Assembly: GCA_017502085.1 (NCBI GenBank)
Contig: JAFVVQ010000021.1
Span: 1 to 64,000 of the forward strand
DNA length: 64,000 nt
Origin: Clostridia bacterium
Lineage (GTDB): Bacteria; Bacillota; Clostridia; Oscillospirales; Acutalibacteraceae
Reading direction: 5' to 3'
Of the stretch, positions 1 through 64,000 are shown in pieces. The translations under genes were made by a program, and so were the position numbers. How positions within the stretch are numbered: position 1 is the stretch's first letter; each line of letters starts with the position of its first letter. The notes below the pieces were generated by a model. The model was given only the letters and a program-made list of their open reading frames with translations. It did no database searches and was not told where the DNA came from.

Positions 1-1
1 T

Positions 2-859
2 CTCGCAGTTCTCCTCGCAGTTGCAATGCTCTTCTCATTCGCAGCTTGCGGCGGTAACGAAGAACCCGAAACCACAACAGCAGCTCCCGTTGAAGAATCA
101 ACAGACGCACCTGCAACAGATGCTCCCGCAACAGACGCACCCGCAGTTGACGATCCTTCAGTTGCAGATCCTTCAACAGCTGACCCCTCAGCAGTTGATC
201 CCTCTGCTCCCGCAGCAACAGCTATGCCCGAGGGCAAGGAAGCTATCGTTGCATATTTCAACACAGCTGTCAACGCTGTCAAGACAAACGCAAAGAGCGT
301 TAAGCACCACTATTCAAGCATTTCAATCACAGGTCAGACAAAGTTCCCCAAGCTTATTGACACAGCTATGAAGCTTTTTGGCGGCGCTGATGCATTCATC
401 AACGATCAGCTTGCAAAACAGAGCAAGGGCGAACAGACCTATACAGGCGCAGACATCAAGGCTAAGTTCCCCGTTGAAACAGAAAGCTACGCAAGTAAGC
501 TTACCGCTGCTGACGTAAGCTCAGCAAACGTTGTTGAAAAGGACGGCAAGTACGTTGTTACTCTCGTTCTTGTCAGCGATGCAAAGAGCTCAACCGTTAA
601 GCACGGTCAGGGTCACGCTCCCAAGGCTTTCAACGTTGTTCTTCCCGGTGTTGTTAACGACAACGTTCCCGGTCCCGTAGCAGGTATGCTCGGCGGCGAG
701 GCTGAAATGAACTATCCCGCTTGCAAGGTTATTGCGACAATCGATCCCGCAACAGGTAACGTTGTTAATGCTGAATATTTTGTTAACTGGACAATCAATT
801 TCGGCGATAACATTGTTCTCCCCTTCACCACACACGATTTATACACAATCAATTTCTGA
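2..859 (+). CDS. Lipoprotein of unknown function, 5' end cut by window edge
   Basis: The reading frame is open from base 2, so the start codon lies upstream of the window. The first visible residues are a hydrophobic signal-peptide core ending in a lipobox (LFSFAAC, Cys codon at 47-49), so the protein is probably lipid-anchored on the outer face of the membrane. After the Cys comes a low-complexity Thr/Ala/Pro/Asp linker of about 50 residues (repeats of ATDAP and DPSxxD), then a folded domain of about 210 residues that I do not recognise. That domain contains a Lys/His-rich stretch (AKSVKHHYSS) and ends in a Tyr/Phe-rich beta-like tail. Sugar-binding or surface-adhesion roles are possible, but nothing in the sequence decides between them. 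Confidence 0.8.
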   Translation, partial: LAVLLAVAMLFSFAACGGNEEPETTTAAPVEESTDAPATDAPATDAPAVDDPSVADPSTADPSAVDPSAPAATAMPEGKEAIVAYFNTAVNAVKTNAKSVKHHYSSISITGQTKFPKLIDTAMKLFGGADAFINDQLAKQSKGEQTYTGADIKAKFPVETESYASKLTAADVSSANVVEKDGKYVVTLVLVSDAKSSTVKHGQGHAPKAFNVVLPGVVNDNVPGPVAGMLGGEAEMNYPACKVIATIDPATGNVVNAEYFVNWTINFGDNIVLPFTTHDLYTINF

Positions 860-876
860 TTACATAAAAAATAAGA

Positions 877-900
877 GGTGACCGTCTCAGGGCGGTCACC
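877..900 (+). terminator. Hairpin after the lipoprotein gene
   Basis: GGTGACCG pairs perfectly with CGGTCACC across an 8-nt loop, 18 bp after the lipoprotein stop codon. The following bases (ATTATTG) are only weakly U-rich, so termination may be partial and pduL may be transcribed by read-through or from the TATAAT at 913-918, which has no obvious -35 box. Confidence 0.55.
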
Positions 901-944
901 ATTATTGCGTTATATAATAAAATTTTGGATAAAGGTGATTTATT

Positions 945-1517
945 ATGAAGAAAGAAGTACTTGTTGAAACATCTGCACGTCACGTGCACGTAAGCCGCGC
1001 TGACCTTGATATTCTTTTCGGCGAAGGCTATGAACTCACACACAAAAAAGACCTCTCACAGCCCGGTCAGTATGCTTGCGAAGAAAGAGTTGCAGTTGTC
1101 GGCTCAAAGTCAAGCTTCCCCGCAGTTTCAATCCTCGGTCCCGTTCGTCCCTCAACTCAGGTTGAACTTTCACTCACAGATGCAAGAAGCATCGGTGTCA
1201 GCGCTCCCGTAAGAGAAAGCGGCGATATCGCAGGTACAGGCACTTGCAAACTCGTTGGCCCCAAGGGTGAAGTTGAAATCGAATGCGGTGTTATCACTGC
1301 AAAGAGACACATCCACGCTACTCCCGCAGACGCAGAGAAATACGGTCTTGAGGATAAGCAGGTTGTCTGCGTTAAGGTTGAATCCGACGGCAGAAGCCTT
1401 ATCTTTGATGACGTTGTTGTAAGAGTCAACCCCAACTTTGCTCTTGCAATGCACATCGATACCGACGAATCAAACGCTGCAGGCGCAGTTCCCGGTATGA
1501 TGGGTGAAATCCTTTAA
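945..1517 (+). CDS. pduL: Phosphate propanoyltransferase (PduL-type phosphotransacylase)
   Basis: This 190-residue protein matches the PduL family, which swaps CoA and phosphate on short acyl groups (acetyl- or propionyl-CoA to the acyl phosphate) and is unrelated to Pta. Visible signatures are the two metal-binding histidine motifs RHVHVS (H13, H15) and RHIHAT (H122, H124), the LGPVRP segment with its conserved Arg near residue 68, and the C-terminal MHIDTDE motif (H170). The length fits free-standing PduL enzymes, and no N-terminal shell-targeting extension is visible, so a cytosolic role in acetate or propionate formation is more likely than a microcompartment role. No microcompartment shell genes are nearby. 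The ATG is preceded by AAAGGTGA. Confidence 0.93.
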   Translation: MKKEVLVETSARHVHVSRADLDILFGEGYELTHKKDLSQPGQYACEERVAVVGSKSSFPAVSILGPVRPSTQVELSLTDARSIGVSAPVRESGDIAGTGTCKLVGPKGEVEIECGVITAKRHIHATPADAEKYGLEDKQVVCVKVESDGRSLIFDDVVVRVNPNFALAMHIDTDESNAAGAVPGMMGEIL

Positions 1518-1539
1518 TTTCAGATTAGTACATAAAATT

Positions 1540-1573
1540 AACCGCCTTGGTCTGCTGACCTCGGCGGTTTTTT
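1540..1573 (+). terminator. Terminator between convergent pduL and argS
   Basis: AACCGCC (1540-1546) pairs with GGCGGTT (1563-1569), with a second inner GGTC/GACC stem, and is followed by TTTTTT on the + strand. It ends the pduL transcript. The AT-rich 5' flank may let it also act on argS from the other strand. Confidence 0.85.
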
Positions 1574-1580
1574 GTTGGTC

Positions 1581-3326
1581 TTACATACTTTCGGGAACGG
1601 TGATGCTGAACATTGTGAGGATATTCTTCAGAACGTTCTTGACGCACAGGCACAGGCTGAGTCTTGCCTGCATCAAAGCTTCATCCTCGCAGTTGACTCT
1701 GCAAGCGTTATAGAATTTATGGAAGAGTGTTGCAAGGTCAACGGCATAGCGTGTGATCTTGGCGGGGTCATAGTTCTTTGCAGAGAGGATGATTTCATCG
1801 GTGAGGGCCGAAAGATGTCTGATGAGTTCCTTTTCTTCGTTTGCCGAAAGAAGTGCGAGTTCGGGGATTGTGCATTCTCTTGCGCTCTTGCCTTCGCTCT
1901 CAAGCTTCTTGAGGATGCTACAGATTCTTGCGTGAGCATACTGACAATAGTAAACGGGATTCTGTGAGCTCTGTTCAACTGCAAGATCGAGATCGAAATC
2001 CATCTGTGAACCCGGCTCTCTCATATTGAATAGGAAACGGACTGCATCGATGGGGATTTCTTCAAGCAGGTCAACGAGAGTGATTGCCTTGCCCGAGCGT
2101 TTGCTCATTCTGACTACCTCACCGTCACGGGTAAGGCGTACAAGCTGCATAAGGATGATATCAAGGTCATCGCCGTTGCAGCCGATTGCATCGAGCGCAC
2201 CCTTCATTCTGGCTACGTGACCGTGGTGGTCTGCGCCCCAGATGTTGATTGCTCTGTCGAAGCCTCTTATCTGAAGCTTGTTGCGGTGGTATGCGATGTC
2301 AGCGGCAAAATACGTGGGGTTGCCGTTTGTTCTGATGAGAACTTCGTCCTTGAGTTCAAGCTTTTCGATTTCTTCGGGAGTCTTGCCTTCTTTGAGGAGT
2401 CTTGCGCCGAGAACTTCCTTATTCTTATACCATACGGCACCGTCTTTTTCGTATGTGAGGCCCTTGTTCTTCATAATATCAAGGGTTTCGGCAAGCTCGC
2501 CGCCGTTGTGGAGCGTGCTTTCAAGGAACCATGTATCGTATTCGATGCGGTACTTTGTGAGGTTTTCCTTCATTGCCGCAATGTTTTTGGGCAGAGCGTA
2601 GTCGACGAGAGCCTTCCTGCGCTCGGCTTCGGTTGCGGTGATGTACTTATCGCCGTGAATCTCTGCGAATTCCTTGGCTCGAACAATGATATCCTCACCG
2701 TGGTAGCTGTCCTCGGGAAGTTCGGGAGCATTTTCGCCAAGGTAAAGCTGCTGATATCTGATATCGAGCGAAAGACCGAATTTATCAATCTGGTTACCTG
2801 CATCATTTACGTAGAATTCTCTGCTGACGTTGTAGCCGGCGCAGTCCATAACGGATGCAAGGCAGTCGCCGAGTGCACCGCCTCTGGCATTGCCCATATG
2901 CATAGGACCTGTGGGATTGGCGGAAACAAATTCGATATTGATTTTCTTGCCGCCGCCGTAGTTGGAACGGCCGTAGTCAGCACCTTTTTCGAGAATATCC
3001 TGAATGATGCATGCATTGAAACTTTCTCTGAGATAGAAGTTGAGGAAACCGGGGCCGGCAACTTCGCATCTTTCGATGAAGGTATCACAGAGCTCAAGAC
3101 GGCTGATGATAGCCTCGGCGATCTTTCTGGGAGCGGAGCGAAGGTCTCTTGCCCAAGCCATAGCGGCGTTTGATGAATAATCGCCGTTATCTCTGTTTGC
3201 GGGGACTTCGACGATAAAATCGCTTAAGGGTGCGGCGGGGAATTCGCCGTCTGCAACGGCTCTGCCTGCTGCTTCGAGGATAGCTGTTCTGATTTCGTTG
3301 ACAGCCTGTTTAACTAAAAGTGACAT
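1581..3326 (-). CDS. argS: Arginyl-tRNA synthetase
   Basis: Class I aminoacyl-tRNA synthetase of 581 residues, which charges tRNA-Arg with arginine using ATP. It has the ArgS N-terminal domain (about residues 1-95), the HIGH-type signature within PTGPMHMGNARGG (H143-M-G-N146), a KMSKS-equivalent MSKRSG in the C-terminal half of the catalytic core, and the all-alpha DALR anticodon-binding domain ending in FSITVPESM, a close match to the family C-terminus. The length is typical. It is the last gene of the leftward ddl-DUF1934-argS group, with only 2 bp between the upstream stop and its ATG. No T-box leader is visible. Confidence 0.97.
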   Translation of the reverse strand: MSLLVKQAVNEIRTAILEAAGRAVADGEFPAAPLSDFIVEVPANRDNGDYSSNAAMAWARDLRSAPRKIAEAIISRLELCDTFIERCEVAGPGFLNFYLRESFNACIIQDILEKGADYGRSNYGGGKKINIEFVSANPTGPMHMGNARGGALGDCLASVMDCAGYNVSREFYVNDAGNQIDKFGLSLDIRYQQLYLGENAPELPEDSYHGEDIIVRAKEFAEIHGDKYITATEAERRKALVDYALPKNIAAMKENLTKYRIEYDTWFLESTLHNGGELAETLDIMKNKGLTYEKDGAVWYKNKEVLGARLLKEGKTPEEIEKLELKDEVLIRTNGNPTYFAADIAYHRNKLQIRGFDRAINIWGADHHGHVARMKGALDAIGCNGDDLDIILMQLVRLTRDGEVVRMSKRSGKAITLVDLLEEIPIDAVRFLFNMREPGSQMDFDLDLAVEQSSQNPVYYCQYAHARICSILKKLESEGKSARECTIPELALLSANEEKELIRHLSALTDEIILSAKNYDPAKITRYAVDLATLFHKFYNACRVNCEDEALMQARLSLCLCVKNVLKNILTMFSITVPESM

Positions 3327-3328
3327 TT

Positions 3329-3754
3329 TTATACCTCCTGATTTTTAACTGCAACGGTGATATTCAGATCATTCTCCGATGCAAGGTCATTGTTGAAATC
3401 AATCGTGTATGAAAAACGGAGTGTTCCGCCGTTTTCGTTCATATCGGTGAACATATTTTTTGTGTAAACGCCCATCATCAGCTCGCCGAACGGAGTCTGA
3501 TAAAAACAGGTATGTCTGCGGTCTTTTTCGATGATAAGCTCGGTGTTGTATTTACCCGTACGGGTCATAGTGAGAGTGCCGTTGCTGTATTTCAGCGTGG
3601 TTGTGCATCCTCGCAGCTCCTCGTCTGTTTCAAGATAGGTGACAGTGAACCCGTCGGGTTTGAAATCCAGAGTACCGCTTGTCGTCAGTTCGCAGGACAT
3701 TTCTTCACCGTCCTGGATGTGGCGGTCCGTAATTTTAACTACTGCATCTTTCAT
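3329..3754 (-). CDS. DUF1934 (YwiB-like) beta-barrel protein
   Basis: A protein of 141 residues made mostly of predicted beta strands, with the DUF1934 pattern: an N-terminal KITDRHIQDGEE strand, LxYxEtdEelrGCTTTLKY, and the MGVYTKNM segment. This family includes Bacillus subtilis YwiB, which is also encoded immediately before argS, so the gene order supports the call. Members form small lipocalin-like barrels of unknown ligand. It sits 11 bp after ddl and 2 bp before argS, so the three are very likely cotranscribed. The function remains unknown. Confidence 0.82.
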   Translation of the reverse strand: MKDAVVKITDRHIQDGEEMSCELTTSGTLDFKPDGFTVTYLETDEELRGCTTTLKYSNGTLTMTRTGKYNTELIIEKDRRHTCFYQTPFGELMMGVYTKNMFTDMNENGGTLRFSYTIDFNNDLASENDLNITVAVKNQEV

Positions 3755-3765
3755 TTTTGTTTACC

Positions 3766-4821
3766 TTATCTTTCCATTGCAAGCTGAAGAAGTTTGTCAA
3801 GCAACTCGGAATAGGGGACACCCGAAGCGGCAAAAAGCTTGGGATACATACTGATTGAGGTAAAGCCGGGGATGGTGTTGGGCTCGTTGAGAAGGATATC
3901 TCCGTTTTCACGCACGAAGAAATCGACTCTTGTGAAGCCTGAGCATCCGAGTGCTCTGTATGCGTTGATTGCGGCGTTCTGAACGGCCTTGAGCATATCG
4001 TCGGAAAGCCTTGCGGGAATATGGAGTTCACTTTCATTTGCAAGGTATTTCGCATCGTAATCGTAGAATTCGTTGCAAGGCACGACCTCTCCTATGACTG
4101 AAGCGACAGGTTCGCTGTTGCCCATAACGGCGCATTCAACCTCCATACCGACGATGCCCTCTTCAAGAACAACCTTGACGTCGTGCTCAAAAGCCTTTTC
4201 ACAGGCGGCTGCGAGTTCTTCGATATTTTTTGCTTTGCTGATACCGACTGACGAACCTGCGTTTGCGGGTTTTACAAAAATCGGGAAGCCGAGTTTTTCA
4301 GCCGCACCTTCCAGAAGGGCGGTTCTGTTGCCTTTATAAGCGTATTTGTCGAATGCAGTCCACTTTGCCTGGGGGATGCCGTGAAAGTCTGCCATGGCGT
4401 TTGTGAAGGCTTTATCCATGCAAATTGCACTTGCTGCAGTGTTGCATCCGACGTAGGGTATGCCCGAAATCTCGAGGAGACCCTGCATTGTGCCGTCTTC
4501 ACCGTTTTTGCCGTGGAGCACGGGGAAAACAACATCGATATGCTCGACAGTGCCGCTTGCAAGACGGATGATGCCGTGGTGTGAACGGTCGCAGGAAATA
4601 ACTGCGGGTTCAAGCAGAGATTCGTCGGCAAGCCATCCGCTGTCAGGCAGGAGGTCGGGAGAGCCGTTGAAAACAAAGCATCTGCCGTCTTTTGTGATAC
4701 CCATCGGGACGACGTCATATTTTTCTGCAGGAATATTTTTCATTACTGATGAGGCGGAATTGAGCGAAACATCGTGCTCGCTTGAAACACCGCCGAAAAG
4801 AACAAGAACCTTTTTCTTCAT
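3766..4821 (-). CDS. ddl: D-alanine--D-alanine ligase
   Basis: ATP-grasp enzyme of 351 residues that joins two D-alanines for peptidoglycan precursor synthesis. Signatures are LFGGVSSEHDVSLNSA at the N-terminus, HGKNGEDGTMQGLLEISGIPYVG, the ATP-grasp VKPANAGSSVGI loop, and the metal-binding LNEPNTIPGFTSISMYP near the C-terminus. The ATG at 4821 was chosen over an upstream in-frame GTG at 4830 because AAGGTG ends 6 bp before this ATG and overlaps the GTG. It is the first gene of the leftward group with DUF1934 and argS. The omega-loop segment contains YDYDAKYL, the type linked to D-Ala-D-Ala rather than D-Ala-D-Lac synthesis. Confidence 0.95.
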   Translation of the reverse strand: MKKKVLVLFGGVSSEHDVSLNSASSVMKNIPAEKYDVVPMGITKDGRCFVFNGSPDLLPDSGWLADESLLEPAVISCDRSHHGIIRLASGTVEHIDVVFPVLHGKNGEDGTMQGLLEISGIPYVGCNTAASAICMDKAFTNAMADFHGIPQAKWTAFDKYAYKGNRTALLEGAAEKLGFPIFVKPANAGSSVGISKAKNIEELAAACEKAFEHDVKVVLEEGIVGMEVECAVMGNSEPVASVIGEVVPCNEFYDYDAKYLANESELHIPARLSDDMLKAVQNAAINAYRALGCSGFTRVDFFVRENGDILLNEPNTIPGFTSISMYPKLFAASGVPYSELLDKLLQLAMER

Positions 4822-4921
4822 TTCAATCACCTTCGGTCAAAATATATAAATGCGCATAAACATCCATTATAGTTTTCTAATTTTATTATATTATCACAAC
4901 GGTTGAAAATAGTCAACAATC

Positions 4922-5205
4922 ATTTGAGTGAAGAATGAATAGTGAATAGTGAAAAGTTAAGGGTGGGCTGCGCCCACACCCTTTGTAAAGTGAAAAGTAA
5001 CTTGAGTGAATAGTGAAAAGTTAAGGGTGGGCGTTGCCCACGCCCTTTGTAAAGTGAAAAGTAACTTGAGTGAATAGTGAAGAGTTGAGGGTGGGCGTTG
5101 CCCACGCCCTTTGTAAAGTGAAAAGTAATTTGAGTGAAAAGTGAAGAGTTGAGGGTGGGCTGCGCCCACACCCATTTTAAGTGAAGAGTGTTATGAGTGA
5201 AAAGG
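4922..5205. repeat. Intergenic 64-bp tandem repeat cluster A (four hairpins)
   Basis: Four tandem copies of a unit of about 64 bp lie between divergent ddl and the unknown gene at 5408. Each unit has an A/G-rich head built from GAGTGAATAGTGAAAAGTT variants, a GC hairpin (GGTGGGC-GTT-GCCCACGCC or GGTGGGC-TGC-GCCCACACC), and a tail TTTGTAAAGTGAAAAGTAACTT. Start-to-start spacing of the internal units is 64-65 bp (5001, 5065, 5129). Reading frames through the array are simple by-products of the repeat and lack ribosome binding sites. Confidence 0.92.
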
Positions 5206-5362
5206 TCGCAGATGCTCACGTCTGATTTTATTACGGAGTCTGCAATACGGAATTATTTTTGTGATTATGTCGGTTTTCTTCCTGAAATGCCTTTATAATA
5301 TAAAAATATTTTTATATAATTGTATTATTATTCTAATATAGAATTAATATATAGATAGAATA

Positions 5363-5371
5363 TGTTATAAT
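5363..5371 (+). promoter_or_regulatory. Extended -10 promoter of the unknown gene-gyrB-gyrA group
   Basis: TG-T-TATAAT (5363-5371) is an extended -10 element in a strongly AT-rich stretch, 37 bp before the ATG at 5408. No good -35 is present, as expected for extended -10 promoters. Confidence 0.6.
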
Positions 5372-5407
5372 AACGTGTAAATATTTTCTTATAAAAGGAG
5401 AATCACT

Positions 5408-8312
<2,905 letters not shown>

Positions 8313-8348
8313 ATCTGAGTACCGACTCAAGAAAGGACTGAACAGATT

Positions 8349-10871
8349 ATGAGCTTTGGTGACGCACGCGACACCCAGAAAATCATAAACGTTGATCTGA
8401 ATAAGGAAGTGCGCAAATCGTTCCTCGACTACTCGATGACGGTTATCACATCCCGTGCGCTTCCCGATGTAAGAGACGGCCTTAAGCCCGTACATCGCAG
8501 AATTCTTTATACAATGCACGAAAACGGTCTTACCCCCGACAAGGCGTACAGAAAGTGCGCCGATACCGTCGGTGCGGTGCTCGGCCGTTACCATCCCCAC
8601 GGCGACGCATCGGTTTACGATGCAATGGTAAGACTTGCCCAGACTTTCTCAATGAGATATACTCTTGTTGACGGTCACGGCAACTTCGGCTCCGTTGACG
8701 GTGACCCCCCGGCAGCATACCGTTATACGGAGTCCAGAATGAGCAAAATCGCACTGAGAATGCTCACCGATATTGACAAGGATACCGTTGATTTCACAAC
8801 CAACTACGACGACCGTCTCAAAGAACCCACCGTACTGCCTTCAAGGTTCCCTAATCTTCTTGTCAACGGCTCTGTCGGTATCGCTGTCGGTATGGCTTCA
8901 AATATTCCGCCTCACAACCTCGGAGAGGTTATCGACGGTATGTGCGCTCTTATCGATAATCCCGATATCGACCTCGACGGTCTTATGGAGCATATCAAAG
9001 GCCCCGATTTCCCCACAAAGGGCGTTATTATGGGCAGAGCGGGTATCAGAGCCGCTTATTCAACGGGCAGGGGTAAAATCACTCTGCGCGCAAAGACCGA
9101 AATTATTGAGAAAAAGAACGGCAGATTTGAAATTCAGGTCACCGAGATTCCTTATATGGTCAACAAGGCAAGGCTCATAGAGAGTATCGCAAACCTTGTC
9201 AAGGATAAGAGAATCGAAGGCATTTCTGACGTTAACGACTATTCGTCAAAGAAGGGTATGCTGATTTCAATTGACCTCAAGAGAGATGCAAATCCTCAGG
9301 TTGTTCTCAATCAGCTTTTCTCATATACTCAGCTTCAGGATACATTCGGTGTTATTATGATTGCACTTGTCAACGGTGAGCCCAAGCAGCTTACTCTCAA
9401 GGAAGTGCTTAATCACTATATCAAATTCCAGTCTGAAGTTATCGTCAGAAGAACAAGATATGACCTCAAAAAGGCTATGGACAGAGCACATATCCTTGAA
9501 GGTCTTGCAAAAGCTATTGATATCGTTGACGATATCATTGCAACAATCAGAGCTTGTAAGGGCGGTCAGGCGGAAGCAAAGACCGCAATCATGGAAAAAT
9601 TCGATTTCGACGAGCCTCAGGCAGCTGCTATCGTGGCATTCCGTCTCGGTCAGCTCGCAGGTCTTGAAATTCTCAAGATTCAGAACGAACTCGATGAACT
9701 CAAAGAGAAGATTGCCGAATATAACTCCATCCTTGCCGACGAAGCAAAGGTTCTTGAAATCGTCAAGACAGAGGCTATGGCAATCCGTGACAAATTCGCA
9801 GACGAAAGAAATACCGAAATCGTCAACGTTTCGGGCGAGGTTGATATCGAAGACCTTATTCCCGAAGAAACCTGCGTATTCACTCTCACGAATATGGGCT
9901 ATATCAAGCGCATCCCGATGAGTGAATATAAGCAGCAGAACAGAGGCGGCAGAGGCGTCAAGGGTCTCACACGCCGTGAAGAAGACGTCGTCAAGACAAT
10001 GTTCACCTGCTCGACTCACGATTACGTTATGTTCTTCACAACGAAGGGCAGAGCATACAGACTCAAGGGCTACGAAATCCCCGAGGGTTCACGTCAGAGC
10101 AAGGGTATGAATATCGTCAACCTTCTTCCGATTGAAGAGGGCGAACGTGTTTCGGCAATGATCAGAGTTCCTGAGTTCGGAGAGGAGAATTACTTCCTCT
10201 GCATGGCAACAAGAAACGGTATCATCAAGCGTACCGAACTTGATCTCTATAAGAATATTCGCAAGAGCGGTATTATTGCCATCAATCTCGATGACGACGA
10301 TGAACTTGCATGGGTCAAGCTGACCGAGGGCAACGATAACCTCATCGTTGCAACCAAGAAGGGTATGTCAATCTCCTTTAATGAGCAGGGCGCAAGAGCC
10401 ATCGGCAGAACCGCAAGAGGCGTTAAGGCCATCGAGCTTAAAGAGGGTGACGAGGTTATCGGAATGGATATTCTTGTTCCCGGCAAAAAGGTGCTTACCG
10501 TCAGCGAAACGGGTTACGGCAGACTCAGTGAGATTGATAATTACCGTCTGCAGTCAAGAGGCGGTAAGGGTCTGACAAACTACCACGTCAAGGATTACGG
10601 CGACGTTGCAACCGTTGAGGTTGTTGATCCCGCTGATGATCTGATGCTTATTTCGACCGACGGTATTATCATCCGAATTCCGATGGGCGGCGAAAAAGGT
10701 ATCCGCCTTTGCGCAAGACCTTCAAAGGGAGTTCGTGTTATGAAGGTGACCGAGGGTGAAAAGCTTATCACTGCTGTTGCGGTTGCCGTTGAGGATGATG
10801 ATGCTTCAGCCGATACGGTTGATGACGGAAATACGGCTGAAGAAACCGCAGAGGTACAGACCGAAGAGTAA
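8349..10871 (+). CDS. gyrA: DNA gyrase subunit A
   Basis: DNA-cleaving subunit of gyrase, 840 residues, encoded 36 bp after gyrB. The catalytic tyrosine is Y126 in [10 protein letters not shown], next to R125. The C-terminal beta-pinwheel carries the gyrase-specific GyrA box [10 protein letters not shown], which separates it from ParC. The quinolone-resistance region reads [12 protein letters not shown], so the residue equivalent to E. coli Ser83 is alanine (A87). The C-terminus ends in an acidic tail ([21 protein letters not shown]), as in other gyrases where it tunes supercoiling. The length is normal. Confidence 0.97.
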
Positions 10872-10916
10872 AATAATTCTTATGGATAATAATAACAAAA
10901 AATTTTTTTCAAACAC

Positions 10917-10946
10917 TTGACAGATTAAACAATATGTTGTTATTAT
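10917..10946 (+). promoter_or_regulatory. Promoter of mgsA
   Basis: TTGACA (10917-10922), 18-bp spacer, TATTAT (10941-10946), 46 bp before the mgsA ATG. The position fits a vegetative sigma-A promoter. Confidence 0.7.
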
Positions 10947-10991
10947 ATCCTATATTAGCAGTTATTCAAATCAAAAAGAAAGGGGAAGCAT

Positions 10992-11405
10992 ATGAACATT
11001 GCGATTATTGCGCACGACGCAAAAAAAGAACTTATGACCCAGTTTTGTATTGCATATTGCGGCATTCTGAGCCGTCACAATATTTATGCTACGGGCACAA
11101 CGGGTAAAATGGTTGCAGAGGCAACAGGTCTTGATATTACGAGATTCCTTAGCGGAACTCAGGGCGGTGCTGAACAAGTGGCATCCAGAATCGCCTGCAA
11201 TGAAATTGACCTTTTGCTTATTTTCAGGGACCCGCTGACGGCGAAACCTCACGAGCCTAACGAAGCAACTCTTCTCAGACTCTGTGATGTTCATAATGTT
11301 CCCGTTGCAACAAATATCGCCACGGCTGAGGCGCTCATTCACTCTCTTGCAAGAGGCGACCTTGACTGGCGTGAAATCGTAAATCCCAAAAACAATCAGG
11401 GATAA
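10992..11405 (+). CDS. mgsA: Methylglyoxal synthase
   Basis: Cytosolic enzyme of 137 residues that removes phosphate from dihydroxyacetone phosphate to give methylglyoxal, a bypass of lower glycolysis used when phosphate is limiting. Family signatures are IAHDAKKELM at the N-terminus, ATGTTG, SGTQGGAEQ (usually SGPLGG), the catalytic Asp region DLLLIFRDP, and the phosphate-binding PHEPN. The length matches the family minimum. The ATG follows AAAGGGGAAG. It has its own promoter and is followed by a GC hairpin, so it is probably monocistronic. Confidence 0.95.
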   Translation: MNIAIIAHDAKKELMTQFCIAYCGILSRHNIYATGTTGKMVAEATGLDITRFLSGTQGGAEQVASRIACNEIDLLLIFRDPLTAKPHEPNEATLLRLCDVHNVPVATNIATAEALIHSLARGDLDWREIVNPKNNQG

Positions 11406-11418
11406 AAATGTTTTTTCG

Positions 11419-11442
11419 GGGGTCGTCTTGAATGACGACCCC
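11419..11442. terminator. Perfect hairpin after mgsA
   Basis: GGGGTCGTC pairs perfectly with GACGACCCC around TTGAAT. There is no U-run downstream on the + strand (the T-run lies on the 5' side), so it may be a weak terminator or an mRNA 3'-end protector. Confidence 0.55.
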
Positions 11443-11492
11443 ATTTGCACATTAATATGACTTGATATTTTTTCAGGAAAGAAGAATAAAAC

Positions 11493-12833
11493 ATGGCACT
11501 CATTACAAAAGCCGTCAAAGGCACACAGGATATTCTGCCCTCAGAGGTCTATAAAAACCAGTTCATCGAGCAGGTTGTTATCGACATTGCGGGCAAATTC
11601 GGATTCAGAGAACTTCGTATTCCCGTTTTCGAACATACAGAGCTTTTTCAGAGAGGGGTCGGCGAAACAACTGACGTTGTTCAAAAGGAAATGTATACCT
11701 TCGATGATAAGGGCGGCAGATCAATAACACTTCGCCCTGAAGGTACTGCAGGCGTTGCAAGAGCATTTCTTGAGCACGGTCTTTTCAACGAGGCTCTGCC
11801 CCAGAAACTCTGCTACGTAATCAATTGCTACCGCTACGAAAAGCCTCAGGCAGGCAGATGGAGAGAATTCCAGCAGTTCGGTGTTGAAATGCTCGGCACT
11901 TCGTCACCCGCAGCGGATGCAGAGGTTATTTCACTTGCAAACGAAATTTTTGCTTTCCTCGGCATCGAGAATCTTCAGCTTGAACTTAATTCCATCGGTT
12001 GCCCCGAATGCAGAAAGAATTACCATAATGCACTCAGAGAATATTTTGAGTCGAAGAAAGAGAATCTTTGCCCCACCTGTCTCGAGAGACTCGGCAAGAA
12101 TCCTATGAGAATCCTCGACTGCAAGAGTCCTGTTTGCAAGGAAATCTGTGAGGGAGCACCTGCGATCATCGATTATATCTGCGAGGATTGTTCGGCTCAT
12201 TTCGAGAGCGTGAAGAAATACCTCGACGTTATGAACATCAACTATGTTGTCAATCCGAGAATCGTAAGAGGTCTTGATTACTATACACGCACCGTGTTCG
12301 AATTCGTTTCGAATCAGATTGGCGCTCAGGGTACCGTCTGCGGCGGCGGACGTTATGACGGTCTCGTTGAAGAACTCGGCGGACCGCACACTCCTTCGCT
12401 TGGTTTTGCGATGGGTACGGGCAGACTGCTGATGCTTCTTGAAGCTCAGGGTATCGAACTTCCCAAACCCGCAGCGTGTGAGGTTTATATTGCTCCGATG
12501 GGCGAAAATGCCGCTCTTGAAGCAATGAGACTGGTTTCAGAACTCCGTTCAAACGGTATCAGCGCTCAGACTGACGTTGCAGGCAGATCGCTCAAGGCTC
12601 AGATGAAATATGCCGATAAAATCGGCGCAAGATATACGATGGTGCTCGGCGATAATGAGATTGAACAGGGCAAGGCAAACCTCAAAAACATGGATAACGG
12701 TGAGGTTACCGAGGTTGAACTCAATGACATTGCGGAGACTTTTATGGAATTCCTTATCAGACAGCAGACAGCCGCTCTTCAGGAGAGCCTCGGCGAAGGC
12801 TCGGGCGATTTCGACTGGTCGTCTCTTCTTTAA
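11493..12833 (+). CDS. hisS: Histidyl-tRNA synthetase
   Basis: Class II synthetase of 446 residues that charges tRNA-His. Motif 1 (GFRELRIPVFEHTELFQRGVGETTDVVQKEMY, shown here by its ends), motif 2 (TLRPEGTAGVARA and CYRYEKPQAGRWREFQQFG), the HisA motif GLDYYTRTVFEF and motif 3 (GFAMGTGRLLMLLE) are all present, followed by the C-terminal anticodon-binding domain. About 20 extra residues follow the usual C-terminus (LQESLGEGSGDFDWSSLL). The ATG has AGGAAAGAAG upstream. It sits 27 bp before aspS, an arrangement common in Firmicutes. No T-box leader is visible. Confidence 0.97.
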   Translation: MALITKAVKGTQDILPSEVYKNQFIEQVVIDIAGKFGFRELRIPVFEHTELFQRGVGETTDVVQKEMYTFDDKGGRSITLRPEGTAGVARAFLEHGLFNEALPQKLCYVINCYRYEKPQAGRWREFQQFGVEMLGTSSPAADAEVISLANEIFAFLGIENLQLELNSIGCPECRKNYHNALREYFESKKENLCPTCLERLGKNPMRILDCKSPVCKEICEGAPAIIDYICEDCSAHFESVKKYLDVMNINYVVNPRIVRGLDYYTRTVFEFVSNQIGAQGTVCGGGRYDGLVEELGGPHTPSLGFAMGTGRLLMLLEAQGIELPKPAACEVYIAPMGENAALEAMRLVSELRSNGISAQTDVAGRSLKAQMKYADKIGARYTMVLGDNEIEQGKANLKNMDNGEVTEVELNDIAETFMEFLIRQQTAALQESLGEGSGDFDWSSLL

Positions 12834-12860
12834 TCAGAAAATGAAGGAGTAAAAATATAA

Positions 12861-14648
12861 ATGGACTTTATGACAGGACTTAAAAGAACCGATTACTGCG
12901 GCAACCTCCGAATCTCCGACGTCGGCAGAGAGGTTGTTGTTGCGGGCTGGGTTCAGCGTCAGAGAGATCTCGGCGCACTTATTTTCATTGATCTCAGAGA
13001 CAGAGAAGGCATTGTTCAGCTTGCTTTCGGTGAAGCAACCGAAAAGGAAGTTTTCGAAAAGGCTTCATCTGCAAGAAGCGAATACGTACTTATGGCAAAG
13101 GGTATTGTCAGAGAGCGTTCATCAAAGAATAACGAAATCCCCACGGGCGAAATCGAAATCGAAGTAACGGAGCTTCGCATACTCAACAAGAGTGAGACAC
13201 CTCCCTTCGAAATTATCGAAAACTGTCAGACAGCGGAGCTTACAAGACTCAAGTACCGCTATCTCGACCTTCGCCGCCCCGACCTTCAGAAGAATATTCT
13301 TCTCCGTCACAAGATTACCAAAATCACAAGAGACTATTTTGACGAAAACGGCTTTATCGAGATTGAAACACCCATCCTCATCAAGTCAACACCCGAGGGT
13401 GCAAGAGACTATCTCGTTCCCAGCCGTATCCATAAGGGCAAGTTCTATGCTCTTCCCCAGTCACCCCAGCTTTATAAGCAGCTTTCGATGGTTGCGGGCT
13501 TTGACAGATATATGCAGATTGCCCGTTGCTTCCGTGACGAGGACCTCAGAGCAGACCGTCAGCCCGAATTCACACAGATTGACCTTGAAATGTCATTTGT
13601 TGATATGGAAGACGTTCTTGCAATCGGCGAAGGCTATATGGAAAGAGTTTTCAGAGAAGCAATCGGCGCTGAAATCAAGCTTCCTCTGCCCAGACTCACC
13701 TACAAAGAGGCTATGGAGCGCTACGGCTCCGATAAGCCCGACACCCGTTACGGCATGGAAATTTATGACCTGACCGATACCGTCAGAAACTGCGGTTTCG
13801 GTGTATTCACGGGTGCGATTGAAGCGGGCGGCAGCGTAAGAGGTATCACTGCAAAGAATGCCGTCAACATTTACACAAGAAAAGAAATCGATAAGCTCAC
13901 CGAAACGGCAAGAGGTATCGGTGCAAAGGGTCTTGCATGGGTCAGAATGAATGAAGACGGTACTTACAGCTCATCGTTCGCAAAGTTCCTTACCGAGGAA
14001 GAAATGGCGGCTGTGCTTGAAAAAGCAGGTGCAGAAGCAGGCGACGTTGTAATCATCGTCGGCGATACAAAGAATTCACTTGTTCTTTCGGTTCTCGGTT
14101 CACTTCGTCAGATCGTTGCAAAGAAACTCGATATCATTCCCGAGGGCGTATATAATCTGCTCTGGATTACCGAATTCCCGTTCTTCGACTGGGATGAGGA
14201 CAGTCAGCAGTTCGTTGCAATGCACCATCCCTTTACCTCGCCGATGGATGAATGTCTCGATTATCTCGAAACGGACAAGGCATCTGTCAGAGCAAAGGCA
14301 TATGACCTTGTTCTCAACGGCGTTGAGCTTTGTTCAGGTTCAATCAGAATCACGAATCCCGACCTTCAGGGCAGAATTTTCTCGCTCCTTGGTCTGAGCG
14401 AAGAAGAGGCACATACAAAGTTCGGCTATCTTCTTGATGCGTTCAAATACGGTGCACCTCCTCACGGCGGTATGGGTATCGGTCTTGACAGACTCGTTAT
14501 GCAGATGCTCGGATGTGAATCGCTTCGTGACGTTATCGCTTATCCGAAGGTACAGAATGCAAGCGAGCCGATGACAGACTGTCCCGCAGTTGTTGATGAA
14601 ATTCAGCTTCGTGATCTCGGAATAACAGAAATGTCAACAGAAGAGTAA
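12861..14648 (+). CDS. aspS: Aspartyl-tRNA synthetase, bacterial type
   Basis: Class II synthetase of 595 residues with the bacterial layout: an N-terminal OB-fold anticodon-binding domain (about 1-110), a catalytic core with motif 2 (FRDEDLRADRQPEFTQID), a GAD insertion domain (about 290-420), and motif 3 (GMGIGLDRLVMQMLG). The length is typical. AAGGAG lies upstream of the ATG. It appears to form one transcript with hisS. The sequence alone does not show whether it is discriminating or also charges tRNA-Asn. Confidence 0.96.
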   Translation: MDFMTGLKRTDYCGNLRISDVGREVVVAGWVQRQRDLGALIFIDLRDREGIVQLAFGEATEKEVFEKASSARSEYVLMAKGIVRERSSKNNEIPTGEIEIEVTELRILNKSETPPFEIIENCQTAELTRLKYRYLDLRRPDLQKNILLRHKITKITRDYFDENGFIEIETPILIKSTPEGARDYLVPSRIHKGKFYALPQSPQLYKQLSMVAGFDRYMQIARCFRDEDLRADRQPEFTQIDLEMSFVDMEDVLAIGEGYMERVFREAIGAEIKLPLPRLTYKEAMERYGSDKPDTRYGMEIYDLTDTVRNCGFGVFTGAIEAGGSVRGITAKNAVNIYTRKEIDKLTETARGIGAKGLAWVRMNEDGTYSSSFAKFLTEEEMAAVLEKAGAEAGDVVIIVGDTKNSLVLSVLGSLRQIVAKKLDIIPEGVYNLLWITEFPFFDWDEDSQQFVAMHHPFTSPMDECLDYLETDKASVRAKAYDLVLNGVELCSGSIRITNPDLQGRIFSLLGLSEEEAHTKFGYLLDAFKYGAPPHGGMGIGLDRLVMQMLGCESLRDVIAYPKVQNASEPMTDCPAVVDEIQLRDLGITEMSTEE

Positions 14649-14671
14649 GTGAATAGTGAAAAGTCAAGGAG
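14648..14671. repeat. Relic of the 64-bp repeat family
   Basis: AGTGAATAGTGAAAAGTC directly after the aspS stop codon matches the head of the 64-bp repeat, but the GC hairpin is missing. A small AATGC-GAAA-GCATT hairpin with a T-run follows at 14726-14742 in the aspS-serC gap. Confidence 0.6.
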
Positions 14672-14762
14672 AGTTTTTTCTTGCCTGTCTCTATTTTCAC
14701 CGTTACTCTGATTGTCACATAGAATAATGCGAAAGCATTTTTATAGAAAGGATGTTTTTTAA

Positions 14763-15842
14763 ATGGCAAGAGTTTACAACTTTTCGGCAGGTCCCTCAAT
14801 GCTTCCCGAAAGCGTACTTAACCGAGCAGCTGCGGAGATGCTCGATTATAAGGGCAGCGGACAGTCGGTTCTTGAAATGAGCCACCGCTCGAAGGTTTAT
14901 GAAGAAATCATCTTCGGCGCACGTGACCTTTTCAAAGAGGTAATGAACATTCCCGATAACTACAAGGTTATTTTCTGCCAGGGCGGTGCTTCAACTCAGT
15001 TTGCGGCTATCCCCCTCAACTTCCTTAACGGAAGCGGCAAGGCTGACTACGTTCTTTCGGGTCAGTTCTCGACCAAGGCTTACAAAGAAGCCACAAAGTA
15101 CGGCGATATCAAGGTTGTTGCGTCCTCAAAGGAGCAGAATTTCAGCTGCATTCCCGAGCTTGACAAATCAACCTTCACTCCCGATGCAGACTATTTCTAC
15201 ATCTGCCAGAACAACACAATCTACGGCACACGTTTTGCTCAGCTTCCCGACACGGGCAACGTTCCTCTCGTTGCAGACGTTTCATCCTGCTTCCTTTCAG
15301 AGCCTATGGATGTTTCAAAATACGGTGTTATCTACGGCGGTGCACAGAAAAACGTTGCTCCCGCAGGTCTGACCGTTGTTATCGTCAGAGAAGACCTTCT
15401 CGGCAATGCAAGAGATTACACTCCCACAATGCTCGATTATAAGGTTCTTGCAGATAACGATTCAATGTATAACACACCGCCCTGCTATTCCATTTATATG
15501 TGCAAACTCGTTCTTGAGTGGATCAAGAATCTCGGCGGTCTTGAAGCAATGAAGCTTCACAACGAAAAGAAATGCTCAATCCTCTATGATTTCATCGATT
15601 CAAGCAATATGTTCCATAATCCCGTCAAGAAGAGCGACCGTTCAATGATGAACGTAACCTTCGTTACCGAGAGCGACGAACTCAACGCAAAGTTTGTCAA
15701 GGAAGCAACGGAAGCGGGCTTCGTCAACCTCAAGGGTCACCGTTCAGTCGGCGGTATGAGAGCAAGTATCTACAATGCTATGCCCATCGAGGGTGTTGAA
15801 AAGCTTGTTGAATTTATGAAGGAATTCGAGAAGAAAAACTGA
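14763..15842 (+). CDS. serC: Phosphoserine aminotransferase
   Basis: PLP enzyme of 359 residues that converts 3-phosphohydroxypyruvate plus glutamate to phosphoserine in serine synthesis. Signatures are the N-terminal YNFSAGPSMLPE, QGGASTQF for phosphate and cofactor binding, DVSSCFLSEP, and the PLP lysine K196 in YGGAQKNVAPAG. The C-terminal GHRSVGGMRASIYNAMP motif binds the substrate phosphate. The length is typical. GAAAGGATG lies upstream of the ATG. It is followed 25 bp later by the dehydrogenase of the preceding step, so the pair form a serine operon. No phosphoserine phosphatase is adjacent. Confidence 0.96.
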   Translation: MARVYNFSAGPSMLPESVLNRAAAEMLDYKGSGQSVLEMSHRSKVYEEIIFGARDLFKEVMNIPDNYKVIFCQGGASTQFAAIPLNFLNGSGKADYVLSGQFSTKAYKEATKYGDIKVVASSKEQNFSCIPELDKSTFTPDADYFYICQNNTIYGTRFAQLPDTGNVPLVADVSSCFLSEPMDVSKYGVIYGGAQKNVAPAGLTVVIVREDLLGNARDYTPTMLDYKVLADNDSMYNTPPCYSIYMCKLVLEWIKNLGGLEAMKLHNEKKCSILYDFIDSSNMFHNPVKKSDRSMMNVTFVTESDELNAKFVKEATEAGFVNLKGHRSVGGMRASIYNAMPIEGVEKLVEFMKEFEKKN

Positions 15843-15867
15843 TTTAATCTGAAGGGTCTGATTATCA

Positions 15868-16995
15868 ATGTATAATATTCTTACTTTAAATAAGATTTCA
15901 AAAATCGGTCTCGATAAGCTCGATGCGGCAAAATATGTCTGCGCTGACAGCGTTGAGACTCCCGATGCGGTGCTTGTACGCTCCGCTTCAATGCACGAGT
16001 TTGAACTCGATGCAAACACTGTTGCAATCGCAAGAGCGGGTGCGGGTGTCAACAATATTCCGATTCCTGCCTGCAGCGAAAAGGGTGTAGTAGTTTTCAA
16101 CACTCCCGGCGCAAATGCAAACGCAGTCAAGGAACTTGTTCTCTGCGCACTCTTCCTTTCCTCAAGAAAAGTCGGTGCGGCTATTGACTGGGCAAAGACA
16201 CTCAAGGGCGAGGGCGAAGCAGTCGGTAAGCTTGTCGAAAAAGGCAAGGGAGCTTTTGCCGGTCCCGAAATCCTCGGCAAAACTCTCGGTGTTATCGGTC
16301 TCGGCGCAATCGGTGCAATGGTTGCTGACGGCGCAAAGGCTCTCGGTATGAGCGTTATCGGTTATGACCCCTTCGTTTCGGAAAAAGACGGTGTTGAGGT
16401 CGCATCCGATATCAGCGAAATTTATGCAAAGAGCGATTATATCACCCTCCATCTGCCGCTCAACGACGGCACAAGAGGAATGATAAACGCAGATACACTT
16501 GCAGCAATGAAAGACGGCGTCAGAATTCTCAACTTCGCAAGAGGTGAGCTTGTTGACTCCAAGTCAATCATCGATGCTCTCGCAAACGGCAAGGCTGCGG
16601 CTTATGTTACGGACTTCCCCAATGATGAGCAGCTCTGCGTTGAGGGTATCACAGCTATTCCTCACCTCGGTGCATCAACACCCGAGAGCGAAGAAAACTG
16701 CGCTGCTATGGCGGCTCAGGAGCTTGCAGATTACCTTGAAAAGGGCGTAATCAAGAATTCCGTCAACCTTCCCAATGCGGCTCTTCCCGAGGCATTTGAA
16801 TGCCGCACCTGCTTCATCCACAAGGAAGACGAAGCATTCGGCACAAAGGTTTCCGCAGAAGCAATCGCACAGGGTGCGGCAATCAGGAATCTCTTCAGCG
16901 CAAGCAAGAAGGGTATGGGCTACACGGTTATCGATACCGACAAGCCTCTCGATACCGCAAACATTGACGGTGCAATCAGAATCCGCACAATCTGA
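15868..16995 (+). CDS. serA: D-3-phosphoglycerate dehydrogenase
   Basis: NAD-dependent dehydrogenase of 375 residues for the first step of serine synthesis. It belongs to the D-isomer 2-hydroxyacid dehydrogenase family: a catalytic N-terminal segment with RAGAGVNNIP, a Rossmann fold with GLGAIGAMVADGAKALG, the conserved Arg in ILNFARGELVD, and the catalytic His in AIPHLGASTPESEENCA. The last 75 or so residues resemble a diverged ACT-type regulatory domain, shorter than in the 500-residue SerA enzymes, so serine feedback is possible but not proven. Its placement after serC supports SerA over other hydroxyacid dehydrogenases. Confidence 0.9.
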   Translation: MYNILTLNKISKIGLDKLDAAKYVCADSVETPDAVLVRSASMHEFELDANTVAIARAGAGVNNIPIPACSEKGVVVFNTPGANANAVKELVLCALFLSSRKVGAAIDWAKTLKGEGEAVGKLVEKGKGAFAGPEILGKTLGVIGLGAIGAMVADGAKALGMSVIGYDPFVSEKDGVEVASDISEIYAKSDYITLHLPLNDGTRGMINADTLAAMKDGVRILNFARGELVDSKSIIDALANGKAAAYVTDFPNDEQLCVEGITAIPHLGASTPESEENCAAMAAQELADYLEKGVIKNSVNLPNAALPEAFECRTCFIHKEDEAFGTKVSAEAIAQGAAIRNLFSASKKGMGYTVIDTDKPLDTANIDGAIRIRTI

Positions 16996-17006
16996 ATATA
17001 AGAATG

Positions 17007-17034
17007 ACCGGTGAGTTTTCTCACCGGTTTTTTT
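17007..17034 (+). terminator. Terminator of serC-serA
   Basis: ACCGGTGAG-TTTT-CTCACCGGT is a perfect 9-bp stem followed by T6. The identical stem with a different loop recurs at 25402 after aroF, so two copies flank the aromatic operon. Confidence 0.93.
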
Positions 17035-17131
17035 CTCGACAAGGAACAAATAATTCTTTCGTTATATTCTTTTTTCAGAGACGGAAACAGGGCGATGAAT
17101 CGGGTATTCGGAAATTTTTGAAAAATTTTTC

Positions 17132-17160
17132 TTGACATTTCATTTTTACAGGCATATAAT
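17132..17160 (+). promoter_or_regulatory. Consensus promoter of the aromatic operon
   Basis: TTGACA (17132-17137), 17-bp spacer, TATAAT (17155-17160): a perfect sigma-A consensus. The predicted start near 17167 gives a leader of about 230 nt before pheA, holding a leader peptide and a terminator. Confidence 0.9.
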
Positions 17161-17191
17161 TTAGAAAAATCCTGAGATGAAGGTAATATTT

Positions 17192-17299
17192 ATGAACGCA
17201 ATACTCTCAAACACAAGTAAATATTTCTTTAGCTTCAGCGTAGCCTTTTATTTTGGCTATGCTTATTTTGCTATGGAAAAGACACTTGTGAGAGCATAA
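17192..17299 (+). CDS. Phe/Tyr-rich leader peptide (35 residues) of the aromatic operon
   Basis: This short frame (ATG 17192, TAA 17297-17299) has its own SD, GAAGG at 17179-17183, 8 bp before the ATG. Residues 11-26 read YFFSFSVAFYFGYAYF: six Phe and four Tyr in sixteen codons (17222-17269), and there is no Trp. The operon downstream makes exactly Phe and Tyr, so this is the expected sensor of an attenuator: low charged tRNA-Phe or tRNA-Tyr would stall the ribosome in this run. The stop codon lies inside the 5' arm of the antiterminator, the usual geometry. The product itself probably has no other role, although the hydrophobic run could be mistaken for a small membrane peptide. Confidence 0.85.
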   Translation: MNAILSNTSKYFFSFSVAFYFGYAYFAMEKTLVRA

Positions 17300-17379
17300 A
17301 AAGTTTTTGATATTACTTGATATATTTAACAGTACTTTTAAAGCCTCACTTGTAACTCAGCAAGTGAGGTTTTTGTTTT
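17237..17379 (+). promoter_or_regulatory. Transcription attenuator: pause hairpin, antiterminator and terminator
   Basis: Three structures are visible. The first hairpin, 17237-17245 with 17255-17263, has 9 bp including one G-U and lies within the Phe/Tyr codons. The antiterminator pairs GTGAG 17288-17292 with CTCAC 17345-17349, GC 17294-17295 with 17343-17344, and AAAAGT 17299-17304 with ACTTTT 17334-17339. The terminator pairs CCTCACTTG 17344-17352 with CAAGTGAGG 17361-17369, followed by T5GT4. Antiterminator and terminator share 17344-17349 and so exclude each other. A ribosome at the leader stop codon would cover the antiterminator 5' arm and favour termination; a ribosome stalled earlier would leave it free. 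No T-box or TRAP-type repeats are seen. Confidence 0.83.
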
Positions 17380-17397
17380 GAAAGGGTGGTTTCGGAT

Positions 17398-18486
17398 ATG
17401 TCGGATAAGCTGAAGGAAGCAAGAGAAATTATCAACAGAGTTGATTCTCAGATGGCGGAGCTTTTTATTGAAAGAATGCATGCCGCAGAGAAGGTGTTCG
17501 AATACAAAAAGGAATTCGGTCTCCCGATTCTCGATCCCCGAAGAGAAGAAGAGGTCATCGAAAAAAACGCCGCTCTGATAGAAGACGGTATTCTCAAGGC
17601 TTACTATATTGATTTTATCAGAGATCTTATGAGTGTTTCACGTGCTTATCAGTATCGGTTGCAGAACGGACTTAAGGTTGCATACAGCGGTGTTGAAGGT
17701 GCTTTCGCACATATCGCAGCAGGAAGAATCTTTCCCGAAAGCAACAGAATTTCATTCAGAGATTTCAAATCGGCATATGATTCCGTTGTCAACGGCGAAT
17801 GTGACGTTGTAGTGCTTCCCATAGAAAACAGTTATGCGGGAGAGGTCGGACAGACGATTGATCTTATTTTTTCAGGCAATCTCTTCATCAACGGAATTTA
17901 TGAGCTTGATATTCATCAGAATCTTCTCGGCATTGAGGGGTCAACAGTTGATGATATCAAAAAGGTTGTAAGCCATCCTCAGGCGCTCGGTCAATGCCAT
18001 GATTATATCAAATTCCGCGGTTTTGATGCCGAAGAGGCGAATAATACTGCGGTTGCCGCCAAAACGGTTGCGGAAATGAAAGATAAATCTGTCGGTGCGA
18101 TTGCGAGTGCCGAAACTGCGGAGATATTCGGACTTAAAATTCTTGAGGCGAATATCAATAAAAGCGGAGAAAACACGACCCGTTTTGCCGTTCTTTCAAA
18201 GGTCAGAGCGGAGTCATCTTCGCTTACAAGCTCAGTTCTGATGTTTACGGTTAAAAATGAGGCGGGTTCACTTGCAAATGCGATAAGCATTATCGGTAAA
18301 TACGGATACAATATGACCGCACTCAGAAGCAGACCTCTGAAAAAACATTCGTGGCAGTATTATTTCTATATAGAAATTGACGGTGCGACGGATAATGAAG
18401 ACGGTCAGAAAATGATTGCGGAATTGAACGGAGTTTGTGACAGACTTAAAATTGCGGGAACTTTTGCTCCGCACAGTGAGATATAG
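17398..18486 (+). CDS. pheA: Bifunctional chorismate mutase / prephenate dehydratase
   Basis: P-protein of 362 residues that turns chorismate to prephenate and then to phenylpyruvate, the phenylalanine branch. Residues 1-90 are an AroQ-type chorismate mutase (REIINRVDSQMAELFIERMH, DPRREEEVI). Residues of about 95-275 are the dehydratase (VAYSGVEGAFAHIAA, PIENSYAGEVGQTIDL, VVSHPQALGQCHDYI, NTTRFAVL-like ENTTRFAVLSK). Residues of about 280-355 are an ACT domain (FTVKNEAGSLANAISII; ALRSRPLKKHSWQYYFY), implying Phe feedback. ATG 17398 is chosen over an in-frame GTG at 17386 because the SD AAAGGGTGG (17381-17389) overlaps the GTG. It is the first gene after the attenuator. Confidence 0.95.
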   Translation: MSDKLKEAREIINRVDSQMAELFIERMHAAEKVFEYKKEFGLPILDPRREEEVIEKNAALIEDGILKAYYIDFIRDLMSVSRAYQYRLQNGLKVAYSGVEGAFAHIAAGRIFPESNRISFRDFKSAYDSVVNGECDVVVLPIENSYAGEVGQTIDLIFSGNLFINGIYELDIHQNLLGIEGSTVDDIKKVVSHPQALGQCHDYIKFRGFDAEEANNTAVAAKTVAEMKDKSVGAIASAETAEIFGLKILEANINKSGENTTRFAVLSKVRAESSSLTSSVLMFTVKNEAGSLANAISIIGKYGYNMTALRSRPLKKHSWQYYFYIEIDGATDNEDGQKMIAELNGVCDRLKIAGTFAPHSEI

Positions 18487-18497
18487 AGGTTATAGAC

Positions 18498-19508
18498 ATG
18501 AATATACATCTTGATTTAAAAGAAAACAGCTACGATATTATTGTTGAGAGGGGAATTCTCTGCAAAGCCGGGGAGCATCTCAATCTGAACAGACGTGTTC
18601 TTGTTGTGACTGATTCGGGAGTGCCTGAGGCTTATGCAAAGACAGTTGCAGAGCAATGCAAAATTCCCGTTGTTGTCACCGTTGAATCGGGAGAAAACTC
18701 GAAAAGCATTGAAGTTTTTTCTATGCTTCTTCAGAAAATGCTTGAAAACGGCTTTTCGAGAAACGACTGCGTGGTTGCCGTCGGCGGCGGAGTTGTCGGA
18801 GATCTTTCGGGCTTTGTTGCATCGGCATATATGAGAGGCGTTGATTTCTATAATATTCCGACAACACTTCTTTCGCAGATAGATTCATCCATCGGCGGAA
18901 AAACCGCCGTCAATTTCGGCGGCATAAAGAACATTGTCGGAGCATTTTATCAGCCGAAGAAGGTTCTAATCGATCCCGATCTGCTTAAAACACTTCCTGA
19001 CAGACAGATTTCAAACGGTCTTGCCGAAGCAATAAAAATGGCACTTACGTCTGATAAGAAGCTCTTCGAAATATTTGAGAACGGAGATATTCAGAAGAAT
19101 ATTGATGAAATTATCATCCGTTCACTGAACATCAAGAAATCGGTTGTGGAGCAGGATGAAAAAGAATCGGGAATCAGAAAAATTCTGAATTTCGGTCACA
19201 CAATCGGGCACGGAATAGAAATCAGTAACACACAGGGGCTTTATCACGGCGAATGTGTTGCGCTCGGACTTATCCCTATGTGCAGTGAAGAAATAAGACC
19301 GGGAGTAATAAATGTATTAAATAAATGCAACCTTTATAATCAGATAGATTTCGATTGGAAAAAAATCGGCGATGCGGCGTTTCACGACAAAAAAGCCGAC
19401 GGAGATTCGGTCAGCGTGACGCTCGTCAACGAAGTCGGAAAATTCGAAATCAGAACTCTGAAATGCAGTCAGGTTATAGATATGGCTGAAAGCTGTCTGA
19501 AAGGATGA
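18498..19508 (+). CDS. aroB: 3-dehydroquinate synthase
   Basis: NAD- and metal-dependent enzyme of 336 residues for the second shikimate step, DAHP to 3-dehydroquinate. Signatures are the NAD-binding GGGVVGDLSGFVAS, PTTLLSQIDSSIGGKTAVNF (active-site and substrate contacts), and the metal ligands in LNFGHTIGHGIE and YHGECVALG. The length is slightly below the 350-360 typical of the family but all motifs are present. It starts 11 bp after pheA and its stop is followed at once by aroC. Confidence 0.96.
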   Translation: MNIHLDLKENSYDIIVERGILCKAGEHLNLNRRVLVVTDSGVPEAYAKTVAEQCKIPVVVTVESGENSKSIEVFSMLLQKMLENGFSRNDCVVAVGGGVVGDLSGFVASAYMRGVDFYNIPTTLLSQIDSSIGGKTAVNFGGIKNIVGAFYQPKKVLIDPDLLKTLPDRQISNGLAEAIKMALTSDKKLFEIFENGDIQKNIDEIIIRSLNIKKSVVEQDEKESGIRKILNFGHTIGHGIEISNTQGLYHGECVALGLIPMCSEEIRPGVINVLNKCNLYNQIDFDWKKIGDAAFHDKKADGDSVSVTLVNEVGKFEIRTLKCSQVIDMAESCLKG

Positions 19509-19513
19509 TACAG

Positions 19514-20608
19514 ATGAAAAATACGTTCGGAAACAGTGTGGCGGTCACGTTGTTCGGCGAAAGTCACGGCGAATATATCGGCGCCGTTGTTGACGGCCTC
19601 GCACCCGGAATTGAAATTGACAGAGAATATATCGGGCATATGCTTACTCTCAGGAGGCCTGACGGCAAAATCTCCACACCCAGAAAAGAAAAAGATGAAT
19701 TCAGGATTATCAGCGGTGTTGTGAACGGGAAAACGACGGGAACTCCCGTGACGGTTCTTATTCCCAACGAAAACGTCAACAGTTCGGATTATTCAGCCCT
19801 TAAAACCGTTGCCCGTCCTTCTCATGCTGACTATACCGCGCAGTGCAAATATCACGGCTTTCAGGATTCAAGAGGCGGGGGACATTTCAGCGGCAGAATA
19901 ACTGCGGCGCTTGTTGCGGCGGGTGCAATCTGCAAATCCGCATTGGAGAAAAAAGGAATCTTAATCGGTACTCACGTTAAAAAATGCGGCGGAGTTGCAG
20001 ACAGAGATTTCGGTGAATATTCTGCAGATATTCAGGCTCTGAGCGGAAAGGGCTTTGCCGTGCTTGACGAAGCCTGCGAAGAAGCGATGAAAAACAGAAT
20101 TATTGAAGCGGCATCGGAAGGTGACAGTGTCGGCGGAATTCTTGAAACGGCGGTTATCGGCATCCCCGAAGGCGTCGGCGAACCGTGGTTTGATTCTGCG
20201 GAGAGTGTTATTTCCCATATGATGTTTTCAATCCCTGCGGTTAAGGGGATTGAATTCGGTGCGGGTTTCGGTCTCGCTGATATGAAAGGCAGCGAAGCAA
20301 ACGATCCGTTGATAATTAAAAACGGCAGAATAGTTACCGAAAAGAACGATAACGGTGGCATCAACGGCGGTATCACGAACGGAATGCCGATAGTTTTCCG
20401 AACAGCGATAAAGCCGACTCCTACAATTTTCAAACCGCAGAATACGGTTGATTATCAGAATATGACAGAGACTGTTACCGAGCCGAAGGGCAGACACGAT
20501 CCTGCAATCGTTCACAGAGCAAGAGCTGTTCAGGATGCGGCAACGGCTATCGTTATCTGCGATATGCTCGCAATGAGATTCGGTACGGATTGGATAAATG
20601 AGTTATGA
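19514..20608 (+). CDS. aroC: Chorismate synthase
   Basis: FMN-dependent enzyme of 364 residues that makes chorismate from EPSP, the last common step. Seen: NSVAVTLFGESHGEYIGAVVDG with the catalytic His, the RRPDG loop, HADYTAQCKYHGFQDSRGGGHFSGRITA, and GGINGGITNGMPIVFRTAIKPTPTI, all conserved (quoted here in part). The ATG at 19514 is preferred over the ATG at 19505, because AAGGA (19501-19505) lies 8 bp before it and overlaps the earlier ATG. It overlaps the aroE-aroK start by 4 bp. Confidence 0.96.
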   Translation: MKNTFGNSVAVTLFGESHGEYIGAVVDGLAPGIEIDREYIGHMLTLRRPDGKISTPRKEKDEFRIISGVVNGKTTGTPVTVLIPNENVNSSDYSALKTVARPSHADYTAQCKYHGFQDSRGGGHFSGRITAALVAAGAICKSALEKKGILIGTHVKKCGGVADRDFGEYSADIQALSGKGFAVLDEACEEAMKNRIIEAASEGDSVGGILETAVIGIPEGVGEPWFDSAESVISHMMFSIPAVKGIEFGAGFGLADMKGSEANDPLIIKNGRIVTEKNDNGGINGGITNGMPIVFRTAIKPTPTIFKPQNTVDYQNMTETVTEPKGRHDPAIVHRARAVQDAATAIVICDMLAMRFGTDWINEL

Positions 20609-21852
20609 ATAAATACGGATGCATAGGCAAAAGGCTGACTCACAGCTTTTCTAAAGAAATTCACTCCCGCCTTGCCGATTATGAATATGAACTGATTGAA
20701 CTGAATGAAGAAGATATAGAAGAATTCTTCGCGGAAAGGAATTTCAGCGCAATCAACGTCACGATTCCCTATAAGCAGACGGTGATTCCTTATCTTGATT
20801 GGATGAGTGACGTTGCAAGACGAATAGGTGCGGTTAATACAATAGTCAACAAAGACGGCAGACTTTTCGGATACAATACCGATTATTACGGTATGAAAGC
20901 ACTTGTTGAAAAAATCGGTGTTGATCTGAACGGGAAAAAAGTTCTCATTCTCGGAACCGGGGGCACGAGCAAAACCGCACGTGTTTTAGCGGAAGATATG
21001 GGTGCTGAAAAAGTAATTACGGTCAGCAGAAGCAAAAATGAAAATTACGTTACCTACGAAGACGTGGTGAAGAATCATTCGGATGCACAGATTATCGTCA
21101 ACACTACGCCGTCGGGAATGTATCCCGATTGCGATTCTCAGCCGATCGATATTTCGGTTTTCGGGAATCTTGAGGGTATTGTTGATGCGGTTTATAATCC
21201 GCTTTACACGAATCTTGTGCTGAACGCAAGGGCAAGAGGCATAAGAGCTGAGGGCGGACTATATATGCTTGTGATGCAGGCGGTTGTTGCAGTTGAGAAA
21301 TTCCTTGGCACAGAAATCTCCGAAACGGTTGCAGATAAAGTATTCGCTTCTGTTTTTGCATCGAAGGAAAATATCGTTCTCACCGGAATGCCGGGAAGCG
21401 GAAAAAGTACGGTCGGAAAGCTTCTCTGTATTGACGGTTTTGAGCTTGTCGATACAGATGAAGAAATCGAAAAGCGTTGCGGCTGCACAATAAAAGAACT
21501 TATAAACCGGAATGGCGAAGAATACTTCCGCAATCTGGAGAGTGAAATCATAAAAGAGATTTCATCAAAAGGCTGTCGGGTGATTTCAACAGGCGGCGGC
21601 GCAGTGTTGCGCGGGAAAAATGTAAATGCCCTGAAAAGAAACGGAAAAATCTTTTTTATAAATGCCGATCCCGACAGACTTTTGCCAACGGATAGCAGAC
21701 CGCTTTCCGATACGGCGGATAAGCTGAAAAAACTCTATGAGGAAAGAATTGAGATTTATAAAGGAACTGCCGACGTGACTGTTCCCGATATGCCGACTCC
21801 CGAAGAAGAGGCGGAGTTTATCCTCAAAGCAAGAACGGAGCTGATAAAGTGA
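20605..21852 (+). CDS. aroEK: Shikimate dehydrogenase - shikimate kinase fusion
   Basis: A fused protein of 415 residues catalysing two consecutive steps, dehydroshikimate to shikimate (NADPH) and shikimate to shikimate 3-phosphate (ATP). Residues 1-250 are AroE: the N-terminal LTHSFSKEIH substrate site, catalytic K57 in NVTIPYK, NTD at 91-93, the GTGGTSKTA nucleotide loop, and the C-terminal LVMQAVVAVEKF. Residues of about 255-415 are AroK: Walker A GMPGSGKST (261-269), DTDEEIEKR, GEEYFRNLE, the STGGGAVLR shikimate-binding loop, and the DSRPL lid. There is no long linker between the halves. The start overlaps aroC by 4 bp and the stop overlaps the aroQ start. The shared length and motifs rule out a reading-frame artefact. 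Confidence 0.95.
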   Translation: MNKYGCIGKRLTHSFSKEIHSRLADYEYELIELNEEDIEEFFAERNFSAINVTIPYKQTVIPYLDWMSDVARRIGAVNTIVNKDGRLFGYNTDYYGMKALVEKIGVDLNGKKVLILGTGGTSKTARVLAEDMGAEKVITVSRSKNENYVTYEDVVKNHSDAQIIVNTTPSGMYPDCDSQPIDISVFGNLEGIVDAVYNPLYTNLVLNARARGIRAEGGLYMLVMQAVVAVEKFLGTEISETVADKVFASVFASKENIVLTGMPGSGKSTVGKLLCIDGFELVDTDEEIEKRCGCTIKELINRNGEEYFRNLESEIIKEISSKGCRVISTGGGAVLRGKNVNALKRNGKIFFINADPDRLLPTDSRPLSDTADKLKKLYEERIEIYKGTADVTVPDMPTPEEEAEFILKARTELIK

Positions 21853-22277
21853 AAATACTTGTTATAAACGGTCCGAATATCAATATGCTCGGCATAAGAG
21901 AGCCTGAGCATTACGGCAAAGAAACTTATGCCGACCTTGTGACAAAAATTCAGAAGCACTGCGACTCAAAGGATGTTGAAGTGAAGATTTTTCAATCCAA
22001 CCATGAGGGCGATATTGTTGATGAAATTCAGAAGGCATATGGAAATGCCGACGGAATCGTCATCAATCCCGCTGCTTACACACACACGAGTGTTGCGATT
22101 CTCGATGCGGTGAAATCAGTGAATATTCCAACTGTTGAAGTGCATATTTCAAAGGTGGAAGAGAGAGAAGATTTCAGGCAGATAAGCTATGTGCGTCTTG
22201 CCTGCGCAAAAACAATAACAGGTCACGGCACAGACGGATACCTTGAAGCAATTGATTATCTGACAGAAGGTAAATGA
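21849..22277 (+). CDS. aroQ: Type II 3-dehydroquinate dehydratase
   Basis: Dodecameric-type dehydroquinase of 142 residues for the third shikimate step. Signatures are VINGPNINMLGIREPEHYG (with the catalytic Tyr on the lid), QSNHEGDIVDEIQ, INPAAYTHTSVAILDA, and VEVHISKVEEREDFRQISY. The GTG start at 21849 overlaps the aroE-aroK TGA (GTGA) and has GGAG 8 bp upstream. No class I enzyme is present nearby, so this supplies the step for the whole operon. Confidence 0.96.
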   Translation: MKILVINGPNINMLGIREPEHYGKETYADLVTKIQKHCDSKDVEVKIFQSNHEGDIVDEIQKAYGNADGIVINPAAYTHTSVAILDAVKSVNIPTVEVHISKVEEREDFRQISYVRLACAKTITGHGTDGYLEAIDYLTEGK

Positions 22278-22278
22278 T

Positions 22279-23478
22279 ATGAAAGCAATATTCAGACCGT
22301 GCAGACTCAGGGGCAGAGTGAATGCTCCGCCGTCGAAAAGTATGGCACACAGATACCTTATCGGCGCTGCACTGTCAAAAGAAAAATGTGTTATATCGGG
22401 CGTTGATTTCAGCGAAGATATTCTCGCAACAATCGATTGCCTGAAAGCTATGGGTGCTGAAATTCAGGTTGCGGAAGATACGGTAACCGTAAACCCTGAA
22501 CACTTCATGAGATCCGATTCGGATGTTATGAAGTGCAGAGAAAGCGGCAGTACGTTGAGATTTTTTATTCCTCTCGCATTGTGTGCGGGCAAGAGAATTA
22601 CTTTGCAGGGCAGTCCGAGGCTTTTTGAACGCCCTCTTGGCGTGTATGAAAAGCTTTGTGCCGATAACGGTTTTGAGTTCATAAAGAATGAAAATTCAGT
22701 GACCGTCTGCGGCAATCTTAAAAGCGGAAATTATGAAATCAGCGGTGATATCAGCAGTCAGTTTATAACGGGGCTCATTTTTGCTCTTGTTTATCTCGGA
22801 GAAGAATCGTCAATCCGTATTTCTCCGCCGTTCGAAAGCAGATCATATATAAATCTCACCGTTTCAGTGCTGAAAACCTTCGGGGCGGACGTGGAGTTTG
22901 CTGATGAATATACAATTATGATAAGGAAGGCAAAACTGCATTCTTTTTCGGGCTCGGTAGAGGGCGATTATTCGAATGCCGCTTTTCTTGATGCGTTCAA
23001 TTATATCGGGTCGGAGGTTGAAATCGGCAATCTCAATGCGGACAGTCTTCAGGGCGACCGCATATACAAAGAATATTTTGAAGCAATCGCAAAAGGTACT
23101 CCGACTCTGGATATTTCGGATTGCCCCGACCTTGGTCCCGTGCTTATTGCACTTGCTTCGCTGAAAAACGGTGCGGTGCTTACAGGCACAGACCGATTGA
23201 AGATAAAGGAAAGCGACCGCGGTCAGGCAATGCACGAAGAACTCAGGAAGCTCGGCGGAGGGCTGGTTTTCGGCGATAATATGATAACCGTTCCGAGACA
23301 GGAGTTTAATTGCAACGTCAGGCTTGACGGACACAACGATCACCGTATTGTTATGGCTCTGTCGTTGATTCTTTCAAAGTGCGGAGGAGCAATTGAAGGA
23401 GCTGAGGCTGTCAGAAAAAGCTATCCTTCATTCTTTGAGGTAGTTAAAACTCTTGGCGCAGAGGTGATAACGGAATGA
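22279..23478 (+). CDS. aroA: EPSP synthase (3-phosphoshikimate 1-carboxyvinyltransferase)
   Basis: Enzyme of 399 residues that adds the enolpyruvyl group of PEP to shikimate 3-phosphate; the target of glyphosate. Seen: the N-terminal PPSKSMAHRYLIGAAL, the ESGSTLRFFIPLAL motif, GDISSQFITGLIFAL, VEGDYSNAAFLDAF, IKESDRGQAMHEEL, and the C-terminal DGHNDHRIVMALS. The sequence RESGSTLRFFIP, in place of the GNAGTAMRP of E. coli-type enzymes, resembles other clostridial AroA; I infer but cannot show that glyphosate sensitivity differs. It starts 1 bp after the aroQ stop and overlaps tyrA by 4 bp. Confidence 0.95.
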   Translation: MKAIFRPCRLRGRVNAPPSKSMAHRYLIGAALSKEKCVISGVDFSEDILATIDCLKAMGAEIQVAEDTVTVNPEHFMRSDSDVMKCRESGSTLRFFIPLALCAGKRITLQGSPRLFERPLGVYEKLCADNGFEFIKNENSVTVCGNLKSGNYEISGDISSQFITGLIFALVYLGEESSIRISPPFESRSYINLTVSVLKTFGADVEFADEYTIMIRKAKLHSFSGSVEGDYSNAAFLDAFNYIGSEVEIGNLNADSLQGDRIYKEYFEAIAKGTPTLDISDCPDLGPVLIALASLKNGAVLTGTDRLKIKESDRGQAMHEELRKLGGGLVFGDNMITVPRQEFNCNVRLDGHNDHRIVMALSLILSKCGGAIEGAEAVRKSYPSFFEVVKTLGAEVITE

Positions 23479-24332
23479 TAGTAAACGTAAGCAAAAGAAT
23501 ACTTATTGTCGGTCTCGGTCTTCTGGGCGGCAGTTATGCGAGAGTGCTGAAAAGATTCGGGTTTCACATAAGTGCGATAACAAAGGAGCAAAGTTCAATT
23601 GATTACGCTCTTCGTGAAGGTATGATTGATGAGGGATCGACTGAACTTGATGAAAATATGATCGGTCAGGCGGATATCGTGATTTTTGCCTTGTATCCCC
23701 ACATCTTCGTGGAGTGGATCGAACAGAATCAGTCTCTTCTGAAAAGCGGTGCAATGATAACCGACGTAACGGGCGTCAAATGCAGTATTGTTTATAAAGT
23801 TCAGAATATGCTTCGCCCTGACGTCGAATTCATTGCGGCTCACCCGATGGCGGGCCGTGAGGTTTCAGGTGTTGAGAACAGCACCGATAAATTGTTTGCG
23901 GGAGCAAACTATATTGTTACTCCCACTGAAAAAAACACTCCCGAGGCAATCAACACCTGTATGGAGCTTGGCAGGTTGCTCGGATTTTCGAACGTCACAA
24001 CACTTTCGCCCGAAGAACACGATGAAATGATAGGTTTTCTCTCTCAGCTTACTCATTGCATTGCAATCACTCTTATGACGTGCAATGATAAGGAGAATAT
24101 GGAGAAGTTTACGGGTGACTCGTTCCGTGATCTTACCCGTATCGCACATATAAATGACCTGATGTGGAGCGAACTTTTCATAGAAAATAAATCAGCTCTT
24201 CTTGAACAGATGACTCTTTTTATAAATAAATTCAATGAATTGAAATCAATGCTTGAAAACGAAGATGTTGAAGCGATGCGAAAAATGATGCGTCACTCAA
24301 CCGTACGCAGAGCGTTGTTTGATAAAAAATAA
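23475..24332 (+). CDS. tyrA: Prephenate dehydrogenase
   Basis: NAD-dependent enzyme of 285 residues that oxidatively decarboxylates prephenate to 4-hydroxyphenylpyruvate, the tyrosine branch. Signatures are the Rossmann loop ILIVGLGLLGGSYARVLK, DVTGVKCSIV, AAHPMAGREVSGVENS (catalytic His region), and LSPEEHDEMIGFLSQLTHCIAI. It stops after the catalytic and dimerisation domains with no C-terminal ACT domain, so it is probably not feedback-inhibited in the manner of the 370-residue Bacillus TyrA. It overlaps aroA by 4 bp. Confidence 0.94.
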   Translation: MIVNVSKRILIVGLGLLGGSYARVLKRFGFHISAITKEQSSIDYALREGMIDEGSTELDENMIGQADIVIFALYPHIFVEWIEQNQSLLKSGAMITDVTGVKCSIVYKVQNMLRPDVEFIAAHPMAGREVSGVENSTDKLFAGANYIVTPTEKNTPEAINTCMELGRLLGFSNVTTLSPEEHDEMIGFLSQLTHCIAITLMTCNDKENMEKFTGDSFRDLTRIAHINDLMWSELFIENKSALLEQMTLFINKFNELKSMLENEDVEAMRKMMRHSTVRRALFDKK

Positions 24333-24349
24333 TATCGGAGGCCCAAAAA

Positions 24350-25378
24350 ATGAATATGAATTTCAAAAGAAAATTGCCGATTCCTATGGAAATCAAGGAA
24401 CAGTACCCTATCACTTATAAGCTTGAGCAGATGAAGGAAAAGCGAGATCAGGAAATCAAGTCGATTTTTGAAAGCAGAGATAACAGATTTATTCTTATTA
24501 TAGGACCTTGCTCTGCGGATAACGATGACAGCGTGATCGATTATATCACCAGACTCAGAGGCGTACAGGAAAAGGTTTCGGATAAAATCCTCATTATCCC
24601 GAGAATATATACCAACAAACCCCGCACAACGGGTGACGGATACAAAGGTATGCTTCATCAGCCCGACCCCCACAAGGGAGAGGATATGCTCAAGGGTGTT
24701 GTTGCAATCAGAAATCTGCATATCAGGGCGATGAATGAAACCGGTTTTACCTGTGCAGATGAAATGCTCTACCCCGAGAATTACAGATACCTTTCCGACG
24801 TGCTTTCATATGTTGCAATCGGTGCCAGATCCGTTGAAAATCAGCAACACCGTCTGACCGCAAGCGGCTTCGATATTCCTGTCGGTATGAAAAACCCCAC
24901 CGCGGGTGATATTTCGGTTATGATGAATTCGATAACGGCGGCTCAGCATTCCCATACCTTCATTTACAGAGGCTGGGAAGTTGAGAGCCACGGCAATCCG
25001 CTTGCCCACGCAATCCTGAGAGGTTACGTCAATAAACACGGCCGGTCAATGCCGAACTATCACTACGAAGACCTTATCAATCTTGCTGAAGTCTATGACA
25101 GATCAGGCTTGAAAAACCCTGCGGTTATCATCGACACAAACCACGCTAACTCAGGCAAAAAGTGGATGGAGCAGCCGAGAATCGCAAAGGAAATAATTCA
25201 CAGCTGCCGTAATTCCGATGACATCAGAAGAATCGTAAAAGGTCTGATGATAGAAAGCTATATTGAAGACGGCGCACAAAAACCCGAAGAAAGCGTTTAC
25301 GGCAAATCGATAACCGACCCGTGCCTCGGATGGGAGAAAACCGAAAGACTTATCCTCGACCTGGCGGATATGCTTTAA
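24350..25378 (+). CDS. aroF: DAHP synthase (3-deoxy-7-phosphoheptulonate synthase), class I alpha
   Basis: First shikimate-pathway enzyme, 342 residues, which condenses PEP with erythrose 4-phosphate. It has the type I alpha (E. coli AroF/G/H-like) pattern: the N-terminal LPIPMEIKEQYP, IIGPCSADN, PRIYTNKPRTTGDGYKGML, CADEMLYPENYRYLSDVLSY, AIGARSVENQQHR, GMKNPTAGD, and the metal-binding DTNHANSGKKW. This type carries its feedback site in the barrel and N-terminal arm rather than in a fused domain. It is the last gene, 17 bp after tyrA, and a terminator follows. The pathway-committing gene being last, far from the attenuator, is unusual but fits a single long transcript. Confidence 0.95.
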   Translation: MNMNFKRKLPIPMEIKEQYPITYKLEQMKEKRDQEIKSIFESRDNRFILIIGPCSADNDDSVIDYITRLRGVQEKVSDKILIIPRIYTNKPRTTGDGYKGMLHQPDPHKGEDMLKGVVAIRNLHIRAMNETGFTCADEMLYPENYRYLSDVLSYVAIGARSVENQQHRLTASGFDIPVGMKNPTAGDISVMMNSITAAQHSHTFIYRGWEVESHGNPLAHAILRGYVNKHGRSMPNYHYEDLINLAEVYDRSGLKNPAVIIDTNHANSGKKWMEQPRIAKEIIHSCRNSDDIRRIVKGLMIESYIEDGAQKPEESVYGKSITDPCLGWEKTERLILDLADML

Positions 25379-25401
25379 TTTGAGTTTTATATTAAAAAAT
25401 G

Positions 25402-25429
25402 ACCGGTGAGCGAAAACTCACCGGTTTTT
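25402..25429 (+). terminator. Terminator of the aromatic operon
   Basis: ACCGGTGAG-CGAAAA-CTCACCGGT, a perfect 9-bp stem, followed by T5GTTGTTTT. The stem is identical to that at 17007. Confidence 0.93.
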
Positions 25430-25458
25430 GTTGTTTTATCGGTATTTATTCAAATATT

Positions 25459-26640
25459 TCAGCTGAGAAGCTGTTTGATTTTTCTGGATATAAGTTCAAA
25501 CGTATTTCTGATTGCTCCGAAGAACTCTTCAATGGGGTTGGAATATACCTTGTAAGGCTCGTCTGTCTGGAGCTCAAATCTTGCGTTACCTTTTTTGACA
25601 CTGCCTTCGTAGGTGTAGAGTACACTTTCGAAATTCTCAACGTCATTTTCATTGATATCGAATACTCTGACGCCGTAGGGGCCGGGCTTTGCGAATTCGC
25701 AGCCGTAGGTGAAGCCAAGCTCTATGTCGTCATAAATACCTGTCCAGCCTGTTGTGTGCCAATGACCGAAATATGCTCCGATTACATCACCCTGTTTCTT
25801 CCAGGAAGCGAACTGTTCGCTTGACTGACCGGGAATAATCGCACCTGCATAGTAGCCGTCAGCAAGACCGTCGATGAGACGGTAGCATTTGCCGCCTTCA
25901 AGCACGGCACCCTCATCCCAGAAATTGCACTCCTCGAAGAGGTTGCCCATATCGTCAACGGGAATGTGTTCGAAAACAATGGCGGGTACGGGCTTGCCGC
26001 CGTTTGCTTCGGTGAGTTTCGTGCTCTCGGATTCATACCACGCAATCTGTTCTGCGCTGATGCCTCTGCCGTTATCCATCATCCAGAGATTGAATGCGGG
26101 CTTGCCGTCGGAGCCGAGTATTTCAAGGTTGTAGTCGATTCTGCCGTCGGTATCGTTGCTCATATCGGTGGTCAGACAGTATTCATATTCCGAATAAATC
26201 TTCAGCCAGTCTTCATTTGTGACTCCGCTGCCGTAATCGTTGTTGCCCTGAGTGATTGCAAAGGGGATTTTTCTTCTTTCAGCCTCGGAGAAAATGGCTT
26301 CACAGGTTTTTGTCACATTCATAACGGTCTGATAATAGTCGCCGTTGACCTTGACGCCTTCTCTGAAGTTTTCACCGTCAATACCAAAGTCACCTGCACG
26401 GCTGTCTTCAACGATGTCACCTGTCATAACAATGAGGTCGGGATCAAATTCGTCGATGGCAAGCCTGATAAAATTAACCAGGTCATATGCGGGATAGTGG
26501 TCATCCTGAGGGTCGGAAATCTGAAGAATTCTGAAATTGCCGTCTTCATCGAAACTCAGGGAGTCATCTTCTGCATTCGCGCAGACGCAAAGGGAAAAGA
26601 CGAACGATAATGCGAGAATTATACTGGTTATTTTTTTCAT
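25459..26640 (-). CDS. Secreted metallophosphoesterase
   Basis: 393 residues with an N-terminal signal peptide (KKITSIILALSFVFSLCVCANAE; cleavage likely after ANA, or lipid attachment at one of the two Cys). The calcineurin-like fold is seen in ILQISDPQDD (first Asp/His metal motif), DLIVMTGDIVED (second), TQGNNDYGSG (GNxD motif), VFEHIPVD, and GHWHTTGW (GHxH motif), in the proper order. It therefore probably acts outside the membrane on a phosphate ester, possibly a nucleotide, phospholipid head group or sugar phosphate. The substrate cannot be told. The last 40 residues form a basic amphipathic helix (FGAIRNTFELISRKIKQLLS). It has its own promoter and lies downstream of trmN6-rsmI. Confidence 0.87.
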   Translation of the reverse strand: MKKITSIILALSFVFSLCVCANAEDDSLSFDEDGNFRILQISDPQDDHYPAYDLVNFIRLAIDEFDPDLIVMTGDIVEDSRAGDFGIDGENFREGVKVNGDYYQTVMNVTKTCEAIFSEAERRKIPFAITQGNNDYGSGVTNEDWLKIYSEYEYCLTTDMSNDTDGRIDYNLEILGSDGKPAFNLWMMDNGRGISAEQIAWYESESTKLTEANGGKPVPAIVFEHIPVDDMGNLFEECNFWDEGAVLEGGKCYRLIDGLADGYYAGAIIPGQSSEQFASWKKQGDVIGAYFGHWHTTGWTGIYDDIELGFTYGCEFAKPGPYGVRVFDINENDVENFESVLYTYEGSVKKGNARFELQTDEPYKVYSNPIEEFFGAIRNTFELISRKIKQLLS

Positions 26641-26739
26641 TGTTTTTCTCCTTATTAATCAATGTTTGTCCATAAATCCTTGGGAGTCTTTCTTCTTGCT
26701 CCTTTAAAATGCGTTGTTATTTATAAGGATTTCGACTAC

Positions 26740-26767
26740 ATTCTATGCCCGGAAAACACAAAGTCAA
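26740..26767 (-). promoter_or_regulatory. Promoter of the secreted phosphoesterase
   Basis: On the minus strand: TTGACT (26767-26762), 16-bp spacer, TAGAAT (26745-26740). The -35 box overlaps the last codon of the upstream gene. Confidence 0.6.
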
Positions 26768-27384
26768 CAGAAATTTATGAATTTTTCGGGATTTTCTTTG
26801 ATATATGCACCTGCGATATTGCAGATTTCTTCGGCGGAAACAAGCTCAGAGAATTCTTTGTCGAGAGCAGTTATTTCCGAGGGAATAACGGAGACTTCTT
26901 CGTTATCCGAGTCGAATGCGTTATATTCTTTTTCGAAAACAGTGCAGACGTTTTCACCGAAAAGCTTTCTGACAGCGCCCAATGATGCACCGGTGAGGGG
27001 TTGACCGTTTGTTCTGAAGAAATTACTCAGAGCATTTTCACCGTCTTCAATAACAAATGAAAGGGCGTATATATACTGTTGTCCGTCGCTGAGTGCGTTG
27101 AATTCGGCAATCATATTGTCGGCATCGGATATCTTTTTCTGAAGATTGAGGGCAACGCCCTTGAAAAGGCGGTCAGGCTCAGCGGTGGCGATGAGATTTT
27201 CTGTCAGAATTGAAAATTCATTGTGCAGAGCGTTTTCTTCTTTGATTTTTTTCATTGTCTTTTCGTTGGCGGCATATCTTCTTGAACTTGCCTGAGCCGC
27301 TTTGAAGCAGACGAAAACCGTCAACAGAATAACGGCAACAAATACCGCAATCCAGATGGGATGGTCGATGAAATATTGTATCAT
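26764..27384 (-). CDS. Unknown membrane-anchored protein
   Basis: 206 residues. Residues 7-28 form one strong transmembrane helix (HPIWIAVFVAVILLTVFVCF), followed by a basic, Ala/Ser-rich juxtamembrane stretch and a helical, mostly acidic domain of about 165 residues. That topology suggests a short outside end and a cytosolic helical domain. I do not recognise the family. It starts 3 bp after the rsmI stop, so it is the third gene of trmN6-rsmI-this gene. A promoter for the next gene overlaps its stop codon. Confidence 0.8.
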   Translation of the reverse strand: MIQYFIDHPIWIAVFVAVILLTVFVCFKAAQASSRRYAANEKTMKKIKEENALHNEFSILTENLIATAEPDRLFKGVALNLQKKISDADNMIAEFNALSDGQQYIYALSFVIEDGENALSNFFRTNGQPLTGASLGAVRKLFGENVCTVFEKEYNAFDSDNEEVSVIPSEITALDKEFSELVSAEEICNIAGAYIKENPEKFINFC

Positions 27385-27387
27385 CTG

Positions 27388-28218
27388 TTATTCCTCCTCG
27401 GTGAGAATTTTATAAATATCGCCTTTTTTGAAACCGCTCTCCTTTGCGGCAGCTTTGGCGGCGAAAGTTTTGGTTTCGCCCTTTGCGATAAGCTCGTTTG
27501 CATAGGCAACGGCTTGTTCAAGCGTCATTTCCTCGGCTTCTTTTCTCGGAGCTCCCGAGATGATGAGTACGATTTCGCCTTTGAGCTGTTCCTCGGAATA
27601 TTTTTCCGCAGCGGCGCAAAGCGTTGTTTTTATAACTTGCTCATGGATTTTTGTCAGTTCACGAACAATTGCGATTTCTCTGTCACCGAGTGCGGCGGCA
27701 AGGTCTGTGAGCGTTGCCGAGAGCTTATGCGGTGCTTCGTAAAATATCATCGTTCGTTCTTCGCTCACGAGCGAATTGACAATGTATTTGCGTTCATTTT
27801 TCTCAACGGGCAAAAAGCCTTCGAAGGTGAAGCGTCTTGACGGCATACCCGAAACGGCAAGTGCGGTCGCGAATGCGCACGGACCCGGTACGGCTTCGAC
27901 CTTAATGCCTTTTTCAATGCAGAGCCTGACGAGGTCTTCGCCGGGGTCTGAGATAGCGGGCATACCCGCATCTGTGATGATGACTCCGTTTTCGCCGGCA
28001 AGAAGTTTGTCGGCGATAATCGGACCTCTTTCAAACTTATTATGCTCAAAATAGCTTATCATCGGTTTTTTGATTCCGAAATGATTGAGCAGCTTGAGAC
28101 TGACTCTCGTATCCTCGGCGGCAATGAAGTCGCAGTTCGCAAGGGTTTCAAGCGCTCTCGGTGAAATATCACCGAGGTTGCCTATCGGTGTGCCGACAAC
28201 GTATAAAATTCCGCTCAA
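27388..28218 (-). CDS. rsmI: 16S rRNA (cytidine-1402 2'-O)-methyltransferase
   Basis: SAM-dependent (SPOUT-unrelated, tetrapyrrole-methylase-fold) enzyme of 276 residues that 2'-O-methylates C1402 in the ribosomal P site. Signatures are LYVVGTPIGNLGDISPRALE, FIAAEDTRVSLKLLNHFGI, VITDAGMPAISDPG, AVPGPCAFATALAVSGMPS, and EAPHKLSATLTDL. The C-terminal region (residues of about 230-276, KGETKTFAAKAAAKESGFKK) is the small helical domain seen in other RsmI proteins. Its ATG overlaps the trmN6 stop by 4 bp, a gene pair common in Firmicutes. Confidence 0.95.
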   Translation of the reverse strand: MSGILYVVGTPIGNLGDISPRALETLANCDFIAAEDTRVSLKLLNHFGIKKPMISYFEHNKFERGPIIADKLLAGENGVIITDAGMPAISDPGEDLVRLCIEKGIKVEAVPGPCAFATALAVSGMPSRRFTFEGFLPVEKNERKYIVNSLVSEERTMIFYEAPHKLSATLTDLAAALGDREIAIVRELTKIHEQVIKTTLCAAAEKYSEEQLKGEIVLIISGAPRKEAEEMTLEQAVAYANELIAKGETKTFAAKAAAKESGFKKGDIYKILTEEE

Positions 28219-28952
28219 GTGTTTTCACCTCGGTTTTCAAGGAGATAATCTCCGTAGATTCTTTTCATTTCGTCGGAATATCCGTTTTCACCGTGAACAA
28301 AAAGCTCGGGTTCAACGGTCATACCGCTTTTACCGCCGCGTCTGCCCTCGATGAGAGCGAGCCACGGTGCTTTGCCCGCACATTTTGAAACAAGGCGGAG
28401 CCTTTTGGGTTCGATGCCTGCGCTTTTCATTTCGCAGAAAAGCTCGCAAAGACGCTCAGGGCGGATGCACATACACAGTTTGCCGCCGAAGTTAAGGAGT
28501 TTTGCCGCTGTTGCGCAGATATCCGTGAAGGTGCACATTGTTTCGTGCCTTGCAATTTTATCGGAACCTGATGTGCTTTCGATTCCCGCACCGTTTGCCT
28601 TATACGGCGGATTCATCGTGACAAGGTCAAAGCAACCGAAGGGTACGATTCCCTTGAGCGCCTTGAGGTCGGCATTGACGGCGGTCAATCTGTCTCCGAG
28701 TGAGTTGAATTCAATCGCTTTTTCAATTTGCTTCGCACCGAGAGGCTGTATTTCAACGGCGGTAATCTTACCCGTCTGTTTTTTGCACCAGAGCAGAGGG
28801 ATAATTCCGCAGCCCGACCCGAGGTCGCAACAGACGGCTCTTTTTGACGGTGATGCGAAATCCGCAAGTAAAACGGCATCGGTGCCGAAGGTGTGGGCAT
28901 CCGAAACGAATGCGGTTATTCCGCTGCCGAGATATTCCTGCCGAAATTCCAT
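28215..28952 (-). CDS. trmN6: tRNA1(Val) adenine-37 N6-methyltransferase-like protein
   Basis: Class I SAM-dependent methyltransferase of 245 residues. The SAM motif is DLGSGCGIIPLL (43-54), with the acidic motif VEIQP, and the catalytic motif of amino-group methylases is NPPY (114-117). The order of motifs, the N-terminal FRQEYLGSGITAFVSDAHTFGTDAVLLA, and the pairing with rsmI match the YabB/YfiC group, whose E. coli member modifies A37 of tRNA1(Val). The exact tRNA target in this organism is inferred. It is first in the trmN6-rsmI group. Confidence 0.87.
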   Translation of the reverse strand: MEFRQEYLGSGITAFVSDAHTFGTDAVLLADFASPSKRAVCCDLGSGCGIIPLLWCKKQTGKITAVEIQPLGAKQIEKAIEFNSLGDRLTAVNADLKALKGIVPFGCFDLVTMNPPYKANGAGIESTSGSDKIARHETMCTFTDICATAAKLLNFGGKLCMCIRPERLCELFCEMKSAGIEPKRLRLVSKCAGKAPWLALIEGRRGGKSGMTVEPELFVHGENGYSDEMKRIYGDYLLENRGENT

Positions 28953-28987
28953 AAGCGCCTCCGATACCTGAATTGATATTACATTAT

Positions 28988-29016
28988 ATTATAACATTGA
29001 CGTCTGCAAATGTAAA
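28988..29016 (-). promoter_or_regulatory. Promoter of trmN6-rsmI
   Basis: On the minus strand: TTTACA (29016-29011), 17-bp spacer, TATAAT (28993-28988). It begins right after the terminator of the upstream transporter gene. Confidence 0.7.
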
Positions 29017-29020
29017 GAAA

Positions 29021-29050
29021 AAAGAAATCACATCGGAATGCGATTTCTTT
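29021..29050 (-). terminator. Terminator of the DMT transporter gene
   Basis: A 13-bp stem (AAAGAAATC-type arms, one G-U pair) with a 4-nt loop, 7 bp after the transporter stop and followed by a U-rich stretch on the minus strand. Confidence 0.8.
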
Positions 29051-29057
29051 CTGGAAA

Positions 29058-29978
29058 TTATTCTTTTTTCTTCGATGAAACGGCGATGATGAAGATTGTT
29101 GAGATTATCATTGCCATACCGACCGTATCCGTTAAAGAAAACTCGCTCCCAAGCCATACCGCCGAGATGACTGATGCCGAAACGGGCTCGATGCTCGAGA
29201 TGATACTTGCCCTCGTTGCACCGATGAGTCGGATTCCTTCAAGATAAAATGCGTATGCAATAACCGTACCGAAAACAATGATTGCCGCCGTTGAGAAAAG
29301 TAACTGCGACGAAATCTGAGGCGTTGTTTCCCACGGGCGGAAAACGGGCAACAATCCGATGCCGCCGAGAGTCATACCCCAGCCGAGTACAGTCGGAGTA
29401 TCGGAAACCTTGAAAAGAGGGGCGGGTAAGAGAGAATAGCAGACGAGAAACACCGCCGCAAGCAGACCCCAGACGAGTGCTTCCGTTGAGATTTTCAGAC
29501 TCTCAAACGAGCCTCCCGTTGCAATCAGAAACGTGCCGCCGATTGCGAGGATAATGGATACCGCTTCAGTCCATATCGGCAGAGATTTGTTTTTCAGACA
29601 CATAAATATCAGAATCATTGCGGGGGAAAGATACTGCAAAACCGTTGCTATGCCTGCGTTTGAAAGTTCGATTGCACGGAAATAGGAGAATTGACACATC
29701 ACCAGACCGAGCACCGTAAACAGAAGCATAACCGTGATATTCTTTTTGCCCTTCCATACTCCGAAAATCTGCCCTTTGTTTTTGACGGTGCAGAAAACCA
29801 GCAGAATCAGACCCGAAAAAAGCATTCGTATCGGCACGAGCCAGCTTGAGGTTGCGCCGCATTCGGAGAAAATAAACTGACCGCAGGAGCCTGAAAAGCC
29901 CCAGAAAATACCGCTGGTCAGGGTCAGTGCTATACCAATGGCGGTTTTGGATTTGTTTTGATTCATATGCATTCTCAT
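29058..29978 (-). CDS. EamA/DMT-family transporter
   Basis: A membrane protein of 306 residues with ten hydrophobic segments in two EamA repeats. The first is GIFWGFSGSCGQFIF to the region ending AIELSNAGIATVLQYLSP. The second is LVWGLLAAVFLVCYSLL to the helix with RLIGATRASIISSIEPV, the two pseudo-repeats' matching motif. Family members export amino acids, purines or other small metabolites; the substrate here is unknown. The start is uncertain: ATG codons at 29978, 29972 and 29966 are all in frame and none has a strong SD. It is divergent from ctsR and has its own terminator. Confidence 0.85.
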   Translation of the reverse strand: MRMHMNQNKSKTAIGIALTLTSGIFWGFSGSCGQFIFSECGATSSWLVPIRMLFSGLILLVFCTVKNKGQIFGVWKGKKNITVMLLFTVLGLVMCQFSYFRAIELSNAGIATVLQYLSPAMILIFMCLKNKSLPIWTEAVSIILAIGGTFLIATGGSFESLKISTEALVWGLLAAVFLVCYSLLPAPLFKVSDTPTVLGWGMTLGGIGLLPVFRPWETTPQISSQLLFSTAAIIVFGTVIAYAFYLEGIRLIGATRASIISSIEPVSASVISAVWLGSEFSLTDTVGMAMIISTIFIIAVSSKKKE

Positions 29979-29998
29979 TCATTCAGGTATTTCAATGA

Positions 29999-30027
29999 AT
30001 CATACCATATTATATTTTAAATTGCAA
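29999..30027 (-). promoter_or_regulatory. Possible promoter of the DMT transporter
   Basis: On the minus strand: TTGCAA (30027-30022), 17-bp spacer, TATGAT (30004-29999), 21 bp before the first possible ATG. Confidence 0.5.
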
Positions 30028-30078
30028 CAGATTGCCGATTATATCAGACGGTATTGTGCGATACTTTATATTGAACAA

Positions 30079-30262
30079 AGGTCAAAAGTCAGAGGAGTCA
30101 ATAAATTTCAAAAATTAAAGAAAAACAGAGAAAATAAAAGAAAAACGGCAATAAACTCTGAAATTGAAGGTCAAATAATCGTTTTTGACCTTTTCTGACC
30201 TTTGACCTTCTGACCTTTGCGGTCTATAATATAGTCAAAGGTCAAAGAAAGTCAAAGTCAAA
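30079..30262 (+). promoter_or_regulatory. ctsR promoter with an extended array of CtsR heptads
   Basis: The promoter is TTGACC (30202-30207), 17-bp spacer, TATAAT (30225-30230). GGTCAAA-GAA-AGTCAAA at 30240-30256 matches the CtsR operator perfectly and covers the likely transcription start. Extra heptads surround it: AGTCAAA 30233-30239 and 30256-30262 on this strand; TTTGACC or TCTGACC in the opposite orientation at 30184, 30194, 30201 and 30209, the third overlapping the -35 box; and a further GGTCAAAAGTCAG near 30079. The operon should be repressed by its own first product and released by heat or protein damage. Confidence 0.9.
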
Positions 30263-30296
30263 ACAGGACAAATTTCGGACGTAAGGAGCAGATATA

Positions 30297-30752
30297 ATGA
30301 GTCTTAGCAACGATATTGCAAGAATGCTGATGGAGATGCTTGAACAGGATGGCACAACCGAAATTCAGCGAAATGAACTTGCACAGACTCTCGGATGCGT
30401 TCCGAGTCAGATAAACTACGTTATTTCATCGAGATTCACACCTGAGCACGGTTACATTGTCGAGAGCCGTAGAGGCGGCGGAGGTTACATCAAGATAACA
30501 AGAGTCAGTCTCGATAAGCCATCTGCGATAATGCATACGGTTAACCACATCGGCGAGGATGCGGATTTTGCCCTTTGCAGAGCACATATTCTCAATCTGC
30601 TCAATGCGGGGGTGCTCGATAAACAGTCGGCAAAGCTGATGCTTGCCGCAACGGGAGAGAATGCGTTGCGTATGCTTCCTCCGCCCGTCAGAGACAGAGT
30701 CAGGGCATCGGTATTCAAACAGATGCTCATTGCCTACGATACACAGAGATAA
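30297..30752 (+). CDS. ctsR: CtsR, class III heat-shock repressor
   Basis: DNA-binding repressor of 151 residues that controls clp genes in low-GC Gram-positives. The winged helix-turn-helix is in residues 1-65, with RNELAQTLGCVPSQINYVISSRFTPEHGY and the wing ESRRGGGGYIKI, including the glycine-rich tip that acts as the heat sensor in Bacillus. The C-terminal dimerisation part (about 75-150) has the MEE-like region rich in Leu/Ala. The length is typical. AAGGAGCAG lies upstream of the ATG, and a matching operator array is upstream. Confidence 0.97.
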   Translation: MSLSNDIARMLMEMLEQDGTTEIQRNELAQTLGCVPSQINYVISSRFTPEHGYIVESRRGGGGYIKITRVSLDKPSAIMHTVNHIGEDADFALCRAHILNLLNAGVLDKQSAKLMLAATGENALRMLPPPVRDRVRASVFKQMLIAYDTQR

Positions 30753-30774
30753 AACGGAGAAAGGATGAAAGATT

Positions 30775-31287
30775 ATGTTATGTCAGAATTGCGGTAAAAA
30801 CGAAGCAACAACCCACATCAAGCAGATAATCAACGGCGATATGGCGGAAAGCCATCTTTGCTCGGAGTGTGCGTCCCACCTCGGATATTCCGACGTTTTT
30901 TCGGGCTTCGGTCTGAATCTCTCGGAGCTTTTCGGCGGTCTTCTCGGTGATACACTTCCTTCGATTTCGGCATCATCCGCACCCAGATGTCCCAGATGCG
31001 GCACGTCATTCAACGATATTGTCAGAGAAGGCAAGGTCGGTTGTGCGGAATGCTACAGAGCGTTTTACGATAAGCTTCTGCCGTCAATACAGAGAATACA
31101 CGGCAAAATCAAGCATAGCGGCAAAACGAGTCATAGCGTTCCTGCCGAGGTGAAGGTCGAAACTAAAGAAGAGAAAATTGAGAAACTCAGACAGCAGATG
31201 AATGAAGCCGTCGCAAAGCAGGAATTCGAGCAGGCGGCAAAAATCAGAGACGATATCAAGGCTCTTGAAGAGGGAGGCGAAAACTGA
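30775..31287 (+). CDS. mcsA: McsA, activator of the arginine kinase McsB
   Basis: Zinc-binding protein of 170 residues. The first pair of Cys motifs is MLCQNCGKNEA and HLCSECASH, and the second is APRCPRCGTSF and VGCAECYRAFY. The C-terminal UVR-type coiled coil is EKIEKLRQQMNEAVAKQEFEQAAKIRDDIKALE, quoted here by its ends only. This is the complete McsA plan. McsA activates McsB and helps feed substrates to ClpC-ClpP. It lies between ctsR and mcsB and overlaps the mcsB start by one base. Confidence 0.96.
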   Translation: MLCQNCGKNEATTHIKQIINGDMAESHLCSECASHLGYSDVFSGFGLNLSELFGGLLGDTLPSISASSAPRCPRCGTSFNDIVREGKVGCAECYRAFYDKLLPSIQRIHGKIKHSGKTSHSVPAEVKVETKEEKIEKLRQQMNEAVAKQEFEQAAKIRDDIKALEEGGEN

Positions 31288-32294
31288 TGAGCAAATGGTA
31301 TATTGAAAAAGGCGATCAGGGTGACGTTGTGCTCAGCACACGTATACGTCTTGCAAGAAATCTTGACGAAATACCTTTTCCCGCAAGGCTCGACGTTAAC
31401 GGCAAGGATAAGGTGAATTCACTCATCAAGACAGCGCTTTTTGAAAATGACAGCAAGGATTTCAGCTATATTGAAATGAAGGACCTCACACGCAGACAGG
31501 CGGTTTCGCTTGCGGAAAGACATCTTATCAGTCCCGAATTCGCCGCCAAGAAAGACGGCAGTGCGCTTATGCTTTCAGGTGACGAGGGTGTGAGTATTAT
31601 GCTCTGCGAGGAGGACCATATCAGACTTCAGGTTATGAAAGCGGGTCTTGCACTTGAGGAAGCATATGACATTGCTGATAAGATTGACAGTTTGCTCGAC
31701 TCCAGACTCAACTACGCATTCGATGAGCGAATCGGCTATCTTACAGCCTGCCCGACCAATCTCGGCACGGCGATGAGAGCGTCGGTTATGCTCCACTTGC
31801 CCGCACTTACAAGATGCGGTCAGATAAACCGCCTTGCAAACACAGTTTCAAAGCTCGGATTGACTATCAGAGGTGCTTACGGCGAGGGCTCACGCTCAAG
31901 CGGTGACATTTATCAGATAAGCAACCAGATCACTCTGGGTATCACCGAGGAAACGGCAATCGCAAACCTTAAATCCATTGTGCTTCAGCTTGTTGGTCAG
32001 GAAAGAGCCGCAGCGGCGAAAATGGTGAAGAATCCCGCAGATGAGGATAAAATCTTCAGAGCATACGGCATTCTCAAGCATGCACGTCTGCTCAGCACAG
32101 AGGAGTTTATGGAGCTTATTTCCCTTGTGCGTCTCGGTGCGGCAAGAGGAATTATCGACGTCAATATTGAAAAAATAAATGAACTGATAGTCAATATGCA
32201 GCCTGCCACCGTCAGCGTTGCCAATGAGAACGCAGATACTGCGGCGGCAAGGGATGCCGTCAGAGCGACCGCTGTACGTGAGGCACTTGCATAA
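31287..32294 (+). CDS. mcsB: McsB, protein-arginine kinase
   Basis: Phosphagen-kinase-fold enzyme of 335 residues that phosphorylates arginines on misfolded proteins and on CtsR, marking them for ClpCP. Signatures are VVLSTRIRLARNLDEIPFPA, the catalytic CPTNLGTAMRASVMLHLPAL, and RGAYGEGSRSSGDIYQISNQ with the nucleotide-binding arginines. Bacterial McsB is typically about 350-360 residues, so this copy is slightly short at the C-terminus, where a disordered Ala-rich tail is seen. The arrangement ctsR-mcsA-mcsB-clpC is the standard one. Confidence 0.96.
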   Translation: MSKWYIEKGDQGDVVLSTRIRLARNLDEIPFPARLDVNGKDKVNSLIKTALFENDSKDFSYIEMKDLTRRQAVSLAERHLISPEFAAKKDGSALMLSGDEGVSIMLCEEDHIRLQVMKAGLALEEAYDIADKIDSLLDSRLNYAFDERIGYLTACPTNLGTAMRASVMLHLPALTRCGQINRLANTVSKLGLTIRGAYGEGSRSSGDIYQISNQITLGITEETAIANLKSIVLQLVGQERAAAAKMVKNPADEDKIFRAYGILKHARLLSTEEFMELISLVRLGAARGIIDVNIEKINELIVNMQPATVSVANENADTAAARDAVRATAVREALA

Positions 32295-32319
32295 AGTCTG
32301 TCACGGGAGGGAGTTAAGT

Positions 32320-34767
32320 ATGTACAGATTCACGGGCTTTACTCAGAAAGCCAATTCGGCGCTCAACAGCGCAATTTCATCGGCCGAAAATCTTGGCCAC
32401 ACTTACGTAGGCAGCGAGCATATTCTGCTCGGTCTGCTTGCGGAAAGCGGCGGTATGGCTCACACTGCCCTTACCGCCAGAAAAGCAACCTATAACGAGG
32501 TTGAATCGATAATCAAATCGGGCATCGGTGTCGGCTCGCCGACTGTCCTTTCTCCCAATGATTTCACTCCGAGAGCGAAGAATATCATTGATACCGCTAT
32601 CCTTCAGGGAAGAGGGATGGGTCATTCCTACATCGGAACGGAGCATATTCTTATGGGCATTATCCGTGAAGGTACGGGTGCCGCAACTGAAATTCTTTCA
32701 CAGATGGGCATTCAGCCTCAGGATTTGCTGACAGATATCACGAATGCACTCGGCAGCGGCTCATCGGGTGAAAAATCCAAGGGTCAGGGCGGCGGTAAGG
32801 AGAAATCCGATACTCCCACGCTCGCACAGTACGGCAGAGACCTGACCGCAATGGCGAATCAGGGCAGAATTGACCCTGTTATCGGCAGACAGACCGAAAT
32901 CGAGAGAGTAATTCAGATTCTCAGCCGCAGAACGAAAAACAACCCGTGTCTTATCGGTGAACCGGGTGTCGGTAAAACTGCAATCGCAGAGGGTCTTGCG
33001 CTCAAGATTGCAACGGGTGAAGTGCCTGAGCTTCTCCGAAACAAGCGTATTATTACGCTTGACCTGACGGGTATGGTTGCAGGTACGAAATACAGAGGCG
33101 ATTTTGAAGAAAGAATCCGCAACGTCATCGAAGAAGTCAGCAAGGCGGGTGACATCATCCTCTTTATTGATGAGGTGCATACGCTAATCGGTGCAGGCTC
33201 TGCGGAGGGTGCGGTTGATGCGGCAAACATTCTCAAGCCGTCACTCGCGAGAGGCGAAATTCAGGTCATAGGCGCAACAACGCTCGAGGAATACCGCAAA
33301 CACATTGAGAAGGATGCCGCACTTGAAAGAAGATTCCAGCCGGTTACCGTCGGAGAGCCCTCCGAGGATGAAGCAATAGAAATTCTCAAGGGTATCAGGG
33401 ATAAATATGAGGCTCACCATAAGGTAAGAATCACTGATAACGCTATCGTTGCGGCGGTTAAAATGTCATCGAGATATATCGGCGACAGATATCTGCCCGA
33501 CAAGGCGATTGACCTCGTTGACGAGGCGGCATCAAGAGTCAGACTACGCGCATTCACCGCTCCGCCCGACCTCAAGGAGCTTGAAGACAAGGTCAAGGCA
33601 CTCGGTGAGGAGATGGAGTCAGCAGTCAAGTCGCAGGATTTCGAAAGAGCCGCCGCAATCAGAGACGAGAAAAACGGTGTTGCTCAGGAACTCGAAAACG
33701 AAAGGAAGCTCTGGAAAGAAAAAAATACCCGTACGGCGGGAGAAGTGACCGAGCAGGAAATTGCAGCCATTGTATCGCAGTGGACAGGAATTCCCGTTGT
33801 TCAGCTTACCCGTGAGGAGAGCGAGAGACTTCTCAATATGGAGAGCGAACTTCACGAAAGAATCGTCGGTCAGGATGAGGCTGTCAGCGCCGTTGCGAGA
33901 GCAATACGCAGAGGCAGAGCAGGTCTCAAAGACCCGAAAAGACCGACGGGTTCGTTCATCTTCCTCGGTCCGACGGGTGTAGGCAAAACCGAACTTTGCA
34001 AAACACTTGCGGCTTCGATGTTCGGCGATGAAAATGCGATGATCAGGCTTGATATGAGTGAATATATGGAAAAACACACCGTCTCAAGGCTTGTCGGCTC
34101 ACCTCCCGGCTACGTCGGCTATGACGAGGGCGGTCAGCTCACCGAAAAGGTGCGCCGCAGACCGTATTCCGTTATTCTTTTTGACGAAATCGAGAAGGCA
34201 CATCCCGACGTTTTCAATATGCTTCTGCAGATACTTGAGGACGGTATTCTGACCGATTCGCAGGGCAGAAGAGTCGACTTCAAAAACTGCGTAATTATTA
34301 TGACCTCAAACGTCGGCGCAAAGCAGATTGCGGGCGGCAAGGGCGGTACTCTCGGATTCTCGGCAGACGGAGAGCAGACACGCACCGACAAGAGTATTCA
34401 TGATGCGGTTATGGCGGAGCTTAAAAACGTTTTCCGTCCCGAATTCCTCAACAGAGTTGACGATATCATCGTTTTCCGTCAGCTTACAAAAGAAAACATC
34501 AACGAAATTGCCCGCAGAATGCTTTCGGGTCTTTCAAAGAGAGTCAGCGGACTCGATATCGGACTTGAATTCAGCGAAGCGGCGGTTGAGGCAATCGGCG
34601 ATGCGGGCTTCGACCCCGTTTACGGTGCGAGACCGCTGCGCAGAGCAATTCAGCAGAGAATCGAAGATAAGCTTTCGGAAAAAATGCTGGAAGGCTCTCT
34701 CGAAACTGGCAAAAAATATATCTGCGGCTACGAAAACGGTGAGTTCGTTTTCACCGAAGCTGAATAA
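32320..34767 (+). CDS. clpC: ClpC, AAA+ unfoldase of the Clp protease
   Basis: HSP100 ATPase of 815 residues that unfolds marked proteins into ClpP. The N-domain (about 1-145, two repeats starting GFTQKANSALNSA and LSPNDFTPRAKNI) binds adaptors and phospho-arginine. D1 has Walker A GEPGVGKTAIAEG and Walker B ILFIDEVHTL. The middle domain carries the UVR-like VKSQDFERAAAIRDEK, typical of ClpC rather than ClpA. D2 has GPTGVGKTELCKTLA and VILFDEIEKAHPD. The ATG at 32320 follows GGGAGGGAG. An in-frame ATG at 32218 lies inside mcsB and was rejected. clpP is not in this window. Confidence 0.97.
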   Translation: MYRFTGFTQKANSALNSAISSAENLGHTYVGSEHILLGLLAESGGMAHTALTARKATYNEVESIIKSGIGVGSPTVLSPNDFTPRAKNIIDTAILQGRGMGHSYIGTEHILMGIIREGTGAATEILSQMGIQPQDLLTDITNALGSGSSGEKSKGQGGGKEKSDTPTLAQYGRDLTAMANQGRIDPVIGRQTEIERVIQILSRRTKNNPCLIGEPGVGKTAIAEGLALKIATGEVPELLRNKRIITLDLTGMVAGTKYRGDFEERIRNVIEEVSKAGDIILFIDEVHTLIGAGSAEGAVDAANILKPSLARGEIQVIGATTLEEYRKHIEKDAALERRFQPVTVGEPSEDEAIEILKGIRDKYEAHHKVRITDNAIVAAVKMSSRYIGDRYLPDKAIDLVDEAASRVRLRAFTAPPDLKELEDKVKALGEEMESAVKSQDFERAAAIRDEKNGVAQELENERKLWKEKNTRTAGEVTEQEIAAIVSQWTGIPVVQLTREESERLLNMESELHERIVGQDEAVSAVARAIRRGRAGLKDPKRPTGSFIFLGPTGVGKTELCKTLAASMFGDENAMIRLDMSEYMEKHTVSRLVGSPPGYVGYDEGGQLTEKVRRRPYSVILFDEIEKAHPDVFNMLLQILEDGILTDSQGRRVDFKNCVIIMTSNVGAKQIAGGKGGTLGFSADGEQTRTDKSIHDAVMAELKNVFRPEFLNRVDDIIVFRQLTKENINEIARRMLSGLSKRVSGLDIGLEFSEAAVEAIGDAGFDPVYGARPLRRAIQQRIEDKLSEKMLEGSLETGKKYICGYENGEFVFTEAE

Positions 34768-34770
34768 AAA

Positions 34771-34798
34771 AATCCCCAACCGCGGTTGGGGATTTTGA
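34771..34798 (+). terminator. Terminator of the ctsR operon
   Basis: AATCCCCAACCG pairs with CGGTTGGGGATT, a perfect 24-bp palindrome starting 3 bp after the clpC stop codon, followed by TTGATTTG. AT-rich sequence on both sides lets it also serve the convergent UPF0210 gene. Confidence 0.9.
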
Positions 34799-34808
34799 TT
34801 TGTATTTA

Positions 34809-36167
34809 TCAGTTTTTAAGGCTCTGCATCGGGGCGGGGATTCTTCCGCCTCTGCTGATGAATTTTGCGGGGGAGTAAGTTGAAAGAGGCATAACGGGTC
34901 CGCTTCCGAGAAGTCCTCCGAAGCTTAATTCCTCGCCGACCTGCTTGCCGATTGCGGGAATAACTCTGACGGCGGTTGTCTTGGAGTTGACCATACCGAT
35001 TGCCGCTTCGTCAGCGATGATTGCGGAGATAACCTCTGCGGGTGTATCGCCCGGAATGTTGATCATATCAAGACCGACGGAGCAAACTGCCGTCATTGCT
35101 TCAAGCTTGTTGAGTGTCAGGCAGCCGCATCTTGCCGCATCGATCATACCTGCATCTTCGGTTACGGGAATGAATGCACCCGAAAGTCCGCCTACGTGAG
35201 ACGATGCCATAACACCGCCTTTTTTGACTGCGTCGTTAAGCAGAGCGAGAGCCGCCGTTGTGCCGTGACAACCGCAGCATTCAAGTCCCATTTCCTCGAG
35301 AATATGTGCAACGGAGTCGCCGATTGCGGGAGTGGGGGCAAGTGAGAGGTCAACGATGCCGAAGGGCACACCGAGTCTGCGTGAAGCTTCACTTGCAACA
35401 AGCTGGCCCATTCTTGTGATTTTGAATGCGGTTTTCTTGATGAGGTCGGCAACCGCGGTGAGGTCGCAGTCACCCGCCTTTGCGAGAGCCGCACGTACTA
35501 CACCGGGACCCGAAACACCGACGTTGATAACGCAGTCAGGCTCGCCTGCACCGTGGAATGCACCCGCCATAAACGGGTTATCCTCGGGAGCGTTGCAGAA
35601 AACAACAAGTTTTGCGGGACCGATACAGTCTCTGTCTGCAGTCAGCTCCGCACTTTTTCTGACAACCTTGCCCATAAGACCGACGGCATCCATATTGATC
35701 CCCGCCTTGGTTGAGCCGATGTTGACAGATGAGCAGATGTGGTCGGTGACACTCAGAGCCTCGGGAATTGCCTCGATAAGCTCTCTGTCGCCGGGTCCGA
35801 AACCCTTCTGAACAAGTGCCGAAAATCCGCCGAGAAAGTTGACTCCGCAGGTAACTGCCGCTCTTTCGAGCGTTTTTGCAAGCTTGACGGCATCCTTATC
35901 CTCGCAGGCGGCGAGAATCATTGCTGCGGGCGTGACGGAAATTCTTTTGTTGATAATGGGAATACCGAATTCCTTTTCGATTTCTTCACCCGTTCTGACA
36001 AGATCCTTTGCGTAACGGGTGATTTTATCATAGACTCTGTTGCACATAACGTCAACGTCACTGTGACAGCAATCGAGAAGGGAAATTCCCATAGTTATTG
36101 TGCGCACGTCCAGGTGTTCATCCTGAATCATGGTTATTGTTTCAAGAATATCTCTTGCATTGAGCAT
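34809..36167 (-). CDS. UPF0210 / PFL-family protein (DUF711)
   Basis: A protein of 452 residues belonging to the UPF0210 family. Seen: the N-terminal [33 protein letters not shown] (quoted by its ends), [67 protein letters not shown] (in part), GVSGPGVV, and the near C-terminal [11 protein letters not shown] and [17 protein letters not shown]. The fold resembles a glycyl-radical-enzyme barrel but the Gly-radical loop is absent. The function is unknown. It begins 15 bp after the stop of an ACT-domain protein, a pair conserved in many Firmicutes, which suggests the two form a ligand-controlled complex. Confidence 0.93.
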
Positions 36168-36182
36168 TGCGCTTCACCTCTC

Positions 36183-36452
36183 TCAGATTGTGTGCATTGC
36201 GTTGAAGATGTCCTCGTGCATTGCGTGGATGGAAAGACCCATTTCCTCGCCTCTCTTCTGGAGCATCTCTGCGAATTTGGTGAAGGGGATATCGGATTTG
36301 CTGATGTCAACCATCATAATCATTGCAAACATATCCTGAAGAATTGACTGCGTAACCTCAAGAACGTTGATGTTATGCTCGGAGCAGTCAGCGGCAACCT
36401 TTGCGAGAATGCCGACCATATCTTTGCCTATTACTGTGATAACAGCTCTCAT
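36183..36452 (-). CDS. UPF0237 ACT-domain protein
   Basis: A protein of 89 residues consisting of one ACT domain with a GcvR-like start, VITVIGKDMVGILAKVAADCSEHNINVLEVTQ (quoted by its ends), and a second beta-alpha part (MFAMIMMVDISKSDIPFTKFAEML). ACT domains bind amino acids, so it may sense a small metabolite for its UPF0210 partner. The ligand is unknown. ACGGAGGTT lies upstream of the ATG. The 5' side is a 230-bp block of 64-bp repeats. Confidence 0.92.
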   Translation of the reverse strand: MRAVITVIGKDMVGILAKVAADCSEHNINVLEVTQSILQDMFAMIMMVDISKSDIPFTKFAEMLQKRGEEMGLSIHAMHEDIFNAMHTI

Positions 36453-36471
36453 AATGAACCTCCGTTAATTA

Positions 36472-36704
36472 GTGAAAAATAACTTTAGTGAAGAGTGAAA
36501 AGTTGAGGGCGGACTCTGTCCGCACCTGATTATAAGTGAAAAGTGATTTGAGTGAATAGTGAATAGTTAAGGGTGGGCGTTGCCCACACCCGTTTTAGTG
36601 AAAAGTGACTTGAGTGAATAGTGAATAGTTAAGGAAGGGCTTCGCCCTTGCCCGTTTTTAGCGGAAAGTGAATAGTTGAGGGCGGACTCTGTCCGCACCT
36701 GATT
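36472..36704. repeat. Intergenic 64-bp repeat cluster B (four hairpins)
   Basis: Four units with three different hairpins: GGCGGAC-TCT-GTCCGCACC (twice), GGTGGGC-GTT-GCCCACACC, and GAAGGGC-TTC-GCCCTTGCC. The heads are the same GTGAATAGTGAAAAGTTGAG type as in cluster A. The block fills the whole gap between the HAD gene stop codon and the UPF0237 start. Confidence 0.92.
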
Positions 36705-37313
36705 TTATCTGATAACCTTCAGAATCTCCGAAATATCGTGCACAACGAACTGTGCGGCGGTATCGGGGTTTTCTTTTTTGGTGAAAAGGCAACCGTAACA
36801 GCCTGCGTTGATGCCCGAAAGAACGTCGATTTCCCTGTCGCCGATCATAACTGTTTCACTGCGGTCAAGCCCGTAGGTGTCGCAGATATAATTCACTGCG
36901 TCAGGAGCGGGTTTCATCGGAAAATTGTTTGACGAATCGACGAATGCGATGAAGAATTTTTTCATACCGTATTTTTCAAGATAATGCTGAGAGGTTTCAA
37001 AGCCTCGGTGGGTATAGAGAAAATGTTTCTTGCCGTCGTTGAAAAGCGTTTCAAGTGTTGAGTACGTATTCTCGAACGGTACTGCAATCGGACGAAGGTC
37101 ATAGTTATGCTCGTGCATTCTGAAAACCGATTTCTGCTCCTCGGTTGCTCCGTAATGCTCGAAACAGTCCGCAAAAGTGATTTCAAGCAGAGCTTTCGCC
37201 TCGTCATAATCAGGCTCGATACCCCATTGCATCATTGCTTTAATGAATGCAGATGTTATATGCGGATAGCTGTCAAACAGCATACCGTCAAAATCCCATA
37301 TGTAATTCTTCAT
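36705..37313 (-). CDS. HAD-family phosphatase (phosphoglycolate-phosphatase-like)
   Basis: 202 residues of the HAD superfamily with a helical cap. Motif I is WDFDGMLFDS with nucleophile D7 and acid D9 (Met replaces the usual Thr). Motif II lies in HFLYTHRG, where Thr follows the strand. Motif III/IV is the Lys in the PMKPAPDAVNYI region and MIGDREIDVLSG with the metal-binding Asp pair. The substrate is a small phosphate ester, not identifiable from sequence. It starts 1 bp after the galE stop codon and so is cotranscribed with galE, hinting at a sugar-phosphate role. Confidence 0.86.
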   Translation of the reverse strand: MKNYIWDFDGMLFDSYPHITSAFIKAMMQWGIEPDYDEAKALLEITFADCFEHYGATEEQKSVFRMHEHNYDLRPIAVPFENTYSTLETLFNDGKKHFLYTHRGFETSQHYLEKYGMKKFFIAFVDSSNNFPMKPAPDAVNYICDTYGLDRSETVMIGDREIDVLSGINAGCYGCLFTKKENPDTAAQFVVHDISEILKVIR

Positions 37314-37314
37314 A

Positions 37315-38325
37315 TCAGAAACCGTTGGGATTCATCGACTGCCAGCGCCAGGAATCCTCACACATTTCATCAATGCCTCTTGCTGCAACCCAACCAAGTT
37401 CTTCTTTTGCCTTTGAGGGGTCTGAGAAACAGGTTGCAATGTCACCGGGGCGGCGGTCAACAATCTTATATGCAACGTTCTTGCCGCTTGCCTTTTCGAA
37501 TGCCTTCACAACGTCGAGAACGCTGTATCCGGTACCGGTGCCGAGGTTATAGGTTGAGCAGCTTTTTTCTGCAAGAACTTTTTCAACCGCCTTGATGTGG
37601 CCGAGTGCAAGGTCGACAACGTGGATGTAATCACGTATGCCGGTGCCGTCGTGGGTATCGTAATCGTCGCCGAAAACGCTGAGGAATTCTCTTCTGCCGA
37701 TGGCAACCTGAGCAATATAGGGAACGAGATTGTTGGGAATACCGTTGGGGTCTTCACCTATTCTGCCGCTCTTGTGAGCGCCGATGGGGTTGAAATAACG
37801 GAGAAGGCAGATGCTCCATTCATTATCCGATGCGTAGAGGTCCTTGAGGATTCTCTCGATATAGAGCTTCGTTGTGCCGTAGGGATTGGTTGTTTTTCCC
37901 TCGGGCATATCCTCTCTGAGAGGGGAGGGGTTTTCGCTGCCGTAAACCGTTGCGGAGGAGCTGAAAACAATCTTCTTGCAGCCCGCAGCCTTCATTGCTT
38001 CACAAAGGATGACCGTACCGCCGATGTTGTTATCGTAATACTCAAGGGGCTTCTCGCAGCTTTCGCCTACTGCCTTGAGACCTGCAAAGTGGATGACGGC
38101 ATCAATGCTGTTTTCTGCAAAGATTTTGTCGAGACCTTCACGGTCACGGATGTCGCACTCATAGAACTTAACATCTTTGCCCGTAATTTCTTTGATACGA
38201 TTTACACTTTCGCTCTTGCTGTTGCAGAGATTATCGAGTATAATGGTGTCATAGCCTGCGTTAAGGAGTTCAACAACGGTATGAGAGCCGATGAAGCCTG
38301 CACCGCCGGTAACGAGAATTGACAT
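37315..38325 (-). CDS. galE: UDP-glucose 4-epimerase
   Basis: NAD-dependent epimerase of 336 residues that interconverts UDP-glucose and UDP-galactose. Signatures are the N-terminal [20 protein letters not shown] and [20 protein letters not shown], the catalytic Ser/Thr and YxxxK ([19 protein letters not shown]), RYFNPIGAH, and the substrate-binding [11 protein letters not shown] with [18 protein letters not shown]. The length is typical. It heads a two-gene unit with the HAD phosphatase. It probably supplies galactose residues for cell-wall sugars or runs the Leloir route. Confidence 0.95.
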
Positions 38326-38363
38326 AATCCGACCTCCGTATTATATTAATATATACAAACTTA

Positions 38364-38392
38364 ATTATAATTGTATTTTACAGAAAAATCAA
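38364..38392 (-). promoter_or_regulatory. Promoter of galE
   Basis: On the minus strand: TTGATT (38392-38387), 17-bp spacer, TATAAT (38369-38364), 38 bp before the galE ATG. Confidence 0.75.
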
Positions 38393-38432
38393 TGTAAGTG
38401 TTGACAAATTATTTTAAAAGGAAGTGCAATTT

Positions 38433-39092
38433 TTGGTCAGCTTCGAAAAATTACGCAAGGATGCCGAAATACAGGCATATATCAAAGCCGCAGACGGCGT
38501 ACTCGATGCAATAGGATTCACTGAACACGGTCTTGCCCACGCCTGCAAAACAGGGGAGGATGCGAGCCGTGTGCTTGGAATTCTCGGATATGATGAGCAT
38601 ACCTGTGAACTGGCAAAAATTTCAGGTCTGCTCCACGATATCGGAAACACTGTCAACCGCACCGACCATGCACAGAGCGGTGCTCTCCTGGCTTCGGAAC
38701 TTCTCCGTGCGAGAGGCTGGGATTTTAATGACGTGATTGCGGTTACAACGGCAATCGGGCATCACGACGACAAAACTGCCGCCGCCGTAACGCCCGTTGC
38801 TGCCGCACTTATTCTCGCTGATAAAAGTGACGTAAGAAGAACGAGAGTGCGCCGTGAAGATACAATAATCGACGATATTCACGACAGAGTAAACTATGCC
38901 GTCATCAGCTCAGATCTTGAGGTTTACGGCGACAGAAAGATGATAATCCTGACGCTGAAAATCGATACGGAAATCTGCCCCGTTATGGAATATTTTGAGA
39001 TATTCCTTGAAAGAATGGTGCTTTGCAAGAAATCGGCAGAGTTCCTTGATTGCGATTTTGAAATTATAATCAACGATACGAGGTTGTTGTGA
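38433..39092 (+). CDS. HD-domain phosphohydrolase
   Basis: 219 residues with an HD metal-binding domain: HGLAHACKTGEDASR, then the HD pair in KISGLLHDIGNTVNRTDHAQSGALLA, AIGHHDDKTAAA, and ILADKSDVRR. The C-terminal 70 residues are beta-rich. HD proteins cleave phosphate esters of nucleotides; the substrate here is unknown. TTG 38433 is the preferred start because AGGAAG (38419-38424) lies 8 bp upstream; an in-frame GTG at 38424 overlaps that SD. The stop overlaps the rsmA ATG (TGATG), so the two are coupled. Confidence 0.85.
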   Translation: MVSFEKLRKDAEIQAYIKAADGVLDAIGFTEHGLAHACKTGEDASRVLGILGYDEHTCELAKISGLLHDIGNTVNRTDHAQSGALLASELLRARGWDFNDVIAVTTAIGHHDDKTAAAVTPVAAALILADKSDVRRTRVRREDTIIDDIHDRVNYAVISSDLEVYGDRKMIILTLKIDTEICPVMEYFEIFLERMVLCKKSAEFLDCDFEIIINDTRLL

Positions 39093-39961
39093 TGCAGAAT
39101 TTAACTGATATAGGAACCGTCAAGGATATCCTTGCCAGACACGGCTTCCATTTTTCAAAAGCTCTCGGTCAGAATTTCATAGTCAATCCGTCGGTCTGCC
39201 CGAGAATGGCGGAGGAAAGCGGTATTGATAAAAACAGCGGAGTCATCGAAATCGGCGCAGGTATCGGCGTGTTGACCGCTGAACTTGCGAAAAGAGCGAA
39301 GAAGGTTGTGGTTATTGAACTCGACACAAAGCTTCTGCCGATTCTTGACGAAACCCTCAGAGATTTCGATAATATTGAAATTATCAATCAGGACGTGCTG
39401 AAAACTGACCTTGCCGCTGTAATTGAAGAAAAATTCAAGGGTATGCCCGTTTACGTGTGCGCAAATCTGCCTTATTATATTACGTCACCCGTTATTATGT
39501 CTCTGCTCGAGAGCAGACTTCCGCTCAAGGCGATAACCGTTATGGTGCAGAGAGAGGCTGCACAGAGACTCTGCGCTCCCGTCGGCAGCAGACTTTCGGG
39601 CGCGGTTACCGTTGCGGTGGATTATTATGCGGATGCGAAGAAGCTTTTCGATGTTTCCTCGGGCTCGTTTATGCCTGCCCCGAAGGTTGACAGCTCGGTT
39701 ATCCGTATGGATATCAGACCCGAGCCCGAAAATCCCGTCAGCAACGAGGAGCTGTTTTTCAGGATGGTGCACGCCGCTTTCGGTCAGCGCAGAAAAACCG
39801 CATCCAACTCGATCAGTTCAGGTATGGGTATTCCGAAGGATATTGTTGCAAAAGCGATTGCGGAATGCGGTCTTGAGCCTTCGGTCAGAGCGGAAACTCT
39901 CGGAATGAATCAGCTTGCCGCTCTCAGCGAGAAAATCAGCGAATTGTTAACAAACAATTAA
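39092..39961 (+). CDS. rsmA: 16S rRNA dimethyladenosine transferase
   Basis: KsgA-type methyltransferase of 289 residues that dimethylates A1518 and A1519 of 16S rRNA late in small-subunit assembly. Signatures are HFSKALGQNFIVNPSV, EIGAGIGVLTAELAKRAKKVVVIELD (motif I and post-I, quoted in part), NQDVLKTDL, the catalytic NLPYYITSPVI, and FMPAPKVDSSVIRM with FGQRRKTASNSI. The ATG at 39092 overlaps the preceding TGA and has GAGG 8 bp upstream; a GTG at 39089 is the alternative. Confidence 0.96.
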   Translation: MQNLTDIGTVKDILARHGFHFSKALGQNFIVNPSVCPRMAEESGIDKNSGVIEIGAGIGVLTAELAKRAKKVVVIELDTKLLPILDETLRDFDNIEIINQDVLKTDLAAVIEEKFKGMPVYVCANLPYYITSPVIMSLLESRLPLKAITVMVQREAAQRLCAPVGSRLSGAVTVAVDYYADAKKLFDVSSGSFMPAPKVDSSVIRMDIRPEPENPVSNEELFFRMVHAAFGQRRKTASNSISSGMGIPKDIVAKAIAECGLEPSVRAETLGMNQLAALSEKISELLTNN

Positions 39962-39968
39962 TTATTTC

Positions 39969-39997
39969 TTGACAAAAAAGGTTATATAAGGTAATAT
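39969..39997 (+). promoter_or_regulatory. Promoter of the lysine riboswitch transcript
   Basis: TTGACA (39969-39974), 17-bp spacer, TAATAT (39992-39997). It predicts a transcript starting near 40004, exactly at the first base of riboswitch stem P1. It begins 7 bp after the rsmA stop codon. Confidence 0.82.
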
Positions 39998-40003
39998 CAA
40001 GGA

Positions 40004-40230
40004 GATAGAGGTGCGGAAGCTAAAAGTAAATCTTTGCGCAGGGAAATCGCAGAGACGGAAAGGAGCTTTCGCCGAGATGAACGTCAGTTTGCCCGAGGCG
40101 GCGTTCGTCGGGACACTGTAAAATATGCAGTGTACTGTCACGGTTGTGGAGCGCTATCATAATCTTTGATATTTTAATGTTACTGATTATGTTCCGATAT
40201 GCAGCCGTGTATCGGAGCATATTATTTTTT
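40004..40230 (+). ncRNA. Lysine riboswitch (L-box) with terminator/antiterminator platform
   Basis: The aptamer (40004-40158) shows the conserved L-box blocks: GATAGAGGTGCGG at the 5' end, GGAAAGGAGC and TCGCCGAG in the middle, and ACTGTCACGG then GTGGAGCGCTATC at the 3' end. P1 is GATAG (40004-40008) with CTATC (40154-40158). The platform has a terminator pairing 40189-40199 with 40210-40220 (11 bp, one G-U) before a T6 run at 40225-40230. A competing antiterminator pairs CATAATC (40158-40164) with GATTATG (40185-40191). Bound lysine should stabilise P1, break the antiterminator and stop transcription of the downstream transporter. Confidence 0.92.
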
Positions 40231-40244
40231 ATGGAGGTAACACC

Positions 40245-42062
40245 ATGACAAACAAGAGAAAGTTTGCGGCGATTCTTTTTGTTATCGCCATTCTCGGCTC
40301 AATGTTCAGCTTCGGCGCATTTGCGGATGAAGCGGCAGTTCTTTCAGCTCCCGTTGAAACAATCGGTGCTGTTGTTGAAAGCAACGTTGTTTCTTTCGAG
40401 GTTGACGGCGAGGTTGTTGAATACGACCTTTCCGACGGTGACTCGGCACTTGCATATGCAGAAAGCTATGCCGATAATCTCACAAATGACCCCGGATTCA
40501 AGGAAAACATCGTCAAGGCTATCGCAAAGGTACGCGAAAGCATCAGCAAGTATGCCACAATCTGGGCGCTTGTTCCACCTGTTATCGCTATCGTTCTTGC
40601 ACTTATCACCAAGGAAGTTTATTCCTCACTCATCATCGGTATAATTGCGGGCGGCTTCATTTATGCGGGCGGTAACTTTGAAACTGCCGTCAACCACGTT
40701 CTTTTCGACGGTTTCGTTTCAAGCCTTTCAGACAGCTACAATATGGGTATTCTCGTGTTTCTTGTTCTTCTCGGAATGCTTGTTTCACTTATGAACAAGG
40801 CGGGCGGCTCGGCAGCTTTCGGCAGATGGGCATCAAAGCACATCAAGACCAGAACGGGCGCTCAGCTTGCAACAATCCTTCTCGGCTGCCTTATCTTCAT
40901 CGATGACTACTTCAACTGCCTCACAGTCGGCTCGGTTATGAGACCCGTTGCTGACGAAAAGAAGATTTCGAGAGCAAAGCTTTCCTACCTCATCGACGCA
41001 ACTGCAGCACCTGTCTGCATTATCGCTCCCATTTCATCATGGGCTGCAGCAGTTGCAGGTTTTGCAAGAGGTGCAGGCGCTGAAAGCGGCATCAGCCTCT
41101 TCATTCAGGCTATTCCCTACAACTTCTACGCACTTTTCACCATTCTTATGATGGTTGTTATCGCTGTTGCAAAGATTGACTACGGTCCGATGAAACTCCA
41201 TGAAAAGAATGCTTTTGAAAAGGGAGATCTTTTCACAATGGGTGACAAGGTTTCAAATGAAGACGTTGAAGCTAATCCCAAGGGTAAGGTTATCGACCTC
41301 GTTCTTCCCGTTGTTGTTCTCATTATCACCTGCGTTATCGGTATGATTTATTCAGGCGGTTTCTTCAGCGGCGAAAACTTCATTGACGCATTCTCAAATT
41401 CCGATGCATCCGTCGGTCTTGTTATCGGTTCATCAATCGCAATCGTATTCGCAATTGTTTATTTCCTTATCAGAAGAGTTATCAGCTTCAAGGATATTAT
41501 GGCTTCTCTTCCCGACGGCTTCAAGGCAATGGTTCCCGCTATTCTTATTCTTACCTGCGCATGGACTCTCAAGGCAATGACAGATTCACTCGGCGCAAAG
41601 ATTTATATTTCTCAGCTTGTTGAAGGCAGTGCAGGTGCACTTCAGGCACTTCTTCCCGCTATCATCTTTGTTATTGCTGTCGGTCTCTCATTCGCAACAG
41701 GTACTTCATGGGGTACATTCGGTATCCTTATTCCCATCGTTCTCAGCGTATTTGAGGCAACAAATCCCCTTATGATCGTTGCTATTTCAGCTTGTATGGC
41801 AGGTGCGGTCTGCGGCGACCACTGCTCACCCATTTCTGACACAACGATTATGGCTTCTGCAGGTGCACAGTGCAACCACATCAACCACGTTTCAACTCAG
41901 CTTCCCTACGCACTCACAGTTGCAGGTATTTCATTCGTAACATACATCATTTCAGGTCTTCTTGCATCAAAGGGTCTTGCAATCGTTGCTCTTCCCGTCG
42001 GTGCAGTGCTGACTGTTGCAGCTCTTCTCTGCATCAAAGCGGTTTCAAAGAAAAAGGCATAA
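40245..42062 (+). CDS. lysW: NhaC-superfamily transporter, predicted lysine transporter LysW
   Basis: A membrane protein of 605 residues with about 11-12 hydrophobic helices and NhaC-family motifs (ITKEVYSSLIIGIIAGGFIYAGGNF, GRWASKHIKTRTGAQLATILLGC, FATGTSWGTFGILIPI, AVCGDHCSPISDTTIMASAGAQC; each quoted in part). Members were first named as Na+/H+ antiporters, but those placed behind lysine riboswitches were predicted to take up lysine (LysW). The riboswitch here, with no other gene between, supports that call. Oddly it has a signal peptide (about 1-27, ending FGAFADE) and an acidic extracellular segment of about 80 residues before the first transporter helix. A GGAGG lies upstream of the ATG. 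Confidence 0.85.
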   Translation: MTNKRKFAAILFVIAILGSMFSFGAFADEAAVLSAPVETIGAVVESNVVSFEVDGEVVEYDLSDGDSALAYAESYADNLTNDPGFKENIVKAIAKVRESISKYATIWALVPPVIAIVLALITKEVYSSLIIGIIAGGFIYAGGNFETAVNHVLFDGFVSSLSDSYNMGILVFLVLLGMLVSLMNKAGGSAAFGRWASKHIKTRTGAQLATILLGCLIFIDDYFNCLTVGSVMRPVADEKKISRAKLSYLIDATAAPVCIIAPISSWAAAVAGFARGAGAESGISLFIQAIPYNFYALFTILMMVVIAVAKIDYGPMKLHEKNAFEKGDLFTMGDKVSNEDVEANPKGKVIDLVLPVVVLIITCVIGMIYSGGFFSGENFIDAFSNSDASVGLVIGSSIAIVFAIVYFLIRRVISFKDIMASLPDGFKAMVPAILILTCAWTLKAMTDSLGAKIYISQLVEGSAGALQALLPAIIFVIAVGLSFATGTSWGTFGILIPIVLSVFEATNPLMIVAISACMAGAVCGDHCSPISDTTIMASAGAQCNHINHVSTQLPYALTVAGISFVTYIISGLLASKGLAIVALPVGAVLTVAALLCIKAVSKKKA

Positions 42063-42085
42063 AAACTGCATAGGTTGAATTGAGA

Positions 42086-42118
42086 AACGGGTGCGTCTTA
42101 GGATGCACCCGTTTTTTA
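42086..42118 (+). terminator. Terminator of the lysine transporter gene
   Basis: AAACGGGTGCGTC pairs with GATGCACCCGTTT (one G-U) around TTAG, ending in T6. Confidence 0.92.
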
Positions 42119-42348
42119 GTGAATAGTGAAAAGTGAAGAGTGAATAGTTAAGGAAGGGCTTCGCCCTTGCCCGATTTTAAGTGAAAAGTAATCTGAGTGA
42201 AGAGTGAAAAGTTGAGGGTGGGCGTTGCCCACACTCATTTTTAGTGAATAGTAACTTAAGTGAATAGTGAAGAGTTGAGGGCGGACTCCGTCCGCACCTG
42301 ATTTTTAGTGAAGAATAACTTGAGTGAAGAGTGAAAAGTTGAGGGTTG
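42118..42348. repeat. Intergenic 64-bp repeat cluster C (three hairpins plus a partial unit)
   Basis: Hairpins in order: GAAGGGC-TTC-GCCCTTGCC, GGTGGGC-GTT-GCCCACACT, GGCGGAC-TCC-GTCCGCACC, then a head without a hairpin ending GAGTTGAGGGTTG. It directly abuts the terminator of the preceding gene. Confidence 0.92.
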
Positions 42349-42403
42349 ATTTTATTCTATTATGATTATTTATAATATATTTATAATTATTTAATACTTG
42401 GTA

Positions 42404-42432
42404 TTGTTTTTTGAGTTAAAATCTGTCATAAT
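42404..42432 (+). promoter_or_regulatory. Probable promoter of the 42488 lipoprotein gene
   Basis: TTGTTT (42404-42409), 17-bp spacer, CATAAT (42427-42432), in an AT-rich region following repeat cluster C. Confidence 0.5.
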
Positions 42433-42487
42433 GATAAGGAATACAGGCAAACGTCTGTGATCCATTTTAAATCCGGGGGGACATAAA

Positions 42488-43576
42488 ATGAAGAAATTAC
42501 TTTCATCGATACTCGTTATTGCTCTTGCTGCGGCAGTTGTTTTTGCTTTCGCGGGATGCAATAAGAATCCGACAAAAGAATTTGAGGACTTGAGATTTAT
42601 CTACGAGGATATCATTGAGGATGACGTTTTGCTTGAAAAATATGCAAACGACGTTTACAGATACCGTGATATCATTTCAGAAGATTTCGGTCTCAGCGAA
42701 GAAAACACAAATAATTTCTATGAGAATTTTGCGGAATACTATATCTACGGTATGACCGTCAAAGCTCTCAACTATACGGAATCGGATCTCACAATCGTTT
42801 CGGTTGAATCTGACTCAAACGGCAAAAACGGTGTTTATGTCAGAAAATCCGTCAACGGCGGCGAAAACGGCGTGGATTCGAAGCTGCCCGAAAGCGATTA
42901 TTTCGCAAATGCGATGACTATGCATATTCTCTGCGAAAACGTTGAGCTTTCGATGGCACAGGTAGTTGAAACGGTTATGGATATGAATCTGACCGTCAGA
43001 TACACCGACGGCACAACCGAGAAAGAACTCACCCTTAAGATTGAAGAAAATATTGAAATCACGGCAGCTCCCTCGGGTGACAAGGTTATTGCACTCAGAG
43101 GCGAGGAATTCGGCGCAAAAGAGTCACTCATTGATACTTATGTATCAGACAAGGACACATACTCAAAAACACTTGCCGACGATTTCGGCATGGGCAAAAA
43201 GGGTGCCGAGGATTTCTTTGCAAATCCTGATAAGTACGATGCATACACATATGCGGTCAGTGTTGAAAATCTCAGCGGTCACGATATCGTTATCTACGAC
43301 ATTTCGCCTGTCAAAAACGGCAGGAACGACGTTTTCGTGAAGGTTGGTTTCAGCGGTGAAATGGGTATCCCGAAGAAATCGGCAGACGCAGGTTACGTTC
43401 TGCCGCCCTTTATGATTAACGTTATCAACGGTAACACCGAAAAACTCGATGACGAGGTGCTTTCGACCGTTGATTCGTTTAAATTCAATGTCACATATGC
43501 AGAAAAGCTTGTTGACGGCAATGCGGATTCCGAAGAGGTCGGAGAGCGCAAAACCGTTGAAATCAGTATCGGTTAA
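42488..43576 (+). CDS. Lipoprotein with an internal duplication
   Basis: 362 residues. The signal peptide ends in the lipobox FAFAGC (Cys near residue 24), so it is a surface lipoprotein. The rest is two similar halves. Half one (about residues 45-185) runs from EKYANDVYRYRDIISEDFGLS to LTVRYTDGT, and half two (about 215-350) from TYSKTLADDFGMGK to FNVTYAEK. Both share the order: a YxxxxxxDFG helix, a xYxYxxxVxxLxxxDxxIxxxxxxxNGxNxVxV strand set, an xYxxxxxMxxxIxxxN helix, and a final VTY strand. I do not recognise the family (it resembles the DUF5105/DUF4352 class of lipoproteins) and no ligand can be inferred. Pth follows 11 bp downstream. Confidence 0.85.
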   Translation: MKKLLSSILVIALAAAVVFAFAGCNKNPTKEFEDLRFIYEDIIEDDVLLEKYANDVYRYRDIISEDFGLSEENTNNFYENFAEYYIYGMTVKALNYTESDLTIVSVESDSNGKNGVYVRKSVNGGENGVDSKLPESDYFANAMTMHILCENVELSMAQVVETVMDMNLTVRYTDGTTEKELTLKIEENIEITAAPSGDKVIALRGEEFGAKESLIDTYVSDKDTYSKTLADDFGMGKKGAEDFFANPDKYDAYTYAVSVENLSGHDIVIYDISPVKNGRNDVFVKVGFSGEMGIPKKSADAGYVLPPFMINVINGNTEKLDDEVLSTVDSFKFNVTYAEKLVDGNADSEEVGERKTVEISIG

Positions 43577-43587
43577 GAGGAAAAACA

Positions 43588-44193
43588 ATGGCATTCTTTT
43601 CAAGAAACAGAACACCATCGGGTCCACCCGAGTTTATCATTGCGGGTCTTGGAAATCCCGGGAAGAAATATGAGCTTACCCGTCACAATGCAGGATTCAT
43701 TTTTGCTGATATGCTTGCTGAAAAGCACGGTGTGAGCATCAACAAAATTCAGTTCAAATCTGTCACGGGGATGCTTGAACTCAGCGGTCATAAATGTCTG
43801 CTGATGAAGCCGCAGACGATGATGAATCTCAGCGGTGAAGCAATCCGCCAGGCGGCACAATTCTATAAGATTCCGCCCGAAAAAATCATTATCGTTTTTG
43901 ACGATATCTCTCTGCCTTGCGGCAAGATGAGAATCCGACGCAAGGGCAGTGACGGCGGTCACAACGGAATGAAGAGCATTATTTATCAGCTTACGTCCGA
44001 CCAATTCCCGAGGATCAAACTCGGGGTCGGTGAAAAGCCCCACCCCGACTATGACCTTGCGGACTGGGTGCTTTCCACCTTTAAAAAGGATGAGTTCAAG
44101 GCTCTCGCCGAAACCTGCGAAAAAGCTTGCGAAGCAGCTGAACTGATGGTCGGCGGCGATACCGATAAAGCGATGAGCAAATTCAACAGCTGA
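43588..44193 (+). CDS. pth: Peptidyl-tRNA hydrolase
   Basis: Enzyme of 201 residues that frees tRNA from peptidyl-tRNA dropped by the ribosome. Family signatures are IAGLGNPGKKYELTRHNAGF with the catalytic His, MKPQTMMNLSGEA, VFDDISLPCGKMRIRRKGSDGGHNGMKS (quoted in part), and FPRIKLGVGEKPHPDYDLADWVL. It has about ten extra residues before the conserved start (FFSRNRTPSG). The SD is GAGG. It may be cotranscribed with the lipoprotein upstream. Confidence 0.96.
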   Translation: MAFFSRNRTPSGPPEFIIAGLGNPGKKYELTRHNAGFIFADMLAEKHGVSINKIQFKSVTGMLELSGHKCLLMKPQTMMNLSGEAIRQAAQFYKIPPEKIIIVFDDISLPCGKMRIRRKGSDGGHNGMKSIIYQLTSDQFPRIKLGVGEKPHPDYDLADWVLSTFKKDEFKALAETCEKACEAAELMVGGDTDKAMSKFNS

Positions 44194-44194
44194 T

Positions 44195-44386
44195 TTATCG
44201 GGTCATTGCGGAGATACTGTCAAGCACATCCTCCATTGTGCGCATACACTTTGTGGCGGTTTTCTTGCACATCTTTCTGCCGCTTTTGGTCATCATTTTG
44301 CTGCCTGCATAAGCGGCAACCGAGCCTACGGCGATACCGATACCCATACCCATTGCGATATCGGTGCCTTTGCTTGATGAAAACAT
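44195..44386 (-). CDS. Small Gly/Met-rich membrane protein
   Basis: 63 residues: a short polar start (MFSSSKGTD), a glycine-rich transmembrane helix (IAMGMGIGIAVGSVAAYAGS), then a basic region rich in Lys/Met/Cys (KMMTKSGRKMCKKTATKCMR), and an acidic end. The start at 44386 is supported by GGAGGG 7 bp upstream; a longer reading frame continuing into trmL DNA has no such signal. It looks like the YtxH-like group of small envelope proteins, but the match is weak. It converges with pth, with a gap of only 1 bp between the stops. Confidence 0.72.
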   Translation of the reverse strand: MFSSSKGTDIAMGMGIGIAVGSVAAYAGSKMMTKSGRKMCKKTATKCMRTMEDVLDSISAMTR

Positions 44387-44483
44387 TCTTATCCCTCCAA
44401 TCATTACAGAATCATTAATATTCTGCCCCTGCGGAGAGATAAAATCATTGAAAAAATTATCCGAAAAATAAGGAAGTTTTAAA

Positions 44484-44993
44484 ATGTCTGTGCTGAATAT
44501 AGTTCTCGTTGAACCGCAGATTCCGCAGAATACGGGCAACGTCGCCCGAACTTGTGCGGCAACGGGCGCAAGGCTCCATCTTGTTGAGCCGATGGGTTTT
44601 CGTGTTGACGATGCGAAGCTCAAAAGAGCGGGGCTGGATTACTGGCATCTGCTGGATATCACATATTATAAGGATTTAAACGACTTTTTTGAAAAAAATA
44701 AAGACGGTCATTTCTTTTATTTTTCCACAAAAGCAACAAAAATTTATTCCGATGCGGAGTATCCCGATAACAGCTATCTTGTTTTCGGCAAGGAAACGGC
44801 GGGTCTGCCCGAGGATTTGCTCTATGCCAATCCCGAAAAATGTGTCAGACTGCCGATGATTGACAACTCTGCCGCAAGAAGCCTGAATCTCTCGAACACC
44901 GTTGCAATCGGAGTTTACGAGGTGCTCAAACAATGGGGATTCCCTGAACTGAAAACTTGCGGAGAGCTGACAAAATTCAACTGGAATGAATAA
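44484..44993 (+). CDS. trmL: tRNA (cytidine/uridine-34 2'-O)-methyltransferase
   Basis: SPOUT-family enzyme of 169 residues that methylates the wobble ribose of certain tRNA-Leu species. Signatures are NIVLVEPQIPQNTGNVARTCAATGARLHLVEPMGF (quoted here by its parts), YLVFGKETAGLPEDLL, VRLPMIDNSAARSLNLSNTVAIGVYE, all forming the SAM-binding knot. The length is typical of TrmL rather than larger SPOUT enzymes with an N-terminal domain. AAGGAAG precedes the ATG. The gene is divergent from the small membrane protein. Confidence 0.93.
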   Translation: MSVLNIVLVEPQIPQNTGNVARTCAATGARLHLVEPMGFRVDDAKLKRAGLDYWHLLDITYYKDLNDFFEKNKDGHFFYFSTKATKIYSDAEYPDNSYLVFGKETAGLPEDLLYANPEKCVRLPMIDNSAARSLNLSNTVAIGVYEVLKQWGFPELKTCGELTKFNWNE

Positions 44994-45008
44994 CGGAGGT
45001 TGGTTCAT

Positions 45009-45527
45009 ATGAAATTCATTAAAACAGCGGCGGTGCTGATACTGATTATAGCCTGTTTCTGCGCTTGCTCTAACGTTCCCGATGAGCCCGCAGTCACAAG
45101 CAATAAGGATTTTACCTATAAAAATGCATTCGGGGAGACCGTTCCCGTTGCGGAAAACATCGGCAATTATCCCGGTCTCACTCAGCCCGTGAAATATATC
45201 GAAACCGTTCATAACGTTGAATGCAATTTCAAAAGCTACTATGTTTACGGCAACACCGTTGCAACGATTGAAACGCTTGAATTCGAAAATATCGATATGC
45301 CTGCAACGAACGTTTACGCCATTGCCAAGGTGAAAATGATTGCCGCAGGCAGAGAAGATCAGATGAAGATTGACTATAAGGCATATGACGAAAACGGCAA
45401 TTGCATCAAGGCAAACGGTTGCCTGACAAGGAATATTGACGGAATCGAAGACGGAGAAATTTTTGACATGGTATTCCTTGCACCCGTCGGCACGGCAAGG
45501 GTCGAATTCTTTGACTGTGCGGAATAA
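45009..45527 (+). CDS. Putative lipoprotein, first of a tandem pair
   Basis: 172 residues. The signal peptide (KFIKTAAVLILIIACFCACS) carries three Cys; the lipobox is best read as FCAC. A beta-rich domain of about 140 residues follows. The part ending KIDYKAYDENGNCIKANG ... EIFDMVFLAPVGTARVEFFD aligns with the last 70 residues of the next gene (KISYIGYDENGEITRRSQ ... KIVFTEF), so the two are paralogues. The ATG at 45009 has GGAGG 9 bp upstream; an in-frame TTG at 45000 is inside the SD region. The function is unknown. Confidence 0.8.
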   Translation: MKFIKTAAVLILIIACFCACSNVPDEPAVTSNKDFTYKNAFGETVPVAENIGNYPGLTQPVKYIETVHNVECNFKSYYVYGNTVATIETLEFENIDMPATNVYAIAKVKMIAAGREDQMKIDYKAYDENGNCIKANGCLTRNIDGIEDGEIFDMVFLAPVGTARVEFFDCAE

Positions 45528-45567
45528 AAACGTATATTACAGATTAATATAAAGTGAGGTAAACATT

Positions 45568-46167
45568 ATGAAAGCATCAAAACTCATCTCGGCAATCCTC
45601 GTTATCGCAATCGCACTCGTATCGGTACTTTCGCTGACCGCCTGTGACGGCAAGGAACCCGAAATCAGCCACACCGAGCCGCCTACCGCCGCAACAACAA
45701 AACCCGCCGCTACCGACGTGCAGTATGAGCCCAACGTAACAAAGCCTGCGTCTGCCGCAAATACTGTTGAAGAAGACATTTCGAGAATCAACGAATATGC
45801 CACAAAGCCTGACGGTGACGGCACCTTCGTTACCGAAGTCGGCGCAGTGAAATTCGTTTATCCCGAATATTTTGCTCAGGGTAACTCCTACGTCGCTATC
45901 GACAAAATCGTTGTTGATGACCTCGGTTTCACTGCAAGAGCAGATGCTTACGTTGATTTCAAGGTGCTTGCAAGAGGCGCAAATGAGGATAAGGTGAAGA
46001 TTTCCTACATCGGCTACGATGAAAACGGCGAAATCACACGCAGAAGCCAGATTACCGTTGACCTTTTCGGTCTCAAGGTCGGTGAAATCAGCAAGGAAAA
46101 CAGAATGGATTTCAAGCGTGAAACAGTCAAGATTGTCTTCACAGAGTTCATCCCGATTGAGGGTTAA
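45568..46167 (+). CDS. Lipoprotein, second of a tandem pair
   Basis: 199 residues. The signal peptide ends in LSLTAC (lipobox, Cys near residue 26), followed by a Thr/Pro/Ala linker (about 27-65) and a beta-rich domain. The DxxFTARADAYVDFKVLARG and YDENGEITRRSQITVDLFGL segments match the upstream paralogue. This copy differs by having the flexible linker. Both probably sit on the membrane surface and may bind the same kind of ligand. A terminator follows at once. Confidence 0.83.
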   Translation: MKASKLISAILVIAIALVSVLSLTACDGKEPEISHTEPPTAATTKPAATDVQYEPNVTKPASAANTVEEDISRINEYATKPDGDGTFVTEVGAVKFVYPEYFAQGNSYVAIDKIVVDDLGFTARADAYVDFKVLARGANEDKVKISYIGYDENGEITRRSQITVDLFGLKVGEISKENRMDFKRETVKIVFTEFIPIEG

Positions 46168-46171
46168 AAGG

Positions 46172-46205
46172 AAACGGCGCACACCAAGCGGTGTACGCCG
46201 TTTTT
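46172..46205 (+). terminator. Terminator after the lipoprotein pair
   Basis: ACGGCGCACACC pairs with GGTGTACGCCGT (one mismatch) around AAGC, with A-rich and T5 flanks, so it can stop both the lipoprotein transcript and the convergent argH transcript. Confidence 0.85.
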
Positions 46206-46218
46206 GTCTGCTTAATTG

Positions 46219-47526
46219 TTACATACCTCTTCTTGAAACGCAGTTTTCGAGCTTGATTGCTTCGTATACTCCGTCATCAAAAAGTTCGCAGATACCTTGA
46301 TATTCCTCAAGAGAGAGGGTTTCAAGGGTCTTGTTTTCTCTGATGCAGAGAGCGACAAGTTCGCCCGTTGCTTTATATGCATCACGGAAGGGGAGTCCCT
46401 TTGAAACAAGGTAGTCAGCGCAGTCGGTTGCGTTGATGAAGCCGCCTGCTGCCGCTTTTCTCATGTTTTCAGGGATTGCCTTCATTGTTGCAATCATCGG
46501 CTCAAGGGTAACAAGGCAGATTTTAACGGTGTCAAACGCATCGAAAATCGCATCCTTATCCTCCTGCATATCCTTGTTATATGCGAGGGGAAGACCCTTC
46601 ATAACCGTCAGAAGAGTCATCAGGTCGCCGAATACTCTGCCGCTCTTACCTCTGACAAGCTCTGCAATATCGGGATTCTTCTTCTGCGGCATAATGCTGG
46701 AGCCTGTTGAGAAGGCATCGTCAAGCTCGACGAATTTGAATTCCCACGAGCACCAGAGGATGATTTCTTCGCAGAGTCTTGAAAGATGCACCATACAGAT
46801 TGAAAGTGCGGATGCAAGTTCAATGCAGAAATCTCTGTCGGATACACCGTCGAGAGTGCTCCCGGTGTATGAATCGAAGCCGAGGAATTCGGCGGTCATT
46901 GCTCTGTCGATGGGGTAGGTTGTGCCTGCAAGTGCGCCACTGCCGAGAGGCGAAGAATTCATTCTCTTCTTCGCATCTTCGATTCTGCCGAGGTCACGGG
47001 TGAGCATCTCGGTGTATGCAGTCAGATGAGCCTTGAAGGTGATGGGCTGCGCTCTCTGAAGATGAGTGTAGCCGGGCATAATTGCGTTTGCGTATTCGTC
47101 GCCCTTTTCTTCAAGAGCCTTGATGAGCTTTTTGACGAGAACGAGTGTTTCTTCGCATTCGTTACGCAGATAGAGTCTGACGTCAAGCGCAACCTGATCG
47201 TTACGGCTTCTGCCCGTATGCAGACGTTTGCCCGCATCGCCGATTCTCTCGGTGAGTGTCTGCTCAACGAAAGTATGGATATCTTCGGCATTGGGATCGA
47301 TAAGAAGTTCGCCCGAAGATATTTCGTGTCTGATTTTTGCAAGCTCGGAGCAAATCAGCGCACCGTCATCCTGCGAGATGATACCCTTTGCGGCAAGCAT
47401 CGTTGCATGAGCGATACTGCCCTCGATATCCTGATAATACATCCTCGAATCTGTTGAGATTGAGGAGTTGAAGTCATTTGTTTTTTTGTCGGCTTCCTTT
47501 GAGAAGCGTCCTGCCCAGAGTTTCAT
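46219..47526 (-). CDS. argH: Argininosuccinate lyase
   Basis: Enzyme of 435 residues that splits argininosuccinate into arginine and fumarate, the last step of arginine synthesis. Signatures are KLWAGRFSKEADKKTNDFNSSI, HTGRSRNDQVALDVRLYLR, TYPIDRAMTAEFLGF, and the fumarase-superfamily signature GSSIMPQKKNPD with the catalytic Ser. The C-terminal part is shorter than in the 460-residue enzymes. The 5' neighbour in the same direction is argG, from which it is separated by a terminator-like hairpin and 300 bp of repeats. Confidence 0.95.
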   Translation of the reverse strand: MKLWAGRFSKEADKKTNDFNSSISTDSRMYYQDIEGSIAHATMLAAKGIISQDDGALICSELAKIRHEISSGELLIDPNAEDIHTFVEQTLTERIGDAGKRLHTGRSRNDQVALDVRLYLRNECEETLVLVKKLIKALEEKGDEYANAIMPGYTHLQRAQPITFKAHLTAYTEMLTRDLGRIEDAKKRMNSSPLGSGALAGTTYPIDRAMTAEFLGFDSYTGSTLDGVSDRDFCIELASALSICMVHLSRLCEEIILWCSWEFKFVELDDAFSTGSSIMPQKKNPDIAELVRGKSGRVFGDLMTLLTVMKGLPLAYNKDMQEDKDAIFDAFDTVKICLVTLEPMIATMKAIPENMRKAAAGGFINATDCADYLVSKGLPFRDAYKATGELVALCIRENKTLETLSLEEYQGICELFDDGVYEAIKLENCVSRRGM

Positions 47527-47542
47527 ATGAATCCTCCTATGG

Positions 47543-47850
47543 TTTAGTGAAAAATAACTTAAGTGAAGAGTGAAAAGTTGAGGGCGGACTTTGTCCGCAC
47601 CTGATTTTTAGTGAAGAATAACTTGAGTGAAAAGTGAAGAGTTAAGGGTGGGCGTTGCCCACACCCATTTTCAGTGAAAAGCAACTTAAGTGAAGAGTGA
47701 AGAGTTGAGGGCGGACTCTGTCCGCACCTGATTTTTAGTGAAGAATAACTTGAGTGAAAAGTGAAGAGTTAAGGGTGGGCGTTGCCCACACCCATTTTTA
47801 GTGAAAAGCAACTTAAGTGAATAGTTGAGGGTGGGTGTTGCCCACACCTC
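47543..47850. repeat. Intergenic 64-bp repeat cluster D (five hairpins) between argG and argH
   Basis: Five hairpins alternate between two types: GGCGGAC-TTT-GTCCGCACC, GGTGGGC-GTT-GCCCACACC, GGCGGAC-TCT-GTCCGCACC, GGTGGGC-GTT-GCCCACACC, and GGTGGGT-GTT-GCCCACACC. The alternation and near-identical pairs suggest that a two-unit block was duplicated. Confidence 0.92.
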
Positions 47851-47861
47851 GTTGATATACG

Positions 47862-47891
47862 GGAAAAGAGCCGCCAGACTGTGACGGCTCT
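47862..47891 (-). terminator. Terminator-like hairpin after argG
   Basis: AGAGCCG (47867-47873) pairs with CGGCTCT (47885-47891). On the minus strand it is followed by TTTTCCC, starting 17 bp after the argG stop codon; on the + strand a T6 follows, so it may work in both directions. Confidence 0.7.
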
Positions 47892-47907
47892 GTTTTTTAA
47901 ACAAAGA

Positions 47908-49134
47908 TCAGTTGTTGCCTCTTTCAGCGTCAAGGATAGCCTTAACCTTGATGGGAAGACCGAAGAGGTTGATGAAGCCTGCGGAATCCTTCTGGTTGTA
48001 AACGTCATCCTCGTCGAAGGTTGCGAACTGTTCGCTGTAAAGTGAATAGGGTGAAGTTACGCCTGCGTTGATCATATTGCCCTTGTAAAGCTTGAGCTTG
48101 ACGTCGCCTGTAACTGTTTCCTGAGTCTTGTCAACAAAAGCGGAGAGAGACTCGCGAAGAGGTGTGAACCACTGACCGAAGTAAACGAGTTCTGCAAACT
48201 TGTGAGCGATGATTTCCTTGTAGTGATGAGTGTCTCTGTCGAGAGTGATTGTTTCAAGAATATCGTGTGCTCTGAAAAGGATGGAGCCTGCGGGATTCTC
48301 ATAAACGCCTCTGGACTTCATACCTACAAGACGGTTTTCAACGATGTCGTTGAGACCGATACCGTTCTTGCCGCCGATTTCGTTGAGATGCTTGATGAGA
48401 GTTACGCCGTCCATTTCAACGCCGTCAACTGCTGTGGGAACGCCCTTTTCGAAGTGGATTGTGATATATGTTGCTTCGTCGGGAGCCATTTCGGGAGAAA
48501 CGCCCATTTCAAGGAAGCCGGGTTTGTTATACTGAGGCTCGTTTGCGGGATCTTCAAGATCGAGACCCTCGTGTGAAAGGTGCCAGAGGTTCTTGTCCTT
48601 GGAGTAGTTTGTCTCGCGGTTGATCTTGAGGGGAATGTTGTGAGCTTCTGCATATTCGATTTCTTCTTCACGGGACTTGATATCCCAGATTCTCCAGGGA
48701 GCGATGATTTCCATCTCGGGAGCAAAAGCCTTGATTGTGAGTTCGAATCTTACCTGGTCATTGCCCTTACCTGTGCAACCGTGGCAGATAGCGTCAGCGC
48801 CTTCAGCTTTAGCAATTTCAACGATTCTCTTTGCGATGATGGGACGTGCGAAAGATGTACCGAGAAGATATTCCTTCTCATAAACTGCGCCTGCCTTGAG
48901 GGTGGGCCAGATGTAGTCTGTAACGAATTCGTCCTGAAGGTTTTCGATATAGAGCTTCGATGCACCTGTCTTGATAGCCTTTTCTTCAAGACCGTCGAGC
49001 TCTGTGCCCTGACCTACGTCACCTGAAACAGCGATAACTTCGCAGTTGTTGTAGTTTTCTTTGAGCCAGGGGATGATGATTGAGGTATCAAGACCGCCTG
49101 AGTAGGCGAGAACAACTTTTTTGATTTCTTTCAT
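47908..49134 (-). CDS. argG: Argininosuccinate synthase
   Basis: Enzyme of 408 residues that joins citrulline and aspartate using ATP. Signatures are the P-loop-like [66 protein letters not shown]-like ([20 protein letters not shown]), and LGASFARP-type [15 protein letters not shown]. The ATG at 49134 is chosen over an in-frame TTG at 49149, since GGAG lies 9 bp before the ATG and overlaps the TTG. Together with argH it makes arginine from citrulline; argF and argD are not in the window. Confidence 0.95.
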
Positions 49135-49174
49135 TTTGAATGTCTCCAATCTTTGAATTTAATGTTATGCATTG

Positions 49175-49224
49175 ATTATACACCGAATATTCAAAAAATC
49201 AAGTGAATTTTGAATATTTATGCA
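49175..49224 (-). promoter_or_regulatory. argG promoter with possible ArgR boxes
   Basis: On the minus strand: TTGATT (49202-49197), 16-bp spacer, TATAAT (49180-49175). Just upstream, TGCATAAATATTCA (49224-49211) resembles the ARG-box consensus TGAATWWWWATTCA with two differences in the arms, and a second TGAATATTC lies in the spacer. Control by ArgR is inferred from these and the gene content; no argR is in the window. Confidence 0.45.
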
Positions 49225-49264
49225 AATTTGTCGTAATTAACAAAATTTAATGCAAAAATACGCA

Positions 49265-50275
49265 TTAACCGAGCAAAAGACCGACTTTTTTCTTCGCTTT
49301 GACGAGAGTACGGTTTGCGAAACGTGAAGCCTTCTCTGCACCGTTTGCCGCAGTATCGAGCAGATACTGTTTATCAGCCATAAGTCTCTTGAAGTTTTCC
49401 TGAACGGGACGGAGCTCTTCGATTACTGCTTCTGCAACCTTAACTTTGAAATCACCGTAGCCTTTGCCTTCGAATTCCTTTTCAATGGCGGCATAGTCGA
49501 GACCCGTGCAGCAGGAATAGATTGCCATAAGGTTGTTGATACCGTCTTTACCGTCAGCATATCTGACACAGGCTTCGCTGTCGGTAACGGCAGACTTGAA
49601 TTTCTTGAGGATAACGTCGGGAGTGTCAAGCAGAGAGACGGATGCCTTGGGGTTGGGGTCGCTCTTTGACATCTTCTGAGTGGGATCCTGAAGGCTCATT
49701 ACTCTTGCACCGACCTTGCCGATGAAAGGCTCGGGGAGAGCAAAGGTGTTGCCGCGCAGAGTGTTGAAGCGGTTTGCAATGTCTCGTGCAAGTTCGAGAT
49801 GCTGCTTCTGGTCTGCACCGATGGGCACGTAATTCGCCTGATAGAGAAGAATATCCGCAGCCATAAGAACGGGGTATGCAAACAGACCGACGTTGACGTT
49901 ATCGGCGTGCTTCTGTGACTTCTCTTTAAACTGTGTCATTCTTGATGCCTCTCCGAACTGCGTGTAGCAATCGAGAATCCAGACAAGTTCTGCGTGTGCG
50001 GGAACCTGACTCTGGATGAAAACAATGCTCTGCTCAGGATCAAGACCGATTGAGAGAAGAAGAGCATACATTTCAAGAATCTGCTGACGGAGTTTGGTGG
50101 GGTCGGGGTGGATTGTGAGAGCATGGAGATCTGCAACCGCATAAAGACAGTTGTAGTCTTCACTCATCGCTTTCCAGTTCTTGAGAGCGCCGAGATAGTT
50201 GCCGAGAGTAGGTACGGCGGTAGGCTGAATCATACTCAGCACTATCGGCTTGCGCTCGGGAGTTGTGTTTTCCAT
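49265..50275 (-). CDS. trpS: Tryptophanyl-tRNA synthetase
   Basis: Class I synthetase of 336 residues. The HIGH-equivalent is MIQPTAVPTLGNYLGALKNW, with PTLGNYLG. The KMSKS motif is DPTQKMSKSDPNP. The length and the GADQKQHLELARDIA motif are typical. It lies 28 bp downstream of an aminotransferase gene in the same direction, so the two may be cotranscribed. No T-box or trp-codon leader is seen in front. Confidence 0.96.
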   Translation of the reverse strand: MENTTPERKPIVLSMIQPTAVPTLGNYLGALKNWKAMSEDYNCLYAVADLHALTIHPDPTKLRQQILEMYALLLSIGLDPEQSIVFIQSQVPAHAELVWILDCYTQFGEASRMTQFKEKSQKHADNVNVGLFAYPVLMAADILLYQANYVPIGADQKQHLELARDIANRFNTLRGNTFALPEPFIGKVGARVMSLQDPTQKMSKSDPNPKASVSLLDTPDVILKKFKSAVTDSEACVRYADGKDGINNLMAIYSCCTGLDYAAIEKEFEGKGYGDFKVKVAEAVIEELRPVQENFKRLMADKQYLLDTAANGAEKASRFANRTLVKAKKKVGLLLG

Positions 50276-50303
50276 ATATATTACCTCGCTAAAAAGTTAC
50301 GTC

Positions 50304-51482
50304 TTAATAGGATTTTGCCACTTCACCGAGAATCTTCACACCCTTGACGATATCCTCATCGGAGGGAGTTGAGAAGTTAAGGCGGACATAATCGCAGGGA
50401 GCGTCGCCGTCGCAGAGGAAGGCATTGCCGGGAACAACCGAAACACCTGCGGCACTTGCTTTTCTGACGAAATCGAGCATATCCACGCCGTCGGGAAGCT
50501 TTGCCCAGACAAACAGACCGCCTTCGGGTCGCTGATAATCGAAGAAATCACCGACCTCCTTATCGAGACTGTCGCAAAGGAGATTGAGTTTGCGGCGGTA
50601 GATATCCCTGATTTTATTGATATGGGCTTCGAAATCAAATTCGGTGAGCCACTTGTAGACGATAAGCTGGGAGATGAGGGGGGTATGAACGTCCTGAGTC
50701 TGCTTTGCGACGGTGATTTTGGCAATAAGCTTTTCGTTTGCAACAACGAAACCGACTCTGACACCGGGAGCAACAATCTTCGAGAATGATCCCGAATAGA
50801 TGACTATTCCGTCGGTGTCAAGGCTCTTGATTGCGGGTACGCTTTCACCTGAAACACGCAGGTCACCGTAGGGATTATCCTCCAGGATGAGAACGCCGTA
50901 TTTCTTTGCAAGTTCGTAGACCGCCTTTCTCTTTTCGAAAGACATGGTTGAACCTGCGGGATTCTGAAAGTTGGGGATTGTATAGATGAATTTGACGTTT
51001 TCTTCGCTTCTGAGCTTTTCTTCAAGAATTTCAAGATTCATACCGTCTTTTTCAAGCGGTACACCGACGAGCTTTGCACCGTGGCTTCTGAAACAGTTGA
51101 GAGCACCAATAAATGCGGGTTCTTCGCAGATGATGCAGTCACCGTGATTGATAAGGCAGTGACACGCAAGACTCATTACCTGCTGTGCACCGCTGGTAAC
51201 GATAAGCTTATCGTTTTCGCCGTAAGCACCGTAGCGCTCTTTTGCAAGAGCGGAAAGAGTGTCAACGAGGGGAGCGTAGCCTTCGCTGATGCCGTACTGC
51301 AGAGCGAGAATCGGCTGTTTTTCGAGAACGTCGTTCACGATTTTTCTGATATCGTCAACGGGAAAGGCGTCGGGGGCAGGGTTGCCTGCGGCAAGAGGGA
51401 TTGTGTTGCCCGAACTTTTGAGAATCTCTCTGATTATTGAAGGCTTGAGAGAAGCGATTCCCGAAGAAAATTTGTAATCCAT
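50304..51482 (-). CDS. PLP-dependent aminotransferase, class I/II
   Basis: 392 residues of fold-type I, closest in pattern to the 2-aminoadipate/aromatic (LysN/MocR-C-terminal-like) group, but without a DNA-binding domain. Signatures are LAAGNPAPDAFPVDDIRKI, LQYGISEGYAPLVDTLS, VTSGAQQVMSLACHCLINHGD, YTIPNFQNPAGSTMSFEKR, the LEDNPYGDLR loop with the PLP-contacting Asp/Tyr, and the PLP lysine in YSGSFSKIVAPGVRVGF. It could supply Tyr, Phe, Leu or 2-aminoadipate by transamination. As the aromatic operon lacks a final aminotransferase, a role in making Phe and Tyr from the keto acids is possible (inference). It is divergent from the HAD gene at 51631. Confidence 0.87.
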   Translation of the reverse strand: MDYKFSSGIASLKPSIIREILKSSGNTIPLAAGNPAPDAFPVDDIRKIVNDVLEKQPILALQYGISEGYAPLVDTLSALAKERYGAYGENDKLIVTSGAQQVMSLACHCLINHGDCIICEEPAFIGALNCFRSHGAKLVGVPLEKDGMNLEILEEKLRSEENVKFIYTIPNFQNPAGSTMSFEKRKAVYELAKKYGVLILEDNPYGDLRVSGESVPAIKSLDTDGIVIYSGSFSKIVAPGVRVGFVVANEKLIAKITVAKQTQDVHTPLISQLIVYKWLTEFDFEAHINKIRDIYRRKLNLLCDSLDKEVGDFFDYQRPEGGLFVWAKLPDGVDMLDFVRKASAAGVSVVPGNAFLCDGDAPCDYVRLNFSTPSDEDIVKGVKILGEVAKSY

Positions 51483-51566
51483 AATTTTTCATATCCTTTC
51501 GGAACTTTAGATAATAACAAATATATATTATATCACAGAAAATTGCACTTGTAAACCGCAAGGATG

Positions 51567-51595
51567 TTGTTAATGAAAAAATTTTGTGTTATAAT
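51567..51595 (+). promoter_or_regulatory. Promoter of the 51631 HAD gene
   Basis: TTGTTA (51567-51572), 17-bp spacer, TATAAT (51590-51595), with TG one base upstream (extended -10). Confidence 0.75.
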
Positions 51596-51630
51596 AAAGA
51601 TAGCTTATTGTAAAAGAAAGGGTTTTGCCG

Positions 51631-52281
51631 ATGGGGAATTATGACGTTGTTCTTTTTGATTTTGACGGCACGTTTGCAGATACGGGAGAAGGGATGTTTG
51701 AATCCATTCAGTATGCGGTGAAATCTCTCGGATTTGAACCGCTTGACGGAGCAACGCTCCGCCGCTTTGTCGGACCGCCCGTATTTGAATCGTTTATCCG
51801 GGAACTTGGTGTTGATGCTGAAAAAGCGGATTATGCTGTCACGAAATACCGTGAAGCCTATGCGGAAAGCGGAATTTTCAAATTCAGAATCTACGAGGGT
51901 ATCCTCGACCTTCTGCGTGAGCTCAAGGATAACGGGATACGTGTCGGTATCGCTTCGGCAAAGCCGCAGAAATTCATCGTCAGAATCGTTGCCCACCTCG
52001 GAATCGGGGAGTGGATAGATTATATATCTTCACCCGCCGACGATAAGGCTGACCCCAGTAAGGTGAAACTGATAAACCAGGCGGTCAGTGCCCTGAAAGC
52101 CGAAAAATCACGCGTACTGATGGTCGGCGACCGCCATTTCGATATCAGCGGTGCAAACGGGTCAGGAGTGGACAGTGTAGGAGTCACCTTCGGTTACGGC
52201 AGTGAAGAGGAGCTTCGCAATGCGAAGGCAACTTTTATCGCACATACAGTTTCCGAAGTGAGAAATATTGTTTTTCGCTGA
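51631..52281 (+). CDS. HAD-family phosphatase (phosphoglycolate-phosphatase-like)
   Basis: 216 residues with motif I LFDFDGTFADTGEGM, the cap-domain pattern FVGPPVFESFI, motif II with the Ser/Ala pair in VGIASAKPQKFIV, and motif III/IV in MVGDRHFDISGANGSGVDSVGVTFGYG. The GVTFGYGS end is typical of phosphoglycolate phosphatase and PpaX-like enzymes. The ATG at 51631 has GAAAGGG upstream; an in-frame TTG at 51625 is too close to it. Its last 47 bp overlap, tail to tail, the end of the convergent membrane-protein gene. Confidence 0.88.
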   Translation: MGNYDVVLFDFDGTFADTGEGMFESIQYAVKSLGFEPLDGATLRRFVGPPVFESFIRELGVDAEKADYAVTKYREAYAESGIFKFRIYEGILDLLRELKDNGIRVGIASAKPQKFIVRIVAHLGIGEWIDYISSPADDKADPSKVKLINQAVSALKAEKSRVLMVGDRHFDISGANGSGVDSVGVTFGYGSEEELRNAKATFIAHTVSEVRNIVFR

Positions 52282-53773
52282 TTTCCTTTCTGCTTGCCGA
52301 TACGGTTGCGGCAAACCAGAAACCGTAAAAGAGAATAAGTGCGATTATCATCAGTATCGTGATGACGCATCCGCCTTCCTTCAGTGTTTCGAGAAGCGCT
52401 GAAGGATTTTTTATGCCTCTGAAAAGGGTGAGGATATCCATTCTTTTGTTGTAGCTTGCACCGAAATAGATGATGCCCGTCAAAGCGAAATAGAGAGGTG
52501 CGGCAACGGTGCAGAAATCCTCGGTTCTTTTTGTTACGGGAATCGGCAGCCCCTTTGAAACGCAGTTTTTCTTTGAGATAAGTACGGAGGGGATGAACGC
52601 AATCACGCAGAGTACGACGGAAATGATAATCTGAATCAGCTCTTCCTCGTCGGACCAGCCGCGGATTGCAATCCATTCGGAGATTCTGCCGCCGAGGGGT
52701 CTTGCAAGAGTCAGCACGAAGGTGAAAACAAAGGTGAATAAGGCGTGATAAGCGGCTCTGAGCTTATCGTTTTCGATGACGGGCTCGTCATATTCGAATC
52801 TGCCCTCGCCGCCCGCAATGCTTTCGGGCAGACAGATGAGAATGAGCATAATTCCGAAGCCGAGCAGGAAGCCCGTGAAGAATTCCCAGAGAGACCATCC
52901 GCAGTTGACGATGAACGCAGGTGCGTTGACGGCGGCGAAAAAGCCTCTGTCGGAATCGAGAATGAGAAAGATATCGGCGGCGGTAATCGCGACAGCGCAG
53001 ACAAAATTGATTCCCGTTGAGAGGAATGCGGTGATTTTATCCTTGAACACGATGAGAGCCGTGAGCGATGAAACAAGCGCCGCAATTGCGCTCGAAATAA
53101 CCTCGATGCTTGTGAAATAGTTTCTGCCGAAGGGGACTTTCTTTGCCCAGGCGGCAGAGCCGAAATTAGTGATATATGCCTTGAGGGGAGTCATATCGAC
53201 GCCTCTGTCGGCAAGGCCGAGCTTAAAGCCTTCAACTGCCTCGGGATTGATTAGCGGCAGAATGAAATGCGAAAGCGATGCCTGCATTGCAAGCATAACG
53301 ACGTAGTAAACGGCGATGAGCACGATGTAATTCTTGAGCGTATATTTACGTTTTGAGAAAAGAGAGCCGAGAAAGAGCGCAAAAAGAGGCATCCATCCGA
53401 AGCCGAGCAAAAGCATAATTCCGAGACCGCTGAAGCAACTGATTTCAATCGTTCTTGCAACTTCTTCACCCGTGAATGCGGCGGTGCTGCCGAGATAGCC
53501 GCCCATCTGACTGTTGAGGGTGCCCCAGCCTCCGTTGGTTATGCCGAGAAGAAAAACGGCAAACGGAATGGCTTCATAAGTCATTTTCTTTTTGTTGCCG
53601 AAAAATGCGAAGATAAAAAGCATCATCGCTACGCCGACGGCAAACATACCCCACATTGAACCCCAGCCGTGGTCGCCTCGGACTCGCCACATAAAGCCGG
53701 TCATAATCGAAAATGCAAAGAGCATAAGGGCTTTTGTGCCTGCGGAAAGGTTGCGTGTTGAAAGAGTATTCAT
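52235..53773 (-). CDS. Unknown polytopic membrane protein
   Basis: 512 residues with about 11 strong hydrophobic segments; not assigned to a family. Distinct features are R30-V-R32-G-D34-H35-GWGSMWG at the start of the second segment, and a related GITNGGWGTLNSQMGGYLG after the next, i.e. two Gly/Trp-rich charged motifs placed at membrane edges, which look functional. A soluble acidic loop of about 20 residues (GGEGRFEYDEPVIENDK) lies near residue 325. A carrier or a membrane enzyme is possible. The ATG at 53773 has AAAGGAG upstream; an in-frame TTG at 53791 overlaps that SD. Confidence 0.8.
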   Translation of the reverse strand: MNTLSTRNLSAGTKALMLFAFSIMTGFMWRVRGDHGWGSMWGMFAVGVAMMLFIFAFFGNKKKMTYEAIPFAVFLLGITNGGWGTLNSQMGGYLGSTAAFTGEEVARTIEISCFSGLGIMLLLGFGWMPLFALFLGSLFSKRKYTLKNYIVLIAVYYVVMLAMQASLSHFILPLINPEAVEGFKLGLADRGVDMTPLKAYITNFGSAAWAKKVPFGRNYFTSIEVISSAIAALVSSLTALIVFKDKITAFLSTGINFVCAVAITAADIFLILDSDRGFFAAVNAPAFIVNCGWSLWEFFTGFLLGFGIMLILICLPESIAGGEGRFEYDEPVIENDKLRAAYHALFTFVFTFVLTLARPLGGRISEWIAIRGWSDEEELIQIIISVVLCVIAFIPSVLISKKNCVSKGLPIPVTKRTEDFCTVAAPLYFALTGIIYFGASYNKRMDILTLFRGIKNPSALLETLKEGGCVITILMIIALILFYGFWFAATVSASRKEISEKQYFSLRKLYVR

Positions 53774-53886
53774 TTCGTTTTCTCCTTTCAATCATATATG
53801 AATCTATTTTAAAACGAAATTTATAATATTGCAATAATTAATTGAAAAACAAAGGTGAATTTTAATTTATAATGCTCCGCAGGTGG

Positions 53887-53915
53887 TTTACAATTACGGT
53901 AATGTATGTTAAAAT
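53887..53915 (+). promoter_or_regulatory. Promoter of the phosphoglucomutase gene
   Basis: TTTACA (53887-53892), 17-bp spacer, TAAAAT (53910-53915). It implies a 5' UTR of about 130 nt that contains one inverted copy of the 64-bp repeat. Confidence 0.6.
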
Positions 53916-53965
53916 AAAACGAGTATATGTGTGAATGACAGCTTTCGGTTCGGAGTGAATAATCA

Positions 53966-54034
53966 GAATCGGGTAAGGGCAAAGCCCACTCTTAACTGTT
54001 CACTTTTCATTCAAGTTATTTTTCACTTAAATTA
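53966..54034. repeat. Single 64-bp repeat unit, reverse orientation (F)
   Basis: AATCGGGTAAGGGC-AAA-GCCCACTC followed by the complement of the A/G-rich head (CTTAACTGTTCACTTTTCA). It is transcribed as part of the phosphoglucomutase 5' UTR and its end lies about 15 bp from the SD GGGGGG. Confidence 0.85.
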
Positions 54035-54051
54035 TTCCGGGGGGAATTCAA

Positions 54052-55460
54052 ATGATAAAATTCGGAACAGGCGGATGGCGTGCCGTTATCGGTGACGACT
54101 TCATCTGCACAAACATCCGCAAGGTTGCCGCAGGCATACTTGCACTGGCAAAGGAACAGGGCAAAACGGACAAGCCCGTTGTTATCGGTTACGACCGCCG
54201 CTTTCTTTCGGATTCAGCGGCAAAATGGGTTGCTGAGGTCCTTGCCGAAGGCGGTATGGAGGTATGGTTTCTCAACCGTTCCGCACCGACTCCTCTGATA
54301 ATGCATACCGTCAAGAATAAAGAACTTTATTTCGGTATCGAGATAACGGCAAGTCATAATCCGTCAAGCTATAACGGAATCAAGCTCATTGTTGATGAGG
54401 GCAGAGATGCTCCTGTTGAGACAACAGAACGTCTTGAACAGATTATCGAAGCGGTTGATGAAGTGGAATACTGCGATTTCGATAAGGCGGTTGCCGAAGG
54501 TAAAATAATTTATCAGCGCAACCTTTTCAATGATTTCATTGACGATATCCTTAAGCTTCTTGACGTTGCGGCGCTGCGTGAGAGAGGTCTCAGAGTTCTT
54601 TTCGATACGATGCACGGCTCGGGAACTTTCCCGCTTCAGGTTATTTTCCATACCGCTCGTTGCACAATCGATACGATAAATCTCAATAAGGATGCGTATT
54701 TCGGCGGTCAGATGCCCGCTCCCACAGAGCAGACTCTGAGTGCGCTGAGTGACCTTGTTATCAAGGAGAATTATGACCTCGGTATTGCGATGGACGGCGA
54801 CGGCGACCGTCTCGGCATCATCGACAGAAACGGCAGATATATCAATGCGAACGAGATTCTCTGTATGCTTTACTATTATCTCGTCAGCTATAAGGGCTGG
54901 AAGGGCCCGTTGTGCGCAATCTTGCAACAACGCATATGCTTGACAGAATTGCGGAGAGCTTCGGCGAAAAATGTTACGAAGTACCCGTCGGATTCAAGCA
55001 TATTTCATCTAAAATCGATGAGGTAGATGCGGTTCTCGGCGGCGAATCCTCGGGCGGTCTGACCGTCAGAGGTCACATCAACGGCAAGGATTCAGTCTAT
55101 GCGGCATCCCTTTTTGCTGAAATGGTCAGTGTTACGGGCAAGTCGCCCACACAGATTATGAATGAACTCGAGGCGCAGTTCGGCAAATTCGTTATGGTTG
55201 AGGACAATCTTCGCTTTGCACCCGAAAACAAGGCGGAAGTTGAGAATATCATTATGGTCGAAAAGAAATTGCCCGATTTCGGTGTTGAGATTGAAAGAGT
55301 AGGCTACGAAGACGGCTGCAAGGTTTATTTCGCTGACGGCAGCTTTGTAATCTGCAGATTCTCGGGCACAGAACCGCTCCTGCGTATTTTTGCGGAAAGC
55401 TCCACGAAGGAAGTCGCAGCAAAATATATCACGGATTTCAAGGCATTCCTCGGTATTTAA
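54052..55460 (+). pseudogene. Phosphoglucomutase/phosphomannomutase family gene with one frame break
   Basis: Two frames (54052-55026 and 54912-55460) together encode one alpha-D-phosphohexomutase of about 469 residues, which moves phosphate between C1 and C6 of hexoses. Frame one has the active-site serine loop TASHNPSSYNGIKL and the metal loop DGDGDRLGI. Frame two has the sugar loop GGESSGG and the phosphate site RFSGTEPLLRIF. The break is at 54903-54910: reading GGC CCG then shifting back one base gives GPVVRNLATTHMLD, the natural continuation. All four catalytic loops are intact, so this is either a one-base loss or assembly error, or a -1 frameshift (the site G GGC CCG has the X XXY YYZ form). 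There is no other sign of decay. Confidence 0.85.
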
Positions 55461-55485
55461 CGCAATTCGTGTTTTGCAATTAAAA

Positions 55486-55543
55486 TGGGTAAGGGCGAAG
55501 CCCACCCTTAACTTTTCACTCTTAACTTTTCACTCTTCACTAA
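55486..55543. repeat. Single 64-bp repeat unit, reverse orientation (G)
   Basis: GGGTAAGGGC-GAA-GCCCACCC followed by complements of the head (CTTAACTTTTCACTCTTAAC and CTTTTCACTCTTCACT). It runs straight into the following terminator. Confidence 0.85.
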
Positions 55544-55570
55544 AAAAGCCACACCCGAAAAGGTGTGGCT
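55541..55570 (-). terminator. Terminator of the decarboxylase gene (bidirectional)
   Basis: AGCCACACC (55547-55555) pairs perfectly with GGTGTGGCT (55562-55570), 6 bp from the decarboxylase stop; on the minus strand T6 follows at 55546-55541. The same stem recurs after purC at 59527. Confidence 0.9.
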
Positions 55571-55576
55571 CTTATT

Positions 55577-56965
55577 TTATCTGTCGACTACCGTGCAGTT
55601 TCTGATGCCGTAATAAATGAATCTTTCAATAGTCTGTTTATCGATTTTTTCACCGCAGACCGCAATCGGCACGGCGGGGGGGCATCCGACCGTCGGCACG
55701 GCAAGAATTTTGCCCTCACATTTGTCAATGGGAAGCGTTATCTGCGAAGAAAACAGTGCGGTGCGCAGCTTCATAAACTTTTTCGGCAGATGGAATTCGG
55801 GTGCGGTGAAATTAAGCGGCGGTTTTTGAGATACCATACAAACAGAATCCGCAAATTTCATCGGGTCGCTTGTATTGTTGTTGATTGAGAACATAAAAAC
55901 GGTGTAGTTTGCATCCGCATATTCACAGATGAAGCCTCTTTCTTTGCAGTGATCGGCAAATTCATAACCCGTCATTCCTTTCGGATTCGGGGAGACAGTG
56001 ATTTTCAGAGGCTCGTTACCGATGATTGTGAATCCCTGACTTCTGAACAAATCCTTTGCTTTTTCAATCTCTTCGGCAAGATTTTTCAGATGCGCCGAAC
56101 AGCTTTCAAGCTGAGGATTCGCAAGATCAAGAGAAGCAAGAATCAGATACGACGGACTTGTTGAGCCGAAAAGAGCGAGTGCTTCTTTGGGGTCAACCGA
56201 GCCGCAGTGTTTTTTGTGCGGGGCAAGGTGCAGATATGCTCCGCACGTCAGCACGGGGAGAGTCTTATGCGCCGAATCGCAGCATATATCTGCTCCGAGG
56301 TCGATGGGGTGCAATGATTCGGGAAGAAATTTAAGATATGCTCCGTGAGCGTTGTCAACGAGAAGAGGTATACGGTGGCGGTGACAGACGTCTGCAATAC
56401 CCCTGATATCGGAAACGTTGCCGAGATAATCGGGGCTTGTGATATAGACCGCATCGAAACAAGGGTGCTCGGAACTGAGATAACCGCTGTTTCTGAAAAT
56501 TTCGTCTTCGGCTTCGCACAGAATTATGTCAAGTTCTTTCGGATTCACGGTGCAGGAGAGATAGCTTTCGCCGTTCTGAGGGCAGAGCCATTCAACGTCG
56601 CAGTCAAGCATTGCCGCCGCCGTAACGAAGGTTTTATGAGCGTTTCTGCCCGCAAGAATACGCGGTTTTCTGTACTTTGTTCTTCTGCCCGAGCAAATCA
56701 TATAGAGCATCGCTCTGATGCATTGCGATGAGCCTTCGGTTGAATAGTAAGTGGGGCATCTGAAAACTTCAGACGCATTTATTTCGCTCGAGTCAATGAT
56801 TCCCTTTGCTTCATAGAGACTGTCCGCACCGTCGATTTCGGTTATGTCGAACTGTTCAACACCCAGCAGACCCTTGCCTTTGTGACCGGGCATATGCAGA
56901 CGGTTGTGCGTGGCATTGGCTTTACGTGCGTATTCCGTGACAAAATCGTAAATCGGTGTTCTCAT
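55577..56965 (-). CDS. Orn/Lys/Arg decarboxylase-family enzyme
   Basis: PLP fold-type I protein of 462 residues of the short Gram-positive branch (Bacillus SpeA/YaaO-like). Signatures are the N-terminal HNRLHMPGHKGKG, DITEIDGADSLYEAKGII (quoted in part), ILAGRNAHKTF, YITSPDYLGNVSDI, LLVDNAHGAYLKF (D204, H207), and the PLP lysine K234 in DSAHKTLPVLTCGAYLHL. The reaction is probably decarboxylation of arginine or lysine to agmatine or cadaverine, a start for polyamine synthesis; the substrate cannot be told from sequence. It starts 10 bp after the SCIFF maturase stop and is likely in the same transcript. Confidence 0.87.
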   Translation of the reverse strand: MRTPIYDFVTEYARKANATHNRLHMPGHKGKGLLGVEQFDITEIDGADSLYEAKGIIDSSEINASEVFRCPTYYSTEGSSQCIRAMLYMICSGRRTKYRKPRILAGRNAHKTFVTAAAMLDCDVEWLCPQNGESYLSCTVNPKELDIILCEAEDEIFRNSGYLSSEHPCFDAVYITSPDYLGNVSDIRGIADVCHRHRIPLLVDNAHGAYLKFLPESLHPIDLGADICCDSAHKTLPVLTCGAYLHLAPHKKHCGSVDPKEALALFGSTSPSYLILASLDLANPQLESCSAHLKNLAEEIEKAKDLFRSQGFTIIGNEPLKITVSPNPKGMTGYEFADHCKERGFICEYADANYTVFMFSINNNTSDPMKFADSVCMVSQKPPLNFTAPEFHLPKKFMKLRTALFSSQITLPIDKCEGKILAVPTVGCPPAVPIAVCGEKIDKQTIERFIYYGIRNCTVVDR

Positions 56966-56975
56966 AGTTTGCTCC

Positions 56976-58357
56976 TTATTTATTGCCGAGCATTCTTGCT
57001 ACGGCAACGGCAATTGCACATTCCATTCTCTTTTTGAAAAGCTTGCATCCGTATTCATAGATGCCCGTAATCTTACCTGTTGCGTGATAGGCGTTTGCGG
57101 CGCATCCGCCCGAGCAATAGAGCCTTGCCCAGCAGTTGCGGCATTCTTCACGGGCATAAACGTTGCAGTCTGAGAATTCCTGCTGGATATCGGTGTTGGT
57201 TACACCTTCGTAGATACTGCCGAGACGGAATTTTTCGTCGCCGACAAACTGATGGCAGGGATAGAGGTCGCCCCAGGGAGTGACCGCCATATATTCCGTA
57301 CCCGAGCCGCAGCCCGAAATACGTTTGTAGATACACGGACCGCCCGTGAGGTCAATCATATAGTGATAGAAGGTGAAGGGTCTGCCTTCTCTCTCTCGCT
57401 CAAGCATAAGCTCCGCAAGTTTCTCATACTGCTCCATAACAACGGGGAGGTCCTCATCGGTCAGCTCCGAGGGGTCGCCCGATGCGCAGACAACGGCTCC
57501 ATACTCAGCTCCGTGAAGCCGAGGTCGAGCATCTGCTTTATATCGTTGAGAAAATCGGGGTTTGCGTGGGTGAACGTTCCGCGCATATAGTAATTTTTGC
57601 CGCCTCTTGCCTCAACGAGTTTCCGGAACTTGGGAACGATTCTTTCCCAGCTTCCGTTACCCGCATAGTCGACACGGTAGCGGTCGTGGATTTCTTTTCT
57701 GCCGTCAAGGCTGAGAACAACGTTGCTCATTTCTTTGTTGGCGAATTCGATAACGTCATCGTCAATGAGGAGACCGTTTGTTGTGAGTGTGAAACGGAAA
57801 TTTTTGTTGTGTTCCTTTTCGACGCTTCTTGCGTAGGCAACAAGCTGCTTGACAACCTCGAAATTCATCAGAGGCTCACCGCCGAAGAAGTCGACCTCGA
57901 GGTTTCGGCGGGTGCCCGAATTCTCGATAAGGAAGTCGAGTGCACGTTTACCGACCTCATAACTCATAATCGCTCTCTCACCCTGATATTTGCCCTGACT
58001 TGCAAAGCAATAGGCACAGTTGAGGTTGCAGGTGTGGGCAATATGAATGCACAGCGCCTTGACAACGCCGCGGGTCTTGTTTTTAAGTTCACCTGCCATA
58101 GGCTCAAAGGTATCGGGTGCAAAGAGTTTGCCCGCATCCCTGAGCTGTTCAACCTGCTGATAGCATTCGTCGATATCGGCATCAGTAATTTCAATGCCGT
58201 CAACGTATTTTTCTTTCATTGCGGAAATGACGGTTTCCTTGTCGGAACCCTCAAACATCGCAATGATATCGTAGGCAACGTCATCAACCGCATGAACGGA
58301 GCCTGAACAGATATCGAGCACGATATTGTATCCGCCGAGTTTATATTGGTGAATCAT
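56976..58357 (-). pseudogene. scfB: SCIFF-peptide radical SAM maturase with one frame break
   Basis: Two frames (58357-57461 and then 57437-56976) make one protein of about 460 residues. The first has a RiPP-recognition-like N-terminal region (1-80), the radical SAM cluster motif C110-x3-C114-x2-C117 (CNLNCAYC), and FFGGEPLMNF. The second has the SPASM-type cysteines (CGSGTEYMAVTPWGDLYPC, EECRNCWARLYCSGGC). Such enzymes form thioether links in the SCIFF peptide encoded just upstream. At 57495-57496, GAG CCG TTG needs one more base to give EPVVCASGDPSELTDEDLPVV and rejoin frame two. All catalytic cysteines are kept, so a recent one-base loss or an assembly error is likely. This site does not have a canonical slippery heptamer. 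Confidence 0.87.
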
Positions 58358-58375
58358 AGTCTGATACTCCTGTCA

Positions 58376-58402
58376 TAAAAAATGCCGCCAATCAAGGCGG
58401 CA
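58376..58402 (-). terminator. Terminator between the SCIFF peptide and its maturase
   Basis: TGCCGCC (58402-58396 on the minus strand) pairs perfectly with GGCGGCA, followed by T6. It lies between scfA and scfB, so most transcripts would stop after the peptide gene and few would continue into the enzyme, giving much more peptide than enzyme. Confidence 0.85.
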
Positions 58403-58418
58403 CTTTCTTTTTTGCAAA

Positions 58419-58568
58419 TTATTTGCTTTCCTTGCTTTCGCACTGCTGATTGGCAATACCGCAGCTGGTCTTGCAAGCTGACTGGCAGGATGTCTGGCAT
58501 TCGCCGCAGCCGCCCTTCTTTGCGCTTTCGCAAAGGTTCTTGGTCTCGATTGTTTCGATATGCTTCAT
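58419..58568 (-). CDS. scfA: SCIFF ribosomal peptide precursor
   Basis: 49 residues, too short for most gene callers. It has the standard leader KHIETIETKNL and the core GGCGECQTSCQSACKTSCG, followed by NQQCESKESK. Cys are at positions 13, 21, 24, 28, 32, 36 and 43, so there is one more than the six that name the family, the extra being C13 in NLCESA. The start is fixed by GGAGG 9 bp before the ATG, and a consensus promoter lies upstream. The SCIFF (six cysteines in forty-five residues) family is nearly universal in Clostridia and is thioether-crosslinked by the neighbouring radical SAM enzyme; the role of the product is unknown. Confidence 0.95.
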   Translation of the reverse strand: MKHIETIETKNLCESAKKGGCGECQTSCQSACKTSCGIANQQCESKESK

Positions 58569-58600
58569 TTCAATAACCTCCGTGTGTAATAATCGTATGT

Positions 58601-58629
58601 ATTATATCACGGTTTTTTAATCAAGTCAA
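58601..58629 (-). promoter_or_regulatory. Promoter of the SCIFF peptide gene
   Basis: On the minus strand: TTGACT (58629-58624), 17-bp spacer, TATAAT (58606-58601), 32 bp before the ATG. The rest of the 256-bp gap to purC is AT-rich and holds no evident gene. Confidence 0.85.
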
Positions 58630-58824
58630 TATCCGCACAAAAGATGATATAAAAAATATTGTTGTCATTTTTTATATATCGGATGACGGTTTTTTATGCA
58701 TTTTTGTAATATCTAAAAAAATCAAAAACAATGCAAAAAAAATGTGTCAAAAAACTATACAAACGCAAAATTTTGTGATAAAGTATTGATGTTAAATACA
58801 TTCATCTTTAAGGAGTGTTGCAAA

Positions 58825-59508
58825 ATGAAAAAGATTTACGAAGGCAAAACAAAAGACGTTTACGAGCTTGATAACGGCAATGTTATGCTCAAGTTCAAGG
58901 ATGACTGCACAGGTAAAGACGGCGTTTTTGATCCCGGTGAAAACAGTGTCGGTCTCACAATTGAAGGTATCGGTAAGGCAAACCTCATCACATCCGTTCA
59001 TTATTTCGAACTTCTCAAGCAGGCGGGCATTAAGACTCACTACGTAAGCGCTGACGTTGAAAACGCAACTATGGAAGTTCTTCCCGGTAAGGTTTTCGGT
59101 CACGGTCTCGAAGTTATCTGCCGCCTTGTTGCAACAGGCAGCTTCATCCGCAGATACGGTGAATATATCGCAGACGGCACACCCCTTGAAGGCGGTTACG
59201 TTGAATGCACATTCAAGAACGATGCTCTCGGCGATCCCCTTGTTACAGGCGAAGGTCTTGCAGCTCTCGGCGTTATGAGCCCCGAAATGTTTGAAAGCAT
59301 GAAAGCTCAGACTCTTGCTATCACAAAGATTGTTGCAGATGACCTCAAGTCAATCGGTCTCGACCTCTGGGATATCAAGTTCGAATTCGGCTACAACAAC
59401 GACGAGGTTATCCTCATCGACGAAATCGCATCAGGTAACATGAGGGTTTATAAGGACGGCAAGATTGTTGATCCCGTTGAACTCACAAAGCTTATCAACA
59501 ACAGATAA
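58825..59508 (+). CDS. purC: SAICAR synthetase (phosphoribosylaminoimidazole-succinocarboxamide synthase)
   Basis: Enzyme of 227 residues for a middle step of de novo purine synthesis, joining aspartate to CAIR with ATP. Signatures are [51 protein letters not shown], and the metal-binding [15 protein letters not shown]. The ATG at 58825 has AAGGAG upstream and starts directly on the conserved N-terminus; a frame extending to 58744 has no SD and is not conserved sequence. No other pur genes are in the window, so it is isolated from a purine operon. Confidence 0.96.
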
Positions 59509-59526
59509 TCAGTCGCAAATAAGCAG

Positions 59527-59555
59527 AGCCACACCTTTCGGGGTGTGGCTTTTTT
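59527..59555 (+). terminator. Terminator of purC
   Basis: AGCCACACC pairs perfectly with GGTGTGGCT around TTTCGG, then T6. The stem is identical to that at 55547. Confidence 0.93.
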
Positions 59556-59708
59556 AGTGAAAAGTGAATAGTGAATAGTGAATAGTTAAGGGTGGGCGTT
59601 GCCCACACCCGTTTTTAGTGAATAGTGAAAAGTGAAGAGTTGAGGGTGGGCGTTGCCCACACCCGATTTTAAGTGAAAAGTAATTTTAGTGAAGAGTGAA
59701 AAGTTGAG
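59556..59708. repeat. Intergenic 64-bp repeat cluster E (two hairpins plus a partial unit)
   Basis: Two copies of GGTGGGC-GTT-GCCCACACC with GTGAATAGTGAATAGTTAAG-type heads, then a head lacking the hairpin that reaches the stop codon of the small gene at 59711. Confidence 0.92.
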
Positions 59709-59710
59709 GA

Positions 59711-59923
59711 TTAAAATTTATCCGCAAGGTCTGTGATGAATCCGATGATGCCTTCGAGAACTTCTCTGATTTTCAGCACCTTATCGGGGTTTGCCGCAAC
59801 CCAGGCGGTTATCCATTGCACTGCCTGCTGAATGTAACCCGTGGCGTCGATTCCGAGCCATTCGAGAAGAAGAATCGGAAACCAGAGGGGTGAAAATAAC
59901 GTGATTGTGAAAACTGCGCCCAT
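59711..59923 (-). CDS. Small membrane-active protein, unknown
   Basis: 70 residues. A hydrophobic first half (GAVFTITLFSPLWFPILLLEWLG, one membrane helix, broken by two prolines) is followed by an amphipathic helix (YIQQAVQWITAWVAANPDK) and a final charged amphipathic helix (IREVLEGIIGFITDLADKF). AAAAGGAGA 7 bp before the ATG supports real translation. I do not recognise it; a small membrane subunit, a bacteriocin-like peptide or a toxin-like peptide are all conceivable. The region upstream of it is the composite repeat array at 59942-60262. Confidence 0.72.
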   Translation of the reverse strand: MGAVFTITLFSPLWFPILLLEWLGIDATGYIQQAVQWITAWVAANPDKVLKIREVLEGIIGFITDLADKF

Positions 59924-59941
59924 AAAAATATCTCCTTTTTA

Positions 59942-60262
59942 TCATTCCGTCAGTCATCTTTTCTGATGATAGATTCAGTATTACTGTTTTAAGTATTAAT
60001 ATATTCAGTATTACTATACCTTCATTTTGCAGGTTCGGGAACCTTCGTTTTGCAGGTTCGGGAGTCTTCATTCTGAAGGTTCCAGAGTTGTCATTCTGTC
60101 AATCATCTTTTCTGATGATAGATTCAGTATTACTGTTTTTAGTATTAATATATTCAGTATTACTATATTGCCTTTTGGCAAACTCGGGAGTTGCATTTTC
60201 GACAACTCGGGAGTTGTATTTCTGACAGTTCGGGAGTTGTCATTCCGACAGTTCGGAACTGA
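59942..60262. repeat. Composite array: 77-bp duplication plus two blocks of 23-bp hairpin repeats
   Basis: A 77-bp block (59942-60018) recurs at 60091-60167, offset 149 bp, with few changes. Each copy is followed by repeats with an exact 23-bp period: cores at 60032, 60055 and 60078, then at 60181, 60204, 60227 and 60250. Each core is a short inverted repeat: AGGTTC-GG-GAACCT, ACAACTC-GG-GAGTTGT, GACAGTTC-GG-GAGTTGTC, CAGTTC-G-GAACTG. Bases in both arms change together or through G-U pairs. The 23-bp period rules out a coding repeat. Confidence 0.9.
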
Positions 60263-60413
60263 TGACAGATTCGGTATTACTGCGGTAAGATTTTGACCTC
60301 CCTGTGTCTGACGGTGGATTCATCATACTCTTACGGCACGGAAATCACAAGCAACCGCGCTTTACATTCTGCGGATTTTTGGAAAAATTTTTATATGTAA
60401 CGCAAGGTTTACA

Positions 60414-60451
60414 CAAAAAAGCAGGTGCACCGATAATGGTACGCCTGCTTT
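60414..60451 (-). terminator. Terminator of the GH2 gene
   Basis: AAAGCAGG-type arms (60418-60430 with 60438-60451) form a long stem with one mismatch, 19 bp after the GH2 stop on the minus strand, followed by T6. The stretch 60263-60413 holds nothing I can identify. Confidence 0.85.
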
Positions 60452-60469
60452 ACATTTGCCTGAATATCC

Positions 60470-62635
60470 TTATTTATCAATGGTCTGGAGGAATTTGTTT
60501 GCCAGTGAAACAAGCTCCTTGCCTCTTTTTGTCTTCGATGCGATTGCCGAGACGGGTTTGAGCGGAATCTTGCCGAGATACTGCATTCCGGGAATTGAAA
60601 CCTCCTTGCCGAGGTGATTCGAAATAAGCTTCTGCACCTCGGGATTCTCGATGATATCACCGATACTGTCATCGAGCGAAAGCTTATCGGGGTTGATTTC
60701 GTCATCTGCTCCGAACCAGTTACGTACGAAGGATTCGCAGCCCTCGGGAAGCTTGTAATCGGGATTTTCGGTTGCAGTGCCGTTGATTAAGATTTCGTGA
60801 GCGCAGTCTCCGCTGACGGCGGTGACGGTATTTTCGCCCTCAACTATGACGGCATCGAATTCAAAAATTCCCTTGCCGTTGAGAGTTGTCTCATCGCCGT
60901 TGACGGTGAGTGTTACGCTTTCGCAGTTGGAATAAACCTTGATTTTTTGTTCGCCGAGAGGTCTGTCAACGAATCTCTCACCGCAGATGTGAACGAATTT
61001 TTCATCCGACCAGAAAGCCTTGTATGCATAGAAGGAATCCTTCTTTGTTTTGCGGTCGATGGTGACAAGACCCTTGTTGTTTCTGCCTCTGACACCGCCT
61101 TCGTTGCGGATTGCCGAGCCGAAATCGAACATATTCCACACGTATGAGCCCCAGAGCCAGTCGCGTTCATTGATGGCTTTGATATAATGCTCGTGATAGA
61201 GTGCCTGATATTCCTCGGTATAGTCGCCCTGAACGGGATGAGCGGAATGAAGTTTCGTGATACCCTCTGCACCGTATTCGGAGAGGCAGAGACTGAGATA
61301 AGGCTTCTCTGCGTGGAATTTATCGAGCCATTCATCGAGCGCGTCAACGGTTTGCACGTACCAGCCGAAATAATGGTTATAGCCGAGAATGTCGGTGATC
61401 TCATTTAGCTTTGAACCCGTACCGCAGAAGCTGACCTGAGCGCAGGTGGTGGGTCTGGTGGAGTCGAGTTTATGAGCGAGGTCATTCAGTTCTCTGATGC
61501 CGTTGAGGAGAGTGGGAGATGCACCTGCAATCGAGATTTCGTTCTGAACACCCCAGCAGAAGATGGAGGGACGGTTATAATTCTGCTTGATGAGTTCCTC
61601 GAGCATCATTCTTGCCTGAGGTTGTTTTTTCTTGCTGAATTTTGAGATTACGGGGATTTCTGCCCATACGAGGAAGCCCTCTTCGTCGCAGAGGTCATAG
61701 AACTTCTTGTCGTGCTGGTAATGAGCAAGACGCAGTGAGTTGGCGCCTATTTCTTTTATCAGCGCGATATCCTCGGCGTGTTCTTTGAGCGTGAGTGCAT
61801 TGCCGAGAAGCTCTCTGTCCTGATGCCTTGAAACACCCTTGAGCTTGATGCGGTTGCCGTTGAGGTTGAAGCCTGTTTCGGGATCAATATTATATGCTCT
61901 GAAACCGAATCGGTCGCTGACTTCGTCGATGATTTCGCCGTCGCGGATAAGTCTTGCGGTGAGGGTGTAGAGGTAGGGATTTTCCATACCGTTCCAGAGA
62001 TTCACGTTTTCAACGGTGAGCGAGGCTGCCTCGGTTGAAGCGGCGGTGAAGCCTGAAGCAACCTCGTTGCCCTCTGCATCGGTGATGATAAGCTGCTTCT
62101 GAAGACCGTCTGTTGAGCCTTCAACGAGACTCTTAATGAAAACCTTGCCGTCAACTCTGGGGGTGATGAAAACACCGCAGAGGCTCTTGTCGAGAAGAGC
62201 AAAGTGGGAATCGGCAACCTCGCAAATGATGTTGACATCTCTGTAAAGACCGCCGTAGAAGGTGAAATCCGCCATCTGGGGATAGAGAAATTCGTTGGCA
62301 CTGTTGTCGACGTTGATTTCAAGAAGGTTATCGCCTTCACGCAGAAGATTCGTGATTTCAAAGCGGAACATTGAATAGCCGTTATCGTGGCTGCCTGCGT
62401 AAATGCCGTTGACGAAAACCTCGCATACGGTGTTAGCGCCGTTGATTTCGATATAAACTCTGCCCTCGTAATCGGGGATTATTTTTTTGTATGCGCATTT
62501 ACCTCTCCAATATTCGGAGGTATCGGTGCCGCCCTGACCGTCAATACCGTTCCAGGTGTGGGGGAGGTCGACGGTTTGGGTAACACCCGCCTGAGTGAAT
62601 TCCCAGCCGCCGTTTATGTTGACGATTTTTCTCAT
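60470..62635 (-). CDS. Glycoside hydrolase family 2 protein (beta-galactosidase/glucuronidase type)
   Basis: 721 residues without a signal peptide, so probably cytosolic. The order is an N-terminal jelly-roll sugar-binding domain (about 1-140, with DLPHTWNG and YWRGKCAYKK), an immunoglobulin-like domain (about 145-245), and a TIM barrel (about 250-545). The catalytic acid/base is E366 in FCWGVQNEIS and the nucleophile is E453 in LSEYGAEG. The C-terminus has an Ig-like domain (ERPLGEQKIKVYSNCESVTLTVNG region) and an extra helical tail of about 90 residues (PGMQYLGKIPLKPVSAIAS). The sequence alone does not separate galactosidase, glucuronidase or mannosidase. It has its own promoter and no transporter neighbour. 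Confidence 0.9.
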   Translation of the reverse strand: MRKIVNINGGWEFTQAGVTQTVDLPHTWNGIDGQGGTDTSEYWRGKCAYKKIIPDYEGRVYIEINGANTVCEVFVNGIYAGSHDNGYSMFRFEITNLLREGDNLLEINVDNSANEFLYPQMADFTFYGGLYRDVNIICEVADSHFALLDKSLCGVFITPRVDGKVFIKSLVEGSTDGLQKQLIITDAEGNEVASGFTAASTEAASLTVENVNLWNGMENPYLYTLTARLIRDGEIIDEVSDRFGFRAYNIDPETGFNLNGNRIKLKGVSRHQDRELLGNALTLKEHAEDIALIKEIGANSLRLAHYQHDKKFYDLCDEEGFLVWAEIPVISKFSKKKQPQARMMLEELIKQNYNRPSIFCWGVQNEISIAGASPTLLNGIRELNDLAHKLDSTRPTTCAQVSFCGTGSKLNEITDILGYNHYFGWYVQTVDALDEWLDKFHAEKPYLSLCLSEYGAEGITKLHSAHPVQGDYTEEYQALYHEHYIKAINERDWLWGSYVWNMFDFGSAIRNEGGVRGRNNKGLVTIDRKTKKDSFYAYKAFWSDEKFVHICGERFVDRPLGEQKIKVYSNCESVTLTVNGDETTLNGKGIFEFDAVIVEGENTVTAVSGDCAHEILINGTATENPDYKLPEGCESFVRNWFGADDEINPDKLSLDDSIGDIIENPEVQKLISNHLGKEVSIPGMQYLGKIPLKPVSAIASKTKRGKELVSLANKFLQTIDK

Positions 62636-62674
62636 ATTTATTTTCCTTTCTTTTGTGGCTATACAATTATATAT

Positions 62675-62704
62675 ATTATATCATCAACGTCGCATAAAAA
62701 TCAA
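62675..62704 (-). promoter_or_regulatory. Promoter of the GH2 gene
   Basis: On the minus strand: TTGATT (62704-62699), 18-bp spacer, TATAAT (62680-62675). The SD AAAGGAAA precedes the ATG at 62635. Confidence 0.75.
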
Positions 62705-62824
62705 GGATGAATAAACAGGGATCAAAACAAAAACTCCGCCGGAAATCAGCGGGGTTTGTAAAACAGTAATTTGGAAAAATTAATGTTTAGAGCATCTGTC
62801 AGACGGGATTGGTAAAAACAAAAA

Positions 62825-62870
62825 TAGCAGACAACATCTTTATGTGATGTTGTCTGCTTTATTTTTGTCG
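62825..62870 (+). terminator. Strong hairpin terminator in a gene-free stretch
   Basis: AGCAGACAACATC pairs perfectly with GATGTTGTCTGCT (13 bp), followed by TTATTTTT. No gene precedes it on this strand within 3 kb, so it may be left over from a lost gene or end an unseen small transcript. Another weaker hairpin, U-rich on the minus strand, lies at 62728-62757. Confidence 0.75.
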
Positions 62871-62930
62871 TTTTGATTTTAATTTACAACTTGAAATCTC
62901 GCCCGTAATGGACATTATATGTAAAAGTAT

Positions 62931-63172
62931 GGTTACAGGTCAAACTATACGCACCCCTCAATTACCGCACTCTGAGACCGTTGATATACAACGGTTTCAG
63001 AAGCTCTATTTGGTTAATTTTTAACTGTAATGAAAGTGTTTTTTATCACTTGATTTTTGCAACCTTAAAGTTCGTTATGTGGAAAAAGTAACCGCAAAAT
63101 CGGGGTTACAGGTCAAACTATACGTACCCCTCGATTACCGCACTTTAAATCCCTTATATATCAACGATTTCA
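62931..63172. repeat. Pair of about 70-bp direct repeats upstream of the 63223 gene
   Basis: GGTTACAGGTCAAACTATAC at 62931 recurs at 63104 (offset 173 bp). The similarity continues through CACCCCTC or TACCCCTC and ATTACCGCAC to TTTCAG at about 63000 and 63172. The first copy also contains a perfect hairpin ACCGTTG-ATATA-CAACGGT (62977-62995) that is lost in the second. The 100 bp between the copies hold no gene. Together with the terminator at 62825 this covers most of the 587-bp gap before 63223. Confidence 0.85.
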
Positions 63173-63222
63173 GAACGTACTTTTCCTACGTTTTTTAAAC
63201 TAATAAAAGGAGTTTTCTATTT

Positions 63223-63480
63223 ATGATTAATAACATTGTTTCTTGTGAATTTAATATCGATACCGCCTGCGTTGAAGTCAAACTCACCGACGGCTCAATG
63301 GTATCAATCGACTGCGATGCAGTTGAAGATGAGTATGCCCGTAATATGTACGAAGTATCGGAACTTGATTATCTTATTTACAATGAACCGATGAGCTATG
63401 TCAGATTACTTTTAAGCGGTAGGATGGAAGAATATCTGCTAAATAATACAGATTACACACCATTATCAGATATGAGATAA
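63223..63480 (+). CDS. Small DUF6061-like protein
   Basis: 85 residues, acidic: IVSCEFNIDTACVEVKLTDGSMVSIDCDAVEDE, quoted here by its ends, then the helix NMYEVSELDYLIYNEPMSYVRLLLSGRMEEYLL. I recall this pattern in small proteins (DUF6061) that are frequent in gut clostridia, often in several copies and near mobile elements; that memory is not verified here. The function is unknown. AAAAGGAG lies upstream of the ATG and a strong terminator follows. Confidence 0.8.
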   Translation: MINNIVSCEFNIDTACVEVKLTDGSMVSIDCDAVEDEYARNMYEVSELDYLIYNEPMSYVRLLLSGRMEEYLLNNTDYTPLSDMR

Positions 63481-63486
63481 AATTTT

Positions 63487-63527
63487 GCAGGCAACATTTA
63501 TACTGAATGCTGCCTGCTATTTTTTAT
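63487..63527 (+). terminator. Terminator of the 63223 gene
   Basis: GCAGGCA (63487-63493) pairs with TGCCTGC (63511-63517), with an inner CATT/AATG stem, then TATTTTTTATTTTT. Confidence 0.9.
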
Positions 63528-63546
63528 TTTTAATTGAAATTCAAAC

Positions 63547-64000
63547 TCAAGTTATTTTAAATGCATGATTCATCGGACCTGAATCTTTTCCCAAATCAAG
63601 CATTGCGGAAAGAGCTTCCGAAATATAATTTTTTGCATTTCGTATTGATTCATCAAGGGATAATCCCTTAGCAAGGTTTGAGGCTATCGCTGACGAAAGA
63701 GTGCAGCCTGTTCCGTGGGTGTTGGGGTTGTTTATTCTTTTGCCATCAAACCATTTGAATTTGCCGTTTGAATAAAGAAGGTCGTTTGCATCGTTGATAC
63801 TGTGCCCGCCTTTAAGCAAAACGGCACATCCGTATTTGTCTCCGACTAACTTTGCGACATTCAGCATATTTTCCTTACTTTGTATTTTTTTACCCGATAA
63901 AACTTCTGCTTCGGGAATGTTCGGAGTTACAACCGTTGCAATCGGCAAAAGTTCCTCGATAAGAGTTTGCACCGCATCGGTTTTCATCAGTTCAGAACCG
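63547..64000 (-). CDS. thiD: Hydroxymethylpyrimidine (phospho)kinase, C-terminal part, cut by window edge
   Basis: About 150 C-terminal residues of ThiD, which phosphorylates HMP and HMP-P for thiamine synthesis or salvage. Signatures are ATVVTPNIPEAEVLSG, CAVLLKGGHS, and the ribokinase-family active-site loop NTHGTGCTLSSAIASNLAKG with the catalytic base Asp replaced by the family's conserved Cys/Gly context. The frame stays open to base 64000 (GSELMKTD), so the start lies outside the window and the in-frame ATG at 63987 is internal. It converges with the 63223 gene. Confidence 0.93.
   Translation of the reverse strand, partial: GSELMKTDAVQTLIEELLPIATVVTPNIPEAEVLSGKKIQSKENMLNVAKLVGDKYGCAVLLKGGHSINDANDLLYSNGKFKWFDGKRINNPNTHGTGCTLSSAIASNLAKGLSLDESIRNAKNYISEALSAMLDLGKDSGPMNHAFKIT

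Follow-up and report, generated by a model that had tools for sequence, protein, structure and literature searches.

We report that the shikimate-Phe-Tyr operon of a clostridial genome (G000) is headed by what, on sequence and comparative grounds, is a real, complete and conserved transcription attenuator of classical mechanism. The window, i.e., the whole 64,000-nucleotide stretch of DNA that was analysed, carries in front of pheA a short leader open reading frame (ORF) dense in Phe and Tyr codons, and predicted folds place four RNA regions across and beyond it. A ribosome-mediated transcription attenuator of the pheL/trpL type, reading charged tRNA-Phe and tRNA-Tyr, is very probably the best explanation. 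The leader, its codon run, the four predicted regions, their exclusive pairings and their conservation come directly from the sequence and from comparison with relatives.

Architecture of the leader region

The elements upstream of pheA are the following.

17132..17160, + strand: sigma-70/A-type promoter, TTGACA-17-TATAAT, 12 of 12 consensus positions (consensus match only)
17180..17183, + strand: Shine-Dalgarno sequence of the leader ORF, AAGG, 8 nt upstream of the ATG at 17192 (sequence)
17192..17299, + strand: predicted leader peptide ORF, 35 codons plus stop, peptide MNAILSNTSKYFFSFSVAFYFGYAYFAMEKTLVRA (sequence, homologue alignment)
17212..17218, + strand: region 1, the protector, pairing with 17284-17290 (folds; helix paired in 94.1% of cells in 21 leaders)
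17237..17263, + strand: 9-bp hairpin within the aromatic run, arms 17237-17245 and 17255-17263, loop formed by the codons Phe-Tyr-Phe (fold, alignment)
17284..17304, + strand: region 2, comprising the region 1 partner (17284-17290) and the antiterminator 5' arm (17288-17304) and containing the leader stop codon (folds, alignment)
17334..17352, + strand: region 3, comprising the antiterminator 3' arm (17334-17349) and the terminator 5' arm (17344-17352) (folds, alignment)
17361..17379, + strand: region 4, comprising the terminator 3' arm (17361-17369) and the T tract TTTTTGTTTT (fold, alignment)

Checked base by base, the description in an earlier note on this DNA proved right in nearly every detail. 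The consensus promoter that it had claimed consists of TTGACA at 17132-17137 and TATAAT at 17155-17160 with a 17-nt spacer; one promoter site is expected by chance at the looser 9-of-12 limit of the scan, so it is the exactness of the match that matters rather than the match itself. The 35-codon leader was likewise found with its own Shine-Dalgarno sequence, three of whose four bases are at least 90% conserved among 21 aligned leaders. Counting codons 11-26 (17222-17269) gave the ten Phe/Tyr codons within sixteen, and no Trp, that had been described. When the 330 nt before pheA were dinucleotide-shuffled 1000 times, a short ORF of such density (10/16) arose once. Among all ORFs of 12-70 codons on both strands of the whole window, this leader alone has 9/16 Phe/Tyr or more.

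The secondary structures were also as described. The 9-bp hairpin lies across the aromatic codons, and an intrinsic terminator with a T-rich tail is located between the leader and pheA (17340-17373, running into TTTTTGTTTT). The 13-bp antiterminator, which shares 17344-17349 with the terminator, forms between 17288-17304 and 17334-17349 at -12.8 kcal/mol when 17288-17352 is folded with region 4 absent, and the leader stop codon (17297-17299) sits inside its 5' arm. Two terminator-like sites were found in 17000-17420, against 0.1 expected, the second being the serA terminator at 17006-17029. Folding 17167-17397, a check that the earlier note had proposed, gave z = -5.9, with none of 200 shuffles equally stable. 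The pairing between 17212-17218 and 17284-17290 (1:2) is an addition to the earlier description. With it, the predicted pairings 1:2, 2:3 and 3:4 are mutually exclusive, and this is the layout of the trp and phe attenuators. Please note that the terminator is more stable than the antiterminator at equilibrium (-24.3 versus -18.0 kcal/mol for 17284-17380), so antitermination must be kinetic.

The operon and its flanking terminators

Downstream of the attenuator lie eight genes and a closing terminator.

17398..18486, + strand: pheA, chorismate mutase and prephenate dehydratase (PF01817, PF00800)
18498..19508, + strand: aroB, 3-dehydroquinate synthase (PF01761)
19505..20608, + strand: aroC, chorismate synthase (PF01264)
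20605..21852, + strand: aroE-aroK fusion, shikimate dehydrogenase and shikimate kinase (PF08501, PF01202)
21849..22277, + strand: aroQ, type II dehydroquinase (PF01220)
22279..23478, + strand: aroA, EPSP synthase (PF00275)
23475..24332, + strand: tyrA, prephenate dehydrogenase (PF02153, PF20463)
24350..25378, + strand: aroF, DAHP synthase (PF00793)
25401..25426, + strand: strong terminator after the operon, its 9-bp stem core shared with the serA terminator (17006-17029) (terminator scan)

The earlier note had counted nine activities in eight genes; the gene number stands, and Pfam raises the activities to ten (chorismate mutase, prephenate dehydratase, AroB, AroC, AroE, AroK, AroQ, AroA, TyrA and AroF). 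Adjacent genes overlap or lie at most 17 nt apart, and we infer a single transcript whose leader would control all eight genes. The two terminators that flank the operon (17007-17028 and 25402-25425) have an identical 9-bp stem, ACCGGTGAG/CTCACCGGT, which has two matches in the window and none in shuffles. A genome search for this stem with a 6-nt loop and at most two mismatches matched only the copy at 25402-25425, and a genus-mate genome (G018) has a terminator with the same stem after its serA.

Conservation in close relatives

Relatives were taken from a scan of genome contigs, from which the best 80 pheA loci (L031-L110) were kept. A recognisable copy of the window's leader is present at 20 of these, and the window and the 20 relatives were aligned (21 sequences), excluding L039 (decayed) and L091 (partial). 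Such an alignment had also been proposed in the earlier note, and those of the note's refuting conditions that sequence comparison can address turned out in favour of the attenuator, with aromatic residues kept and stems showing compensatory changes. The ten aromatic positions hold Phe or Tyr in 204 of 210 cells, nine of them being Phe-Tyr swaps relative to the window; by comparison, the window residue is retained in 95 of 126 cells at the run's six non-aromatic positions. The stems of the termination state are paired in 96.8% of cells, with double changes in 6 of 27 pairs; 4 of 500 shuffles had as many. The codon-run hairpin is paired in 97.4% of cells, with double change in three of nine pairs, and the terminator helix in 98.9% across the 21 sequences. 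The antiterminator has five core pairs, which are intact throughout the alignment (21/21 sequences, a single U-G included). Two more pairs lie outside this core; they are broken in seven and five of the 21 sequences, and the outermost is replaced, C-G by U-A, in five of the 21.

We also compared how well each arm pairs with its own partner and with partners swapped between sequences, in permutations that count related sequences as independent. In the window's family, coupling is clear for the codon-run hairpin (3 of 20000 permutations as good), moderate and only suggestive for 3:4 (632/20000) and 2:3 (1033/20000), and weak for 1:2 (2442/20000), beside the 94.1% of cells paired in that helix. 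In L033 and L034 the stop codon, placed by eye, lies about 30 nt beyond the start of the antiterminator arm, and a terminating ribosome would cover the arm less well there. At one locus, L039:386-598, the leader has decayed, an in-frame TGA interrupting its codon run; the terminator is kept and aro genes lie downstream. The coverage of L039 is low (1.19), and an assembly error is possible.

A covariance model built from the window's family and run with stricter filters on 300 genomes of the taxonomic family matched ten of them. The four strong matches were the window itself and repeats of L062, L032 and L090. The weak matches L123, L124, L125, L127 and L128 are other aromatic-rich leaders before DAHP synthase, called by Pfam for L123, L124 and L127 and by likeness of the protein start for L125 and L128; a further match, L126, is not a leader. 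The model reaches few genomes, so the spread of such leaders was judged from the upstream regions of homologous proteins.

Other leader families with the same layout

At the operon 5' ends of L031-L110, 49 of 76 have an aromatic-rich leader and 27 do not by a shuffle rule, according to which at most 3 of 60 shuffles may be as rich in aromatic codons (L051, L073 and L088 were skipped for their short upstream sequence). A few of the 27, e.g., L049, L075, L106 and L107, have a leader by other criteria. The terminator detector, which accepts loops of at most 11 nt, found a terminator in 26 of the 49 leaders and missed most of those in a second family, family B, which were read directly from the sequence.

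Family B belongs to the many relatives whose operon starts with aroF, and has a different leader peptide, e.g., MNNNKFYFYFYYFNKGCPSFVKTEN. Region 2 of this family (GGGCTGCCCG) encodes the Gly-Cys-Pro of the peptide; its partners are region 3 (CGGACAGTCC) and a region 1 that overlaps the Shine-Dalgarno sequence. With L077 left out (24 of 25 sequences), the permutations as good as the true partners numbered 0 (1:2), 0 (3:4) and 220 (2:3) of 20000. A third peptide, e.g., NSYFYAYVRFFAGFYFRTQ, defines family C, found in genus-mates and in other genomes, some of them labelled Ruminococcus. Here the corresponding numbers were 0 (1:2), 4 (3:4) and 619 (2:3) of 20000 for 18 sequences, aligned with L006 trimmed by eye, and 15 of 18 local folds show a short hairpin with two aromatic codons in its loop. 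Both families have the 1:2, 2:3 and 3:4 layout of the window's family.

Spread in the family, the class and the phylum

In 40 stretches around pheA from family genomes, all six coding-strand candidates for a leader followed by a terminator precede aroF, pheA or a DAHP synthase gene; the opposite strand gave two candidates, before other ORFs. By the shuffle rule (at most 3/60), 5/10 DAHP synthase starts, 2/3 aroF starts and 4/40 pheA starts of this family sample carry a leader, most of the pheA starts being operon-internal.

For the class Clostridia, 118 genomes were searched for DAHP synthase, and 40 upstream regions were taken from the first 55 places. This sample is ranked by similarity and non-random; it spans 27 families and includes near-copies (L177/L178 and L185/L186). 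Of these 40 similarity-ranked regions, 29 (in 19 families) have a leader whose aromatic richness is equalled by no more than 5 of 100 shuffles, and a terminator follows in 27 of the 29. Under a strict rule (8/16 aromatic codons plus a terminator after), 25 of the 40 DAHP synthase regions pass, versus none of 142 non-aro ORFs, the latter taken from the family stretches L129-L168 rather than from the class genomes; among the aro ORFs of those stretches, which are mostly operon-internal, 3 of 94 pass. The earlier note had implied that leaders of this kind are rare in Firmicutes, which does not agree with our clostridial sample, where aromatic-rich leaders look common before aromatic genes.

The class leaders also fit their own terminators. 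In 25 of the 29 (L184 and L203, with no terminator found, and L196 and L202 were left out), the stretch after the aromatic run pairs with its own terminator arm at a mean of -14.2 kcal/mol versus -9.8 kcal/mol with the arms of others, which was equalled in none of 20000 permutations. The own arm beats the own swapped mean in 22 of the 25, the exceptions being L170, L206 and L207, and the antiterminator pairing begins 8-45 nt after the last aromatic codon. The peptides share little except aromatic density, apart from subgroups, and some distant leaders, e.g., L196 and L202, have Trp in the run. One group (L188, L195, L200, L207 and L208, also L196 and L202) has terminators with CTCAT in common. 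In the five tested, the CTCAT terminator is matched by a complementary stretch that contains AATGAG and lies close to where the leader ORF ends, the chosen pairing of L207 being weak. This subgroup is possibly a separate conserved leader family.

In a phylum-wide draw, 8 of the best 30 places pass, including L210, which repeats a class genome, and L230, which is weak (5/16); among places whose enzyme is more distant, almost none pass. From these upstream regions, it looks as if Phe/Tyr leaders are common in Clostridia and some neighbours and not phylum-wide.

T-boxes and other RNA families

The earlier note had set the leader against T-box control, and this contrast holds: T-boxes occur elsewhere in the same genome and none was found at the aro operon. 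No match to the T-box model (RF00230) was obtained at 17100-17450 at E values up to 10, nor anywhere in the window at the gathering score. The genome as a whole has 12 T-box matches at E up to 0.001, three of them above the cut-off and none of the 12 at the aro operon. The T-box before pheS has the specifier UUC, another before a trpB-like gene (the gene name is our own reading) has UGG and scores 90.8 bits versus a cut-off of 93, and a third has UGC, all specifiers being read from the alignment. Rfam families gave ten weak matches at 17100-17450, all far below their cut-offs and taken as chance, and the Phe_leader model (RF01859) scored 15.3 bits at the locus, below its gathering cut-off of 55. 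Elsewhere in the window, a lysine riboswitch aptamer lies at 39998-40164 (+ strand, 93.6 bits). In the similarity-ranked class sample, T-boxes precede 3 of the 40 DAHP synthases (L181, at 90 bits versus the cut-off of 93, L193 and L201), none of the three having a leader, and the phylum-wide draw gave a T-box in 2 of the 18 loci scanned.

Mechanism and alternative explanations

The conserved aromatic run could in principle be read as peptide rather than as codons. In a TnaC-like arrest-peptide sensor, the nascent peptide would stall the ribosome with free Phe or Tyr as the ligand, and the codons would matter only as a conserved peptide. The window family's peptide is indeed conserved beyond its aromatic residues (core SVAFYFGYAYFA), and family C retains an RFFAGFY-like core. 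However, a large part of the conserved sequence coincides with the hairpin and region 2, the Gly-Cys-Pro residues of family B likewise derive from its region 2, and the peptides of the class sample, subgroups aside, have little in common but aromatic density, with Phe and Tyr swapping. We consider such a sensor improbable.

We find it slightly less credible still that the locus is a tRNA-binding T-box, a riboswitch or a protein-dependent attenuator, with the ORF as a by-product of a U-rich leader. The genome does possess T-boxes (12 matches, three over the cut-off), and they do stand before 3/40 clostridial DAHP synthases, but the locus itself gave none, its ten Rfam matches are far too weak, and the aromatic codons are kept despite nucleotide change. 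A constitutive partial terminator without regulation by translation would suit the equilibrium preference for the terminator and the terminator that L039 keeps beside a broken leader; it leaves the conserved codon run, the antiterminator complementarity and the geometry unexplained, and we give it the least credence, close to none.

The comparative data thus far support the interpretation of the earlier note, a ribosome-mediated attenuation that would sense Phe and Tyr, which we propose may work as follows. When Phe and Tyr are plentiful, the ribosome would pass 17222-17269, reach the stop codon at 17297-17299 and cover region 2; region 3 would then pair with region 4, and transcription would stop at about 17379. 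When Phe or Tyr is short, the ribosome would stall in the run with its front edge short of the antiterminator arm, region 2 would pair with region 3, no terminator would form, and pheA-aroB-aroC-aroEK-aroQ-aroA-tyrA-aroF would be transcribed. If the leader is untranslated, region 1 would pair with region 2 and the terminator would form. The geometry of stall versus arm depends on the size of the ribosome footprint. Between the end of the last aromatic codon (17269) and the start of the arm (17288) lie 18 nt, and stalling at any of the ten codons should thus keep the arm uncovered. Translation of the leader, the stalling, the sensing of tRNA, the direction of the response and its reach over the whole operon are what we infer from this arrangement.

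Origin of the operon

The genus-mate G018, whose aspS is 97% identical to the window's, is syntenic with the window to either side of the operon, its contig aligning with 11411-17032 on one side and with 25457-26535 and 27135-36535 on the other. In the interval from serA to the metallophosphoesterase gene, it has about 2.06 kb with one 639-aa ORF, versus the 8.4-kb operon of the window (17033-25456). Its pheA matches the window's at only 34%, and its DAHP synthase gene is on the same contig as that pheA, under another Phe/Tyr leader, MLNSAFTNAYFYFYFIK. The window's genome, 84.5% complete, yielded no DAHP synthase of the G018 type (E up to 1e-40) and no second pheA (E up to 1e-20). The G+C content is 0.439 in the operon and 0.477 and 0.484 in the flanks. 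The simplest reading is that the operon and its attenuator probably arrived together and displaced a resident pair; alternatively, the two genomes may differ through differential loss. We do not favour a third idea, that the odd pheA stems from mis-binning of the contig, given the 97% identity of aspS and the synteny on both sides. Short repeats of about 34-62 bp recur in the window (36613-36705, 42118-42304, 47563-47734, 53953-54009, 55481-55541 and 59556-59671) and in contigs of genus-mates.

Relation to known systems and significance

The enterobacterial pheL/pheA attenuator consists of a Phe-rich leader ORF, mutually exclusive hairpins and a terminator before pheA. The locus described here resembles it in its aromatic-rich leader ORF, exclusive hairpins and terminator before pheA, and differs from it (RF01859) in mixing Phe with Tyr, in the whole shikimate-Phe-Tyr operon that follows, in its clostridial host and in its 15.3 bits versus 55. 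T-boxes key transcription attenuation to tRNA charging, as the window's leader would; the T-box binds the tRNA directly, without a leader peptide.

Outside Proteobacteria, a Phe-containing uORF with a terminator before an aromatic gene has been described as the uORFC-13-1 motif upstream of aroF in Acholeplasma, for which attenuation was proposed (PMC8632094). As the motif is presented there, it has 24 representatives, from Acholeplasma and unassigned environmental sequences only, and "at least one phenylalanine" (PMC8632094). A Tyr run like that of the window is not part of this presentation (PMC8632094), the comparison being one of descriptions. Leader-peptide attenuation as such is known in Bacillota, for other amino acids and in another class, as in the leucine-rich ilv-leu attenuator of Staphylococcus aureus, with predicted ones cited for Lactococcus and Streptococcus (PMC5794164), and the histidine leader of hisS paralogues in bacilli (PMC2965389). 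Of the other sources, PMC1262725 treats Actinobacteria and PMC2494555 treats T-boxes. In the open-access literature that we searched, we found no report of a Phe/Tyr leader peptide for the aromatic genes of Clostridia.

Taken over the class, we lean towards the view that leader peptides, Phe/Tyr-rich and sometimes Trp-bearing, are the usual control of the first aromatic step in much of Clostridia, that their sequence evolves too fast for covariance libraries, that they are exchanged with T-boxes between lineages, and that they move with the operon as a self-regulating cassette. In the common picture, Bacillota control their aromatic genes by T-boxes and TRAP. If our view is true, this picture changes, as leaders outnumber T-boxes 29 to 3 among the 40 similarity-ranked clostridial DAHP synthases. 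What deserves to be followed up is how widely such leaders seem to occur in front of the aromatic operons of Clostridia. The leaders would form a natural series of attenuators with the same logic that arise with dissimilar sequences, and the locus itself would be a case for studying the displacement of a resident operon by another that brings its own switch. For Clostridia of the gut and rumen, which either produce aromatic amino acids or compete for them, the leaders would be direct, testable reporters of what each species senses (Phe, Tyr, or also Trp). In the organism described here, a gut clostridium, the leader probably restricts the synthesis of aromatic amino acids to times when they are scarce.
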